64,000 nucleotides of DNA from Clavelina lepadiformis (Eukaryota > Chordata > Ascidiacea > Aplousobranchia > Clavelinidae): the NCBI RefSeq assembly GCF_947623445.1, contig NC_135247.1, positions 17,672,501 to 17,736,500 on the forward strand, written 5' to 3'. The notes beneath the pieces are model-generated. The model had not been told where the DNA came from and searched no databases. It saw nothing but the letters and a program-made list of their open reading frames with translations. Below are positions 1 through 64,000 of this stretch, piece by piece (the stretch's first letter is position 1; every line of letters begins with the position of its first letter). Made by a program: the position numbers and the translations under genes.

Positions 1-1307
1 CATCTATCTGTGGTAAACAAAATCTCGACCGATGTTTTTGCAGCTAAGTCTAGTGAGTCTGAACTCAACTTACAATACCAAGTGATGTTAGGAGTTTTTA
101 TTACAACCCATATCTGGAAAAGATCTTGATGGGTTGATCCCTTGCCTACACAGTAGTGTAGGGACGGGAATCGCGCAAAGTGTTTGATAACAAGTTTGAA
201 ACATTTCTCCTACTTTTTCCAAAACATTAAAGACATTTATCAGCAGTGTACTGTAGTAATTGGTCGAGTGAAATACGTGACTTAAAATGCAAACACTAAC
301 ATGTAAGATTGCAAATGTTGACAATGAATGGTTGACCATGAGAAAATGTTATGACCCTGAACGAAAAACTCACTGACAAGTGGGACGGCTCCCTACGGTG
401 GAAGCCTACCACGTCCCTGCAACACTTGGTGGAAAGTCTCATCGGTGAAAAAGCCGTAAAGTTTCAACTCAGCGTGCGGGTGGAAGGGAAAAATTTTCGT
501 GGATGGCAATGGAGCAATTGAGATATATGATCCAGTAAAATGATGATCTTGTAATTTAAAATATAAATCTTACGTTATTTATACATTTCGTCGTGGTTTT
601 ACGTAATTACAACGACAGGTAATAATTTGTCCGCAATATAAACAACGTCAGCTGTATCACGAGAAAATTTAAACACCGTTGGGTTTTAATTAAACAAGTC
701 ACCAAGATTCAACGTTAATTTACAGTTTCCTCCTTCAGAAATGTTTGTAGGCTTCGCTATGACGTTTATGTGTTTAAGACGCTCACCAAGGCCAAATGTA
801 AGGATTTAACTTGTAATTAACTCCAAGCAAACCTTAGACATTTCCTGTCGTGGTTTCAAGTTGACTGTAACCTGTCTAAATTACGTGTCTGGTGTTCATC
901 GTCAGTTCATCGCCCAACCACAAAGGTTCAGTTTAAACTAGGGTGGTGCCGTTGTGAAGTCAGGAAAAGGTAAAGCGTTTGAGCCGGAAAACCGAAATCT
1001 TTTACAAGGAATCAAAGACAAACAGACAAGATACAGATATTTTGCTTCTGTAAAACACCAGCAGCTGGATCCAAGCAGAACATAGAAAGCTAATGGAGAG
1101 CAAGAAGTAAAGCGTCCACTTCAAATGCATTTAAATGAAATTAAATTTATAACTTCAAAAGCGCTGAAGAGTTATATTCCACTGTTAAATAATCCTAGGC
1201 GACATAATAAATGTTTTATATTGGTCTGTATATACAGTATATTCCCGAAACATTTATCAAGTTACGATTGTGTTTGAATTATAGATGTAAATCTCAAAAG
1301 TAGAGCA
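1..1307. other. intergenic, left window edge
   Basis: No coding exon that I can support. Several short open frames occur on both strands, but none has clear splice sites or a recognisable motif. The last 200 bases before the gene at 1308 are AT-rich and should contain its promoter; I see no convincing TATA box placed for that start. Confidence 0.4.
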
Positions 1308-2279
1308 ATGATACCCAAGATGGTAAAAGTTGTGGATCGATACAGCGGTGATGATGAATTGTGGGACACATCAACCGACTTCTTAAACGTCTCAACCCGA
1401 TACGCAACGAGTGAAAATGACTTAAAGGAATCGTGGAGAAAAACTCCATTAATTGATGAAATTCTCGGCGACGTTCTTATGGCATCAACGCTTTGTGTAT
1501 TTCTGACTGCGGTCACTTATCAATGTAGATATGGATACAGAAGCTTATTTCTTATCAATCTCCTATGCAACGCCGCCGCTTTTTTTCAATTGGTCCGGGC
1601 AGTAGTTTTTCAGATAGATATTCGAGCCGGACACCTTTCAAAGAAGATGTGCAACGCTTTTCTCATTTTCTCCTTCCCGTTTATAATCTTTAGCAACTTG
1701 CTACCTTATATTATACTTTGGATGCGACAAAGAAGCCTAAACCGGCCACCGAACCTGTTACCGGATTTTTACGATCGAGTCAAAAAGTTCAGCGCCGCCG
1801 TACTCTGCGGTATCATAATCCCGCAGATCGTAATTGTGGGTATCGAGATGAAAATGGTGAATTTAAGGTCAACGCCATCCGGATGCCAATGCGAACAAAC
1901 AGTAGAAAACCATCAGTTTAACTATGTTGTTAAGCCTGTGCTTTTCACAGTGGCATTCCTGGCGAAATGTTGTTTACTTGCTCTGGTGCTCTACCCAGTG
2001 GCGATATTCATCACATCTCGACGGAACGGGAAACGTCAACTGCAGAAGAGGGTGATGAGATTGGCGGCGTCTATATCCTGCTGTATATTGGCTGACCTTG
2101 TCGACTTGGTTGTGATATATGCGGTGTTTGAAGGCGGCGGTGGTCTAAAATCTAATTTATTCTTGGCTTACATCAACACATTCGTCATACTTCTGGTGTG
2201 GATCTCATTCGCCGATTACAGATACCGATTTCTCCCGTTCGGAAAAGTGAAAAACCCAGCCATGGCCTACAAAGTTTGA
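1308..2279 (+). CDS. single-exon seven-transmembrane protein, unknown family
   Basis: An uninterrupted 323-residue frame starts at the first ATG (1308). After a polar N-terminus of about 55 residues I count seven hydrophobic segments, near residues 58-75, 80-103, 112-138, 160-180, 210-238, 250-275 and 285-305, followed by a short basic C-terminus. A CQC motif lies in the loop between helices 4 and 5. The seven-helix pattern suggests a receptor- or sensor-like plasma-membrane protein, but I do not see a DRY box, an NPxxY motif or another rhodopsin-family signature, so I name no family. Absence of introns is common for invertebrate chemoreceptor-type GPCRs and would also fit a retrogene. The coding stretch is more GC-rich than its flanks. 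An AATAAA lies about 380 bases past the stop. Confidence 0.75.
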   Translation: MIPKMVKVVDRYSGDDELWDTSTDFLNVSTRYATSENDLKESWRKTPLIDEILGDVLMASTLCVFLTAVTYQCRYGYRSLFLINLLCNAAAFFQLVRAVVFQIDIRAGHLSKKMCNAFLIFSFPFIIFSNLLPYIILWMRQRSLNRPPNLLPDFYDRVKKFSAAVLCGIIIPQIVIVGIEMKMVNLRSTPSGCQCEQTVENHQFNYVVKPVLFTVAFLAKCCLLALVLYPVAIFITSRRNGKRQLQKRVMRLAASISCCILADLVDLVVIYAVFEGGGGLKSNLFLAYINTFVILLVWISFADYRYRFLPFGKVKNPAMAYKV

Positions 2280-4728
2280 TTACGAAACAACATAGGCCTA
2301 CTTTAATAATATTAGTCTGTAAAAAACTTCAAATTTTAATGAATGGAATATTGCAAAAACTGATAAAACCTTTTTGTGAAGGAACTGGATCACTAGACTA
2401 TAGATATGTAATGTACAACGAATGTGAATGTATTATGACTTGCAGTGGGTTTGGTACTTTTATGTTTGAAACAATAGAAGGTGGGCTACATATATTGCCT
2501 CGATGCAGATTATTGTCATTGTTAATTGCAGTATTCATCACCTATATTGTACAAGCGGTGAAAGGAATTTGAGGAAACAAAATTCTCACCTTTTGATATT
2601 GTTGAAGGACTTCAGGTTTTGAGGCTATAACTTTGGCAAAATGTCATAACGTCCGAATAAAAACGTGAAAACATGACAGTAATTGCAGATTGTCGATAAT
2701 TACAATACGTCGGTAAATATGCTTCTTGGAAGTAATTATACCATATGAACTTATTTCTTATCATAAACGCCAGTTAAGATTGTGCTATGAAAATTGTAGG
2801 GCAAAGATCCTTTTAACATGATGCTGAAATGCGAAGCAATTGAGTTATACAGTTGGACTTTGGTTGATAAATATGCTTTGGAAAAAGCGTTTATAGTAAT
2901 TATCACATTTACAACTACGATTTAGTCTACAGTACGAATGAACTGAATAAGTTATACAATATATGTTAGACTTTTTGTACTCAATTTTAATATTTACCAT
3001 ATGAATAGTCGAATTGAAATGAACACTTAATCAAAATTGTGTCATACGAAATGGAAGCGAGAATAGAAGTGATGACGTTTCAAGGGACTGAAAATGTAAA
3101 TTGCTGACATGCAATATTGAAACCGATCATTTTAAATTTCATTGATGCGCCAAATCAACAACCAGCGGAACCGGCAGAATTACTTCCTTATCACGTCGAA
3201 GGTTTTACCTACAGGCCTATTATCCTGACTTTGTTGAGAAATCTTATAACCACGAAACAATGGTTTTAGTCTAAAGAAAATTGCAGATTTTAAATATTTT
3301 AATAACAAAACCAATCAAATATCTGCCGAGTTATTTGCTGGATTACATCTGGAACTAAACTATCATACACAATGCAAACAGGCCTATGTAACGTTGATTC
3401 TATTCTCAGTATAGTTACATGTTGTTAAATTAGGGCTCTTTTCTGTTTCAAAAGATATTTTGGAAGTAACAGAAATCATGACAACTACTCAAAACGTTTT
3501 CCAAAAACATGACATTCAGCAGGATGACGGCTAATTATGTTTCAATAGAACGGTTATTAATTACACCACGAACCTGTTATTATCATGAACGTAAATCGAC
3601 TTTGTGATGTACTACGAAAAATACTGGGTTATAGGGTTCGCTTATATTCGGGCTAGCAGGGCAAAGACTCCTGGACTTCTTCCTAGAATCAAGCGTTGAG
3701 ATATTGCAGAGACGGATGAGCGCATCGCGATTATTATCTATTGGTATTCGCAGTATAGGAGCGTTGCATATAAAAATAGTCGTAATTTCAGGCAAAGTTC
3801 CAAGGAATTGAACGTGTGTGAGTTTTTCTCAACAAATTTCAAAAGGAACCTTCAATGGTTGAGGTTTAAGAAACGCCGCGAGTCATTTGAAAAAAAAACA
3901 GAATTTACGATGAAACGCTATTTTTTTACAGATATTACCAAGATCGTGTACAATTAAATTTTATTTTTGTTCTTGAAAGCGTAAAAGAAAACATAACAGT
4001 CAACTAAAGGCGGCAAAATACGGGGCTACACTGATAAGGTAAGAAAAGGTAAAAATGCGAGGGCAGTCGAAATTGGAACAGAAATTAAAGCAACAAATTA
4101 ACAGCGCTACAATTGCACCCTACCGTGACGTTATATGACGTAATATACACGTAACAAGTAAAAGTACCAAATGACGTCAACACGCAATGCCTTTTTCTAC
4201 AGAATGAAACATGAGAAAAGAAAAAGATTTTGTAAAACAAATGAATAAAGAAAAGTGGTTTGACACAATATTTGGCAAAAGGCAATCCAGCAACACTTCT
4301 ATAAACTATGCGCGCTACGACGTGAAATGGAAAGGTAAAACGCAGCTTCAAACACAAAATTGGCCAGGACTCTCAAGAGTTCGATGACGTCATAAAACTA
4401 CCGCTAAACAAAGCTTCTAGTTATTGGCAATTATTTTCGGCATGATTATGGCAGCTTCACTATTGTTGCGTCACAATACCCTTAAATGACGCTCGATGTC
4501 AGTATACAGCACAGCAGTACGTAAAAGAAAAAATCGACATCCCAACGAAAACAAACGTTAAAGCGAAGTTAACACTACGATAAAAACTTGTTTCATTAAA
4601 CAGAAAGCTGAAACATTGTTGCTTTAAAACGCTTCTTCTCCAACGCGGTATGACGTGCTTGCACAAGCAGCTGATTGGTCCAAAAATGGCGCAAAAATTT
4701 AAAAACAGATCCGAGTTCAAACGAGACT
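2280..4728. other. convergent intergenic region between the 7TM gene and crumbs
   Basis: It should hold the 3' UTR of the upstream (+) gene and that of the crumbs transcripts reading in from the right. TGACGTCA-type palindromes recur between 4120 and 4400. I see no exon here: the open frames are short, and none begins or ends at credible splice sites. Confidence 0.4.
2656..2661 (+). other. polyadenylation signal AATAAA
   Basis: A canonical AATAAA lies 377 bases after the stop codon of the single-exon membrane protein, on the same strand, in otherwise non-coding DNA. It is the first canonical signal I noticed downstream, so it is the likely 3' end. Confidence 0.45.
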
Positions 4729-4974
4729 TTAAATGAGTCTCTCGCATTTCGGAGGGGGCTTGATTTGAGTGAACATTTCTATCCCGGAATAGTCCCCGGC
4801 GGTCGGGGGTGGGGCCACAGACTCCTGTTTGCTCGGAGAGTATGTCCCGGATGTTGCCCTCCTCTCCATGGTAACGGCAACGAGGTAGCTGATGCAGGCG
4901 ACAAGCAAAAGGAAGACAACGACTCCTCCGACCGTGGAGCAGAGGAGGAGTAAAGAGAACTTGAGCTTCTTCAC
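4729..4974 (-). CDS. crb: crumbs alternative terminal exon B (canonical TM plus ERLI tail)
   Basis: The distal last exon has a strong acceptor (TTTTTTGTAG) and encodes 81 residues and TAA. A transmembrane helix (about residues 6-34 of the exon, [17 protein letters not shown] onward) is followed by [15 protein letters not shown] and, at the end, [10 protein letters not shown]. Basic residues, RAT, GTYSPS and the PPP before ERLI match the family consensus closely, so this is the conventional Crumbs tail. Relative to fly Crumbs it carries extra residues in the middle ([15 protein letters not shown]). It starts in phase 0, as exon A does, so splicing to one excludes the other. Confidence 0.92.
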   Translation of the reverse strand: MKKLKFSLLLLCSTVGGVVVFLLLVACISYLVAVTMERRATSGTYSPSKQESVAPPPTAGDYSGIEMFTQIKPPPKCERLI

Positions 4975-7900
4975 CTACAAAAAAGTGATCTTGAAATTAC
5001 TCCGGATCCGGTTTCTTCGGCCGGACTACACCAAGTCACAGACGACGCACGATGATTTGCAGTCAAGTTACTGAGATATTTTGGACAAGCAATGACTGGA
5101 ATCGCTAAACAACGTCATTTGAAACTGGCGACTTGCCATCTACAAATACATTTACAACAATACAATAAAAATATTTGCACAAGTAATTGCTTTCTAATTT
5201 ATGACCTTACAAAAACTGCCTAGACCTTAAGTCTGAAACACCGGTCACATATCATAGACGACAAGCTTGGCAAAGAGATAGAAGTCAATCGCTTTCAATG
5301 CCATACATCGCGAACACTGAGCACAAATCTTATGGAAACAAACGCACCGACATCATGCAATGTAACTAGGATTTCACACCAGAACCCATCATGCACATTT
5401 TTTCCTTCAGAGACTATATGTGGATGAGCTATGACGTAGTAATGCGCATTTTCTCTGCTGAGTTCAACAGCGTAGAAAATGAAATACAGCATGCAACTTT
5501 GAGAACGTCAATAAAATTGCTAACTATGGCCAGAAAACGAGTTTTTAAACGATAATTTCCACTTTTTAAACAGAAAGTATAAAGCATGCGTGCGGATTTG
5601 GTTGTTGCAGGTAGATCCCCTAATTAGAATCTACAGCACGTTGAAATACGACACCGAACATGCAAGAAACGAACCTATCATATCAATCTCTCCTGGGTCG
5701 TTTTGGGGGGCAACGGAAGAGTCTTAAGGGGCTGTCCCTGTTGGGTTTCAGTGATCTTGGGACTGTACGTGCCCTGCTGTGCCCGTGCCCCTCTGGCGTA
5801 ACAAAGAAAAGAAGCCAAGCCAGCGACCAGGACGAGAAATACAACGATCCCCAAAATAGGGCCGATGATTATCCAGGGATTTTTGTCACTACTTGGAGGC
5901 GGCTTCTGTTGTTGGCAAGAATATTAACCATAATTGGTCCAAAAATAACTTAATAGAAATATCTAGATTCTAGACGGAGTCCCTAACACGACAGAAGTCA
6001 CACTGGGCAATTCTCATTGTTATGTCTTACCGAGGATTGACAGCTGTCCCCACTGAACTCGCTCGTGCATCTACAAACGGCACGAATATCTAGAACATCT
6101 TCACTTTCATGACCGCTTGATGTCGTCACTTCCTCTGACGTCACCGTCTCCCATATCGACTCGCAGATGCCGCCATTCAGACAGGTCGTGTTGACGCATG
6201 GGTTATCATGACGACAGAGATGACCTGTATAGGCATTATGACGTCAACTAACTCGGAAGATTGTCAGTCGGCAAAATATTTCAAGTTTACAGCAAATTAA
6301 TTAATAATTATTAATTATAAATAAAGATAATTATAATTATCAGAGCTAACGACCAATTAATAACTTGTTACCGGTATGGGTCCAAGGGCACTCGCAAGAG
6401 AATAAGGGATTGAGATCATTGTCAAAGTCAAAAGAGCAGTTGCCATCGTTTGCGCAAAATGTGTCACTTCCGTTACGCAAGCATACGTCATAATGCTCGC
6501 AACGACGGCCAAGATAGCCTGTGATTGAAAATAAAGACAGCCGCAGATTCAAAAATCGGAGCAGATTTGATAAAATAGTTAAGCACAAATTAAAATAAAA
6601 GTTAACATGGACCCCAAGAATCAGCCAAGTTATAGGGACGGCGACTTTTCCGTATTTACCTTCTTTGCATGTGCACCGGAAGCCATTTATTGTGTCGTCA
6701 CAGTAACCATTATGATGACACGAGGTATTGGAGCAAGGTTCAATTTCTTTTTCACATTTGCGTCCGCCGTATCCGGTTGCGCATGCGCACTGCCAATCTA
6801 GCGTGGTCTACAGACGAAGAACAAATTATAGTTTTGACCGAAACATTGATGAAAATTTTGTCATTTTTGCACCAAAACGACCGGTCGTACATTACAGAAA
6901 AAAAACCTTACATGCATATTACAAGCTGCATAAAAAAATTGACAACTCTAGCAAATAGGTGAAAAAATCTTGATTATGATTGTCAGTGAGATACTTAAAG
7001 ACGAATCTATCGATACCTTGTTTGAGAAGCAAGATCCGTGATTGTGGCAAGTTGCATTCTCACAAAAGTCAATTTCATCTTCACACGTCACACCCTCGTA
7101 AGGAGAAAAGCACTCGCACTTGTAGAGTACCTGTCCATATATGGCATGGGTTAGTAAATGAGAAATTGATGGCAAACAAATTACGGTAAACTTTGGCTGG
7201 AAAAAAGGCAAGGATTTATCCTTCTCACCAGTAGGACAAATATAAATGAAATAGGAAATTTAAATGTGACGACATAAATGAATCGAAATTTACCTGTTTG
7301 TCGTTTTTAATCCTTGAAAATATAGGACAAAATTAAAACTAAATAATTTTAATAGCGAGATTATCTATGATCAAACAGACGAACCGTGTTGTTGCTTGTG
7401 ACGTTTGAGCATTTTCCTCCATTCATGCAAGGTGCGTCATCAGTGATGTCATCACCGCATGCGTGAGTGACGTCGATCTCGCAGAGTGGCCCGGTGAAGT
7501 TAGCCTCGTCACAGTCGCAGAAAAACAAACCAATCAGATTGACGCAAAGTCCCCCGTTCAAACATGGTTGAGGAACGCATTCGTTGATTTCAACATCGCA
7601 GCTGGGAAAAATTTTGTTTTTAGTATTTTAAATTGTTCGATGAAGCTTCAGTTATTTAGAATTTTAAACAATGTAAATAAAATCAATATTCTGTTATAAT
7701 GAAATTATATGATCGGTTCAAATTAGATGGCATAATCATTCCATGATTCGACTCGTGAAATGAAATATTGTGAACAATAAATTCACATGAAGCCCAAACT
7801 ATCACAAGCACTACAAAAAAAACAACTTGACTTGGCGAAAACAGCGAAATGCAAGACATCAAACTCACAATCTCCCCTCGAAGCCTGACTGGCATTGGCA

Positions 7901-10900
7901 GGTAAAGTTGTTGATTTCATCGACGCAAAGTCCATGGTCGCACCTGACCTCAGCGCAATCATCAATATTGACGTCACAATTAGAAGCTGTGAACCCTGAA
8001 AAGGAAACAATTTCGCTCAGAAAACTTGCTACAAGTTGAAGTCGAACATATTGGTATGAAATTGAAGCGCGCTCCGTAAATTTGCGACATCGATTGGCTC
8101 AATCCAATCTAGTCCCAATCTCAAGCCTGCGTATTAAGCTGTATTAGGCCTGAGGCGCATTCGACGGACCTGGTGCACAATCGCATTTGAATTCGTTGAA
8201 CAAATCTACACAAGTGCCGTTATTTGCACAACGATCCAATCCCACACAAACATCATCGCCATGACAACCGGTTTTTAATGCGAACGATGGTGACGTAATA
8301 ACGAACAGGGTTGAACTGAGGGCAAGCGAGTGATTGCTGAGGTCACTGGTTTCATAGAACGGAAGAAGTTGATTTCCGAATCGTATTTCGTCCAAACAGC
8401 CTAAAAAAATAAAATTTAAATTAAATAGTAAAAACGGAAATTGGTAAAATATAATACAAATAATTTGGAAAAGTAACGACAGCAAAAGACAAAAAAAGTT
8501 TTCTGAAGTTATTGCAAATGATAGCGGAGTAGCTTACCAAATCTGTTCAAAGAAAAGGAGACCATCAACCAAACCAACTGAAAAGTTACCTTTAAATGTG
8601 TCGTTGGCTCCTATGGCAACCCGATTATCATCTCGGCTCAATATTTCACCAATGAGAGACGCGAGGTTAGTCACGTTACCACTGGTAATGACGTCATCAA
8701 CGCTCATTGCAATTGTCCTGAAATAACAGCTAAGTCATTGCAAAGTCAAAACACGCTGAAACATTGACAACTAAATGAACGTGATTAGAGAAACAATAAA
8801 CTTACTTATACAGCTAAAATAGCTCTGAGTACTACAGCAACACTAGGATACTTCAAAGCAATCACCTGTTCGGTAGAGTTGTTACTATGACGTCATGCCA
8901 TTGGCCGTCCGCAAGCATTTGTGGACTACGAAGAGTTAAGTTCAACTCGGACGATTCAAACGTCATGAGCACGTAACCAGCTGCGTCCAGTTGTGACCGG
9001 ATCCGACCAGTTCTTGATGATAGCTCAATGACGGTGGTAGCGGTGGACCTGAAATGTAGGAGGAAACTTGACTAATTTCTACTAAGATAAACACGGTAAA
9101 GGCAGGAAGGATGTTAGAAGTAATTTGCATGCAGGGATTACTGCAAACCATACAGCTGTGTAAACAACTTAACCGTGAGCATGTCCCAATGAAAACAAAA
9201 CTTATGAGTATTGAGCACATAATTCTAATCATAGTCATTCCGAACAATACCTGCTCCTTATTTTAAACTTAAAAGAATTTATTGAAGCGTTTCCTCCAAG
9301 CCAGTTGTAGCTCAAAACATTCTCTGAAACGTTGAAAGTAGCTGGACCCACACATTCAAAACCTCTTTGTGGCAAATCAACGCATGATAAGAGGTTCGGA
9401 CATGTCAGTTGCCTTTGAATATGCAACAAAAAAATCAAATGTCAACTAAAAATTAGGCTTGAAAAAATGATCTACAACCGGATAACGACAAATAATTCCC
9501 TTCGTTCATTACCTTAAGAATAAAAAGTAAATACTATTATTGGCATACAACCATGAACATGTAAAATCTACAACGTAGGACATGTTAGTGCAGATATGAC
9601 ACTGACAACAATGTTAAAATTATTGTGGAACTAACTTGCAAAATATAGGAATCTGACAGTTCTCTCCGCTCCACTTGTCGGTGCAATCGCAAAAGTAATC
9701 GTTGAAAGTCAAGTTGCAGTATCCACCATTTTGGCAGGGATTCGACGGGGAACTCTGATTGAGCGGACACAGAGGATCTGACACCTCACCCTTCAATAAC
9801 GACTCAGCTCTTGTCGGAAGAATTGAAAGCAAAATGTCATCCTCACTAATGCCTGAAACAATACTTCGTTGAAACACCGATACTAAACAGAACCCTGTCA
9901 ACGACTTGATATTTCTTATTCTATTGTTAGGTACAAAGCTTAAAGATGGTATTAAGACTTTTGCTATAAGTAGCAAGTTTTAGTGAAGCTAAAAGTTTAT
10001 AAATTACTTAAATGTTTCATGTGAGCTTTCACGTTAATATTTCAAATTACCGCTTGTGTCATTTGCATCGAAGATGAGTCGATTCCCATTCAATCTGACA
10101 TCCTGTATCGCTCCCTTGAAATGTTCACTAGATGTCGCCCTGCGTATCCTTTCACCTGAGAGATCAAAAGTGAACTAATTAGAAAATTAACCAAAACAAA
10201 AAGATTAATCTAAATTAAATTTGTCATAATACGGTGCAAACGATGCTAACATTGTATGACTTTCTTATTTGAAATGAATTTTTGAAAATTAAAGAAACCT
10301 TTTGGCGGGAATCCCCCCAAATAGATATCGTTCAAGGAGATGTTTATTGGATATAGAAGCTCTTTTTTCGAAAAACTGTAACAAGAAAGTTAGTTAAAAA
10401 CGGTGCGAGAACATTAAGTAAACCCTTAACGAACAAAATAGATGAAAACATGCTGATATTTGCAATCACTTTCTACCTTTCGTCATCAACGACCACAGTT
10501 ATGTCACTTTCTTTTATCTTCACATCGATAAAATGATACCTACCGTCATCGAGTATTACGTCATAGTTGTACAAACCATCTTCATCGAATGCTACCTGCA
10601 AACATAAGCAACGTAAAATGTTTAAATTTGAACAAAGAAAAACGACCAAATATTTCAGATCAAACTGCAAGTTACAATGCTTTTGAGAAATACAAGCATC
10701 AGCAAAATAAAATTTTCCACCAAATACAACATAGACATCACAGCTTATTCTTGTTGGTCCAAGAAGTTAAGTAGACGACAGCCACTACAAGTCATAACTT
10801 CTGCACACTGTTCTAAATACATTGCTCAATTGTTAATTGCAAAATAACCTGAAGTTTTCCTAATTGAAGCTGTAGCCTTATCTGTGAATACGTGACGTCA

Positions 10901-13900
10901 TCAACGCTTGAATTGCCGCCGAGTCCACCAGCATGGACTAGAAGACCTGATGCTTCTCGGGTCAGAATGAACATTGAGATGTTGAACTCTGTTCTGTGCA
11001 TGTGTGGGATCTACAAGCATACAAAAGACAGTGCATCATCAAACGTTGCTTAAATGACTACGTCTGTGCAATGCTATAGCACTCATGAAATTCTGTCTCG
11101 AAATTGAGCAGTAACCACGCAAACAAATTGGTAATTTGAAATAAACATATGTAATATCGTAACTTTCAACAATACCGTTTTTTTTGGAAGAGTTACCTTA
11201 AACACGGCAAAACTTGTGGTGTTCTTGTAACTAAAAGTCGCTGGTCTCATGATCCAGGTGCAATCCACACCAATGTATGGTCGCTCACAATGACACCTGT
11301 GTAGATACGAGCATTTTAAAATCAAATGACACGCACCCCGTGTAACAGGATAAAAAGCCAACATTTAACAGACCTTGCTTTGTCCCACAAATCTTCACAA
11401 ACTCCTCGATGAGAGCAAGTGTTCACTGTGCAGACCACCTTCTTCATACACTGCTCTTCCACATCAATTAAGATCTCAGCGTCCTCCAACGCAAAAACAT
11501 TATCATTAAGGGTGAGATCCTTGATGCAGCCAGAGTAGGAGGCCTTGGCATCATCGATCTTGCCAAATGTGATGTTTGCGATGGTGATTGCTGATAATTC
11601 TGTAAGTAACGACAAAATAACCTTAACAGATCAGCTAAAAGTTATGTTAACCACAAAATACATGCGTGTGATTGCGCATGGTACTTTATCATAGAATTAT
11701 TTCATTACTACTTCAGCCATTATCTATTGCAATAATTAAAAAAATTTAAACACTTTATTGTTAGCGACCTTGCGACTGTTGTGCAATCAAATGAGGGTAA
11801 GATGCATTGTCTGGATCATCAGCTTGTAACGACACCATGCTTGCATTGATTTGCACCATAAGTTGATGCCATGCGCCGTTGTTAAACGCACCAGCACCAG
11901 TTTGATTCCCATTACCGCTCTGCAGGTGGATGCTGCCTCCGCTTAATGATATCTATGAAATCACACAATTACTTGACGAATTCAAAAACAATTCTGAATA
12001 AATGGTTGATTATGATAACATAATAGGACACCATTGCAGGAACATATAAGCCCGTCTGGATGCTTCAAAGTCCAAAATATATTTCAAGGATTAAAAACGA
12101 CAATGAAAGCTTTTCTTAAAAGTAATCACTTTCTTACTACTGTACTAATACTTGAGAAATTTAATCTGATTCAAACTGACATGTTAACCACCTTAACTGG
12201 TTCACTTCTTTCCTTGAGCTTCACCGAGACAAGATGACTATCAAGCAAAGTTGTGCGAAAACTGAAAGACAGAACGTGACTTGGCTGTGGACTTGATTGT
12301 GGATTGAATATTGCCAGAGATGACTCCGAGAATGATCCAGTTGTGGGAAGTTGACAAAAATCTCCAGTAAAGCCGGAAGTGCATGAACAAGTGTAGCTAT
12401 GGAGATCTACAATATTTCGCAACAAAAAACTTGAGAGACTTGCCACCTTCTTACTGAAATAATTTTTAAACAATTTGTAAATATGCATTTCTAAGTCAAG
12501 AAATCATAATGTTGGAAGTGATATATATTTCCAACTAGATGATAATCCCAACTAAATTACTCCAACATGCATTTCTAATGTAGCCCACATTTTCAAGTAT
12601 ATAATAATGTTAGAAGTGTAATTATTAGTGTTCAGTTCTATTTTAAAACCCTTTGCATCTCATACCGAGCTCTTCGTCCTGGAGATAAGGCACGCAAGTG
12701 GAATTGTGAAGACAATTGTGGCCTCTGTCACAACCCACCAGTGCCACTGTGCAGTTACGACCTGCATAACCATTCCTGGCACACTCACAGTGATAATCAT
12801 TTATGAGATCATAACAGCTACCATTGTTACGACATGGGACCCACCGCGTGCATTCGTCTATCTCAAATTGACAGCGCTCCCCTTCGTAGCCTAGATAGAA
12901 CAGTTCATGATCGATGGGGATAAGAAATACAGCCAAAATAGTAGATTGATCAACAGTGAAAATTTGAAACCAAGCTCATCAAAGTCGTAATTTTACCTGG
13001 TAGGCAGTCACACGCATAACCCTCTGCTCTGTCGAAAGTGAAGTTCTTGCCAAAATAACTCGGATATAAAGTTTGATTTGATTTTTCCAGGCATGTAGCA
13101 TTGTTCAAACATGGCTGTGATAAGCATTCATTAATGTCAACCTGAAAAACAAGCGATAGTTATTAAGCAAGTATGATCTACTGGAACTACTGTATTGTAA
13201 CAAAAACAATTGGACTCTATACATTGATACGGAAAAAATATGTTTCATACAGAAAAAAATCCATGCAACAATTAAAAGAAACATGCATTAAATAAATGAG
13301 TCCTGGTGGGTATAAAACGCATAAGTTTATTGTAATATAAAGCAAAACATAACACCCCGAGCAAAAAAATAAAAACGAGAAAAAATGATTCACCAACTTT
13401 CATGCAAAAATATGGTTTAAAATGCAAGATAGTGACTCAAAAGTTTACCTTCATTGCCTGTGGTTTAATATCTTTATGCTGCATTGAGAAAGCATGCTCA
13501 TTGAAACATTGTTAAAAGGAATAGTTAAGACAGATTAGTTTTGGCCAAAGTTAGAGCAAGTGCAAAATGTGTTAGATTAGAAATTTTAGCAAATCTATTT
13601 TTGGTTGGAAAATTTACAAAGATAGAAAGAATGGTTACGCAGTGTGGTTATTATTCATGTTGTGGTGTAATTTATGAGCTTATTTATAGGTCTGTTACCT
13701 CACAATGTTCCCCGATAAACCCTGGCAAGCAGTCGCATTCATAGTCGTTCAGTTTATCAACGCACACTGCGCCGTTATGGCAGGGATCATAGACATCACA
13801 TTCATCAATTTCAGTCTCGCAACTGTCACCGGTGTAGCCGGTCCCGTTGCAATAGCACGAAAACTTGGCAATTTCTGTGAAACACAGTTAAAGTAAGTTA

Positions 13901-16900
13901 TCGTGGTTGTCATGGTATACCATAGTATACACACATAAGATTAACATTTAACTAAATTTAAGCACATGTACCACGTTACGGCCGATTACACTTACCATCA
14001 TGACAAGTGCCATTGTGTAAACAGGGTGAACTTTCACATTCATCAACATCCACCTCACAATGCTGTCCTGCGTAACCAGGCGGGCAAAAGCACTCGTAAC
14101 TCGCAATCTGCAGTAAACATGGGTCAGGTGACTTTGTTACAAAGCACGCCTTTTCTATGATGTAATAATAAATGCAATAATAAACAAGCTACGTTACAAC
14201 TACAAGCTGTTGTATAAAGGATGGAAAGATATACAATGGTAATTAGAGATCTTATCTAAACATCTGGATAAAACTTTTCCACTCTGTTTTATCTTTTAAT
14301 ATCTGCCTCAACCAACAATCATAAGATTGTTTAGTTATGCAGATAAGTAATATATCAGCTACTGTTGGTGCCAGTTTTAAATTAAACATCCATCACCTTG
14401 TCTGAGCAGTTTCCTTTGTTCTGGCATGGATCACTTAAGCACTCATTGATGTCTTCTTCACAAAAGACTCCTCTCCATCCAGGGTCACACGTGCAGTTGA
14501 ATTGGGCAACCATGTCGTTGCATTTTCCATTTCTGAAATTAAAATATTTTATTGATATAAAAAATTGTACACATTTGAAACTCATTTACAGTGTTTTCTG
14601 TAGCACAGGTTGCAAGTACAGTTGGCTGTACGCCGTTCATTGTAGCATCTGGAATTTTTAGCCCAAATTCAAAAATACTGCTGTTAGTATGGACTTTAAG
14701 CTAGAAAGCAATGCACTTACAAACACGGGTTTGATGAGCATTCATTGATGTCGATTTCACAATTTTGACCGGTGTAGCCGGGTTCGCAAACACATTCATA
14801 CACCCCTGAGCTTGTCCTTTTACACTCTCCGTTAATGCAAGGGTTACTAAGACAGGAATCATAGAAGAATTCACAGTGCAACCCGACGAAACCATTTTGG
14901 CACAAGCAGTTGTATTTTCTGCAGTAAAGAGTAATTTTTTGAAACATTAACGCAGACAAACATTTCTTGAATATGGTTTTAGCTGCTCACCACACGCGAT
15001 TGAAAAGGAAAATTCACAGATCTAGTGCCAGAATTATAACAGTAAAATGAGCCATACCCAAAGCTTGCTTTGCAAAATCCACCGTTTTGACAAGGACTGG
15101 ATTCACAATAATTGATTTGGTGCTCACAGTTTATGCCGGTGTAACCTTTAGAGCCATTTAGTGAAAGATTTCAATAATCAGAAATGTTTAGTCAGAAAAT
15201 ACAAGTATATAACATATAGCAAAGTTTAAACGATGATACAATCAGAAGTTTAGTAACTAATCGCATACCGTATGTGCAGTAGCATTCATAACTGTTCAAC
15301 CGATCAATGCATTCCGCACCATTCTGACAGGGACTGGGCTCACATTCATTTACTTCAACTGTGCAGTTACCAAGCTCATCTCTCTTGTAGCCTAAGCAGA
15401 GGGTAAGTTGCTGAGTTTTATACGTAAGGCCAGAGATTTAAAAGGAAATCTTCACTGAGAGAAATATATGACAAACTGAACTCATAAACGGTATCAATTG
15501 AGATGTCATCGTACTAATAAACTGTTTTAATGTCTTGTGCCAAGTGTAAAAGTAGCCATAGGGGAAATTAATATCAACAAAATTAATACGTTTATAATTG
15601 AAATTATATACACAATGTGAACAACATTGCTGATATAATATAAAAAGGTTAGTCGCAAAGGCTTCAACACACAACGACATTTGACAGGTGATGTGCCACA
15701 CAACATACAAATTAATCACCGGCATTGCATTCGCAGCTGTAGAATCCAGTATGATCGACACAGACCTCGTTAAAATCGCACTGCACCAGATAGCAGTCGT
15801 TAATATTAGCCTCACAGTGGTATCCATCAAAGCCGACCTGGCAGTCACAGGAGTAACCGGGCGACTCGGAATCCAGTAATGTAGAACAGGTCGCATTGTT
15901 TTTACATGGGTTGCTGTCACAAGGACGAAATTCCTGTGGATAGTTTGGGTGAGAAAATTGATTGCAATTTGAGCAGCATATCGACAGTAAATATCACTCC
16001 GTGTCAAATCTTTGTTAATCCTGTTAGTGGTACCCCTACTTCGGTATTGAGACTATTATGTAAGCTAGCTTGTAAAATAATAATACCACACTTGTTTATG
16101 GTGATTTAAAACAATGCTTTAACTATACAACATCATTCGTGGCAGGGGCTCAAATTAGAAAATTAGTACAGTTAACTGATTCAACCATATCTAAAACACG
16201 CACCTGGGAACAATTAACTCCAGTCCAGCCGAGCGTACAAAGGCAGTTATATCCATTAACGAGGTCTTCACATCTCGCTTCGTTCCCACAAGGATTTACT
16301 TCACATTCGTTTATGTCCTCTTCGCAAAGGACCCCTGGGTTAACAAATTTGCGGTAAGTTGCTGATACGATCAGAAGGAACGGAAAATTTGGTTGATTGC
16401 TGATACTTTAGAAATCATCGGTGACTTACCATTAAAATAAACAACTAATATTAACACTCGAATTGATAATTGAAACGTTTTAAGCATAATGCCAAGAACC
16501 TTAATACCTGAAAAAGCGTTAGTGACATAACCTTGCTAAATAGGGTTAATTACAGTGCAACGAAATCGCACTGGCCAAAACGACAAAACCTTGAGCATAA
16601 GACAGACCAAAAACCCCAATATTAGAAAAAATAATCCGCGATAAAACGTCTCATTGCCGCCAGTTTTAAGGTCAAACGAGTCCAACGTTGAGCTCACTCT
16701 CCACCAGAGATTCCCTAAACAACCGAGTTCCTCAAGCTTAAAGAAAATCTAAGATATCATTGCATGGCTTCGGTGAAATCCTCGTTTTAAATATCTGCCA
16801 AGAGATTATAAAGTCTGTAATTATCTATTTTCGTGCACAATGGCCCTTTATTTCGTGAGAATCGCTTTCTTCCTGCGTAATTGAACAGCATATCCGGAGC

Positions 16901-19900
16901 AAAACTTCCAATAAATCAATTTGCAAATGAACCGGAAAAGGCTTCAAGTGAAAGCTAAGCAAGACTACATTGTCCAAATCCAATTTATAACAATAAGGCC
17001 TATCTGAATGTCGGTTGAGATACGTAGTACCACACACAGTGCCTCGAGCCGTGTAAGTTCTATTTTCCATTTCGTTTTAAGCGTTGGGAGAATGTGGCAT
17101 TCTTGTACGGGGCGTATAAAACTAGAGCCGGACCCGTGAAAAAAAATGTGTATGGAATCTGTGAACTAAGCAAAAATTCCCAATTTCGTTGACGCCGATC
17201 AGGTTAACGCCACACAGCACCATTCAATACTGCTTTTAAACAAACGATTAGCAGGGGTGGAATAGTGGCCTACTGGACAAGGGGTTGTGGTTAACTAGCC
17301 ATTAGCGCGTTTGTGACAAATGGATGCAACCAATGCATACCACTTTTGTACAAGTGCCTTTACTGATAATAATAAGCACGACTCCGCACGAAACTGACTG
17401 ATTAGTCTTTCCTACTGACAGGCTTTCGACAAAACTCTTAATGATTTTCTGTCAGCAGGCTACATTGACACCGTTTTCATTGTCTTCTAATACAGTACTT
17501 GACCACATGTCAAGCGTGTTTCAACCAACACGACAATTTTTATTTCATAATAAAATTTAAAATCTGGCTAAATCCATTTCTTACTAACTGACATGATATA
17601 TTCGAAGCTGGTTCTAATATTACGTCAAAAAATTCTGAACTTGGGAAGTGAAACTTTTACTTGATTACAATTACGTCATCGTCTTTAGGCAATGAGATCA
17701 CGGATATCTTTGTGATAGCAATCGGAACTGATTAATCTAGCATAAAATGAGGAACAGGAAAGTCGTTATCATCGCCAATCTCAACTCTAACCTCTTAATG
17801 CTTTCTGGTGAGTGGTAGAGTTAGCTAAAAGCACGTTGGCGTTCAGTCGAAGATCTAAATACTAGGATAGCGGAAGTCAAGGAATCGTTTGAAGAATGAC
17901 GGCAATAGATACAAGATTTTTCTTTGATTTGTTGGAAAATTGCGGTTAATTTTTTCCTTGGTGCTTACTCAAAGCAACACAAATGTCATTTGCAATCATA
18001 TCTGCCGCGATGGAGTTTTGTATTTTTTTTCCCGAAATGAAATTCCAGGGCTGAGAAACGCCACCTTGACGTTATTTGAAGATGTTGACGTTTTTCAGGA
18101 TGCGCATAGACCTAAACAAAGCAAGCTAAAATGCCAACATGCTGTTATGAAGTAAGCTTTGGGAGAATCATCGCAAATGAGTCAGCACTCAGTTTAATTA
18201 GATCCTTTATATTAATTTCACGCTCCGGCGAACATTGACGATAAAGCCAACCGCTAACAACAGACTGAAGTGAAACAGCTAAATACCAACACAGAAACAT
18301 GATGTCTTTTTCATGACGTTATAGCTCAATATAGCTCCAGCTGATGTATTATATTACTCACATGGGTAATACGTCTTTATAGGGGATACAAATACAGAAT
18401 TTTAAAACAACAAAGCGGAACCGGCTTCTCAATCATTTCAGACAGAAATGCCCAAAAGAGTAAACACATTTGGGAAGGTCAGAATGTTGCCATAAATTTG
18501 TCCTATACCCTAATGTTTTTGTAAGAAAATTTGGGTTGGAGCTTATTTGTAACTGGGCGTTAAATTTCTTAAGTTTGGGTACAAAATTTATAATAAGATA
18601 TTTAACAGAGTTTCTTAACATATCAAATCTTCAACTTGTTTTAAATCAAAGGCTCCAATACTACCTGAATTCGCTGAACAAATGCTAAAGTAGGCGTCTA
18701 TAGTTAACAAAAACGACAAAATAAGAGTTAATTACCGCAAAGTAGGGTTACTTATAGTCATAAAATTATAAACGTCGCATTTAAAATCAAACAAACAAAC
18801 AAGTAACTGCGGAACAAAAGGGAAACGTTTTTAAGCTTTGGGTTGGCCCCGTACTATACATTCCTAGGAAGAAATTTCTACGATTTCCTGAAACAAACTT
18901 ACGAGAATTGGTGCAATGATGCTTGGTTAGCCTACTACGACTATCTAACTTTGGCTAGCTTATAAACTCACAAATTTGCAAAGAGACTAGAACTATTGTA
19001 ACCTAATAAGCGATTGCAATAAATTATACATAACACACGACGCTACTTAAAACACTGGACAACACCTACCACTTTAAACAGTATAAAGTCACTATTAAGT
19101 GCTCAAATAAATAAATGAAATGTAAGTGTCATTAACTTCTGATCAAAGCAAGAGACATTGCGAAGACAGTTTTAAAATGTCCAGATCGCATCGGCATTCG
19201 GTGTAACATCCAAGGTCAAGTAATTCTTCAAAACTTAAACTTGCGAGTTGCAAACTTACTCAAAAACACCACCTAGCTACAACGTCACAGACATAAAAGC
19301 ACTTGGCCGCAGCAACGTGCGTTCGATCACAAACGCTAACAACTATATATCGCTTTTCCCAAGGACAGCTAAACTCAATTAAAATCTCCAGGCTAGTCAT
19401 GGATGAAAAAAGCTTTGGAAACTGGTCAACATAAAACAAAAAAAAATAATCTCAGGGCGGCTTTATGAATCACAATGAGAAGGCGTTTGGCCTATTTCTT
19501 CATTTAATCGCTGTTGACAGCTCGCCGCCCATATTTTAAAGATAAATCAGATAAATTAGAGCCGCATAAATAAAAGATCCCTTGCACAGCAGGAAACCCT
19601 TCAACATGTCATACTATACAGTGACTTAATAAAGCAAAAACGAACGCGATCGACGTCACAATGGATTTTGCGTGGCAAAAAATTTAACTGTGTTGGTGTT
19701 CGGGTTGGAAAAGTATGGCAAAGGTTTATGTTAAAAAATATCACGGCGGAATTACAGGGTTTGCTTTGAAATATGCTTCTTTAAACCCGTGCATCTATCA
19801 AAGCGGTTAATTTAACAACGGAAGCCACAACTTCATATTTTTTCTTCCCTTCACGAGAAAAGCACTTCGGTTAAGTTGATTGTGATGTCACGGCAAACAA

Positions 19901-22900
19901 ATCGATTAAAGACGTAATTAAAAGCGCTATTTTCCCCCAAAATGTCAAACAAAATTTAAGTTAGAAAAAGTAGACTAAGAAATTATCTTGAAATGAAACA
20001 AACACTAACGTTTGAAAAATTCATCTATAGGTTTTGTGATAATTGCCACAAATTTCACCGTATTTTAAGCGTGACCCATGTGGGCACATTTTTCTGCTTA
20101 TCCAATGAGAGTCGCTTTACTTAAGAAAAATTTGCGACCTATTAAATAAATCATACGTTTTCAAAAGAAAGTGACCATTTTACTGAAAGTGTAGGTCACG
20201 CAACCTGCTGTTAAAGATAGGCGGTAGGGCTAGGAAAATGGGTATGTAATAAATTGAATTTATCTGTTTAGGGTTTAGTTGAAGTTATGTATTTCGGAAG
20301 ATTTAGGTTGCTATGTTATAACATTCAAGTTGCTGCAAATTAACAGAAAAATGTAAAAATATCTTCAAACGTAATATTTTTCCGGTGAAATGGTGGCAGG
20401 CTTCTACAAAGATATAACTTTAAGCTGGCCGTCTTGGAAATAACGTAATCAGTGATTGAAGAATTTCAATACTATTATATATACAAGCATGGCGAGATGT
20501 AGACAAAAATGTGAAAGAAACGGGCTACGCTAAGTGGAACTAAAGAATTCAAGGTATACTGCCCCCAGGCAAATGTAGCAGAGAGTGTACCTGTGTAGCC
20601 TGGTATGCAGTCGCATCTGAAAGCGTTGATCGCGTCCAAGCAGGTAGCATTGTTTTGGCAAGGGCTGCTGGCACATTCGTCTATATTGGTGCAATTGGAT
20701 TCTGTGTAGTATGAACAGGGTTAGCCACTTGAATTGTGCTACAGTTAATTGTATTGGTCGTTATGAAATTCAATTACAACAAAGAAAACACGAAAATCCT
20801 TTTAAATTGGGAAGAAAAAAACACGGATATGGGAGTATTAAGAAAAAATGTAAATAACGCATCACAAAAATTATGTGAAACCGAAACAAAATAACAAATT
20901 TAATAACAAAATAACGGATGAAAACTGATGAAAATGCAAATTGTTGGATTGCGTTGAACATCTCTAAAACGTAAAGCGATCGATCAGAAGTAACTTTAAA
21001 GCGACCCACTCTGGGCCTCTTAACAACGAATCCTGGCTTATTTGACGCCTTTTGAAGAACTCTTGAAACATCGGATATTCGCCAAAGACTTTTGTAGTCG
21101 CGATTTAAACTTAAAATGCTCGATACAATGTTTAGAAGGAAGTTATTTTAATATAGATGATGCTAAAATAGAATAAGCTTACGTTGGCAAAGAAATCTCG
21201 TTATAGAAATGCGCGAAAACTTGCCGCCTGTACTTATTCTACTTATACCAAATCTCACACGGGTGCATTTCCCAGTAAGCCATATTTTTCATACTTACCG
21301 CCAAAGCCCTCCCTGCAAACGCAGATGTAAGTGTAAAGTTTGCTCACGCAGATTTCATTGTAAGGATTGCATGAATTGCCCTCACAGCGGTCAACCTCGT
21401 CTTGGCAATTTTTTCCTGTTATAAAAGATACGGACTGACGGTTTGATAATCTTGTTATATGTTAGTAATAGAAATTTAAATAGTTTACTATAAAGGTAAT
21501 TCTTGAAAAATGAGTAAATCGTCTCAGTATTACAAATTTAAGGCAACTCCAGGTTGCAAAACAATAACAAACTTCAAATGTTTAAAATAAAAAACGCAAA
21601 TTCTTCAGAAAAGTTTTTGTCGCTTTTCATACCGGTAAATCCAATGACACATTCACATTCGTAACTGCTATCAGCGTTCCTGCAAACCCCATCATTTTGG
21701 CACGGCAGTGAGATGCAATAATCAACTTTTTCATTGCAGTATTTCCCTTGATAACCTTGCCCACACAGACATACATAATCTCCTGGTCTGTAAAATACAG
21801 TGCACCAGGGTTATAGTTTTTATTTGGTTGTTGGAAAGTATGTTATTATGAGAATATTACTATTGTATTACTGTCCAATGAGAACATTTAGATAAGATGT
21901 TTTTTGGGAAGGATTTACTGTGAAACACTGCAAAAAGTAAAAAGCAGAACCAACTTAAACCTGTTAAAGCAAGTAGAATTATTTCCACATGGATTGGAGA
22001 GGCACTCATTGACATCATCATTGCAATGTCTTCCCTGGTATCCAGTTCCATTGCAGAGACATCTTAAATTGAAATCAAATTCAGTTCAAAGCAGACGTAA
22101 ATTCACCAAGTATTATAATAAAATACCATATTTAACTCACTCAAAATCATTGACCAGACTTCTGCACAAGCCCCCATTGTGACATTGTTCGGACTCACAG
22201 TGATCAATAACTGTCTCACATGTTCTACCAGTATAACCTGGTATATGAAAGAATATATATAAATAAACAAAAAAATGTAGGTTGCGTGAAAACTATTGCT
22301 ACAGAACCTTTAAAATGATCAACTTTAAGTGGAAAACTTAATAACTGTACCTTCTTGACACCAGCAAGTGTAATTAGCGGTGGACAAGCTCTCACAGATT
22401 GCCCTGTTCTGACACGGGGAATTCTCACATGGGTTGAAACCTTCATTTTCACATTGGTTGCCATAGAAACCATTACGACATTGGCAAACGGTATCGTTGC
22501 CACCAGCAATCTCCTTGCACGTGCCATTGAAACAGGGCTTTGATGTTACATTGCAAAGTGGTCCTGTATATATGGATAAGCTGACCATTACAAAAAGCGA
22601 ACATGACTATGATATGTAAATCAGACGTGCACACTCCCCAAAAAGTGGTCCTACCGTTATCAACTTCGCAGTTTGTTCCGTTAAATCTTAGTGGGCAGGC
22701 ACAGTGATAACTTGAATTCCCTTCTACACATACCCCACCATTCAAACACGGATGACTGGAACACATTTTCACTTTTTCTGCGAAAAAATACAATGTGATA
22801 CTGTTATTTGCAGGTTTTTTTGCAAGCCATTTTTTGTCTCATAAAATGGGCATTTTTATAAAGTCAAACAAATTTTATGATATCCTTTTTTAAAGCGTGG

Positions 22901-24695
22901 GTTGGACCATCCAGTGAGGCTGGAACATAAACAGATTAATTTTATTCTTGTTTGATATAAAGAAGAATATAACCGTAAGATAGCCTGAAGCAAATTAAAA
23001 AGTAAAACCAATCCAACACTTGACCTTATTCCTTTTTTTAAAACTTGAAAGTAAAAAATGATAGTAATAGGTTATCGTTTTTGACATAGAAGCCAAGAGC
23101 TTGTTGGGCAAGGATTTTTACAAAGTTTATCAAGATGTTGTTATTTTGCAGAACAACATCATTTGCAACCTTTAACAGACAAATTAATTTGCTTCATATA
23201 CATGTGTATTATGCCAGACACATTTTAGTTACTATCATGTATATATACAAAAAGCTTATTATTAACCTGACAGCTAACAAACAGGTCCTGTGAATATTTC
23301 AATCTAAATACAAAGTTGAAATACAAAATTACTTCAAAGTTACGCCTAAAACTTACCACAACCTACGTAATTGTCAAGTGGGCAAACATTCCAAAGAACA
23401 TTTGCTTCATTTGTTACATTCTCGCTGAGTGGAAGTTGAGGTCCTGCCATTATACAGCCAACGAACCCATTTGAGCCGTCTGAAACAGAAATCTCAACAT
23501 AACACTACAAAGCATCTTCGTACACTATGGCGTCTTTCAATACTAAGTTACTGTTGATTTTGCTGTATCTAGTTGATCAAAGTTACTACACTCGCATGAA
23601 AGAATTCCAAGTATTATTGAAATGTTTTTAAACATAACACACCGGGGTTACTTCCAATGGAAAACTTTTTATGACCGGCCAAGTACATGTCGAGTAGTTC
23701 TGAATGCACAGCCAAATTTGCGAGAGAAATTTCTTCTTTCCCAATCGTCACTTGGAGTTTTGGTCCCTGCGCACAATTTAATCCGAGAAATGGCAAACAA
23801 GATTATGGGTGCTTGATTTAAGTTGTCTATTTGATTACATCACATTTATTCAACATAGATAGAACGTAGTCTTGGCATGAGATAAATATATTAATACCTC
23901 TCGGGATGTGGGCTGTAAATAAAAATCAACATTGATCCAGCCACTGATGAAATTTTCATCACTTGAAAATATAACGCTCCGATTACCCAGATGAGGGTTA
24001 AATACCACAGTTAATTCACGATTGATAACTTGCACTGAAACTGAGTCATTGTTGTTGGAGACCTAAACATCCAGAACAAAGTGAAACAACTAGAAAATTT
24101 GCAAATAATCTGTTTTCTGATAAATTGAAAATGAACTAGAAATGCACATTTAATGCTCATTATTTACACTGGACTGAATCAACATTATGTGCACAATTGG
24201 AAAGATTACAAACTGTGCAAAAGTTGCAATAAAAATTTTGCCTGTATGTATACATGTTCACAAAATGAAATGCTGGTGTTTGAGCAGATTTCATTACTTG
24301 ACTTAGACAACATTCCTAATTGGGGTTGTAAGCTGTAACTGTGAATGTATTGACTACATAACCAGCCAAGAAGTAAGCAGACTAAAGTAAAAGAGATTTA
24401 ATATATATAGTTATCCATAACAATACAGCAAACACAAAAGTCACACAAATCTAACCTGGTGCAAGATTGTTCCGTTCAAATTATTCTCACATGTTTTAAA
24501 ACTCAGCCCAGCTCGACGATGAAAAGAATCGAAATTATCATCGATGATGAGATGTGAAGAACCGTTGAAGTAAGCAAGAGTCCTTTCATGATGGTGATGT
24601 TGCGCAAATATCATTACAGAATAGAATAAAAGTGCAAAAAACACTGGAGGCAGAGGTGTTAGTTTGCATGATCTTACTATGCACAGGTGTGTCAT
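4729..24695 (-). CDS. crb: Crumbs apical polarity protein, 40 shared exons plus two alternative last exons
   Basis: Type I membrane protein that sets apical identity in epithelia by binding Pals1/Par6 through its C-terminal ERLI and FERM proteins through its juxtamembrane GTY motif (family knowledge). The shared exons read in phase throughout, 6174 nt = 2058 codons. Exons (5' to 3'): 24695-24456, 24062-23898, 23766-23643, 23479-23357, 22777-22655, 22563-22351, 22237-22141, 22062-21961, 21787-21633, 21415-21299, 20701-20591, 16334-16204, 15933-15720, 15391-15269, 15145-15058, 14918-14721, 14532-14397, 14107-13996, 13874-13699, 13141-12997, 12890-12666, 12406-12192, 11952-11769, 11599-11374, 11296-11197, 11010-10849, 10595-10477, 10375-10299, 10155-10051, 9852-9636, 9412-9251, 9048-8866, 8717-8590, 8400-8170, 7995-7869, 7601-7385, 7130-7017, 6807-6660, 6518-6372, 6224-6031. 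The last exon is 5905-5678 or 4974-4729, giving 2133 or 2139 residues, about the size of Drosophila Crumbs. ERLI, the EGF/LamG order and length leave little doubt. Confidence 0.95.
5678..5905 (-). CDS. crb: crumbs alternative terminal exon A (TM plus ERLI tail)
   Basis: The proximal last exon lies 125 bp downstream of exon 40. It encodes 75 residues and TGA: a short proline/serine linker, a transmembrane helix that starts around [19 protein letters not shown], then [16 protein letters not shown], a proline/threonine/glutamine-rich stretch and the terminal ERLI. The acceptor CCAACAACAG has a weak pyrimidine tract. GTY, which binds FERM domains in known Crumbs proteins, is kept. However, RAT before it is replaced by RAQQ and the S after SP by K, so the threonine reported as an aPKC site in fly Crumbs is absent. 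No canonical AATAAA was seen before exon B, so its poly(A) site is unclear. Confidence 0.88.
   Translation of the reverse strand, partial: KPPPSSDKNPWIIIGPILGIVVFLVLVAGLASFLCYARGARAQQGTYSPKITETQQGQPLKTLPLPPKTTQERLI
6031..8400 (-). other. crb: crumbs exons 34-40: membrane-proximal EGF modules
   Basis: About eight EGF units follow LamG 4 (EGF 25-32). Several are expanded or irregular: exon 36 has an insert before its C-x-NGG-x-C core, exon 39 has long inter-cysteine loops, and exon 40 holds a roughly 30-residue acidic, serine/threonine-rich insertion in the last EGF. Exon 40 ends on a complete TCG codon followed by GTAAGA, a phase-0 donor. Both candidate terminal exons begin in phase 0, so either can follow without a frame change. 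Confidence 0.88.
8170..12406 (-). other. crb: crumbs exons 22-34: three laminin-G domains alternating with EGF modules
   Basis: The order is: end of EGF 21; LamG 2 (exons 22-24, with NNGAWHQL and GCIKDLTLN); an EGF (exons 24-25); LamG 3 (exons 25-29, with DDGRYH and AIQDVRLNG); an EGF (exon 30); a truncated EGF ending [10 protein letters not shown] (exons 30-31); LamG 4 (exons 31-34, with DGQWHDV and GCLDEIRFG). The half-EGF followed by ECVxxATF directly before a LamG domain is, as I recall, a Crumbs-family hallmark. The W-H in strand-end motifs and the final G-C-I/L of each LamG domain are intact. Splice phases change often inside LamG domains, unlike the EGF exons, and all junctions are consistent. 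Confidence 0.88.
12666..22777 (-). other. crb: crumbs exons 5-21: block of about 21 EGF modules
   Basis: Each exon carries one or two six-cysteine EGF units. Many begin with the calcium-binding pattern D-I/V-N/D-E-C and contain a C-x-N/D-G-x-C core, for example DINEC (exons 12, 16), DIDEC-type starts (exons 11, 19, 21) and DVNEC (exon 8). Introns are mostly phase 1, as is usual for shuffled EGF modules, but exons 7-9 and 15-17 use phase 2 junctions inside EGFs, and exons 12/13, 17/18 and 19/20 join in phase 0. An intron of more than 4 kb (16335-20590) splits EGF 8 from EGF 9; the others are short. Several modules contain N-glycosylation sequons (NNST, NNAT). Confidence 0.9.
16335..20590. other. 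large crumbs intron 11
   Basis: A 4.26-kb intron between EGF 8 and EGF 9 in a gene whose other introns are mostly 100-900 bp. I found no further EGF exon: the reading frame and the module boundary are continuous from exon 11 to exon 12 without it. Around 17250-17300 there is a tRNA-like GGGTGG...TGGCCTACTGG stretch that may be a decayed SINE. No nested gene was recognised on either strand. Confidence 0.5.
23357..24695 (-). other. crb: crumbs exons 1-4: signal peptide and N-terminal laminin-G-like domain
   Basis: The start ATG (24693-24695) opens a leader with a hydrophobic core near residues 17-31, followed by a run of four histidines. The next 190 or so residues have a laminin-G/concanavalin-like look: a [10 protein letters not shown] strand near the start, LSFKTCENN, and a closing GFVGCI. 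Exon 4 then ends in a split glycine codon that leads into the first EGF module. A possible acceptor (TTGCAG) lies just upstream of the ATG, so a 5' UTR exon may exist further right. The leader makes this the true N-terminus. I did not find a competing in-frame ATG with a better signal sequence. Confidence 0.8.
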
Positions 24696-26500
24696 GGCTT
24701 TCTGCAATGGAATTAATGTATGAAGTAAAGTGAGAAATCTTTAGGAATTTATGAATTAATTTACAAGAAATGAGAAATTGAGGAAAGGTGCCCTTACTAA
24801 TTTAGAAAATATGAGATATTAGTATTACGAAATATCTTAATTATATAATATCTTAATCTTCCTTGCGATTGCTAAACTGCCTTGCAGTAATAGGTTAAGT
24901 CACAGGGAATATGGAACATCAATCTTTACAAAAGTCAAAATAAAGTATTTCATCCAAACTGGAAAGTTTGCAATGTGAGGCTCAATATCAGGAGTCACTC
25001 ATTTTGATCACATCTACACAAAAGCATGGGCATGGCAGTTTTTGACAAGAAACTGTTTGTACATAGGCACTATTCACTAAACGTAGATTTCAAATCATAA
25101 TCGTTTATTTTTCACCAATACCTGTGCGGAGTGAAAAATTATGACGCTAACATAGGCCTATATAACTATAGCACAGCAAAGAACATGCTCGCAAACAGTT
25201 AATAAACAGGAAAAAATGGGAAGCCCAAGCACTTAAAATATGCAAGACAGCAATAATACAATTGCTTTATAAGATGGTAGGTTAGACGTAATGAGATAGT
25301 GTGCATTGATGTGTCAATTTTTTAGTTTTATAAATTAAGTTCAACGAAGCAACTTTGCTTTGTTTATTTATAAAGAGGTAAACGCAAAATGTGTACACGT
25401 TGATGAGCTTTGTGCGTGTGTGTGCCGCACTTTCCAATATGGTCGGTATGGGTAGGTATACTTTGGATTACAGCCAACCCTTGTGTCCTTCGTTTTAACT
25501 TTTAAAGTAGGCTAATATCTGCAGTTTCAATATATAAGAGGTTTCATTTTTGTGACATTGGATAGCTGGCTAGCTATTATTCAATTATTTTCTTGAAAAA
25601 TAAACCGCTCTCTGCAAACTTTCCAATCTAAGATCGGCTCAGTAATAAAAGCATAACTATCATCCAGCCGTCACCGTCACGTCTGACCGTTACCCGACAT
25701 CCATTACCGCTGCAAAAGATGAAACACGTGCGCGGTAATAACCTGCTGATAGCCAAATCTTGTTCTTATTTGTGTTACTCTTGCTTTCAGTCAGTCAACG
25801 CGGAGTTCTGACTGCTATTTAGAGAATGAAAGATTAGATAGGCAAGTCAAAGTTTTCTGAGTCAGTTTTAGTCTACATCTGCGAATTCCTAGGCTAGCAT
25901 AGAAACTTCAAAACTACCCACTTTGAAATCATTTTGAAAATACTACAACTCAAAACGTAAACTAGGTTGCCATCATTGGAGAAGGTTGCACAAAGCACAA
26001 ACTAAAGTAGGGAAAATGAAAAAGTTAGTCGCTTTTCCTGGAATCTTATGAATTGGCGATGTTTTTTTATCAGCATGTAGCGTGAGAGACATAGCAACTA
26101 TCACGTTTGTTAGAGGGCGCAACCACTTACTGCAACTATAATACTTTAGCATAGGTAAGCGTATTTTACGTTTTTATTTACAAGTACCACAGATTTTAAG
26201 CTTTCGAATATACATTCTGTTGTGAGTAAAATTGTTCTTTTTGCTCGTAAAAAAATTATTAAGATACATAACAATTTAAATCAAGCAAACAAATTTCTAA
26301 CCAAATAATTTCATTTCGATGTCAAACTATTTCGCATAAAACTAAATCTTGAAAAAGGGAGAATTCCCATTTACAAGTTTACAAAAAGAGCGGGAAAGCC
26401 CCAATAGACAAGCTAAAGCTAGCCACTAACATGAGGTTTGGTTTTAGACTGCTGTTATGTACAGTTATATCTGATTTACTTCACCAGACAATCTTACTGC
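24696..26500. other. shared 5' region between crumbs (-) and MUS81 (+)
   Basis: About 1.8 kb separates the two start codons, which point away from each other. It should hold both promoters and any 5' UTR exons of crumbs. A short GC-richer stretch lies around 25660-25760. No protein-coding exon was recognised. Confidence 0.4.
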
Positions 26501-28480
26501 ATGGATAAGGTTACTTTCGGTCGAAAGAGAAAGTTGGACGATTGTCCAAATCGTTTGTTTTTAAGTTACTTGCAAGTATGGCGGGATGAAGCTAAGCAGA
26601 AGGAAAGCAAAGCTTACCACACTTACAACAAAGCCTTCAAGACTTTAAGCAAATACCCATTGCCTTTACAAAATGGAAAAGAAGCAATGATTTTAGAAAA
26701 TTTTGGAAACAAAATTTGTAGCATGCTTGATGCGAAACTGGAAAAAGAATCACAGGCCAAAGGCTTGTCTCCGCATGAATATTTGGAAGAATCCAGGGAT
26801 GTGTCCAAGAATTGGTGGAAAACATTAGAAGAATTCGGCAAAGAAAACAAGACAAAGAAATCCAAGCCGACCAAAACTAAACCTGCAACCAACAGAAAAC
26901 CTAGGACTTACATACCAGCCAAGAACTCAGGCGGTTATGCTATATTGATAACTTTGTATAAAAATAATCAACAACCGAACAGCAATGGTTACATGAAGAA
27001 AGCAGAATTGCAAAGGGAAGCTCAACCATTTTCGACAAAATCCTTCACTGTGCCAGATCCTGGTAGTCAATACACGGCATGGTGTAGCATGTCAACTTTA
27101 ATAAGCAAGGGTCTGGTGAAGAAGTATAGCAACCCACCAAAATATGAAATTACAGAGGCAGGGGAAGTGTTGGCCGAAAAATTAGAATTTGCCGAAAGAC
27201 AAGATTCAAGTTTTCCCACCTTAACCAGGACAAATCCATCTCCACGCTCTGTGGAAACTGGAAATTTGTCTCAAAAGAAGTGGATCGAGTTATCTGATTC
27301 AGATGAAGCTGATTATGATTTTCCAGCTGCTGCAACAAATGTTGTAGATCTCACTTTAAGCTCGAGTGATGATGACAATGAAAAATTGCCTAATTTGAGC
27401 AGCAAGAAAAACACCACAAGTGGATTAGTGAAGCTGTCAGCAAAATCCACCCAATCAAAGTTTTCAGAATCAGTAGATTTAATAAAAAACGCTTCTGTTG
27501 GAGGATTAAAACTAACTACAGATGAAGGATTGCAATTCTCTTCTTTAGATTCAAATCTGATCATCCCATCTCGTAGTGATTCCAGATCAGTTACTGGGGA
27601 TAAAATTGAGTTTCAGCTTAAGCCTAGCCAGTTTGAAATCTTACTTTGTGTTGATTCACGAGAGTTGTGTGGTGACAGTCGCAAAAAAGAAATGAAAAGG
27701 GAACTGGTCAAACAAAATGTTCCGATGGTTGAAAGAGTTCTACAAGTTGGTGATTTCGTATGGATAGCAAGAGAGAAGCAGCTGTGTTCTGTTCATCAAT
27801 CGGCAAAGGAAGTTGTATTGGATTACGTAGTAGAGAGAAAATGCATGTCGGACTTGGCACAGTCAATCAGAGATGGAAGATTTCATGAGCAAAAGATTCG
27901 GCTGAAACAATGTGGTGTGAGCAACATCATCTACCTGGCGGAAGGCCGAAATGAAATTCAGCATCAAAGTCTGCCGGAGAAGACACTGCGCCAGGCTTTG
28001 CTTAACACGGAAATAACAGACTCGATTTTTGTCAAGTACACTCAGAATATTGCAGCTTCTGCTCTCTACTTAAGCAAGATGACTACTCAGCTCAACCGTA
28101 TGTATAAAGACAAGACTCTGAAAGCTTGTGACATGCAATCTGTGACCAATGCTGACAGTCAGAATTCGTCAAATTATTCAAAGTCAGAGTGCAGGTTACT
28201 GACTTTTGGCGACTTCAACGACGAAAACATGAAATGTAAAGGTCTTAATATTTCGCAGATGTTTGTTCGTCAGTTGATGCAAATCCATGGAATGTCATGT
28301 GACAAAGCTCAAGCCATTACTTCAGTCTATCCGACACCACAGCTTTTGCTTAAGGCGTATGAATGCTGCCCTGCCCACAAAAGCAAGGTAGAAATGCTTT
28401 CGAAAATTAAAACTGGTTTATTGCAAAGAAACTTGGGTATTAGCTTGAGTCGTTGTGTGTACCACTTGTTTAATACCTGA
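26501..28480 (+). CDS. MUS81: MUS81 structure-specific endonuclease subunit, intronless
   Basis: A single open frame of 659 codons from the ATG at 26501. With EME1/EME2, MUS81 cuts 3' flaps, nicked Holliday junctions and stalled forks in the nucleus (family knowledge). Visible parts: N-terminal helix-hairpin-helix region (about 1-95), a basic KKSKPTKTK linker, winged-helix region (about 135-230), an acidic serine-rich segment, the XPF/ERCC4 nuclease (about 385-530) and a C-terminal HhH2 (about 570-645). The nuclease has GD (D418) and the ERKxxxD motif (E445-R446-K447, then MSD), followed by DGRFHEQKIRLKQCG, all as expected for an active enzyme. It is longer than human MUS81 (551 aa), mostly through residues 240-380, which include VVDLT (281-285) followed by SSSDDD, a SUMO-interaction-like motif. 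The frame is also open for 21 codons upstream, without another ATG. Confidence 0.95.
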   Translation: MDKVTFGRKRKLDDCPNRLFLSYLQVWRDEAKQKESKAYHTYNKAFKTLSKYPLPLQNGKEAMILENFGNKICSMLDAKLEKESQAKGLSPHEYLEESRDVSKNWWKTLEEFGKENKTKKSKPTKTKPATNRKPRTYIPAKNSGGYAILITLYKNNQQPNSNGYMKKAELQREAQPFSTKSFTVPDPGSQYTAWCSMSTLISKGLVKKYSNPPKYEITEAGEVLAEKLEFAERQDSSFPTLTRTNPSPRSVETGNLSQKKWIELSDSDEADYDFPAAATNVVDLTLSSSDDDNEKLPNLSSKKNTTSGLVKLSAKSTQSKFSESVDLIKNASVGGLKLTTDEGLQFSSLDSNLIIPSRSDSRSVTGDKIEFQLKPSQFEILLCVDSRELCGDSRKKEMKRELVKQNVPMVERVLQVGDFVWIAREKQLCSVHQSAKEVVLDYVVERKCMSDLAQSIRDGRFHEQKIRLKQCGVSNIIYLAEGRNEIQHQSLPEKTLRQALLNTEITDSIFVKYTQNIAASALYLSKMTTQLNRMYKDKTLKACDMQSVTNADSQNSSNYSKSECRLLTFGDFNDENMKCKGLNISQMFVRQLMQIHGMSCDKAQAITSVYPTPQLLLKAYECCPAHKSKVEMLSKIKTGLLQRNLGISLSRCVYHLFNT

Positions 28481-29034
28481 GTGATTTCTGTGAAATCGGT
28501 GTTTGAAAGTGTGTCTTGTCTTGTCCTTGTGTGTCGTTAAATGCTTGGACTACGTTTTATATTTCAACTATATACTTTCATACTAAATTGTTCAAACTTT
28601 TAAACTTTTCGTTGTTGTAATTACACATTTCTTTATGTAAATATCTTGCACTGTTTTTCAATGACCACAGAATCAAGGATTTTCAGGCAGGAGATTATGC
28701 CAGATTTGGAAAATATTCATGTAATTATACAATCGGAGAATTAAGGATACAGAATTATTTGCACAATAGGGCAACAAATGTCAATAACAACAGCATTTTG
28801 CAGCAATATATAATGAAATATACACCATGGATAGATTATAAGACACACAAAGAGTCTAGCAAGGCACATGGTAAAATATAGTAATATAAAAATAATTGCA
28901 TAAGAATTAAGATAATACAATGAATTCCTACTTTAAACACTCAAATTTAATTTCATAATTCAATAAGGCTTCAAGCACAATTTGATAGCAAAACACCTGT
29001 TACATATAAATTAGGTTATTCTCATATCGTTGCT
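28481..29034. other. convergent 3' region between MUS81 and ACSF2
   Basis: Non-coding and AT-rich. On the minus strand an ATTAAA variant signal lies at 28951-28946, about 85 bases after the ACSF2 stop; it is the likely poly(A) signal for that gene. I did not see a clear AATAAA for MUS81. Confidence 0.4.
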
Positions 29035-32000
29035 TCAGTCAATTAAACCAAGTTCTTTTGCAAAACTCTCCTTCATTTTGAATTTTTGAACCTAAAAATT
29101 AATTAGTAAGTGTTTTAAAACAATGTAATTTAATTAAAAAACATTTTCTAAATTTTAACTATTGCAACAAGCGGCAACACGATGCTGATAATATAAATAC
29201 TTTCACCTTTCTCGTTATTGTCAAAGGATATTCTTCAACAAACTTGATATATTTTGGGATTTTAAAATGTGAAATCTGAAAGTAAATGTAAATGATTAAA
29301 AAGTCTAAAAAGTAAAAGTCGATCATCATGAATCCAATACTCGAGAATTACCATTAATATGAGAATAGCTTGAGTTATATCTGATGCAAGAAATTAAAAA
29401 AGATAAAGCATTTAGAGCATAAGCAGCAAAAGGAAGAGCAAAGCATTTACCTTGCCCTTACAGAACTCTTTTATCTCATCCACTGTAATGCTTTCACCTT
29501 CTCTTAACCTGATCCAAGCTGCCACCTCCTCACCCATTCTAGGGTCTGGCAGACCAATGACCTAGACACAGGTAACACACAGTATGTCAACTGAGCAAAG
29601 TCGTAACCAAGTCTTTTGAAAGAAATGACTCAAGTCAAATCATTTAGTAAATAAAACTCGATTCAGGTCAATTGATACCTGAAGCTAAGTCATACAGAAT
29701 ATAAAAATTCCGTTTCTGTTAACGGCAAACATGCGGAATTTAAAAAAATTGTTTTGTTTTGTTGCCTCGTTTGTGTTTGTGGACAAACAAATTTAGTTTT
29801 AAGTAACACATTAGGCTTAATATGTTTCATTGAAAGAAAAACTAATTTTATCTTAACGCTGAGACCGAAAAGAACTGACTAAAGTTATTAAAGTCAGTAA
29901 ATCATTGTCGATGTACCAGAGAAGTATTCATCTTGCAACAAGCAGTATTGTCATCACATCTTCCAAAGATTATCATTGGTGTGCATTCTTGCTGTACAAA
30001 CTCGGGCTAATCAACAACGCCCTTTCTTAGTGTTATGGCCACCAGAAACTGGGCTCTTGCCCAGGATGGGGTTTCTTCTCCCATCCACTGATGTACAGCA
30101 CTGAAGCAATTTTCATTCATCAGCTGCTTAAACACACCACCTACTCGTCTGCTTAATTTTCGCTTTTACAACTTATGTTTTATGGATTTAACTAATTATA
30201 GGTTTAGTGGCCGTGCTAGCTGTTACCAACAAATATTGACGTTATTACTCTGGAGCACGTTTTAAGCCTTTTCGGCTTTGTCACTTTTTCCTGTTCATTG
30301 GCGCGTGTTAGTAACAATTGGCTTGATTTTTCGTCCCCACCACGCTTTTGGCGAAAAATAAAATGATTGATTGATTGATTGATTGAAAGTAATTTCTTAA
30401 CAAGGGAATCTAGTCAAGTATTTGCATAAAGGGACCGGTCATTACAACTCTGCTGCCGAGTATCGGACATTTCATTGCTTGTTAGCAAATCTTCTTACTT
30501 GTACGTCATCTATCATAGGATGAGTATGAAGAAAATCCTCAATTTCTGTTGGATAAATATTCTCTCCTCCTCTTATGATGAGGTCCTTGATGCGTCCGAC
30601 CACTCTTGTGTATCCTTCCTCATCCATGACAGCAAGATCTCTGTTGGATAAAAGATATTTACTCATTCACCACTCATCACATGCAAAGTTTACCACAGTC
30701 GTTTCAAATTTACATTGCCCACTGCGTTTTAAAAAATCCAAAGGTTCGATGGAAATTGGTTGTCATATCAGTTACAGGCCACAATGCATAACGAGTATAG
30801 CCTATCAGCATAGCCCCCAAAACTAACCTCCATGTTGATTTATGAAAAAAAAGCATTTGTTATACCAAACTTTTGTAAATCAAATAAAGCATTTCTTCCA
30901 CAAAACACATCGTGGGATGGCGCTAAAGAGTAGAGGTTACGACTTGATGTAGTTGTGCTTTACCCGCTGTGGTACCAGCCGTTTTGGTCGATTGCGCTTT
31001 TGGTTTTCTCTTTGTCTCCCCAGTACTTCAGCATGACGCAGTAGCCACGTGACAGCAGTTCTCCTGGTGCGCCGATAGGAACAATGTTTCCTTGGTCGTC
31101 AACTATCTTGCACTAAAAACAAATAGCTTACAACTTATAATTGATCAAGTCACATGATGTGCAATAAGCAATATACTATAAGAACCAACATCTAGAGACT
31201 GTTATTCCGTCAAACACGAATGCTGTCTTTCAATTTTAAATTATTTGAAAAAAGCACGATGCAGCGAAGAACTCTGTACATCGGAATAGAGCACGCAGCA
31301 TTTATCACCTCGGTGTTACTGAGAGTTCTTCCCACGGTGGTGGTTCTCTTGTCATGTGGGTCATCCCGGAACATCAAATTCACCACTGGGCTTGTTTCTG
31401 TCGAACCGTATGCCACCTGCAACCAACAACTGCCGTGTTTTGTTAATGATGCTGACTTTGTCCGCAGTGTATTGTCAAGAATGGACATAACAACACTAAA
31501 AAGTTAATGGAAACCAAATATGTTCTGCCAATGAAGTGATTAATTTTGTCATAATTTGCCAAAGCAATCTTGGGCATTATAATTTGCGATTGACTTCAAT
31601 GCCTTCTACAAGAGAAAGCTATGTACCTACCGCACAACTACTGTAAAACTTGCCATTTAGTAGAAGTTTTTGACCGATCCTGTACTGAAATCCTAAGGTT
31701 AACTGCTGTTTAGCAAAAAACAATTTAAACTTTTGTTCATTTGTCTTTTATTTTTATCTGTGTAGCAAAAAGGCAAAAAGTAATTTCTAAACGCGCGCCA
31801 ACCACCAACTGGCGTGACAATGCAACCAAAAGCACTTGGAAGGTTTAGTATTACATGGTAATAAAAGAATAAAGGATATTACAGGGAAGGAAAATGCAGT
31901 TTCGACGTCATTTACCGATTTAACAACATTGAGCTTCCAAATAGGCTGCTTTGGTTGGATAATTTCCGCTTTTCACTTCCTCGTTTGGTTGCTGATATAA

Positions 32001-35000
32001 TGGCGGAGTGTTTCGCGAAGTTGTATGTCTGAAATACCGATAAGAAAATGCCTTCGCGGGCAATGAACGATAAATAAAGCGAAAAAGAAATTCGTGGTTT
32101 TGTTACTGTACGTTGCAGCCTGTGGGAAACAACACGAAGGTGATGTGAAATATTGCCGACGCTAAAATTAGGAACTATCAAGAACATAAACAAAACAAAC
32201 GACGACGGCAGTGAACGAGCTCAGGTCACCTATATGGCCCGCCTATGGCGTCACAGAAGTCAAATGGAAAGAAAACACCACAGGGCCATAGGCCTATATG
32301 GGGCCACCAATGAACGCAGGAATAGTGCAATAATAAACAACAAAAATAACGAAAAACGTATGATTCCAGCGGTTATAATAACGTTCGAAAGATTTGTAAA
32401 TGAACATAAGATATATTGATAAAACAAAACTGTTTAATTACTTTGTATTTTATTTAAACAAAGCAGGAATCGTGACTCGGTTTAGGGTTAGAGTCAAGAC
32501 GTATATATCAACACTTGTTTTGCAATTGTACAACTCAAGCTAGTATTTCGAATAAGATAAAACAGATCATCAACAAACCGCATCGTCAAAGAAAACATTA
32601 AAATTGATATAAATCTAAAAGTTGTAGTTACCCAGGGCTGATATAACATAGGACAAAATGTTTTTAAACGTGTACATGATCGCAGTTATTCGTTCGATCA
32701 TGGAACTTACAAAACCATTCATCTTGTCGGGCATGAAGGCAACAGTGTTAGAAAATACTGCTATTAAGTTGCACATGCACTCCTGCACCCGTGTCCATAC
32801 CAGCATTTGCGGAAGTTATTTCTTTTAATTGGCCTCGTTTTGACAAAGACGGACAAATTACGGCGCCGCAGTGGCTGGGCCAGTGGGCTGTGCATTCAAT
32901 AAACAATCTAAAAGGGTCGCAGGAGTTGGACTACTTCGATTTAATGACATGTTTCCCTGGGCATGTTTGAAAACCCCTTAAGTTCTAACACGTATCTTGT
33001 CCGGTATTAGGAGTCGTATTTTAGCATGTCGCTCACACTTTTGACACATCTCCGTTACCACACGTTGTCTGTGTACTGCCCTGGCACTCCGCGTATTCTC
33101 CCTGCTTTGCGTTCTTAGAGCATTCGTTCGACGATTTTACGCCATTTTCGCGGGGTTTTCCGCTATCTGGTCGCCGCCTTTTACCATTTCTCGACCGATG
33201 TAGACGATAACCGTTGGTGGAATTGGCATCTGCGGCGAAGCCCGCTTCCTCTTTAGCTCCAAGGGATATCTCCACGTCGCGATGACCGATCCGTCGCCGC
33301 TGTCTCAATCGTCGCTTTCTGACAATCCAGATAAAGAAGACGATCATAGCGATTGCCGCGAGCGACATGGCGACGATTACAGCGACAACCGCGGTGACGT
33401 CAAAAGGTTCTTCGACTTTATTGTTTTGGTCCTTAGTTAGATGGACGTAGTCCGAGTTAGGGTCGAGATCATCTTCCACATCAAAATCGTCATCATTAGG
33501 GGGATTGTTGCGCCCGGTTGGAAAGTGGAACACATTGTCCCGAACGGTGCCTGAAACAGCGATGTTTAAATCCGATCCCTGGGCTGAGTTGTAGTCAATA
33601 ACCAATGTCAATGACGTTGTGAACGGTTCTTCTCCTGATGACGTAACGCTCTCATCACTTGGAGTAAAGTTGTACCGATGAAAGTTGAGTCCGTTTTGGT
33701 CGATGTATTGCAACTTAGGCAAACTCGGTTGCGTTGTAACTGGAGGATTTTCCGTAGTCCAATTATCCGGACTGGAAGCAAAGGAATTTGTTCGTTTTCT
33801 TAAACCTTCGGTTGCTGAAACAGTGCTACTTTGTTTCAATTCGTATCCTGCATCAGTGGCGGATTTTTCGGTAATGACGAAATCAGTTGTCGTTACAATA
33901 ATGTTTGGGGTGGTAGGGGTTGCGTCCGTTATCGTAGGGGGTTCAGTAACAGGGACTGGTACCGGGGCCCCAACGTTGTTTATTAAATCCCAGCGAGAGA
34001 ATTCCTTCAGGTATCGGCCCCTTCGGTATTCGGGGTAAGCGCAAAGCACACTACTTTCACTGAACCCGTGCTGGTCTAACCACATCATCATCGGTAGAGC
34101 AGTGATGTCACAAACCCAAGGGTTACCATCTAAGATCAGAGTTTTGAGCAGGCGAAGCCTTCCGATGTTTGGAATTTTTTTCAGTTTATTTTTTTCCAGC
34201 ACCAACGTATAGAGGTTCTTTTTGTTGAACGCCCGCTTGGCAATTTGCTTTATACGGCACTCCTCAAGCCAAAGATACTTTAGCGATGTCATGCTTCTCA
34301 GAGAGCTTCGACTGACAATTTCAATGGGATTTCTACCAAGAAAGAGGGTGGTTAACTTGGGCAAAATCTTCAACGCTCTTGTTGGTATACTGGTGAGGCT
34401 GTTCGTTTTCAAGTTCAAGGTGTTCAGTTTGGCAAGGTTTTGAAAAGCGTATGGGGAAATGTAAGAGATGTTGTTTTGTTGCAGAATCAAAATCTCCAAT
34501 GAAATCATATCGGAAAAGGCATAATCAGGCAACCTTTCGATCTGGTTCAAATTAAGACTAAGCTCAACTACTGAGGCCAAATGATTGAAGCTGTCGCGGC
34601 CGATTCTTTGGATATGATTGTTGCTCAGGTCAATAGTTACGAGTGAATCGAGTCCAAGGAATGTGTTGTTCCAAATCTCTGGCAACCTATTGCCAATAAT
34701 CCGAAGATGCTGCAAAAGAATGAAGATATGTTAAAAAGGTTTGACGACGATTTTAGTTTTCTACCTTGTGGTAATTTGGGCAAAAAGGAAATGTAGGTGA
34801 TAACTGGGTTGCAAAGTATTTCAAAAAGGTCTCTTACCTCTAGGTTTCTTTGGGCCTGAAATGTTCCTGAAGCAACATTAACCAAGTCATTGAAATTTAT
34901 CATTAGGTCCGCAACCCCCGTGAAATTCTTCATATTCTCGTAGTTAAGCTCAGGAAAACGACAATCTTGGATTGCAATTGCGAACGCATCCCTTGGTATA

Positions 35001-38000
35001 TTGTTGGGAAACTCAGACAAATCGTAGCAGTCGACGTATTTCTGACACTCCACGTTTTCGTCTGCATTTGGGACCAAGTTATTTTCTAGAGGACAATCTA
35101 TCTTCACCTGGCATTCAGCAAGTACCGGTAGAATCGCTTTGCCATTAATGTTCCCATCTTCATCGTATATCATTGTGAAATTCGAATCGTCGTAGTAGTC
35201 AGGGTAATCGTTGTTGTAGGTGATTCCCCCAAATTGGTTGTTGGAGTTGTAGACAAACGGTTGGCTTGCAAACGCAAGTGCAGGTAAATGTAACATAAGA
35301 AGCAGACGCCACATGTTTAAGTTATTTGTGTTGCTTCAATTAGAAGCTGACAACAAGATGTAGATTTACAGTAAATATGCTAAGCAGGTCAACAGGTGTA
35401 AATAGACCAAGTGCATTTAAAGCTGTTCTAACTTCCCTGTAAGCAAAGCTCATAGACTACACTTGACTAGAAACACATAATGGCATTAACCAACAATATC
35501 ATGCAGTAATTGCTGTTCTCTGTGCAACCTGCAACCTTCCTGTTAGATGTAGGTCGGAGCACGCAGCTTATGATCCCAAATGCTCGTGTTACTCTTAAGA
35601 ATGCAAATCACATGAAAAAATGTGCTCTGTCTTCCTACATGTACGAGCAGTGTAACTTCGAAAAGAAAGCACAGGCGGCCACATTTCCTGAAGAAAACTG
35701 AAAGCACTTGTGTGGGAAATACGAGACTACGGAAATTCAAGTACCTGGCAACTTCCTGCCAATGGCCTAATCTAACCATGAATCAACCTTTCTGCATTGT
35801 TGCCACCGGACAAATTTGCACGAGCTTACGCTATAAGGTAATGTATGAGACTTGTCCAGATTCAACGGTACAGTTTACATTTCACAGCTACGGTCGGCCG
35901 TAGTCAATCATGGTGTCATATTTTGTTTTAATTGAAGGCATGTTGTCAAATTGTTGTGATTGTAAGGCTTCGAAAACACTCCTTTATTGCGTTCAAGTTT
36001 TTTTAAATGAAAGTACCCGACTCTTCCCATAAGCATTGGCATAAACAACGTAATATTATTTGAGGATATGAAACCCATATATTTTTGTCCATTGTAACAT
36101 GGATACAATGCTTTATATGTATTTATCATCAGTTGATGCAATGATGGTTGGTGCAATGTATAAGCAGAATGCTACAGAATGTGCTATACACTGTAAACAT
36201 TTTATTACAAAAGCAAGTACTGTATACAGATGTAGAAACCGCCATACACTGCTATACATTTAATCAACATTTGAAGTCTAACGGGTCCAGATCTATAAGC
36301 GGTCGTCCCTTAAGGTTCTTAGGAAATTGACAATCAATATTGCTCGACAACAGGAATGGGGAGGTTTTGATGTATTTTTGCAAAGATTTCATTTGACAAT
36401 TGCATTTCCAAGGATTTTTTCCAAAATCAACCTTATAGAGAGGTAAAACAAATTAAAAACCAAAAGTGAAAGCTTCCAATGCAAATTAATCGTCAGCCAA
36501 AAAAACTTAATATAAAATTAATAGAAATACTATTTATAGAAATGAATGGTATCGTGGAATATAGTTATAACGTATTATTTTAACCGGAATGCAAGCAATA
36601 ATATGCCTATCTTTACAATACATGCTATAATTTTAGTTCAACATGCCAATCACCAAAGCATACCTTACGTAGCGTCCGAGGCAACAAAGGCAAATTTTTC
36701 AAAGCGTTCCCTGTCAAATTGATCGTCCTGAGGCTGCTCAGACTACCAAATAAGTGCCCGTCGACCAGGGACAAGTTATTATTAGCTAAATTCAGATTGG
36801 CCAAGACTGCGCTTTTTCCAATTGATAGCAACTCTTCAATATGGTTGTGACTGAGGTCAAGGTCTTGGCACCGACGTAAACCTGATATGAAATACGTCAA
36901 TCATCACCATTATCAACCACACTTAACAGAATGCTTAAATGCATAATTATGGTTTATATTAAGTCTGGGTGTTGCTGTGATTATGCAAAGGCTTTAACCC
37001 TACATAAAAGCGTGTGTAACAGCTAAACCGAAAGGCGAAAGCGGCTGCTCATTGGGGTTTATTTTGCGTAAAATGATCATGAAAAAGGCAACAGACTTCA
37101 ATCGATTATCATGAAAATGTATCGCAAAAAAATGTGGACAAAAATAACATTTATTACATCACAAGAAATCACCTGCAATCAAATTACGCGAAACCGAAGT
37201 AATCTCGTTATAAGATAAGACCAGACGTTGAAGCGAAGTGCAGTTGATGAACGGTTCTGGACTTAACTCGCTCAAACTAAAAAGACGATGTAATTAGGGT
37301 ATTTTAATGTAATGATGTATTGTAATATGGTGTGATGATAATGATGATTATGGTATATGTCTATATGATGATGATGTCTATATGTCTACATATATGATAT
37401 ACATCATCATACCATAATCTGGTAATTAAGTTAATACAAAACAAGGCAAAAGTTGATGTGATTACGGCGATTGTTTACACAAAGACAATGATATTTAGTA
37501 CAGGTTAAAATTAAATTAAGTTGATTGCTTAATTATTTTATCAATCAATCAAATACAGTATTACCAAAATTACCTGTTATTTGTCAGGTAAAGCCACCTC
37601 AAACGATTTAAACCAAAGAACGACCGATTGTTTAATTCGGTTAGATCATTGTGACGTAGGTAGAGGGCAAATATCGACACTAGCGGGCGGAAGAGTTGGC
37701 CAGGTAAATAATTCAAACGATTGTTGTCGAGAAACAAATAGGAAAGACTTTCCAAATCTAACATGAACATTGAACAATAAATAGTCATAGACATACACGT
37801 GGTCATATTCATCTAATGACAGCCAGTAGTTGATTTTGTAACAGTTAATTTCATAAACCTTAAACAAAACTATATTGACCACACAATACGCTTATTGTCA
37901 ACAAAACCAACCTTGGAATGCGTTCTTATCAATGTCTATGATGTCGTTGAAATTCAAGTAAAGATAAATAAGTTTTTTTAATCCTTTGAATACTCTCGAT

Positions 38001-41000
38001 TCAACCCGGCTCATTTTATTGTATTGGAGATGGATCGAGATCAGGTCTGGCATGTAAATAAACGAGTTGCTGTACAGGGTTCGAATCCTGGTAACGACAA
38101 AGAGAATTATACCATTGGCTTATTAGTTATTACAGTAAATTATGTTGATTTGAATTTAACAAAACGTATACGTAGATAATAACGAACTTAGATGAAGTTA
38201 TTAAATTGACAAATTCATAATGACAAAGTATCAACATACTCATTTCTCCTCAGATCAAGTAGAACAGTGTTTCTAGGAAACCGATGTGGAACCTTCGAAT
38301 ATCCCTGCCTATTGCAATTCACGTGACGTAATTGGGCAGAACATACACACCGGAAGTCACAGGAAAAGCCCAAGGTGTCTGACGTTGTTAGGTCATAGTT
38401 GTCGAATTGTGACGTATGTTTGAAACCAGTGGAGATTGAAACAGGAGATGAAATTGTAGGAACAGATGCGTCGGTTGTCGAACACTTTAAATTTTCGATG
38501 CTCAAACTTTTCAAAGGTTTTCCGCTATGGTTTGGAGGTCCTGCACACGTGACGTCATAATCAGTGGACTCGATCCATCGGCGCATATCCTGTGAGTAAC
38601 ATATCGAGAGTAACTCAACACAAGTCATTTACAAGAGCAGAAAATGATGCAACGAATCCACAAACACACACAGCTTTATCGTGCAGGCTGAAACACGGAT
38701 CACGATGACGTGACGTGACGTGACGTGACGATCACGATGACGTTTTAAAACACTCAAAAAGCAGAAATAATTAAATATCAAGCAGAAATATTTCTAAAAA
38801 TCATTCAAAATTCGTACCTGAATATCGCAGTCGCAATGCCAGGGATTTCCCTCAAGGTGAACTTGTTCAAGGTCAACGAGTTTACTGAGGTCGGGCAAAT
38901 TTCGCAATCTATTGTTCCTTAAATCTAGTGACGTAAGCCTCGACAAAGGTGAAAGGTCAATTGATTCGAGTTTGTTTGAACTGACGTTTAAAACCTGAAG
39001 CCGCCGCATACCTGCAAGAAAAAAATATTTTAGGTGATGGTGACGAAGATCATCATTTTGACGTTTCGTCATAATGGAAATGTTTTTGCAGTGCAATATA
39101 ATGAAAAGTAAACTTAACATAATTGCTTCGCGAATTTCTCACATACAGTATCACATCAAGAATAGGACATGAGTAAGCGGTTTCAATATTTCTACAATGT
39201 TAATTGCTTGATAAATAGTGACCTGCAAACACGTCGGCTGGTAACCTCTCCAGCAGGTTGTGAGCAAGACTAAGCGATGACAGCAGAAACATTGAAGTGG
39301 CGGCGGGAAACTTTACAAGTTTATTGTTATCTAGCGCTAGCTTGCGGATGTTCTTCAGGCTTTCGAAGGCCATGGGTGATATTAGCTACGATGAAAATAT
39401 AACACTTTATGAATATTCTGATGACTGTGTACAAAAAATATTAGGTATGCGCAGTAAACCACACAAAATGGGTAAAGAGTGTACTTCCAGCTCGTTGTTT
39501 TCGAGGAATAAATTCTTCAATTTTCGCAAACCGAGTAGATCGTCCTTTTTAATTTCTTTCAAGTTATTTTTTCTCAAGGAGAGTACATTGAGATTAACCG
39601 AAGCAAAATCTCGAAAAACTCCGCTTTCTATGGAGGAGATTTCATTCTGTGAAAGAAAGGCGCTTTAGAACAAATATGTACGGGAGCCAAAGCAAATCAC
39701 AGTTTCAATTACAGTTGATGCAAGTCTACTTGCCTCGTGTAGGTAGACAATCTTCGTGAATTTCGAAATTCCTCGAAAAATTCCGGCTTTCAATTCAGTC
39801 AATTTGTTTGATTTCAGATTAAGTTGTTTTAGTCGTCGCAAGCCATGAAATGCTCCGGGCTCTATCTTTGTGATTCTGTTCCCGTTAGCAAAGAAATTCA
39901 CGAGATGGGCAAGACTGAGCGAATCGTTCGGAATCACCGAAATCCTATTCCCGCGGAGATCGAGTTCGTGGGCCGAGGATGGAAGATTAGGCGGGATTTG
40001 TGACAAATTACCGTCGCATACAACCCTACGTTTGTGCTCATTGCATTTGCAAGAATCGGGACAAGTGAAGACCAGCTTAACGCTCAGCAAGCATGTAAAC
40101 AGGATTGAGCTTAATCGCATTGTCTCGAATTCATCTGCTGTATAATGTAGGCTAACTCGAAATAATATTGCAATATATTATTTTGCAAATGATATGCTTA
40201 AATCAACTGCTTCTAATGCAATACGGCTTAAACTCCTGCAAATTTAGCTGCCTGACATTTACTCACTGTAATACCAATAATACCTTTTTTACATCCAAAT
40301 GCAGATTTATTTTCAGCTCAATGTCAGCTCTGTTAACATATAGTACCCTGTTAGCACATATGTTAGCGGTTAAGTAGAATGTTAACTTAATTGTTTCATC
40401 GGGAAAACCGCCTTACTTGACGAAATTAGCTTATTCAGCTTTCTATATAGTAAATACAAAAGCCAGCTACCTTAAGGCGTGAGAATCAATCCACAAAATT
40501 TTCTGGAAAAGAAATAGCAGCTGAAAGCGGGTAGGTCTTAGCTGACAATAATTGGGGCGGCTTTTGAAATTCACATCAAAAGACGCAAAATGAACTTTAT
40601 TGGGTAAAGAAATAATAAAAGACGCCCCGCATAGAAACATTGCATCTTTGATTTGCTTGCGTTTTAAAAGTGCCAGTTGTAAACCTAATTTCGGTGGATT
40701 TACAACCTTACTTGCGTTCATTTTACACTGTGTTGGTATGACCATTAAGTGTTGACAATTTAGGATGACGCAACAAAACACAAATTAGTCAACCATTAAA
40801 CCACTGACCTGGATTTTTGTTCCCAAAACCTCGTCCGCTTTAACTATCACTTCTACTGGACATGGTGAGCCAGCCATAACACCTGGGCAAGTGATAGAGA
40901 TTAGTTGGTCGTAGTGTGCCAAGTTAACTGATCAATGAACCACTGACATACGTAGATTTGATGAAGGCAAATAGAACGATGCGATTTTCAGTTCCATTTT

Positions 41001-43662
41001 AAACATTTTTCACATTTAACCAATTGAAGTAAAGTGTTGTTCAGAATGACTATAAAGACAAACGTGCGACAAGAGACAACAAACTCACCAATTGTCCATA
41101 AAATCGTTTGTTACGAAACGTATAAAGTAAAAATAGAAATTAAAATCTACCTTTCGTCAAACAAGGTAAATTCGGTTTCATAAGTTCAGCTTGCGTAGTG
41201 ACGTCAATAAACATGGTTGGTGTCCCGAAGATTGTGGTGCACCTGGGTATAGCACAGAGTGACGTAAAAAGTTTACGTTTCGTATTCTGGTATTCGTATG
41301 CTTTTACTTACCGTTCCGCTTCCAATGCCTTTACGGTCGCCACTGGATCGTAGCCGGCAACGGGAAAAACGTTTGCGGCTCCATGTACCGCCATGCATAG
41401 AACACCGGCGACCATACCGAAGCAATGATAGAGCGGTACTTGGCATAATATGCGGTCGTGCTGAAGGTAAATAGTATTGTTACCACCGTTAAAAATCTTA
41501 CAGTATATATATTTCATGCTTAGTAAAATTGTAATGTGGACAAAAAAGTTCAAAAAAAGTATGTATATTGTATATAGCTACATTGGTTGCAATAAAACGT
41601 TTTCTCGCTAAAAAAGGATAAAACTGGCTTAGAAAGTTGATGATACCACACACCGGAAGCCAAGAAAGCGCTCACTTACGTCACGATCAAACCCAAGACG
41701 TTCCCCGATATGAATTGCGTTGTTTATTATATTATGATGCGTCAAGGTGGCACCCTTTGGATGGCCGGTTGTGCCCTGAACAACAGCAGTGAAATAACTT
41801 CACTACAACCATGAGAAGAACAAATTTGTAAAATAATTTTATCACAGAACAGTTTGAGGTCATCAATCAAGTCAAAAGTGCAGAATAAAGGCAAATTAAA
41901 CTAAAAAATTACTGATACTTCAAATAGAAATATATTCAACAAGTGAGCTTTAACAAAATCTAACCTTGCTTCGACTAGCACCTTCAATAAAAATTTAACT
42001 AACAACTTAATTTAAAATTCACTTAATTAAACAAGAGATTAACAACGACATGGAGTAAAGAGGTAACCATAAGCTCACCGAAGTAAACTGAACGTTGATT
42101 GCCTCGTCAAACTGAAGCTCGCTGTTCCGGTCATGAACCTCGGCTACTTCAGCCGGTCCTCCTATTTTTATGACGTCATCAAAGCGGTACGTGCCTGGCT
42201 GTTGGGATTCCCCCATCATGATAATCGTAGTGAGGTCGGGTAAGCTGCAATGTCAATTATACAGTTTACTGTGCGGTATAATCATAAGGAACAAAAAAAG
42301 TACATCAAGTACTGTACATTATCATATATGTTCGGAGAAAGCCTAAACGACTTTAAAGCCTTTCGTATAAGCCTATCATGTAATAATTTGTATATACACA
42401 TATAATCACAGGTAGATGTAACAAAAAACTAGACTTTGTAAGACCGCATGTAATTATACATTTCCCAGACAGCAACGTAAATGCCGGTTGGCTATTCGGC
42501 CGAACCTGGTGCTCTTAAGTTGCCCGGGCGGAGAGCGTTCTATTTCCGGCGCAATTTGGCACAACATCTCGTAGTAATTTTGTGTCTTGAAATGAAGAGA
42601 AGACACGAGACCTTTGCAGCCAACCTTACGCAATGCGTACTCCACTTCTCTAACTTGATAGGCCGGGTTTATGTTGACCTGAAGAAATGGTAACAATTTA
42701 GGTATAGTGAAACATGCTTTACGTTTATGCGTTCACATTTGTCATAACCAGTATTCCAAAAGGTTCCGTGAGAACGTAATATCCCACGGATGCTTATAAA
42801 CAAGGATGTTAAGGCTGAAACACTTACTAGGATAATTCCGAGTCTTCCAGTAGCAAATTGGGTTAAAACCCACTCAAGGGTACTTGGTCCCCAAATTCCG
42901 ACCCGGTCGCCCTTTTTTAGACCCAGTTTTATAAAACCTGCAGCAAGCTGGTCCACCTGCAAGCAAAACATTAATTTTAAATATCGTGAAAAGTTATTAT
43001 TGCTTCGAACGGGATAGACACTGTACGACAATATCACATACAAAAATGATTTTATTTAGTTGGAAGTATAGCTAAGGCGGAATTGTGTATGTTCGGCATA
43101 ATTAACCAATTCTTGTCAAACATGACTACTTGAAATAATCCAACACTAACCTCTTCCATAAATTGGGAAAAGGTTCGTCTGATTCCAGTGTCGCAAAAGA
43201 CCAGGCATTCCCGATCCGGAAATTTCTCTGTAGTTTTCTCTAGAGCGCCACCTATCGTCAGTCCAGAAAGTGGATAGGGCGAGTGAGCATGAAAGTAACT
43301 GTGCTTGAGTTTATGGTTCGAACCATCTTCTGCTGAAAGCCTGGAACTGAAAACACAAAGTTAACGTTTTATTTATTTACGAGTTTAAGTCGTGCAAAGA
43401 CTTTTCTCAGCCCGAAGATAAAAAAATTAAATTCTAACGTAAAATCCGAGTTAACTTCATATCACGCGATGTCGTTCACACTGTAGGCAACATGCAAACA
43501 ACTGCTACATCCACACACTGCAACCACTTACTTTGATGTACACAAATTCGTCACGCAAAGGTTGAGGAAAGCGGTTTTAGCCCGAGCGGTCTGGTTTTGA
43601 AATAGCAGATCCACGGACGAAGGAAATACATTTATGGCTTTTTGCAGTGAACGGGCAGCCAT
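29035..43662 (-). CDS. ACSF2: acyl-CoA synthetase family member 2, mitochondrial
   Basis: ANL-superfamily enzyme that activates (medium-chain) fatty acids to acyl-CoA through an acyl-adenylate. Fifteen exons, all in phase, 613 residues (human about 615): 43662-43532, 43346-43151, 42956-42828, 42678-42506, 42244-42079, 41775-41680, 41460-41312, 41242-41151, 40882-40809, 31416-31309, 31112-30964, 30640-30499, 29561-29451, 29275-29207, 29091-29035. Exon 1 gives an Arg/Lys/Ala-rich leader without acids at the start, fitting mitochondrial import. Motifs: P-loop GTTGHPKG (about 266-273), [10 protein letters not shown] (from 403), YHSGDLA (about 485-491) and [17 protein letters not shown], and a catalytic-type lysine context near the end (ITRKVQKFK). 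Intron 9 (31417-40808) is 9.4 kb and contains two whole LRR genes on the same strand; exons 9 and 10 still join in phase 0 at the expected family position. Confidence 0.95.
30364..30386 (+). repeat. (TGAT)n tract, possible retroposon tail
   Basis: Six or so TGAT units end a roughly 350-400-bp unique-looking segment (from about 29990) in ACSF2 intron 12. A short simple-repeat tail after a GC-richer body is the usual 3' end of a SINE or truncated LINE. I see no clear Pol III boxes or target-site duplication, so the body boundary is a guess. Confidence 0.35.
31417..33032. other. 3' part of ACSF2 intron 9
   Basis: Downstream of the nested LRR receptor-like gene and before ACSF2 exon 10. ATTAAA variants on the minus strand at 32946-32941 and 32829-32824 could end the LRR transcript. 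No other coding exon is supported. Confidence 0.4.
33033..35314 (-). CDS. single-pass leucine-rich-repeat membrane protein nested in ACSF2 intron
   Basis: Two exons (35314-34838, 34709-33033) joined in phase 0; 717 residues. Signal peptide [16 protein letters not shown], then an acidic/tyrosine/asparagine-rich region, an atypical cysteine-containing cap (CPLENN...[10 protein letters not shown]) and about ten LRRs with LxxLxLxxNxI patterns (roughly residues 140-370). They end in a [17 protein letters not shown]-type cap, a long Ser/Thr/Pro-rich stalk, a transmembrane helix at roughly 597-622 followed by [10 protein letters not shown], and a tail of about 95 mostly basic residues. The layout fits a cell-surface adhesion or receptor LRR protein. 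No Ig or FN3 domain and no TIR domain is present, so it is neither a Toll receptor nor an LRIG/LINGO type. I do not recognise an orthologue. It is transcribed in the same direction as its host gene. Confidence 0.85.
36201..36206 (-). other. polyadenylation signal of the chondroadherin-like gene
   Basis: AATAAA on the minus strand, 58 bases after the stop of the nested two-block LRR gene. It supports an independent transcript end inside the ACSF2 intron. Confidence 0.6.
36264..40120 (-). CDS. CHADL: secreted two-block LRR protein, chondroadherin-like
   Basis: Ten exons, 701 residues: 40120-39734, 39646-39485, 39385-39223, 39011-38818, 38589-38240, 38087-37912, 37757-37574, 37276-37173, 36881-36664, 36431-36264. 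A signal peptide ([19 protein letters not shown]) is followed by a first unit, LRRNT (CPDSCKC) - LRRs - LRRCT (NPWHCDCDI), a short Ser/Thr-rich linker, and a second unit, LRRNT (CDFRCVC, then [10 protein letters not shown]) - LRRs - LRRCT (NPWKCNC). A stop follows at once, with no transmembrane segment. Two complete LRR units in a secreted protein of about 700 residues is the layout of vertebrate CHADL (about 760), a matrix protein that binds collagen. The assignment is by architecture; a Slit-like relative is less likely because there are only two blocks and no EGF. Intron 1 appears to be GC-AG. AATAAA lies 58 bases past the stop. Confidence 0.8.
37346..37419. repeat. AT-rich imperfect palindrome inside an LRR intron
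   Basis: GATTATGGT (37346-37354) is complementary to ACCATAATC (37411-37419), with ATG/CAT triplet runs as an inner stem. It lies in a chondroadherin-like gene intron rich in GATGAT repeats, so it is probably simple sequence folding on itself. Confidence 0.45.
38699..38728. repeat. TGACG pentanucleotide tandem repeat
   Basis: Five or so copies of TGACG in tandem, inside intron 4 of the chondroadherin-like gene. The unit is the CRE half-site that recurs all over this window. Confidence 0.7.
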
Positions 43663-45583
43663 ATTTTACCGGATTTCTTCCTGAAAACTAAACAATTAGC
43701 AGCAATGGTTTGGTTAGCTCGGCAAATTCTTGCATACGTAAATAACCACTGCAAGAGAATAGGACCTGAATTCAAGAAATCGTTTTGTTAGATGGTAATT
43801 CAAAGAATCGCTTGTGCTGTAATTGATCTATTTCATAACGCGCGCATTCTGAGAAGAACAACGTAGGCAGCCGCTTCTTGAGTAAATTTTGACGCGACAT
43901 GGATATAGGAACGTCGTTTTTTATAGTTAAAATTACTTCCAGTGAACGATCATGGTTTTTAAGCAACAGCCACGGTTAAACGCTGATTTAGCTTTAAATA
44001 CATCACATAATAAAGTGAACCTAACCCAAACCTACATGATCTACCTTAACCTTAACCTTCTCTTACTCAAGCTAAACCTTAAACGACTAAATGCATTGTT
44101 TTCACATTCTTTCTTTAAACCTCACTGGCCTTCTTTAAAAAACTACCTGCGTGGCCTACTTCCGACGAAATAGTCACTTCTTTTATTGGTTATGCGGTAT
44201 GTGTACAGCACATCATGCTCATAAAATACATGAAATTTGAAACAGCGCGCGCTGTAAAGTTGTTATTAAACTCTTGCTGCTGCTGCAACAGCCATTGCGA
44301 TTGCCTTAGGTTATAACAAGCATCAGCGTTATAGAGCGAGACTTACAAAGAAACTGGATTGTCGAGGGCACGTTCAACTAACTTTTCAAGACAAAGAAGG
44401 TACAGTTGGCTAACTCAAAGCAAACCTTGTTTACTTTCCGCCATATTGAGTGCAACTTACAATAACCTCATAATCCTCAAGTATTAGCGAGAGATTTGTC
44501 ATTCACTAAATAAACACCTTTTTTTACCGCGTTCAGTGAACAAAAATGGTTAACACTGGATTGGTTAGTAAAGTATGTCCAGACATTCTCAAACACTTTA
44601 CTTCACAATGATGCCAAACACGAGTTGCCATTCAAAGCATACTCCATTCTTTGGGACAAATAGCATTACATGCTAGTAATCGAACGGTTCTAAGGCTTCT
44701 TTGTACTGTACAAGCGGTGTAATTTGGAACATACGTGACGGTTACAGTAGCAATGGTTTCATACTCGTATAACATACGTTACAAACATCGTAGGAGTTTT
44801 CTAAAGGAACCAGATTATCTGATAATTTGATGCAAACAGCGACGAAGGCTGCTGGATTGAAAAGTACACGATGGCGGTTGGAAAATGAAAGCTGCTTATT
44901 CGGCAAAGGCTGTTACTTTGTAACCGGAAACGATCGTGCTTCAACGCTATTATTCACAGCTTTGTGTTTATGTAACTTAAACTTTATAACATAGTAACCT
45001 ACTTAAACCTAGCCTAAATCTGATAACCTACCTTCTAACCTAAATCTAACTTCGACTAAACCTTAAATGACTAAAATCGACTTTTTGCAAGGCCATTCTG
45101 CTACTAACCTAACCGCCTAACTTTGACAACAGGCTACGTGATCTACGTAAGATGAATAGGCGACTTTCCTCGGAAAAAGCATAACTGCAGAAGTTGCTAC
45201 CCTGCAGTGTAAGATTACTGTTATAACCTCTTAACATATGAACTACGTAAAACTTGCACGACGTATTCACCTTTGACTTTTCACAATGACTCAACACAGC
45301 TTCAGCGTACGTCAGCGAAAAGCACACAGCAAATCGAGCAACTTGTTTGCAGTTTGCAAGGCAAACACCTGCGCACATCAAGCGTGACGATCGCTGATCG
45401 TTATCGTATAGAAATCTAACAAACGTTAGTGAAGCGAAAAAAAGACTTGAACACAACGTTCTAATTAAATTCGTACTTTTACTGTCGTTGCAAATCTTGT
45501 GTTTTTATTATTTTTCATAATGTTATTTAGTGGATTAAGTTGAAAGCTGAATTGCTAGAACTTAGATGATGGCAAGCCATATG
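43663..45583. other. ACSF2 upstream region
   Basis: It should contain the ACSF2 promoter, in the first few hundred bases. Two C/T-rich stretches with repeated ACCTTAA/CCTAA words (44030-44090 and 45000-45060) resemble each other and may be copies of one dispersed repeat. No exon recognised. Confidence 0.4.
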
Positions 45584-45591
45584 GTGTAGGC

Positions 45592-46034
45592 CAGGGCTTC
45601 CCAAACTGGGGGTCGCGACCCCGCAAGGGGTCGCGTAACGAACTTCAGGGGTCGCAGAGCGTATACCAATTTTACACGAAGTACAAAATACAATCAAAAC
45701 AAAATATAGTTCCAGCCTAATCAACATTAAAACCGCCTTGAGACCAGCATTAGCAGATGTTGAGCCACGGCTGGACTTGCTTTGTAGCAGAAAGCAGTCG
45801 CACCAATCACACTGAATAAATGTGTGTGCTTTTTTTGTTTCCAGTGGCCTACATATGTGTAAAGTAGTAAGTAGGCTTTGAGTACTGGTTGCTTGAATTC
45901 AGTCTTTGCATCTCAATAAATGTCACTAATGACAAAGGTATATTTCGCACTGCTAACCAATTTAAACGTGAAGGGTCGCGGAAAACTTCAGAAGTTTGAA
46001 AGGGGTTGCGAGCAAAAAAGTTTGGGAAGCCCTG
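45592..46034. mobile_element. non-autonomous hAT-type element (MITE), 443 bp
   Basis: The terminal inverted repeats are 16 bp and perfect: CAGGGCTTCCCAAACT at 45592-45607 and its complement at 46019-46034. They are flanked by an identical 8-bp direct repeat GTGTAGGC (45584-45591 and 46035-46042), the target-site size of hAT transposons. The CAGNG...CCCAAACT end and the adjoining GGGGTCGCGACC sequence are typical of hAT termini. The interior has no transposase frame, so it depends on an autonomous relative. Confidence 0.88.
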
Positions 46035-46390
46035 GTGTAGGCTACTGTATGTCAAAATGTATTTCCGTCGTCCTTATGAAATTTGTTAAATTTGTTGGAA
46101 CTTCTTACACAAACTTATAGTAAATTGATTTGCACACAGAGAGCGCAGCAACTGCAGCTGTGTTTCAATTCAGAAAATAAATAATACCGTAGGATATATC
46201 TACTGATTAAAAAATATCACAGGAAAACTCTGCAAAGTCCATGGGGTTGTTGAAAAACATAAACTAACTTACTTCAAAAACAAGATATTTCCGTTAACAA
46301 AACTATTCGCTTTACAAGGATAGCTATGTTACTGACATAAATACAGTGCAGATTTGTGCACTTGGCTCAGTGAACGTCGAGACGCTTTAA

Positions 46391-46427
46391 GTTTGCAGCA
46401 GTTTGCAGCGGTTTGCAGCGGTTTGCA
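46391..46427. repeat. 10-bp tandem repeat GTTTGCAGC(A/G)
   Basis: Nearly four copies of a 10-bp unit in a row in non-coding DNA. A second short tandem, GACTTG x3-4, follows at about 46660-46682. Confidence 0.7.
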
Positions 46428-47313
46428 GAACTAGCTTTGTAGATATAATCTTTTAAAAGACCAAGTTGCTAAATAAAGCAACCAAATATTGTGGTGGTTT
46501 AAAAAGATTTTCAACACCTGGATCCTATATTTAGCAACATATCTGATTTTAAACACTGCGTAAAGCCAATATTCTTACATAATATGAACACTATATTAGA
46601 AATTGACGTGATAAATTAAGTCGTAAAACTTAACCGCTAGATGGGAGTAGTAAAGCTTAAAGACTTGGACTTGGACTTGGACAACCACCTATCTAAAAAG
46701 TTCAATTAAGTTTACTAGTACTCTTTAAAATTTAAGTCAGACTTGCGTTAACGATTTTATAAAGATTTGTATTTCAGGAGAAATCGGCAAATATCAACAA
46801 TTTCAAATGTTTCGTGGCTGATTTTTACCTATACAATAGACTTTCTATTCTCGATGCTTAGTCATTGAAGAACTGTAATGGTTAGGGTTTGTTACATTGA
46901 ATGAAGAAAACTTATAAACCATGAAGCTAACATTAAGCGTAGAATAATTCCGTACTAACTTTCTACTATGCAAGAGTGCATAAAATGTGATCTGTTGCAG
47001 CGCAGCATTACTATTGTCACAGAAGTATTTTAAGTAATACACACAGTTTAGTAATCGGTTATTTGAAACTATTTTTGTTCATAAGTTGTTCCAAGTAACT
47101 TATTTAGTGTTAAAAGTTTGTAGGATGTCTAGTCGTGATTATTTAAGAAAGCAGTGTTTAATAGAAACAACATATCATTCATTTTAACTTGTCACCTAAT
47201 TTCCGAATCAGTTTGTGCTTGATATGAAAATTATGTCGCGATAAGACTACATTTGACTTTGAAAACATCTTCGACGTTGCATGGCTTCATTGTTGTATAA
47301 CAAGGGCGTAACC

Positions 47314-47595
47314 TAGTGATTCCCAAGCTGTGAGCCGCGAATCTTTTTGGAATTTTGGAAAAGAACTGTATAAATATTTAAAATAAGGTATGCAGACAAG
47401 CATTAGCGACTTAAAAGCGCTCTAACTGCTTCAATAGCTGATAAATAAGCACATGTCCATCCAATAAGCACATCCATCACATTAACACGTGAAAATAAAC
47501 TTTTTTAAAGCAACTTTTCTTCTCTTGTAAGTGTGCCGCGAACGTTTTATAATTTTTCTAGTGTGCCACAAGCTGAAAAAGTTTGAGAACCAATG
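47314..47595. mobile_element. second, older hAT-type MITE, 282 bp
   Basis: The termini TAGTGATTCCCAA (47314-47326) and the complement of the right end (CATTGGTTCTCAA) match at 9 of 13 positions. The flanks carry an identical 8-bp repeat GCGTAACC (47306-47313, 47596-47603). GTGAGCCGCGAA near the left and GTGTGCCGCGAA/GTGTGCCACAAG near the right are subterminal repeats. No coding capacity. The diverged ends suggest greater age than the 45.6-kb element. Confidence 0.75.
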
Positions 47596-47603
47596 GCGTA
47601 ACC

Positions 47604-50222
47604 TATCGAGTAGAATATTTTCAACTTGATCTGAAGATATTAATCACGATCAGGGACTTTACCTCGAGTTAGTTCCAAAAGTTGATCTGTGATTAAATAA
47701 ACGTGTGGTACGATGACTATAAAACAACACAAACTGTAACAAAGTGAAATAGAAGAAACAGGAAATTTGTTTTACAAAAAGTGCGTTAAGTAAAAATATA
47801 TTTTCAAAAAACTCTGTTGTCAACAAAAAATGCTCGACAAAGGATAAAAATAGAGCAACACGAAAACTTACTTTATAAAACAATTTATACTTTATACATT
47901 ATGTTTTCAAATTTTAAATGAATATCTTTCAAAAGATTATAGCTTATTATGGTTTTGGATGACTATATTATATAATTATTATATATTATATTATAAAACT
48001 ATATTATTATCATATATTATATTATGCTTAATTGCGATGAACCCTAACGATCAAATTAAAAAACACATAGAGGATTTTGATTGCTTTTATGAAAATAGGA
48101 GTACAAATTTTGAAATGTAATAATTGTGATCAAAAATCAAAAAGATTTTTCAAAAAAGATAAAATGACAAAAGTGAGTGTTAACCCTTTTTGCGTCTTGG
48201 AATCAATTTTCCAAAACAGTAAGCCTGACTTGCTGAAATCCTAATTAAAAACTTGGCAGGTCACGTTCGAAAATTCCATCTGTGATGCCTTACTTAACTT
48301 CTTTGAACTATGTATGTATATCAGTACATATTTATAATTCTCCTGCAAATTAATCTTGTGTTCAAGCCGCTGTTTAAGGCGTGGAGGTAAAGAATTGAAA
48401 AGTCACGTATAAATATTTTATTCAACAAGTTAGTAGTGTAACCAAACTTTTTCTCAGCCAGGAAACTTCCCGCTTTACAGCTAGTCACTTGGCTCTTTTT
48501 GCTTTACTAATTTTTAATCGCATATCTTAGATAAAAACAACCATCTTTTCACTACAACGTTAAAACGTAGACTAAATTAACACTCAACCAGACGAGCGCA
48601 ACACCACACCAAAACACAAATTCCACTGTTGTCACGCCATGAGGAAATAAACGCGGGACGCTAAATACCAATTAGGCCCTAGCGGTCGCGATGTGAGACG
48701 TCACAAAAGATCGACTAAAAAATGTGTACATATAAATAAGTAAAATACGGCAGCACGCGAGCAAACATAAAACCTGACAAGCATGCTTACAAATACACAA
48801 CGCGAATAAAAATAGAAGTTGACCCACACATTTGACTAAATTAAGATATAAGAGTAGTGCGAACAAACAGTGTACAATGTGATGGCTATAAAACGGGTGC
48901 ATAAAAATAATCCCGTGACACAAATAGGGAAAGGACCCAGCAAACAATATAAGTAGGTCAGGTTAAGTTTTTGCCACGCAACGCAATTAACAAGTTATTA
49001 ACTTACATTAGTTGTTGACATGAAATCTCTTCAAGGTTTGAGGCAAAATGACTTAATAATCATATTTATGGTCTGCTTCACTGTCAGTAATCTCATAAAT
49101 ATCTTTATGTCGTCATTGATTCTATTTTCTATACCTGATTCATCCCTTGCAACCAACTTCAGAAAATATTCTAAACACATTTCCTTTACCAGGTCTTATG
49201 CCCGTCGAAAAAACTTTCAAAACTAATAATTTCTTGCAAATTCAGTTTCAAACTCATACCAAAAATAAGTAACAATTACAGTTACACATAGCATTGTTGG
49301 TGTTGCAAAACAAAAGTCATCGATTTCGTTATGTATGTTACAGCTGTATTTTAGAAATTGTAGACGAAAATGATACAATAAAAAAACTGCTTATCGATAG
49401 CTTGGTTGTAGATTAAGTTCGAAAATCAAACCGTTAGAGGTCGGACCGCTCCGCACAATGACCGCCTAAACCAGACGTTAAGGTGAAAGGTTGTATTGGA
49501 ATCAAATATTTGTCATCAAACAATCAAGTCAAGATCGTCAGGATGCTACTAACATCATTGACAAGAACAAATGCATTTTGATTGCTGCCTTTTTGGCGAC
49601 AACAAGTGCTGCAGAACAAACACTTTATTACGAAACATTACACTAATATTTTGCACATCTGTTTATTTGTAACAAATGTTTATCTGAACATTATAATAAG
49701 TTGATGACAGGTTGATTTGATTTTTAAGCATTTAACTTCAAAAAAAGCACAAGGGAGCAATTGATTGTCGCTGTAAATTTCTTTATTTGATATAAAGCTT
49801 TGTTTGTCTTAATTCATTTCAATTCCATTAAACTTATTGCTTTGATTTGGTTTTCGGAATTATCAATACGCCATCTGAACACACGAATGTAAAAGTTTCA
49901 TTTTTATTACAGCGCATAGCATTGGTTTGCATAAAAAGTAGAAATAAATATCACAGAAAGAAAATATAAAACAAGAACTTGTTTATGTACATGCTAACTT
50001 AGAAGATTTGTCTCACATGCGATACTTAAGAAATAAGGTTTGCCGAAATCGGCTCGTCGAAGCAACAATGTGTAGAAAAAAACAAGTTGATAAAAAAATT
50101 GCACAGCATCAAGAAGACAAAATGTACAGAGAATTACACATTGCAAAGGTTATATCTAAATGAGTCTTGTCCCAACGACCGATATTTACAAGGACGTCAC
50201 TGCTTGATCGAGAATTTGTTTG
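47604..50222. other. intergenic region downstream of DDO
   Basis: AT-rich, with a TATAT/ATTATAT low-complexity tract around 47965-48030. A minus-strand AATAAA at 49908-49903 is a candidate poly(A) signal for DDO, about 315 bases after its stop. No coding exon recognised. Confidence 0.4.
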
Positions 50223-52040
50223 TTACAATTTGCTCTGACAGCTCAACGTGGCAGCATTAACCATTGGAATAATATCTTTGATGCTCAGCTCCGCTGAATT
50301 CTTTGTTTTCTTGATTTTCTTCAGATAAGTTTGGAGAGCATCACTTGCTTCAATTGCACATCCCCAGTGAAAAGTGACACCAGCTCCTCCATGTCCGTAG
50401 TTGTGCAGGACTGGAACAGTTTTCCCATCAAGATTCATTTCTTCAACTTCAATTCTAAAAAACCAACATGGTATGTACAGGGTTAGATTTAAAGTTCAGC
50501 ATCCTTTTTCACTTGGTTAACGATGCAGATCCCACAAACAGGTCATTAGATGATTATTATTATAGGAAGATGCTCTTTACAAACCTTATTGCACTTCTCC
50601 CCGGTCTCAGACCAACTCGAACTTCTTTGATTTCACCGTATTTCAGACTTGGACAAATCTTGAGACATTCTCTCCAGATCTTTTTTGTGTCTTCAGGATT
50701 CTCTTTCAAATTGTAATCACCTTTTACCACAAGAGAACATGAATAACTTGAGAAACTTCATAAGCTTTCAGTTAATGAAAAAAATGTTAAATGAGCAAGT
50801 TGAATACATTGGTACGTAAGTTGTAATCACCTGTTTTATACGACAATGAACGACTGGTTTGTGCTAATATTTCATTTTTAAAGGAGTAAAACATATTTAA
50901 GCTCATGTTAGCTCTGAAAAAATAATTCACTTGTAACCGTACCAACTTGGTGAGTTCCACCAAGGACAACTTCTTCCATACGAGGTAGAATGTAAGTGTC
51001 TGTTCCAGAAATGTAGAAGTGGTTGATCCAAGGAGCTTTCACCACAATCACCTGTTAATAAACCGGAGGAAAAGTTACTTTAAAATTTACAAAAAAATTT
51101 TGTTTAAATTATGGAATTTGGTTGAATAATTAAAGTTAATTTCAATTTTTCTCAACAAAATTTAAGCTTGGTTGAAAATTTACCTGTCCTCTGTCAGGTT
51201 GCATCTTCTTGTCATTTGTAATGAAATTTGCATTAATACCAGTGCAGTTCACAATAAGATCGAAATCTTTCAAGTCGCTGAATGCGTTGATGTGATGACG
51301 TATAAATCGCCCTCCTATACACATAACATACATTAATGAAGCAATTGTAAATGTAGTTCATGGTGAGTTACTTTAGCAAACTGATTCATTTTTACACTCA
51401 CCCATTGCTTTGATTTGATCCATGAGCCAAGGCAAATACTTGGAGCAATCGCATTGCCATGTTGTAAAAGTATGACCTGGTTGTTGAGGAATCATAAAAG
51501 CCGATTGTGCTTTTGGGTCGATTTCCCGAAAATCAGGAAATAATTTTGTTGCATATTCGGGAACTGCCCCGCCCATTATATAACCAGACACTGGGTTTAT
51601 ACCTGTAGAAATTAAACCTTTTTAATGTCATATATTATCGTTTGTTTAGTGGAGATCATAGCAATATACTCACCCATTTTGTACGCATCGGGATTTTTGT
51701 AAAGCACTTTCAACCAATCCATGGTTTTTTCAAACCACCCGAAAAGTTTTGGTTCATCTTGTCCATCAGCATATGGTCGCCCGCATGGATAGGGATAGAT
51801 GAAGCCAGCTGCCACATTTCCAGTCGTTTCAGGTGAGCATTTGTCGAAGAAGACAGTTACCTGTCAAGTATATTGTTTGTAGTTTAAATTTAAATTTGTT
51901 TATTTTGTTACAAACTTGTGCGTTCTTGTCACGATTAGAAGTTCTAAACTTACCTTGCAATTGGGTATGTCTTTCATAACTTTGTAAGCAGTCGACAGAC
52001 CCATGATACCAGCTCCAATAACAGCGATGTTGAGGGACAT
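50223..52040 (-). CDS. DDO: D-aspartate oxidase, peroxisomal
   Basis: FAD enzyme that deaminates D-aspartate and related acidic D-amino acids to the 2-oxo acid, ammonia and hydrogen peroxide. Seven exons in phase, 360 residues: 52040-51954, 51860-51674, 51602-51402, 51314-51184, 51051-50943, 50720-50585, 50454-50223. The N-terminus has the dinucleotide-binding motif VIGAGIMGLSTAY (GxGxxG, residues 8-20). Later motifs are TTWQCDCSKYLPWL, VNCTG, RGQVIVVKAPW, GGTHQVGDYNL, VGLRPGR and HNYGHGGAGVTFHWG. TTWQC...YLPWL and GDYNL look closer to DDO than to D-amino-acid oxidase, so I prefer DDO, though DAO cannot be excluded. The protein ends SKL, the classical PTS1 for peroxisome import. A cryptic copy of the exon-6 acceptor and first codons lies at 50830-50819. 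Confidence 0.92.
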
Positions 52041-53230
52041 TTTTGTATAGTTTTTACTTTTTTATCTTTTACAAAAGACGACAACTATTGATAACTTTTG
52101 TAACTACTTTGATATTTCTGCGAAAATCCAAAAAAATGATCAGAGACTTTTTACTTACGCTTCGTTCACGATATCGTTCTATGCCGAAAATTTCACTAAA
52201 TATCTTCAGTCAATCAGCACAAGCGTTAGTGACCGCTTACTTGTACTTTGATCTGATACCACAGTAAGCGATATGTCACTAACTACCTTTCCCGAAATGC
52301 GTTTGCTTTTATAGAGACAGGCTCGATGTAAAAGTCCCTTTGTAGCTGTTTTTAGAATCTACTCCATTTTAATCGTTGCTTCGTATTTCTGTCACCTACG
52401 TCAGAAATCTTGCTGTTTGTGCCAACGGCCTTATCCTGGTTATACGACGGTTTTGTTTTTTCCCTGGCGAAGCACAACGAAGAACGTTTTTTTTAAAGTC
52501 TGTCACTAACCCTATTACTCGGGGTTGATGTGTTTTCTGCCACCGGGTCAACTTGTTGTTTGAGTACTTTCAGGAGAATGGTTCATTGTTCATGCGTGAA
52601 AACGAAAATTTCGAAACCATTTCAGCTCTAGTTTTTCTAGACGATATTGCTAAAAACGCTAATCCTGATTGTTTGATCAATATTAGACATTATAAGTTTT
52701 CTGTTTCACCTCCTTTGCTTACATCTCCATCCGCTTAAATTATTTTCAAAATGTATTCTGGCTTGTTTGGCTCTCGTTTTGTCAACGCTTTAGACATTTC
52801 AAGTACCATGTATGTTATACACCTTTATTGGTTATTTCAGTCCCCAAAAACTCTATGACCACGTCATCTTACCCATTCACAGTTGCAACAAACTTTACAA
52901 GAAAAGTTTGGAACAACATGATAATTGTCGAAGCGTGAAACCGTGACGTGACCTCGTTATTTTAAAAGCGCTACAATGTACTGGCTGTGAGTGTTTTGTT
53001 TCTCTTCACGTTAAATATGGTTTCATTATCGTTTGTATTTCATACATCGTATAAATACTATAAAGCCAAGGCGTAGTTTTGCTCTTTAATATCTGAACGC
53101 TTTTGTTCTTTAACCCTTTAACAAGCGTAATTATTGTTTCATCTCTAAGTGAAAAAAACCTAAACCAATGTAGTATATCAATCTTTCAGAGGATAATTAT
53201 TCTACAGATCAAATGCATATCAATGCCGTT
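52041..53230. other. DDO upstream region
   Basis: Probable DDO promoter in the first few hundred bases. An open frame on the + strand (52553-52738) has no start in good context and no splice support. I see nothing else. Confidence 0.35.
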
Positions 53231-53397
53231 TGGATAAAAATTTTATTCTGTAACTTATGATTAGTAATTAATTAGATTTTGTCAAGTCACTTATGGCAAA
53301 CAACATTTTCGTTCGCTGTTTACAATATGCCTGTGATATTTTTGTTTGTCGAGAGTAAACTCGTGCGTGGTTTAGGTTTTTGCTCTAGGTTTGTTTT
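53231..53397 (+). repeat. tandem duplication, copy 1
   Basis: About 165 bp, repeated about 220 bp further on. The conserved core runs from ACTTATGGCAAACAACATTT through GTGATATTTTTGTTTGTCGA to CTCGTGCGTGG. The copies differ by scattered substitutions and a small insertion near the left end of copy 2. Confidence 0.8.
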
Positions 53398-53451
53398 AAA
53401 CTATTGGTTTAGAGTATTCTTGCACTTGATGCAATCAGTACCAGTTTAGTT

Positions 53452-53632
53452 TGGATAAAAAAAATTTCTGTAAATTATGACCTTGTGTAGTAACTTATAA
53501 TTTAAAACTTTTGTCAAAACACTTATGGCAAACAAAATTTTCGTTCGCTGTTTTCTATGTGCCTGTGATATTTTTGTTTGTCGAGAGTAAACTCGTGCGT
53601 GGATTAGTTTTTTCGTCTAGGTCTGTTTGGTG
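53452..53632 (+). repeat. tandem duplication, copy 2
   Basis: Second copy of the unit at 53231-53397, separated from it by about 55 bp of unrelated sequence. No open frame is conserved between the copies, so the shared core is either simply recent or under non-coding constraint. Confidence 0.8.
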
Positions 53633-54392
53633 AAACCACATATTTGCGATAACACGTCAATTCCTTTAAAACACAAACCCGACTACGTACGTTTCTGTGA
53701 CCGCAACTTTGTCAGGTTTCACTGTTGTTGAGCAGCCGAATCACTAAACCTTGACTTCTCATACCTACGAAGAAGTTTGAAATGCGCAACAACAATCTTT
53801 CATGACATACCATTTTTGGCCTGCTTCTCTGGCAGTAAGCCGATCACCACGTACTCAGCATACAACCAGAAGACGTCGATTAATATAATATACATAAACA
53901 GAGATGATAAAACACAGATTGTTGTGAGAATCAAGCCACAAACTGTGGCGTTCAACATTGTTATGTATCACTAAACCACTAAATCTTATACTTAATCATT
54001 TAAAAAACACATTTCTCTGATGTAGAAACTGTGTGAAATCCTTGGTCTTCTTCGACCAATACCAACCAGTTTCGAACATACCATCTCTGGTCACGTTTTC
54101 GTTTAATCCTAGATAAGTTAGTACAATAAGCTTGATATAATTCAATCGCAAAACTTGTTTTTCGTTTTTACTTAACCGTGCAGTGTAGTGGTATCGCTTG
54201 TATCACCTAAATTTGTGTAACACGGATTTCCAGACAACGATGACTAATTGTTTGACTTGCGCAATGACATTGTACGGGAGAAAACTCCTCTGCTTTAAAA
54301 TAAACGAGGATTAACGAATTTGGAATAAAACATTTCCAACGAGTTTCGGTTGTTCATGTTCCACCATCCAGTAATGTAAAGTGCTTTTACGT

Positions 54393-54973
54393 TTTATTAC
54401 GTTATCAAAAGATCCCTTTAAATGTCTGCACTGATGTCTATGGGCAGACAAGTTACGAGCAATAAACTGGCAAACGATTGTATGAAACATTTCGAAAATA
54501 TAGAAAATGCATCAAAATAAATGACAAATAAATTTCATTTTTCTTGAAATTCTGTATTGGCTCTTTTTCTTCTAAACTCTGCTTCTTCATCATTGCTCAA
54601 GATCTGTTTCATTTGCAATGAACAGTTCGATCGGTAATATCCGTTCAAATGCTTTGCGGTTTCTTCAATGAGTAAATCCATTATTACGATTTCCTTGTTA
54701 GCTTTCAATTTTTATAACTTTGTTTATACAGAGATGTTAAATTCATATTTTTTGTTAAGTCATGAAGGTCACACTTCTTGTTATAGCTATATCCATATTT
54801 AGCGTAGTCGTCCATGAATTTAAAACCTGCATTCATCGTGGCATTATATGCAGTTGGTGGACTGTATGCTCGATGTTTCTCTGTCTTGTTCCAGATGTCA
54901 GTCCCCTACATGCTAACATGCTAACATGCTAATGACAAAATGTTCTTTGCGTGTCGTTTTCCTTTATATATAG
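54393..54973 (-). CDS. candidate small gene, two coding-like segments, unknown
   Basis: On the minus strand: a TATATATAAAGG-type box (54973-54962), an open stretch 54905-54705 (starting after an AG, containing KHRAYSPPTAY and FMDDYAKYGYSY), and a second frame 54681-54535. The second encodes 48 residues from an ATG (MDLLIEETAKHLNGYY, ending in FRRKRANTEFQEK and TGA), with AATAAA at 54398-54393. Both segments have protein-like composition. They are in different frames; one possible join uses a GT after MNA (G|GTTTTA) and the AG at 54702, giving an intron of about 110 bp, but I cannot prove it. I recognise no family. It could be a small spliced gene, a frameshifted pseudogene or chance. Confidence 0.4.
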
Positions 54974-56236
54974 TTGACTTGAAGTCAAAACAGTGGAAAA
55001 TTTTACAAAATGTTCCACATTCTTAATAGATTAGCTTTGAGCTATATGACGTTGTTGGTGACCTCATCAGTCATGACGACATCAACCACATGTATTTGTT
55101 ATGTTTGTTCACATAGAGATTTATTTTAACGCGAAACAAACTGACCTTTCAAGGAATTTCAGTTTTCCTAATTTAATTACCAACAGTTTGCACAGATGTA
55201 GAGAGTTTTAAAAGCAGATTTGACAGTTTATCATGATGCATGAGAAAGCGCACAAATAAATGTGTTGTGGTTTAACGATCATAAATTTGAACATTTGAGC
55301 GCTTCATTTTTGATCAAACGATCGCAGCAGGTGATGTCGAAAATAGAATTTTTACGGTTTTTTGTTTCTATCTGTTGTCGTTTCGTTAAAAGCAAAATTT
55401 GTTCCGGTTAGTCGAGGAAAACATTTACATGAAAAGCACACAGGCACAGGAATAATTGTTTTGCAGTAGTGGTCATGACTTCAACTTGTTTACCGATGAT
55501 AAGGAAAACGTCACTATGTGACAAAGAAATGTGTCATTAAATAAATATTTGAACGGCTGACGAAAAAGATACTTCTCTCTTTAATTTTAAACTTTGTTAT
55601 TTTCTCCTTTCTGAGCAGATTTCCCTTTTTTAGATGCAAATCCTAAAGTGAATACATTCGTCGTAGAAATTTATCGAAATACTTTCAAATAGCTCAAGTT
55701 GGACGTAATAAAAACAATTTTTTCAACGTTTTTATCACGTGCACAAAGACTTAGATTGCATGATTTTAATTTCTTTCCAACATCAGAAGAGTTTCCTGTT
55801 TGTGCAAACTTGTTTGTGATTGCGTCATTAGAAAAGCAAAGACTCGTTAAGCGGGAGGATTGTCGGTATTTTATAAATCAAGCAACGATTGCTTTTCTGG
55901 GAATGAAACTTTACGTGGTTATGCGCTTTATTGGATAAAGTCACTGGCTCATCAGCAACAATTATTTTGAGATCTTCCGTATTTTGAACATAAAATGAGT
56001 TTTTGCGATGCTTTCTGTTATTTCCAAAAAGTTTATGGCATAAAACTTTCCTTTTAATTTAAATCAAAGATCTTATATAAAAGTTTGCATTTGTAATTAA
56101 TAAGTCCTTTGTACACTGCCAGGTTCTTATCGAGGTAATGGCTGCTTCAACAACCGGGCTTTTCTTCTTACTGCAGTGACTTACACGGTCAATCCCACCT
56201 TTTAATGACACGGAAACAACGCGTAAACGTTTAACC
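54974..56236. other. non-coding AT-rich stretch
   Basis: One 79-codon open frame on the + strand (55699-55938) lacks an ATG at its start and any splice context, so I do not call it. Nothing else seen. Confidence 0.3.
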
Positions 56237-56309
56237 GCTGGCTGGGGTGTCTACTAAAAACTACTCGTTTATGAACCAAAAGAAAAACAACCTCTATCCC
56301 CCAGCCAGC
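56237..56309. repeat. 11-bp perfect inverted repeat with 51-bp loop
   Basis: GCTGGCTGGGG (56237-56247) and its exact complement CCCCAGCCAGC (56299-56309) form a GC-rich stem around an AT-rich loop in otherwise AT-rich DNA. It could be a structured RNA or the ends of a tiny element; no target-site duplication was evident. Confidence 0.6.
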
Positions 56310-56903
56310 CACATCCAGACTAAAAACATATCAATGTCAGTCACTCCTCCCATTTTAGCATGTGGCACACCGATCTAATCAACCGAGGGAAGAGAACGGT
56401 ATCAGGGCGATGGCCGCTCCAGCGAAGCGCGTTCAATGTTCCGCGCTTGCTACAATTAAGGCTCTACATTTGACTCTTGACAAAGTGGTGAACGGCCATT
56501 TTGTTTTGGCCCAGTTATAACTTTGTGTGAAAATTTTAGCTTTCACTTTGCTTTTTTATGATAAACCGTTTTTAAAATTGAATGTCGGTGATGTTTTGAA
56601 ATACGTCACCTTGCGTTTTCTGCGTTTTTGTCAGAACTATTACGTTTACAGTTTTTCAGAAATTAACGAAGTTTTATACAAGTACAAGCCAGTTATTATT
56701 ACTCATATGTTTATTTCAAGGCAGCATGACATAGTTAAGGATGTGTCTAACGCGAAGCATATTTAGCTTCTTAATTTAAAATGCGGGAGAACGTTTTAAA
56801 ATTCCCTTTCGCCCAATTGGCCAAAACCAGTCTAAATCTAAAGTAAGTAAATTCCAACACCACCCGGCGTTTAAACAGGAAATTATAGTCATAGTCGTAT
56901 CCG

Positions 56904-56940
56904 AGAATAAACGGAGAGAAATAACAAGCATAAATTTAGC
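56904..56940 (+). repeat. dispersed repeat, copy 1
   Basis: GAATAAACGGAGAGAAATAACAAGCATAAATTTAGCG-type sequence, seen again at 59115 in the same orientation and at 60468-60508 inverted. Shown here only as the shared word set AATAAACGGAGAGAAAT and CAAGCATAAAT. Confidence 0.6.
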
Positions 56941-59114
56941 GTTGTTTGTCACGATGATGAACATCACGACGTTCAAGGAAAGAATTTTCGTGTGCGATTC
57001 TCAAACTTCTGATTTAGAGATTCTATTGACACGGTATGTTTTGATAACATCGTTTTTCATCGTATTAAACGGTAGAATTTTAATTAACGCTGTAGATTTT
57101 AACAGTTTTACTTTTATCTGTTGTAGAAGTTTGTGACAGCGTTTAATTTTCTAATCCAAGCACATTTATTTTTTAAATTAGTCCGTTGTAAACTATTGTG
57201 ATTGACATTTTCAAACTAACTTGGAAATTTCTTCACAGTATTTGAATTATGACGCAAATGTAACTCTTGTCACGGTCTCGGTTGATTAGAGCACAATCTT
57301 CGCAAACAACTTTGTTTTTTTTGACAAAGCAGACGCTTGATGCTATTTAAAGTGTTTGAAGTACAGAAGGAGGTACTAATGATATTAGTTGCAACAAGAA
57401 CCTTCTTATTTTTGCCGCCATCGCGACCAGAACAACACGCGATTCCAGGTAAATATCAAGCAAATACTGAGCTTTTTAATTCAACTACACGGTGCTTAAA
57501 CCCGCTAACCGCAAGATTCGTCATGGGAGAGAAATTAAAGTCGTAATCTGCATTGTCATTATGAGGTGACTTCAGTAAGCGCGCTTTCTCGGTAAGTGGA
57601 TGTTTTGTTTATGACAGCTGTGTACACAAATGATTGGTGAGCCAGGACTAGACGCGCATTATTTTGGTGCTTTTTGCAGGGGAATCACCTCTTGTTCAAT
57701 AAGTCATTGACAAATTATAAGCAGTAGCCTGGCGTCGTAGCCTCAAGATATGCGTCAGCACTTTACCGATTTAAACGGATTATAACATGAATTGAGATAA
57801 ACGATATTATTATACTTTATTTGTTAAAACGAGTAATGTGATATTGTCAAATATGTTTACATTTTATTTCTCCAAATATTTATTTTTTCAAAGAATGAAC
57901 TGAACAATGACAATCGTTCTAAAACAACAGAAGTATTTGTAGATGTTGTTTTTGCGACGATGGCTATTACTTTTAAAGATTTAACCCAATACTTATTAAA
58001 ATTTAACCCAATACTTTTACTGGACGAGTATATGTAGAGTAGCTACCAGCTAGTAGCCAGAGCAAAATGCACAAGTACAGCTGGTACAGTACGTTAATTA
58101 CCTGTGTAACATCTTGTCGCAGCCCGGGTCAAAAGAATCTTTCTGCTACTTTCGCGCAGATTTTAGCGATACCCAAGTGTGCTTTCCCGGAAGCGTCAAC
58201 GTCAAGCCGACGGAAGCGTCAACGATTTCTCTTTAAATTGACCGGAACTAGGACGCGTGGTGTCACCAACTGGCGTACACGTGTGCCAGGCTGTGAAGAG
58301 CTCGTAACTTGCCGATGAGAAACGCCATTCAGCCGCATAAGCTGAGAAACATTCGACGCCAGATGCCTGGTCATTTGTAGAGCTCGTCGAAGCGACGTTT
58401 AAATAGAAAGTTTACCCTGTTTGAGCCATTTTAAAGTTGGGACTATCTGAGACTTCTGCTTCTGTTCCTTGCGTAGCTCATTAAATGATCGACCCAGAAG
58501 CATCCGGCAGTCAATTGACGTAAGGTGTTCTTCTCCGTCGCCTTTAAACGACAAAGTGGCTGACAAAATTTTTCTTTTATTTTCTTGTAAATTATTTATT
58601 TGTTTTTCCTATCACGGCTGCTATTCTACTAATTACCTAATTACGTGCAACTTTAACATTTTGTTTATGAATATTAAATGTTTCGTGAAAAATATATTTA
58701 AATATAGTTAATTTAATTTGTTTTGATGAATTTTGAGCTAAACCGTATTTTCGTTGCGTTTAAAAACAAAACCTCTGCTTCACCATAATCATAACCCCAT
58801 CCAAATATTAAAATTATTTTATTATTTGCATCAGCTTTGTAGGTGATTGCATCATCAGAAGAACGATTTCCTTAACTTGTGACATCTTCCCAAGATAAAA
58901 TAGTAAGATTGCGAAATCTTCCAAAATAACTTTCATGAATAATTTGAGAAAAACAAAATTAGAGAGAGAAAGTCGGAGAGTTGGTGTTCTAAAGTATCGC
59001 AGACGAGTGCTTGTTTCGTCACAATCGTTACGCGAAGATTCTTAACTTCGCGACACGTGACGTATTCTCAGTTCACAAGTACAATAATAATACAAGTATT
59101 AGAATACATTTTTT

Positions 59115-59175
59115 AGAATAAACGGAGAGAAATACAAGCATAAATATAGCGATGTGACAAAATAGCGATATAGCA
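59115..59175 (+). repeat. dispersed repeat, copy 2
   Basis: Shares AATAAACGGAGAGAAAT and ACAAGCATAAATATAGCGAT with copy 1 and, inverted, with 60468-60508. Together with the inverted copy 1.3 kb away it could be the end of a transposon. Confidence 0.6.
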
Positions 59176-60467
59176 TGAATATAAGGATAGACAAATACCC
59201 AAAATAAGTCTTAATAAATGGAGATTTGTTCACAAAATTTTGCATCAAAAAACTTTTATGTTTTACCAATGTTTTGATAAATTCATTTTCACGTGACCTA
59301 TACTTACACGGCAATCACGAGTTACGATTAGTGTATTTTATGTTTGGAAATGCTCAAATCAAAGTAAGCTGAGGTGGCTTCTAAGAATGCTTTTTACCAT
59401 GACGCACCTTCCACCTGCGGCTGTGTAACCATCCCGTAACGTGATTAAATGCAATCGTTGTCATTTTGTTTTGTTATAATATTCAAACTATACAATTATC
59501 GTTTAAATTCTTTAAAAGTTTATTATAATAAACCGTTTGCATGTAGTATACTTCATACAATTCAAATTTTATAAAAACGATTTTATATAAGTTAGAGCAA
59601 AGTTTAAGAGAACACAAAATAACTAAAGTTTAAATGAGGCCATAGCTAGCTTGGGTTGTCTAGTTATGTTATTCTCCGAACTTGTGTATTTAGATAACGA
59701 AAAAACTTTGCAAAACCTACTTTAGGCTTTTTAACAGCGCTTAAAGCTGTGTTTTCAATGCGATAGAGTTTAAGCCAAACCCAAAAATTAACACAATTAT
59801 TCGGGAAGTTAAATATGCCGACATGTGGTCTAGTGCAATGTCATGATGGCCATCTATTGATGGTTGTAGCTTGAAGATTCTAAATTTTAATCAAGCTTTT
59901 TATGGTAGGTTATGGGCACGATTTTATAACTTTGGTCAAGGCTTATGAAAATGCGTTCTCATCATGATTTTTCGAAATCATCTTTTCCTTTTTTCTGGGA
60001 GTTTTTCATTTGTGTGTCATATTATGTCTGATATCGCGTATAAGTCTAAGAAATATAGCCTTCCGCGAAAAAGCGTTCAGTTTAACTTTTTATAGACCCA
60101 CTTGTTAAAATTTATTTGAAGTCAAAACAATACGATTTTCCATGGTTATGTGCTTGAGTATTTTTTATGAAATTAAAGCGCTTTTGCTATGAATCGAAGA
60201 TAATTAATTGTTCATAAAAACAGTTCGTTGTTTTGGGGGTAAACGTTTTACTGTGGTGCATCCCATTTTCTCTCTTGCGATATTTGTCTGAAAACGTTTT
60301 GTAAGTTTTAGTAAAAAAAAAGAAAAATTTCACAATGAATCTGCATTATTTTGTACTGTTTTGACCAATTTGTTGAGCTTGTTTGAAGTGTCAATAAAAA
60401 AGTTGGGAAATCAAGCACGAAATGTTTTACCTTGAACATTGTGATATTCATTCAACACATATCGCAG

Positions 60468-60508
60468 ATATCGCTATTATTATGCTTGTATAATTCTCTC
60501 AATTTTAT
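60468..60508 (-). repeat. dispersed repeat, inverted copy 3
   Basis: Read on the minus strand it gives GAGAGAATTATACAAGCATA followed by ATAATAGCGATA, a diverged copy of the unit at 59115-59175. Confidence 0.5.
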
Positions 60509-61967
60509 CTCATATATTCATATATATGTCTATGTCGAGTCTTGAATTTTCAATTAATGACGCATGGTTTTGGAAATCGCCTTTGTCTGAATTTCAAACC
60601 GGGTGCAGTATATATTCGTGGTTTAAAACTTAATGGCAAAAGAGAAATTTCAAAACGTCATTTCACTGCACAATTAAAGAAATTGAAAACCCTTCACATT
60701 GGACAAACCCATTTAACCCCAGTCGGAAATTATACCAGATTATGTATGGCCAATTGATCACTTATGTCTGATTATAACAGATTATGTATGTAATATGTTT
60801 GTTCGTAAGAAAGAGTTACATAATCTTACATATATCCTAGTTTATCATAAACAGCCCATCGATGGTTCATGGTACCTTTCTAAACCTTGCCTCAAGTAAG
60901 AATTTCTTGCATAATGTTGGTATAAAAATCGAAATTTTTTATGTACGTTTTATCAAAAATATTGGATTGTTATTTACGTATCCTTTTACCAAACTTGAAA
61001 GACGTTATTTCTGCATGTCACTGAAAGCCTACCAGGTAATTGGAAACAATTAATTGTATATGGACTATAGATGATTACCAACATTGTAGGTGTGAAAATT
61101 GTATAATACGATAATGATCACACAGTAGGTACTGTATTGTAATGATAATTGTGGTAGTTCGATATTACAATAAGTGGCGATAAAATGCAAGGCGCAAGTA
61201 GAACAATTAACCGGTTAACTTAATTATAAATTATTATTATAAGATGGAATGTACATTTTCAAAATTTTATGTAAAAACGCAAAATTGTTCCTTTTGGAAT
61301 CATTTGTAGTTATAAAACCTAACTCACTGCCACGCTTTCAACAGCTCGTACACAATATTCATTTTCAACATGGCGACCAAATCGCAAACCTTTATAGTTG
61401 TTCTCTTTACGCCGAAGAGTTTCTACGTCATCACTCTACCCATAGTTCTACCGATAAGGTTTTTCCCTTGACCAATCGCGTGGCATTGATTTATTTCGCG
61501 CTTTTTTTTTACGAAATCTAGCCTCATGGGAATTCTTTGTCTTGAATTCCTGTCCTTAGATCTGATGAGCCCGTGAGGCCGTGACTTGTTTGCTAGTGAT
61601 AGTTAGCGCTATTCTTATAGTGCTTGTTAGTTAAACCCTAGTTCTTTTGTGTTAGCCTAGCGCATCAGTTTAATCCCAGCCAATTTAGTATGAATTGGAA
61701 GTTGAAAAAAAAATTGGAAGTTATTTAGCTGCAATGTATTGTAGCCTATCAGTCAAGTGAGTACGTAGGCCTAAGTATTAATTGTTGTGTATGACTATAC
61801 GCAGGTAATACAAATATTGTTTAGTTGGCATTACTGAGACATTTTTGTGAGGTTTTGTAATCTTGTAGCATGTAATTCGCTAACAGGAGAAACAAAACAT
61901 CACGGAAATATCATTTTACCCGAAGCAAACCTTTTTGTGTAAACTCATTTAGATTAACGAGACTTAC

Positions 61968-62146
61968 CTGTTCCATTATTTTTATTAGGTTTGTATGAAA
62001 AGTGCTGTCGATTAGCGTATACTACGCAGCAGTGCTCAACCAGTGAGCCAGATGCTGAGGAATGTAACCAAAATGCAAGATCACTATCAAGTCTTGTACG
62101 AACTGATGATGAAAGGTAAATACTCTTCCATTTACTGTTATCATTG
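61968..62146 (-). CDS. candidate internal coding exon, unknown gene
   Basis: 179 nt, open throughout in one frame (phase 2 in, phase 1 out). It is bounded by a good acceptor (CCAGCAATTTTCAG) and a near-perfect donor (AACAG|GTAAGT). The product has 59 full codons, with SKWKSIYLSSSV and LVEHCCVVYANRQH in the middle. No domain recognised, and I found no confident neighbouring exon within the window, so the gene could extend past the right edge. An open frame with protein-like composition on the + strand at about 62310-62430 is an alternative source of coding signal in this area. Confidence 0.4.
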
Positions 62147-64000
62147 CTGAAAATTGCTGGCATTCATTCTTGGTTCGTGTGTGTTTATTGTAGATGTTTG
62201 AAAATGTGAAATTTTTTAGTCTATGTTAAACCTAATGTCAATGTTTAACACCAGTTTGTATTTAGTGGAGTCGGAGATTGGGATGGTGGGAGGGAAAAGA
62301 GGGCTGCAGCTTTGACAATATCCTAAAGACCAAAAGAGCCGCATTAAAGTGTCACATTTCTCACGTTTTGTCTGAGGACGATCGAATCTTGCAGCAGTGG
62401 GGAAGAAATACACACTCACCTATAAAGAATTCTTATTTTATCTTCGTTTCATTTTCTAATTTCCTGCGTTCTTGCTTTTGTCAAGTAAAACTTTCAATAA
62501 ATATCATTTAAAACGTATACGTTGCATTAAGCCGCAAAAGATCGTAGCTATTAGTAATGTTACTGAAAGGGTTTTATGTCAGGTAAAGACTAGGCCCAGA
62601 GAAAAATATAAGATAATTTTTCTCAGGCTCTTGCATGGGTATATAAGGCTTATGATCGGTCGCCATACTTGGCCCAAGCATTGCCCATTGTCAAATTTCC
62701 TGACCTCTTTCTAACATATATCTCTGGCTGTTGAATGGCGGACGTACCTTGGGCCAACTTTGTTCCTAACATGTGCGGTAGATATCACATAGTAAGGCCA
62801 AAGATAAATTTCTGACTGGGACCAAGCATGACGTTTACTTGAGTTCATCTAGCTGTCTTTAAACAAATACTTTCAAAATGAACTGGTTTTCTATGTGCAT
62901 GTGATAATTTTAAATAGTATTTCCTTTTTATGTAAAGAAACGAAACCGCTACACACAATGTACTTGAAATGTTTTTGACATAGAATTTTAAAACGGCTCA
63001 TCATAAAAGAACAAAATGATAACAAATCATTTATTACACAAAATCATAGCTAAGCTAAACAATACAGTCGGGTATATCTTGCATTGCTTACTTGATCGAT
63101 AACGTCTTATAACGAAAAATATTAATTTGAGCGTAATTCGCCTTGCGGTGTCATGCGGTGTAAGTGCAAACCACATAAAAACCACAACTCTTTTTACACG
63201 TCATTAAAATACTGGCAAAGTTAAAAATAAGAAACGCTACGTCACGTCCAACTTCCCTCGAAAAAGTGGTTTTTAAGCCATAACAATGGGAAACTGAAGA
63301 GTTTCCATAACTACAGAAGAAATCCCCATTTTGTTCATCGTGTCAGCTGATCACCATAAAACACATCTTTTTCCTATAATAACATTGTTGTCATAATCGA
63401 TAAGTATAATGACATCACAAGCAATATTTCTGAATAAATATTCTTGTGTCCACATGAGAGTTTTCACGCGATGGTCTTTATTCAACTTACCACAAATATT
63501 TTTACTTTAGTGAAAGGTTTGCATTCGGTGAGATGAGTAACTGCAACTCGCAAAATAATCTGAATTGATGAAATTAGCAGAAGAAGAAATTGATTGACAA
63601 TCAAACTGCGAGAATAAAATGAGTTTTAGTCATGATCATAACGAGAGCGATGAACGTCACGCTCAGTGGCTTAGCTGAAATACTACAGGGATTTTCTGCC
63701 TGGAGTGTAAATGTACTGGTTACATTAATATCAACACGCTTGAGGTTGCGGTGATTACGTACATAACGGGCGGTGTTTTGACGGGAAATAGGCCAAAAAT
63801 GGTATGTGATGATTTCTTGTTATAATTTCCTGCGTAATGAAAACTTTTTTCTATAAAGTCGAAAAAGTTAACGATTCGTGAGTCAGCCGTTCACAGCAAT
63901 GTGACATAACAGAACAGTGCTCACATTCAGGCACGTAACCATGGTAATGTTTTGAAAGAGTCAAAGATTTATCGGAAAATTGTGGTTATTATGACGTCAT
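62147..64000. other. right window edge
   Basis: No supported gene. The last bases are ATGACGTCAT, one more copy of the palindrome found throughout. Exons upstream of the candidate exon at 61968-62146 might lie here or beyond the edge. Confidence 0.35.

Follow-up and report, generated by a model that had tools for sequence, protein, structure and literature searches.

Two alternative last exons, each encoding a membrane helix and an ERLI tail, in the crumbs gene of the ascidian Clavelina lepadiformis

The crumbs locus and its two last exons

The window, by which is meant the whole 64,000-nucleotide stretch of DNA that was analysed, lies on chromosome 8 of Clavelina lepadiformis (19.51 Mb in assembly kaClaLepa1.1; PMC10884593) and contains a crumbs gene on its minus strand (Table 1). 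The NCBI crumbs-like isoform X2 (P0001, 2143 aa) was placed by exact mapping, with 2142 of its 2143 residues matched, in 42 coding pieces running from 24695 to 5681, the stop codon extending to 5678. One of these pieces is a 30-nt micro-exon, and the last is the exon referred to here as exon A. The ectodomain of P0001 matched the Pfam models EGF (4.8e-133, 25 stretches) and Laminin_G_2 (3.5e-40, 3 stretches), consistent with membership of the Crumbs family. No Pfam model matched either of the two tails described below, and no NCBIfam model matched P0001 or the frame of a CRB3-like gene found elsewhere in the genome.

Table 1. Features of the crumbs locus. Positions are those of the window, except for the window itself, which is placed on the chromosome; a slash marks the splice junction.
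Feature	Position	Strand	Description
Window	17672501-17736500		Clavelina lepadiformis chromosome 8
crumbs gene, coding extent	4729..24695	minus	NCBI isoform X2 pieces plus alternative last exon B
Last shared exon	6031..6224	minus	codes for the last EGF repeat; first whole codon at 6222; followed by a phase-0 donor after 6031
Acceptor of exon A	5906..5925	minus	...ccaacaacag/AAGCCG; weak polypyrimidine tract, score 1.6
Alternative last exon A	5678..5905	minus	linker, membrane helix, ERLI, stop; terminal exon of NCBI isoform X2
Four TGCATG, candidate regulatory element	5354..5664	minus	in the interval from A to B; first bases 5664, 5495, 5395, 5359
Candidate weak poly(A) signal (CATAAA) of exon A	5198..5203	minus	in the interval from A to B
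Acceptor of exon B	4975..4994	minus	...cttttttgtag/GTGAAG; T-rich tract, score 3.5
Alternative last exon B	4729..4974	minus	membrane helix, canonical FERM-binding motif, TxGTY, ERLI, stop

The last exon common to both forms reads ...CAATCCTCG/gtaagacat at its 3' end, and the phase-0 donor after 6031 was read directly from these letters. An earlier note on this DNA had numbered it exon 40; this is correct if the micro-exon is left out, and the number becomes 41 if it is counted. The donor places the switch between tails three residues past the last EGF cysteine. Beyond it, two phase-0 acceptors, at 5906 and 4975, were likewise read directly in the sequence, as the earlier note had described, and the frame that follows each of them ends in a stop codon, which is the arrangement of alternative last exons.

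Both exons start in phase 0, exon A coding for 75 aa and exon B for 81 aa, each followed by the stop. Hydropathy analysis gave a single membrane helix per exon, directly before a short tail, with maximum 21-residue Kyte-Doolittle means of 2.73 (A) and 2.83 (B). Each tail has a GTYSP motif and has the PDZ ligand ERLI immediately before the stop. The earlier account of each exon, namely one hydrophobic helix, GTYSP and ERLI-stop, was therefore borne out by the frames and the hydropathy. Its description of the pair as 'mutually exclusive last exons' holds in that two complete alternative last exons are present. They are not internal mutually exclusive exons: the two are related and of the same phase, yet both carry a stop codon.

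The minus strand of the window was scanned for [DE][RK][LI][ILV] followed by a stop, which gave three matches: A, B and an unrelated one at 47519. When tail B was searched against the whole genome (209 Mb, 95 contigs), the three matches at E<=10 were B itself, A and one CRB3-like gene (C1:7407568). The 1177-nt stretch holding both exons occurs once in the genome. Within Clavelina, A and B share 34% protein identity (24/71, score 61).

Motifs of the two tails

The FERM-binding motif of the Crumbs tail has been given as RxxxGxYxPS and the aPKC signature as TxGTY (PMC5968619). Exon B matches the first in full and carries the second. Exon A retains RxxxGxYxP, four of the five defining residues, with K at the final position, and is without the first threonine of TxGTY. 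The A-type tail of Ciona (see below) has Q at the same final position (RxxxGxYxPQ) and reads GVY. Of the earlier statement that both exons keep the PDZ ligand and the FERM-binding GTY, ERLI and the letters GTY stand for both, but the full RxxxGxYxPS and TxGTY are found in B only. Sponge proteins have been accepted as Crumbs with 2 to 5 of the residues that define the FERM motif (PMC5968619). Tail A belongs to a gene in which the full FERM motif is present through exon B.

ERLI has been described as the ligand of Stardust/MPP5 (PALS1) and PAR6, and two aPKC sites (TxGTYx) as regulating the binding of moesin (PMC5968619); binding of PDZ and of FERM domains to the Crumbs tail is described as mutually exclusive (PMC5380682). 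Since B is canonical with TxGTY and A lacks it, we infer from these motifs that B provides a tail switchable by aPKC and A a less regulated one.

Splice sites, poly(A) signals and a candidate control element

Splice sites were scored with a matrix trained on the crumbs gene itself, the 32 acceptors of the gene model ranging from 1.3 to 6.4. On this scale acceptor A (1.6) was near the bottom and acceptor B (3.5) in the middle of the range; the donor at 6031 scored 3.4. A simple exon model, also trained on crumbs, accepted the two last exons equally easily (469 for B, 463 for A), and in its last rounds preferred a donor at 6004 over that at 6031.

No AATAAA or ATTAAA was found between exons A and B, which was counted against the two exons being alternative ends of one gene; a candidate in this interval for a signal serving A is the weak CATAAA listed in Table 1. 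Past exon B, AATGAA is present at 4597 and AATAAA at 3965. After the stop codon of A there are four donors scoring above 1 (5380, 5348, 5242 and 5226), and A may be spliced on past its stop to B, in which case B would be untranslated in that message and tail A would remain the C-terminus.

The interval between the exons contains four copies of TGCATG, compared with a mean of 0.43 in shuffled sequences; none of 1000 shuffles reached four, and at least four were present in 8 of 2532 overlapping segments of the same size. Among the hexamers present at least three times in the A-B interval, TGCATG was both the most frequent and the most over-represented. These figures are to be read knowing that the hexamer was spotted by eye before it was counted and that, by a hand estimate, correction for all hexamers would erase their significance. 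RBFOX proteins bind TGCATG, which we take to be an RBFOX-type motif. The Pfam model Fox-1_C matched nothing in the Clavelina genome, nor in 14 control genomes. An RRM query gave 14 matches in the Clavelina genome, with two neighbouring pieces at C2:4386857 (88%) and C2:4387278 (65%); an RBFOX relative is therefore likely to be encoded there. At this stage the TGCATG cluster is offered as a lead only: it may be a control element for the choice between A and B.

Counterparts in other ascidians

Protein searches covered 1 of 1, the best 120 of 279 and the best 120 of 150 matches; 198 proteins were fetched, and 142 of them end in ERLI. The first protein search with tail B had returned one protein from 54 candidates and missed that of Phallusia despite 15 consecutive shared residues; little weight can therefore be given to a protein not being returned by a search of this kind.

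An A-type tail on a full Crumbs ectodomain was found in Ciona intestinalis crumbs homolog 1 isoform X3, and a B-type tail, ending PPP.CERLI, also on a full Crumbs ectodomain, in Phallusia mammillata Crumbs. Both proteins are cluster representatives, and one tail type was seen per relative. The Clavelina and Ciona A tails aligned with a score of 141 and 42% identity (31/74), and the Clavelina and Phallusia B tails with a score of 176 and 48% identity (39/81). A tail tree was built from 43 hand-picked proteins of the 142 ending in ERLI, together with exon B and the CRB3-like frame, and was rerun without four long rows. In the full tree, support was 100/99 for the joining of the two A tails and 99/94 for that of the two B tails; the alignment has 74 columns and long branches, and the bootstrap of the rerun had not settled.

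When tail pairs were compared with shuffled sequences, the real score was unmatched in 300 shuffles for all 40/40 pairs compared, indicating that the resemblance is beyond chance; this shows homology of the tails, not orthology. Against PDB sequences, the single match of tail B at E<=10 was the Drosophila Crumbs tail (4wsi/4yl8, E=0.017). A phmmer search of the PDB sequences with tail A returned cytochrome b helices only, which are unrelated. With the tail of the hemichordate Ptychodera, Clavelina A shares 47% identity and Phallusia B 50%, although these alignments are shorter and score lower (108 and 99). By identity alone, some non-chordate tails are as close as the ascidian counterparts.

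Exons A and B of Clavelina each resemble the matching tail of another ascidian more closely than they resemble one another, and the duplication therefore predates the ancestor of Clavelina, Ciona and Phallusia. Judged by these comparisons, the A/B pair is at least as old as that common ancestor, whether or not Ciona and Phallusia retain both exons. The earlier note had held that absence or decay of one exon in relatives would count against the pair; tail A in Ciona and tail B in Phallusia speak against such a loss, with one tail type seen in each.

A parallel pair of tails in vertebrates

The 142 ERLI-ending proteins were sorted by tail motif into 45 of type 1 (RQ[ST]EG and similar), 34 of type 2 (E[ML]W, mostly RATQG) and 63 others. 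Two genes, both of them vertebrate CRB2, have database isoforms with both types on one ectodomain. Isoforms X1 and X4 of Heliangelus exortis CRB2 (P0081, P0084) are identical at 1311/1311 aligned ectodomain residues and part after ..GERCDVN into type 1 and type 2 membrane-plus-tail modules, giving two different ERLI tails. Similarly, isoforms X3 and X2 of Xenopus laevis crb2.S (P0116, P0089) are identical at 1332/1332 aligned residues, with a 39-column gap, and part after ..GVRCEK into a type 1 and a type 2 ERLI tail. The two members of each isoform pair are listed on contigs of equal length. Across pairs, the switch point lies 2-3 residues past the last EGF cysteine. In a Melospiza model (P0144), the type 1 module, minus its last eight residues, runs straight into the type 2 module; the exon order is therefore type 1 then type 2, as the Clavelina order is A then B.

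An ectodomain tree of 32 of the 142 proteins, made by a quick method, placed the sampled CRB1 proteins in one clade and the sampled CRB2 proteins in another (SH-aLRT 99 each). Both tail types were found inside each clade, salamander CRB1 being represented by type 2 (P0112) and type 1 (P0113). On this evidence the vertebrate pair is probably older than the CRB1/CRB2 split. Holding CRB2 type 1 and type 2 tails together as one clade gave p 0.11 in the AU test, and 0.04 without the four long rows.

The earlier note had regarded two complete membrane-plus-ERLI modules in one gene as undescribed. Among the open-access papers listed, no account was found; the architecture itself is not peculiar to Clavelina, being present in database isoforms of vertebrate CRB2. 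Nothing on the type 1/type 2 pair of CRB2 in vertebrates was found among the open-access papers listed.

Age of the pair

Whether the ascidian and vertebrate pairs have a common origin was considered from the tail tree, the motifs and the gene arrangement. We tentatively propose, at slightly less than even odds, that the choice between two tails is ancestral in chordate Crumbs, older than both the tunicate/vertebrate and the CRB1/CRB2 splits. The distal anchor would be switchable by aPKC, and the proximal anchor would escape this switch at least in ascidians; the pair would have been kept in frog and bird CRB2 and sorted to one tail per gene in mammals. The mammalian CRB2 tail was of type 1 (one mammal, P0153), and the mammalian CRB1 tail we take to be of type 2.

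The alternative that the two pairs arose by independent exon duplications is a serious one, though in our judgement rather less than probable. The ascidian B tails grouped with vertebrate type 2 with support of 85/100, or 77/100 without the four long rows, which argues against independent duplication. In both ascidian B tails, moreover, E[MV] is followed by an aromatic residue, which is F in Clavelina and W in Phallusia, as in the EMW of type 2, and no such residue was found in any of the 45 type 1 tails (0/45). Because E[ML]W is itself the criterion for type 2, the count of 34/34 in that class is circular, and the informative part is the absence in type 1 and the presence in ascidian B. Three crustacean matches to the aromatic motif, at another position, were discounted. 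The agreement in exon order and switch point is likewise against independent origins, as is the disfavouring of a vertebrate pair confined to CRB2 by the AU test above, CRB1 also having both types.

Other observations favour two separate duplications. In the tail tree the ascidian A tails sat among non-chordate tails, and in the version without the four long rows none of 200 bootstrap trees joined them to vertebrate type 1; holding A together with type 1 was nevertheless not rejected by the AU test (p 0.31). A tunicate-only pair, with A and B held together, was also not rejected (p 0.18, or 0.16 without the four long rows). In pairwise comparison, type 2 tails gave Clavelina B scores (89 and 96) no higher than those obtained with Ptychodera (107) or with a CRB1 tail of type 1 (90). 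Pairwise scores alone do not place Clavelina B with vertebrate type 2.

Use of the two exons in Clavelina

Within Clavelina the reading is firmer: A and B are likely to be alternative terminal exons of a single ascidian crumbs gene, which would join one ectodomain to two anchors and tails. In one form the shared donor at 6031 would be spliced to A and the transcript would stop short of B; in the other, A would be skipped and the same donor spliced to B. The products would be two type I membrane proteins with a common ectodomain and different anchors and tails. Both tails are predicted to bind PALS1 or PAR6 via ERLI, and the main difference between them would be a juxtamembrane switch. In tail B, binding of a FERM protein (moesin) could be switched by aPKC; in tail A, the FERM site would be weaker or outside aPKC regulation. 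The choice of tail would thereby couple one ectodomain to the cell cortex in two modes.

At the level of transcript models, A is the end of NCBI isoform X2 and a B-type tail is the end of the deposited Phallusia protein. From the Phallusia protein and the conservation of the exon, we infer that B is used in Clavelina too, and that both exons serve there as alternatives within one transcription unit. It is unlikely, by comparison, that Clavelina uses A alone, exon B being a remnant or seldom used. The annotated Clavelina protein that was examined does end in A, and A is the nearer to the shared donor; this protein is one of five members of its NCBI cluster, the one that was read. In a relic as old as this the reading frame should have decayed, but the frame of B is intact, its acceptor is the stronger (3.5 vs 1.6), the canonical motifs are better kept in it than in A, and it shares 48% identity with the Phallusia Crumbs tail.

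Short-ectodomain CRB3-like proteins exist, one of them encoded in the Clavelina genome (C1:7407568), and B opens at a splice acceptor, to which any donor further upstream could be joined. B might on these grounds be part of a short CRB3-like mRNA of its own, started from a promoter between A and B, and not of the long crumbs mRNA. We regard this as very improbable, given that the Phallusia protein has a B-type tail on a full Crumbs ectodomain and that vertebrate CRB2 isoforms carry both tail types on the same ectodomain. Finally, haplotypic duplications do occur in such assemblies, nine having been removed from that of Clavelina according to the published description (PMC10884593), but the chance that the pair reflects two alleles or a misjoin is negligible: the stretch was found once in the genome, which makes an assembly duplicate unlikely and together with the protein identity of just 34% led to its rejection, and each exon is matched by a counterpart in another species.

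Comparison with known Crumbs variants

Alternative splicing of Crumbs genes is known in several forms. Mammalian CRB1-B has been described as having its own first exon and a different membrane and intracellular domain without the conserved motifs (Ray et al. 2020, PMC7335077), its 3' segment (c.4005+1 to +126) continuing from exon 11 (PMC12859255). CRB1-A and CRB1-B resemble the Clavelina pair in that one Crumbs gene has alternative 3' ends encoding different membrane and intracellular domains; the Clavelina tails differ in being separate exons, both with ERLI and RxxxGxYxP. Neither A nor B is thus a CRB1-B-type end in the sense of that description, a tail without FERM and PDZ motifs (PMC7335077). 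In mammalian CRB3B, CLPI replaces ERLI (PMC7456964, PMC5380682). As in the Clavelina gene, alternative splicing of the last exon alters the Crumbs C-terminus of CRB3A and CRB3B; in Clavelina, unlike CRB3, the whole membrane-plus-tail module is swapped and ERLI is kept. Equating the pair with CRB1-B or CRB3B was rejected, since both, as described in these accounts, lose ERLI.

In Drosophila, predicted mutually exclusive exons alter the EGF repeats of Crb_A/B/C/D, while one membrane domain and one 37-aa tail are described as common to all four (PMC5312091). These isoforms share with Clavelina the use of alternative exons in a crumbs gene and differ in that the tail is constant. Crb_C was also rejected as an equivalent of the pair, the exon concerned being described there as an EGF exon. 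For human CRB2, several predicted transcripts have been reported, with no second ERLI tail among the listed entries examined (PMC5380682).

The nearest likeness is in the CRB2 isoforms of Heliangelus and Xenopus, which have the same ectodomain, two membrane-plus-ERLI tails and a switch just past the last EGF repeat; they differ from the Clavelina pair in that type 1 (RQ[ST]EG) does not group with ascidian A. For a Crumbs gene with two alternative tails that both end in ERLI, no account was found among the open-access papers listed. From sequence comparison, ascidian Crumbs appears to have a conserved pair of alternative last exons, with a parallel in vertebrate CRB2 and probably CRB1, that is apparently unreported.

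The Crumbs tail is treated as a single conserved module of ~37 residues, with apical identity decided by its FERM and PDZ motifs. In Clavelina, a single gene would have two such tail modules for one ectodomain; each of them is conserved in another ascidian, and the pair is mirrored in vertebrate CRB2. A second membrane isoform can escape notice when antibodies or knock-ins target a single Crumbs C-terminus. The effect of the juxtamembrane switch could be tested within one gene, with ectodomain and ERLI held constant. If the ascidian and vertebrate pairs share an origin, the tails of mammalian CRB1 and CRB2 may differ as descendants of two alternative exons.

Possible splicing variants of crumbs

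The features located during the analysis are listed in the table. The donor of the last shared crumbs exon, at 6031, is followed by an additional in-frame donor. In the final rounds of the exon model trained on the crumbs gene, the donor at 6004 was favoured over that at 6031. Its use would insert the residues VRHNNENCP ahead of either alternative tail, A or B. The crumbs reading frame also stays open when the 30-nt micro-exon is omitted, and this micro-exon is therefore probably an optional cassette.

Features located in the window and on another contig (G000:C1) of the Clavelina genome
Feature	Coordinates	Strand	Description
Additional donor of crumbs	extension 6030-6004	minus	in frame, 27 nt 3' of donor 6031; score 1.5 vs 3.4 for 6031
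Micro-exon of crumbs	13478-13449	minus	30 nt; NCBI isoform X2; between EGF repeats; encodes 10 residues
Leucine-rich-repeat membrane protein	33037-39385	minus	upstream neighbour of crumbs; named by eye from translation
Fragments resembling acyl-CoA synthetase end	about 27-31 kb	minus	upstream neighbour; by eye from translation
Single open frame, 333 aa	1278-2279	plus	convergent with crumbs; apparently multi-pass by eye
CRB3-like short frame	G000:C1:7407568-7407747	minus	Ser/Thr-rich stub, one helix, RAFEGKYSPS, ERLI

Neighbouring genes

When searched against Pfam at a threshold of 0.01, the 333-aa frame gave no match.

Related tails in other genes

In P0144, a gene model of Melospiza melodia, the type 1 module lacks VPPEERLI and continues into the type 2 module. 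The product, if the model is real, would be a protein with two membrane helices.

Among the compared tails, the CRB3-like frame of Clavelina obtained its best pairwise score, 141 at 50% identity, with a type 1 tail of a vertebrate CRB1; the Ptychodera tail came a close second (133). Based on these scores, a CRB3-like gene may be older than the vertebrates.
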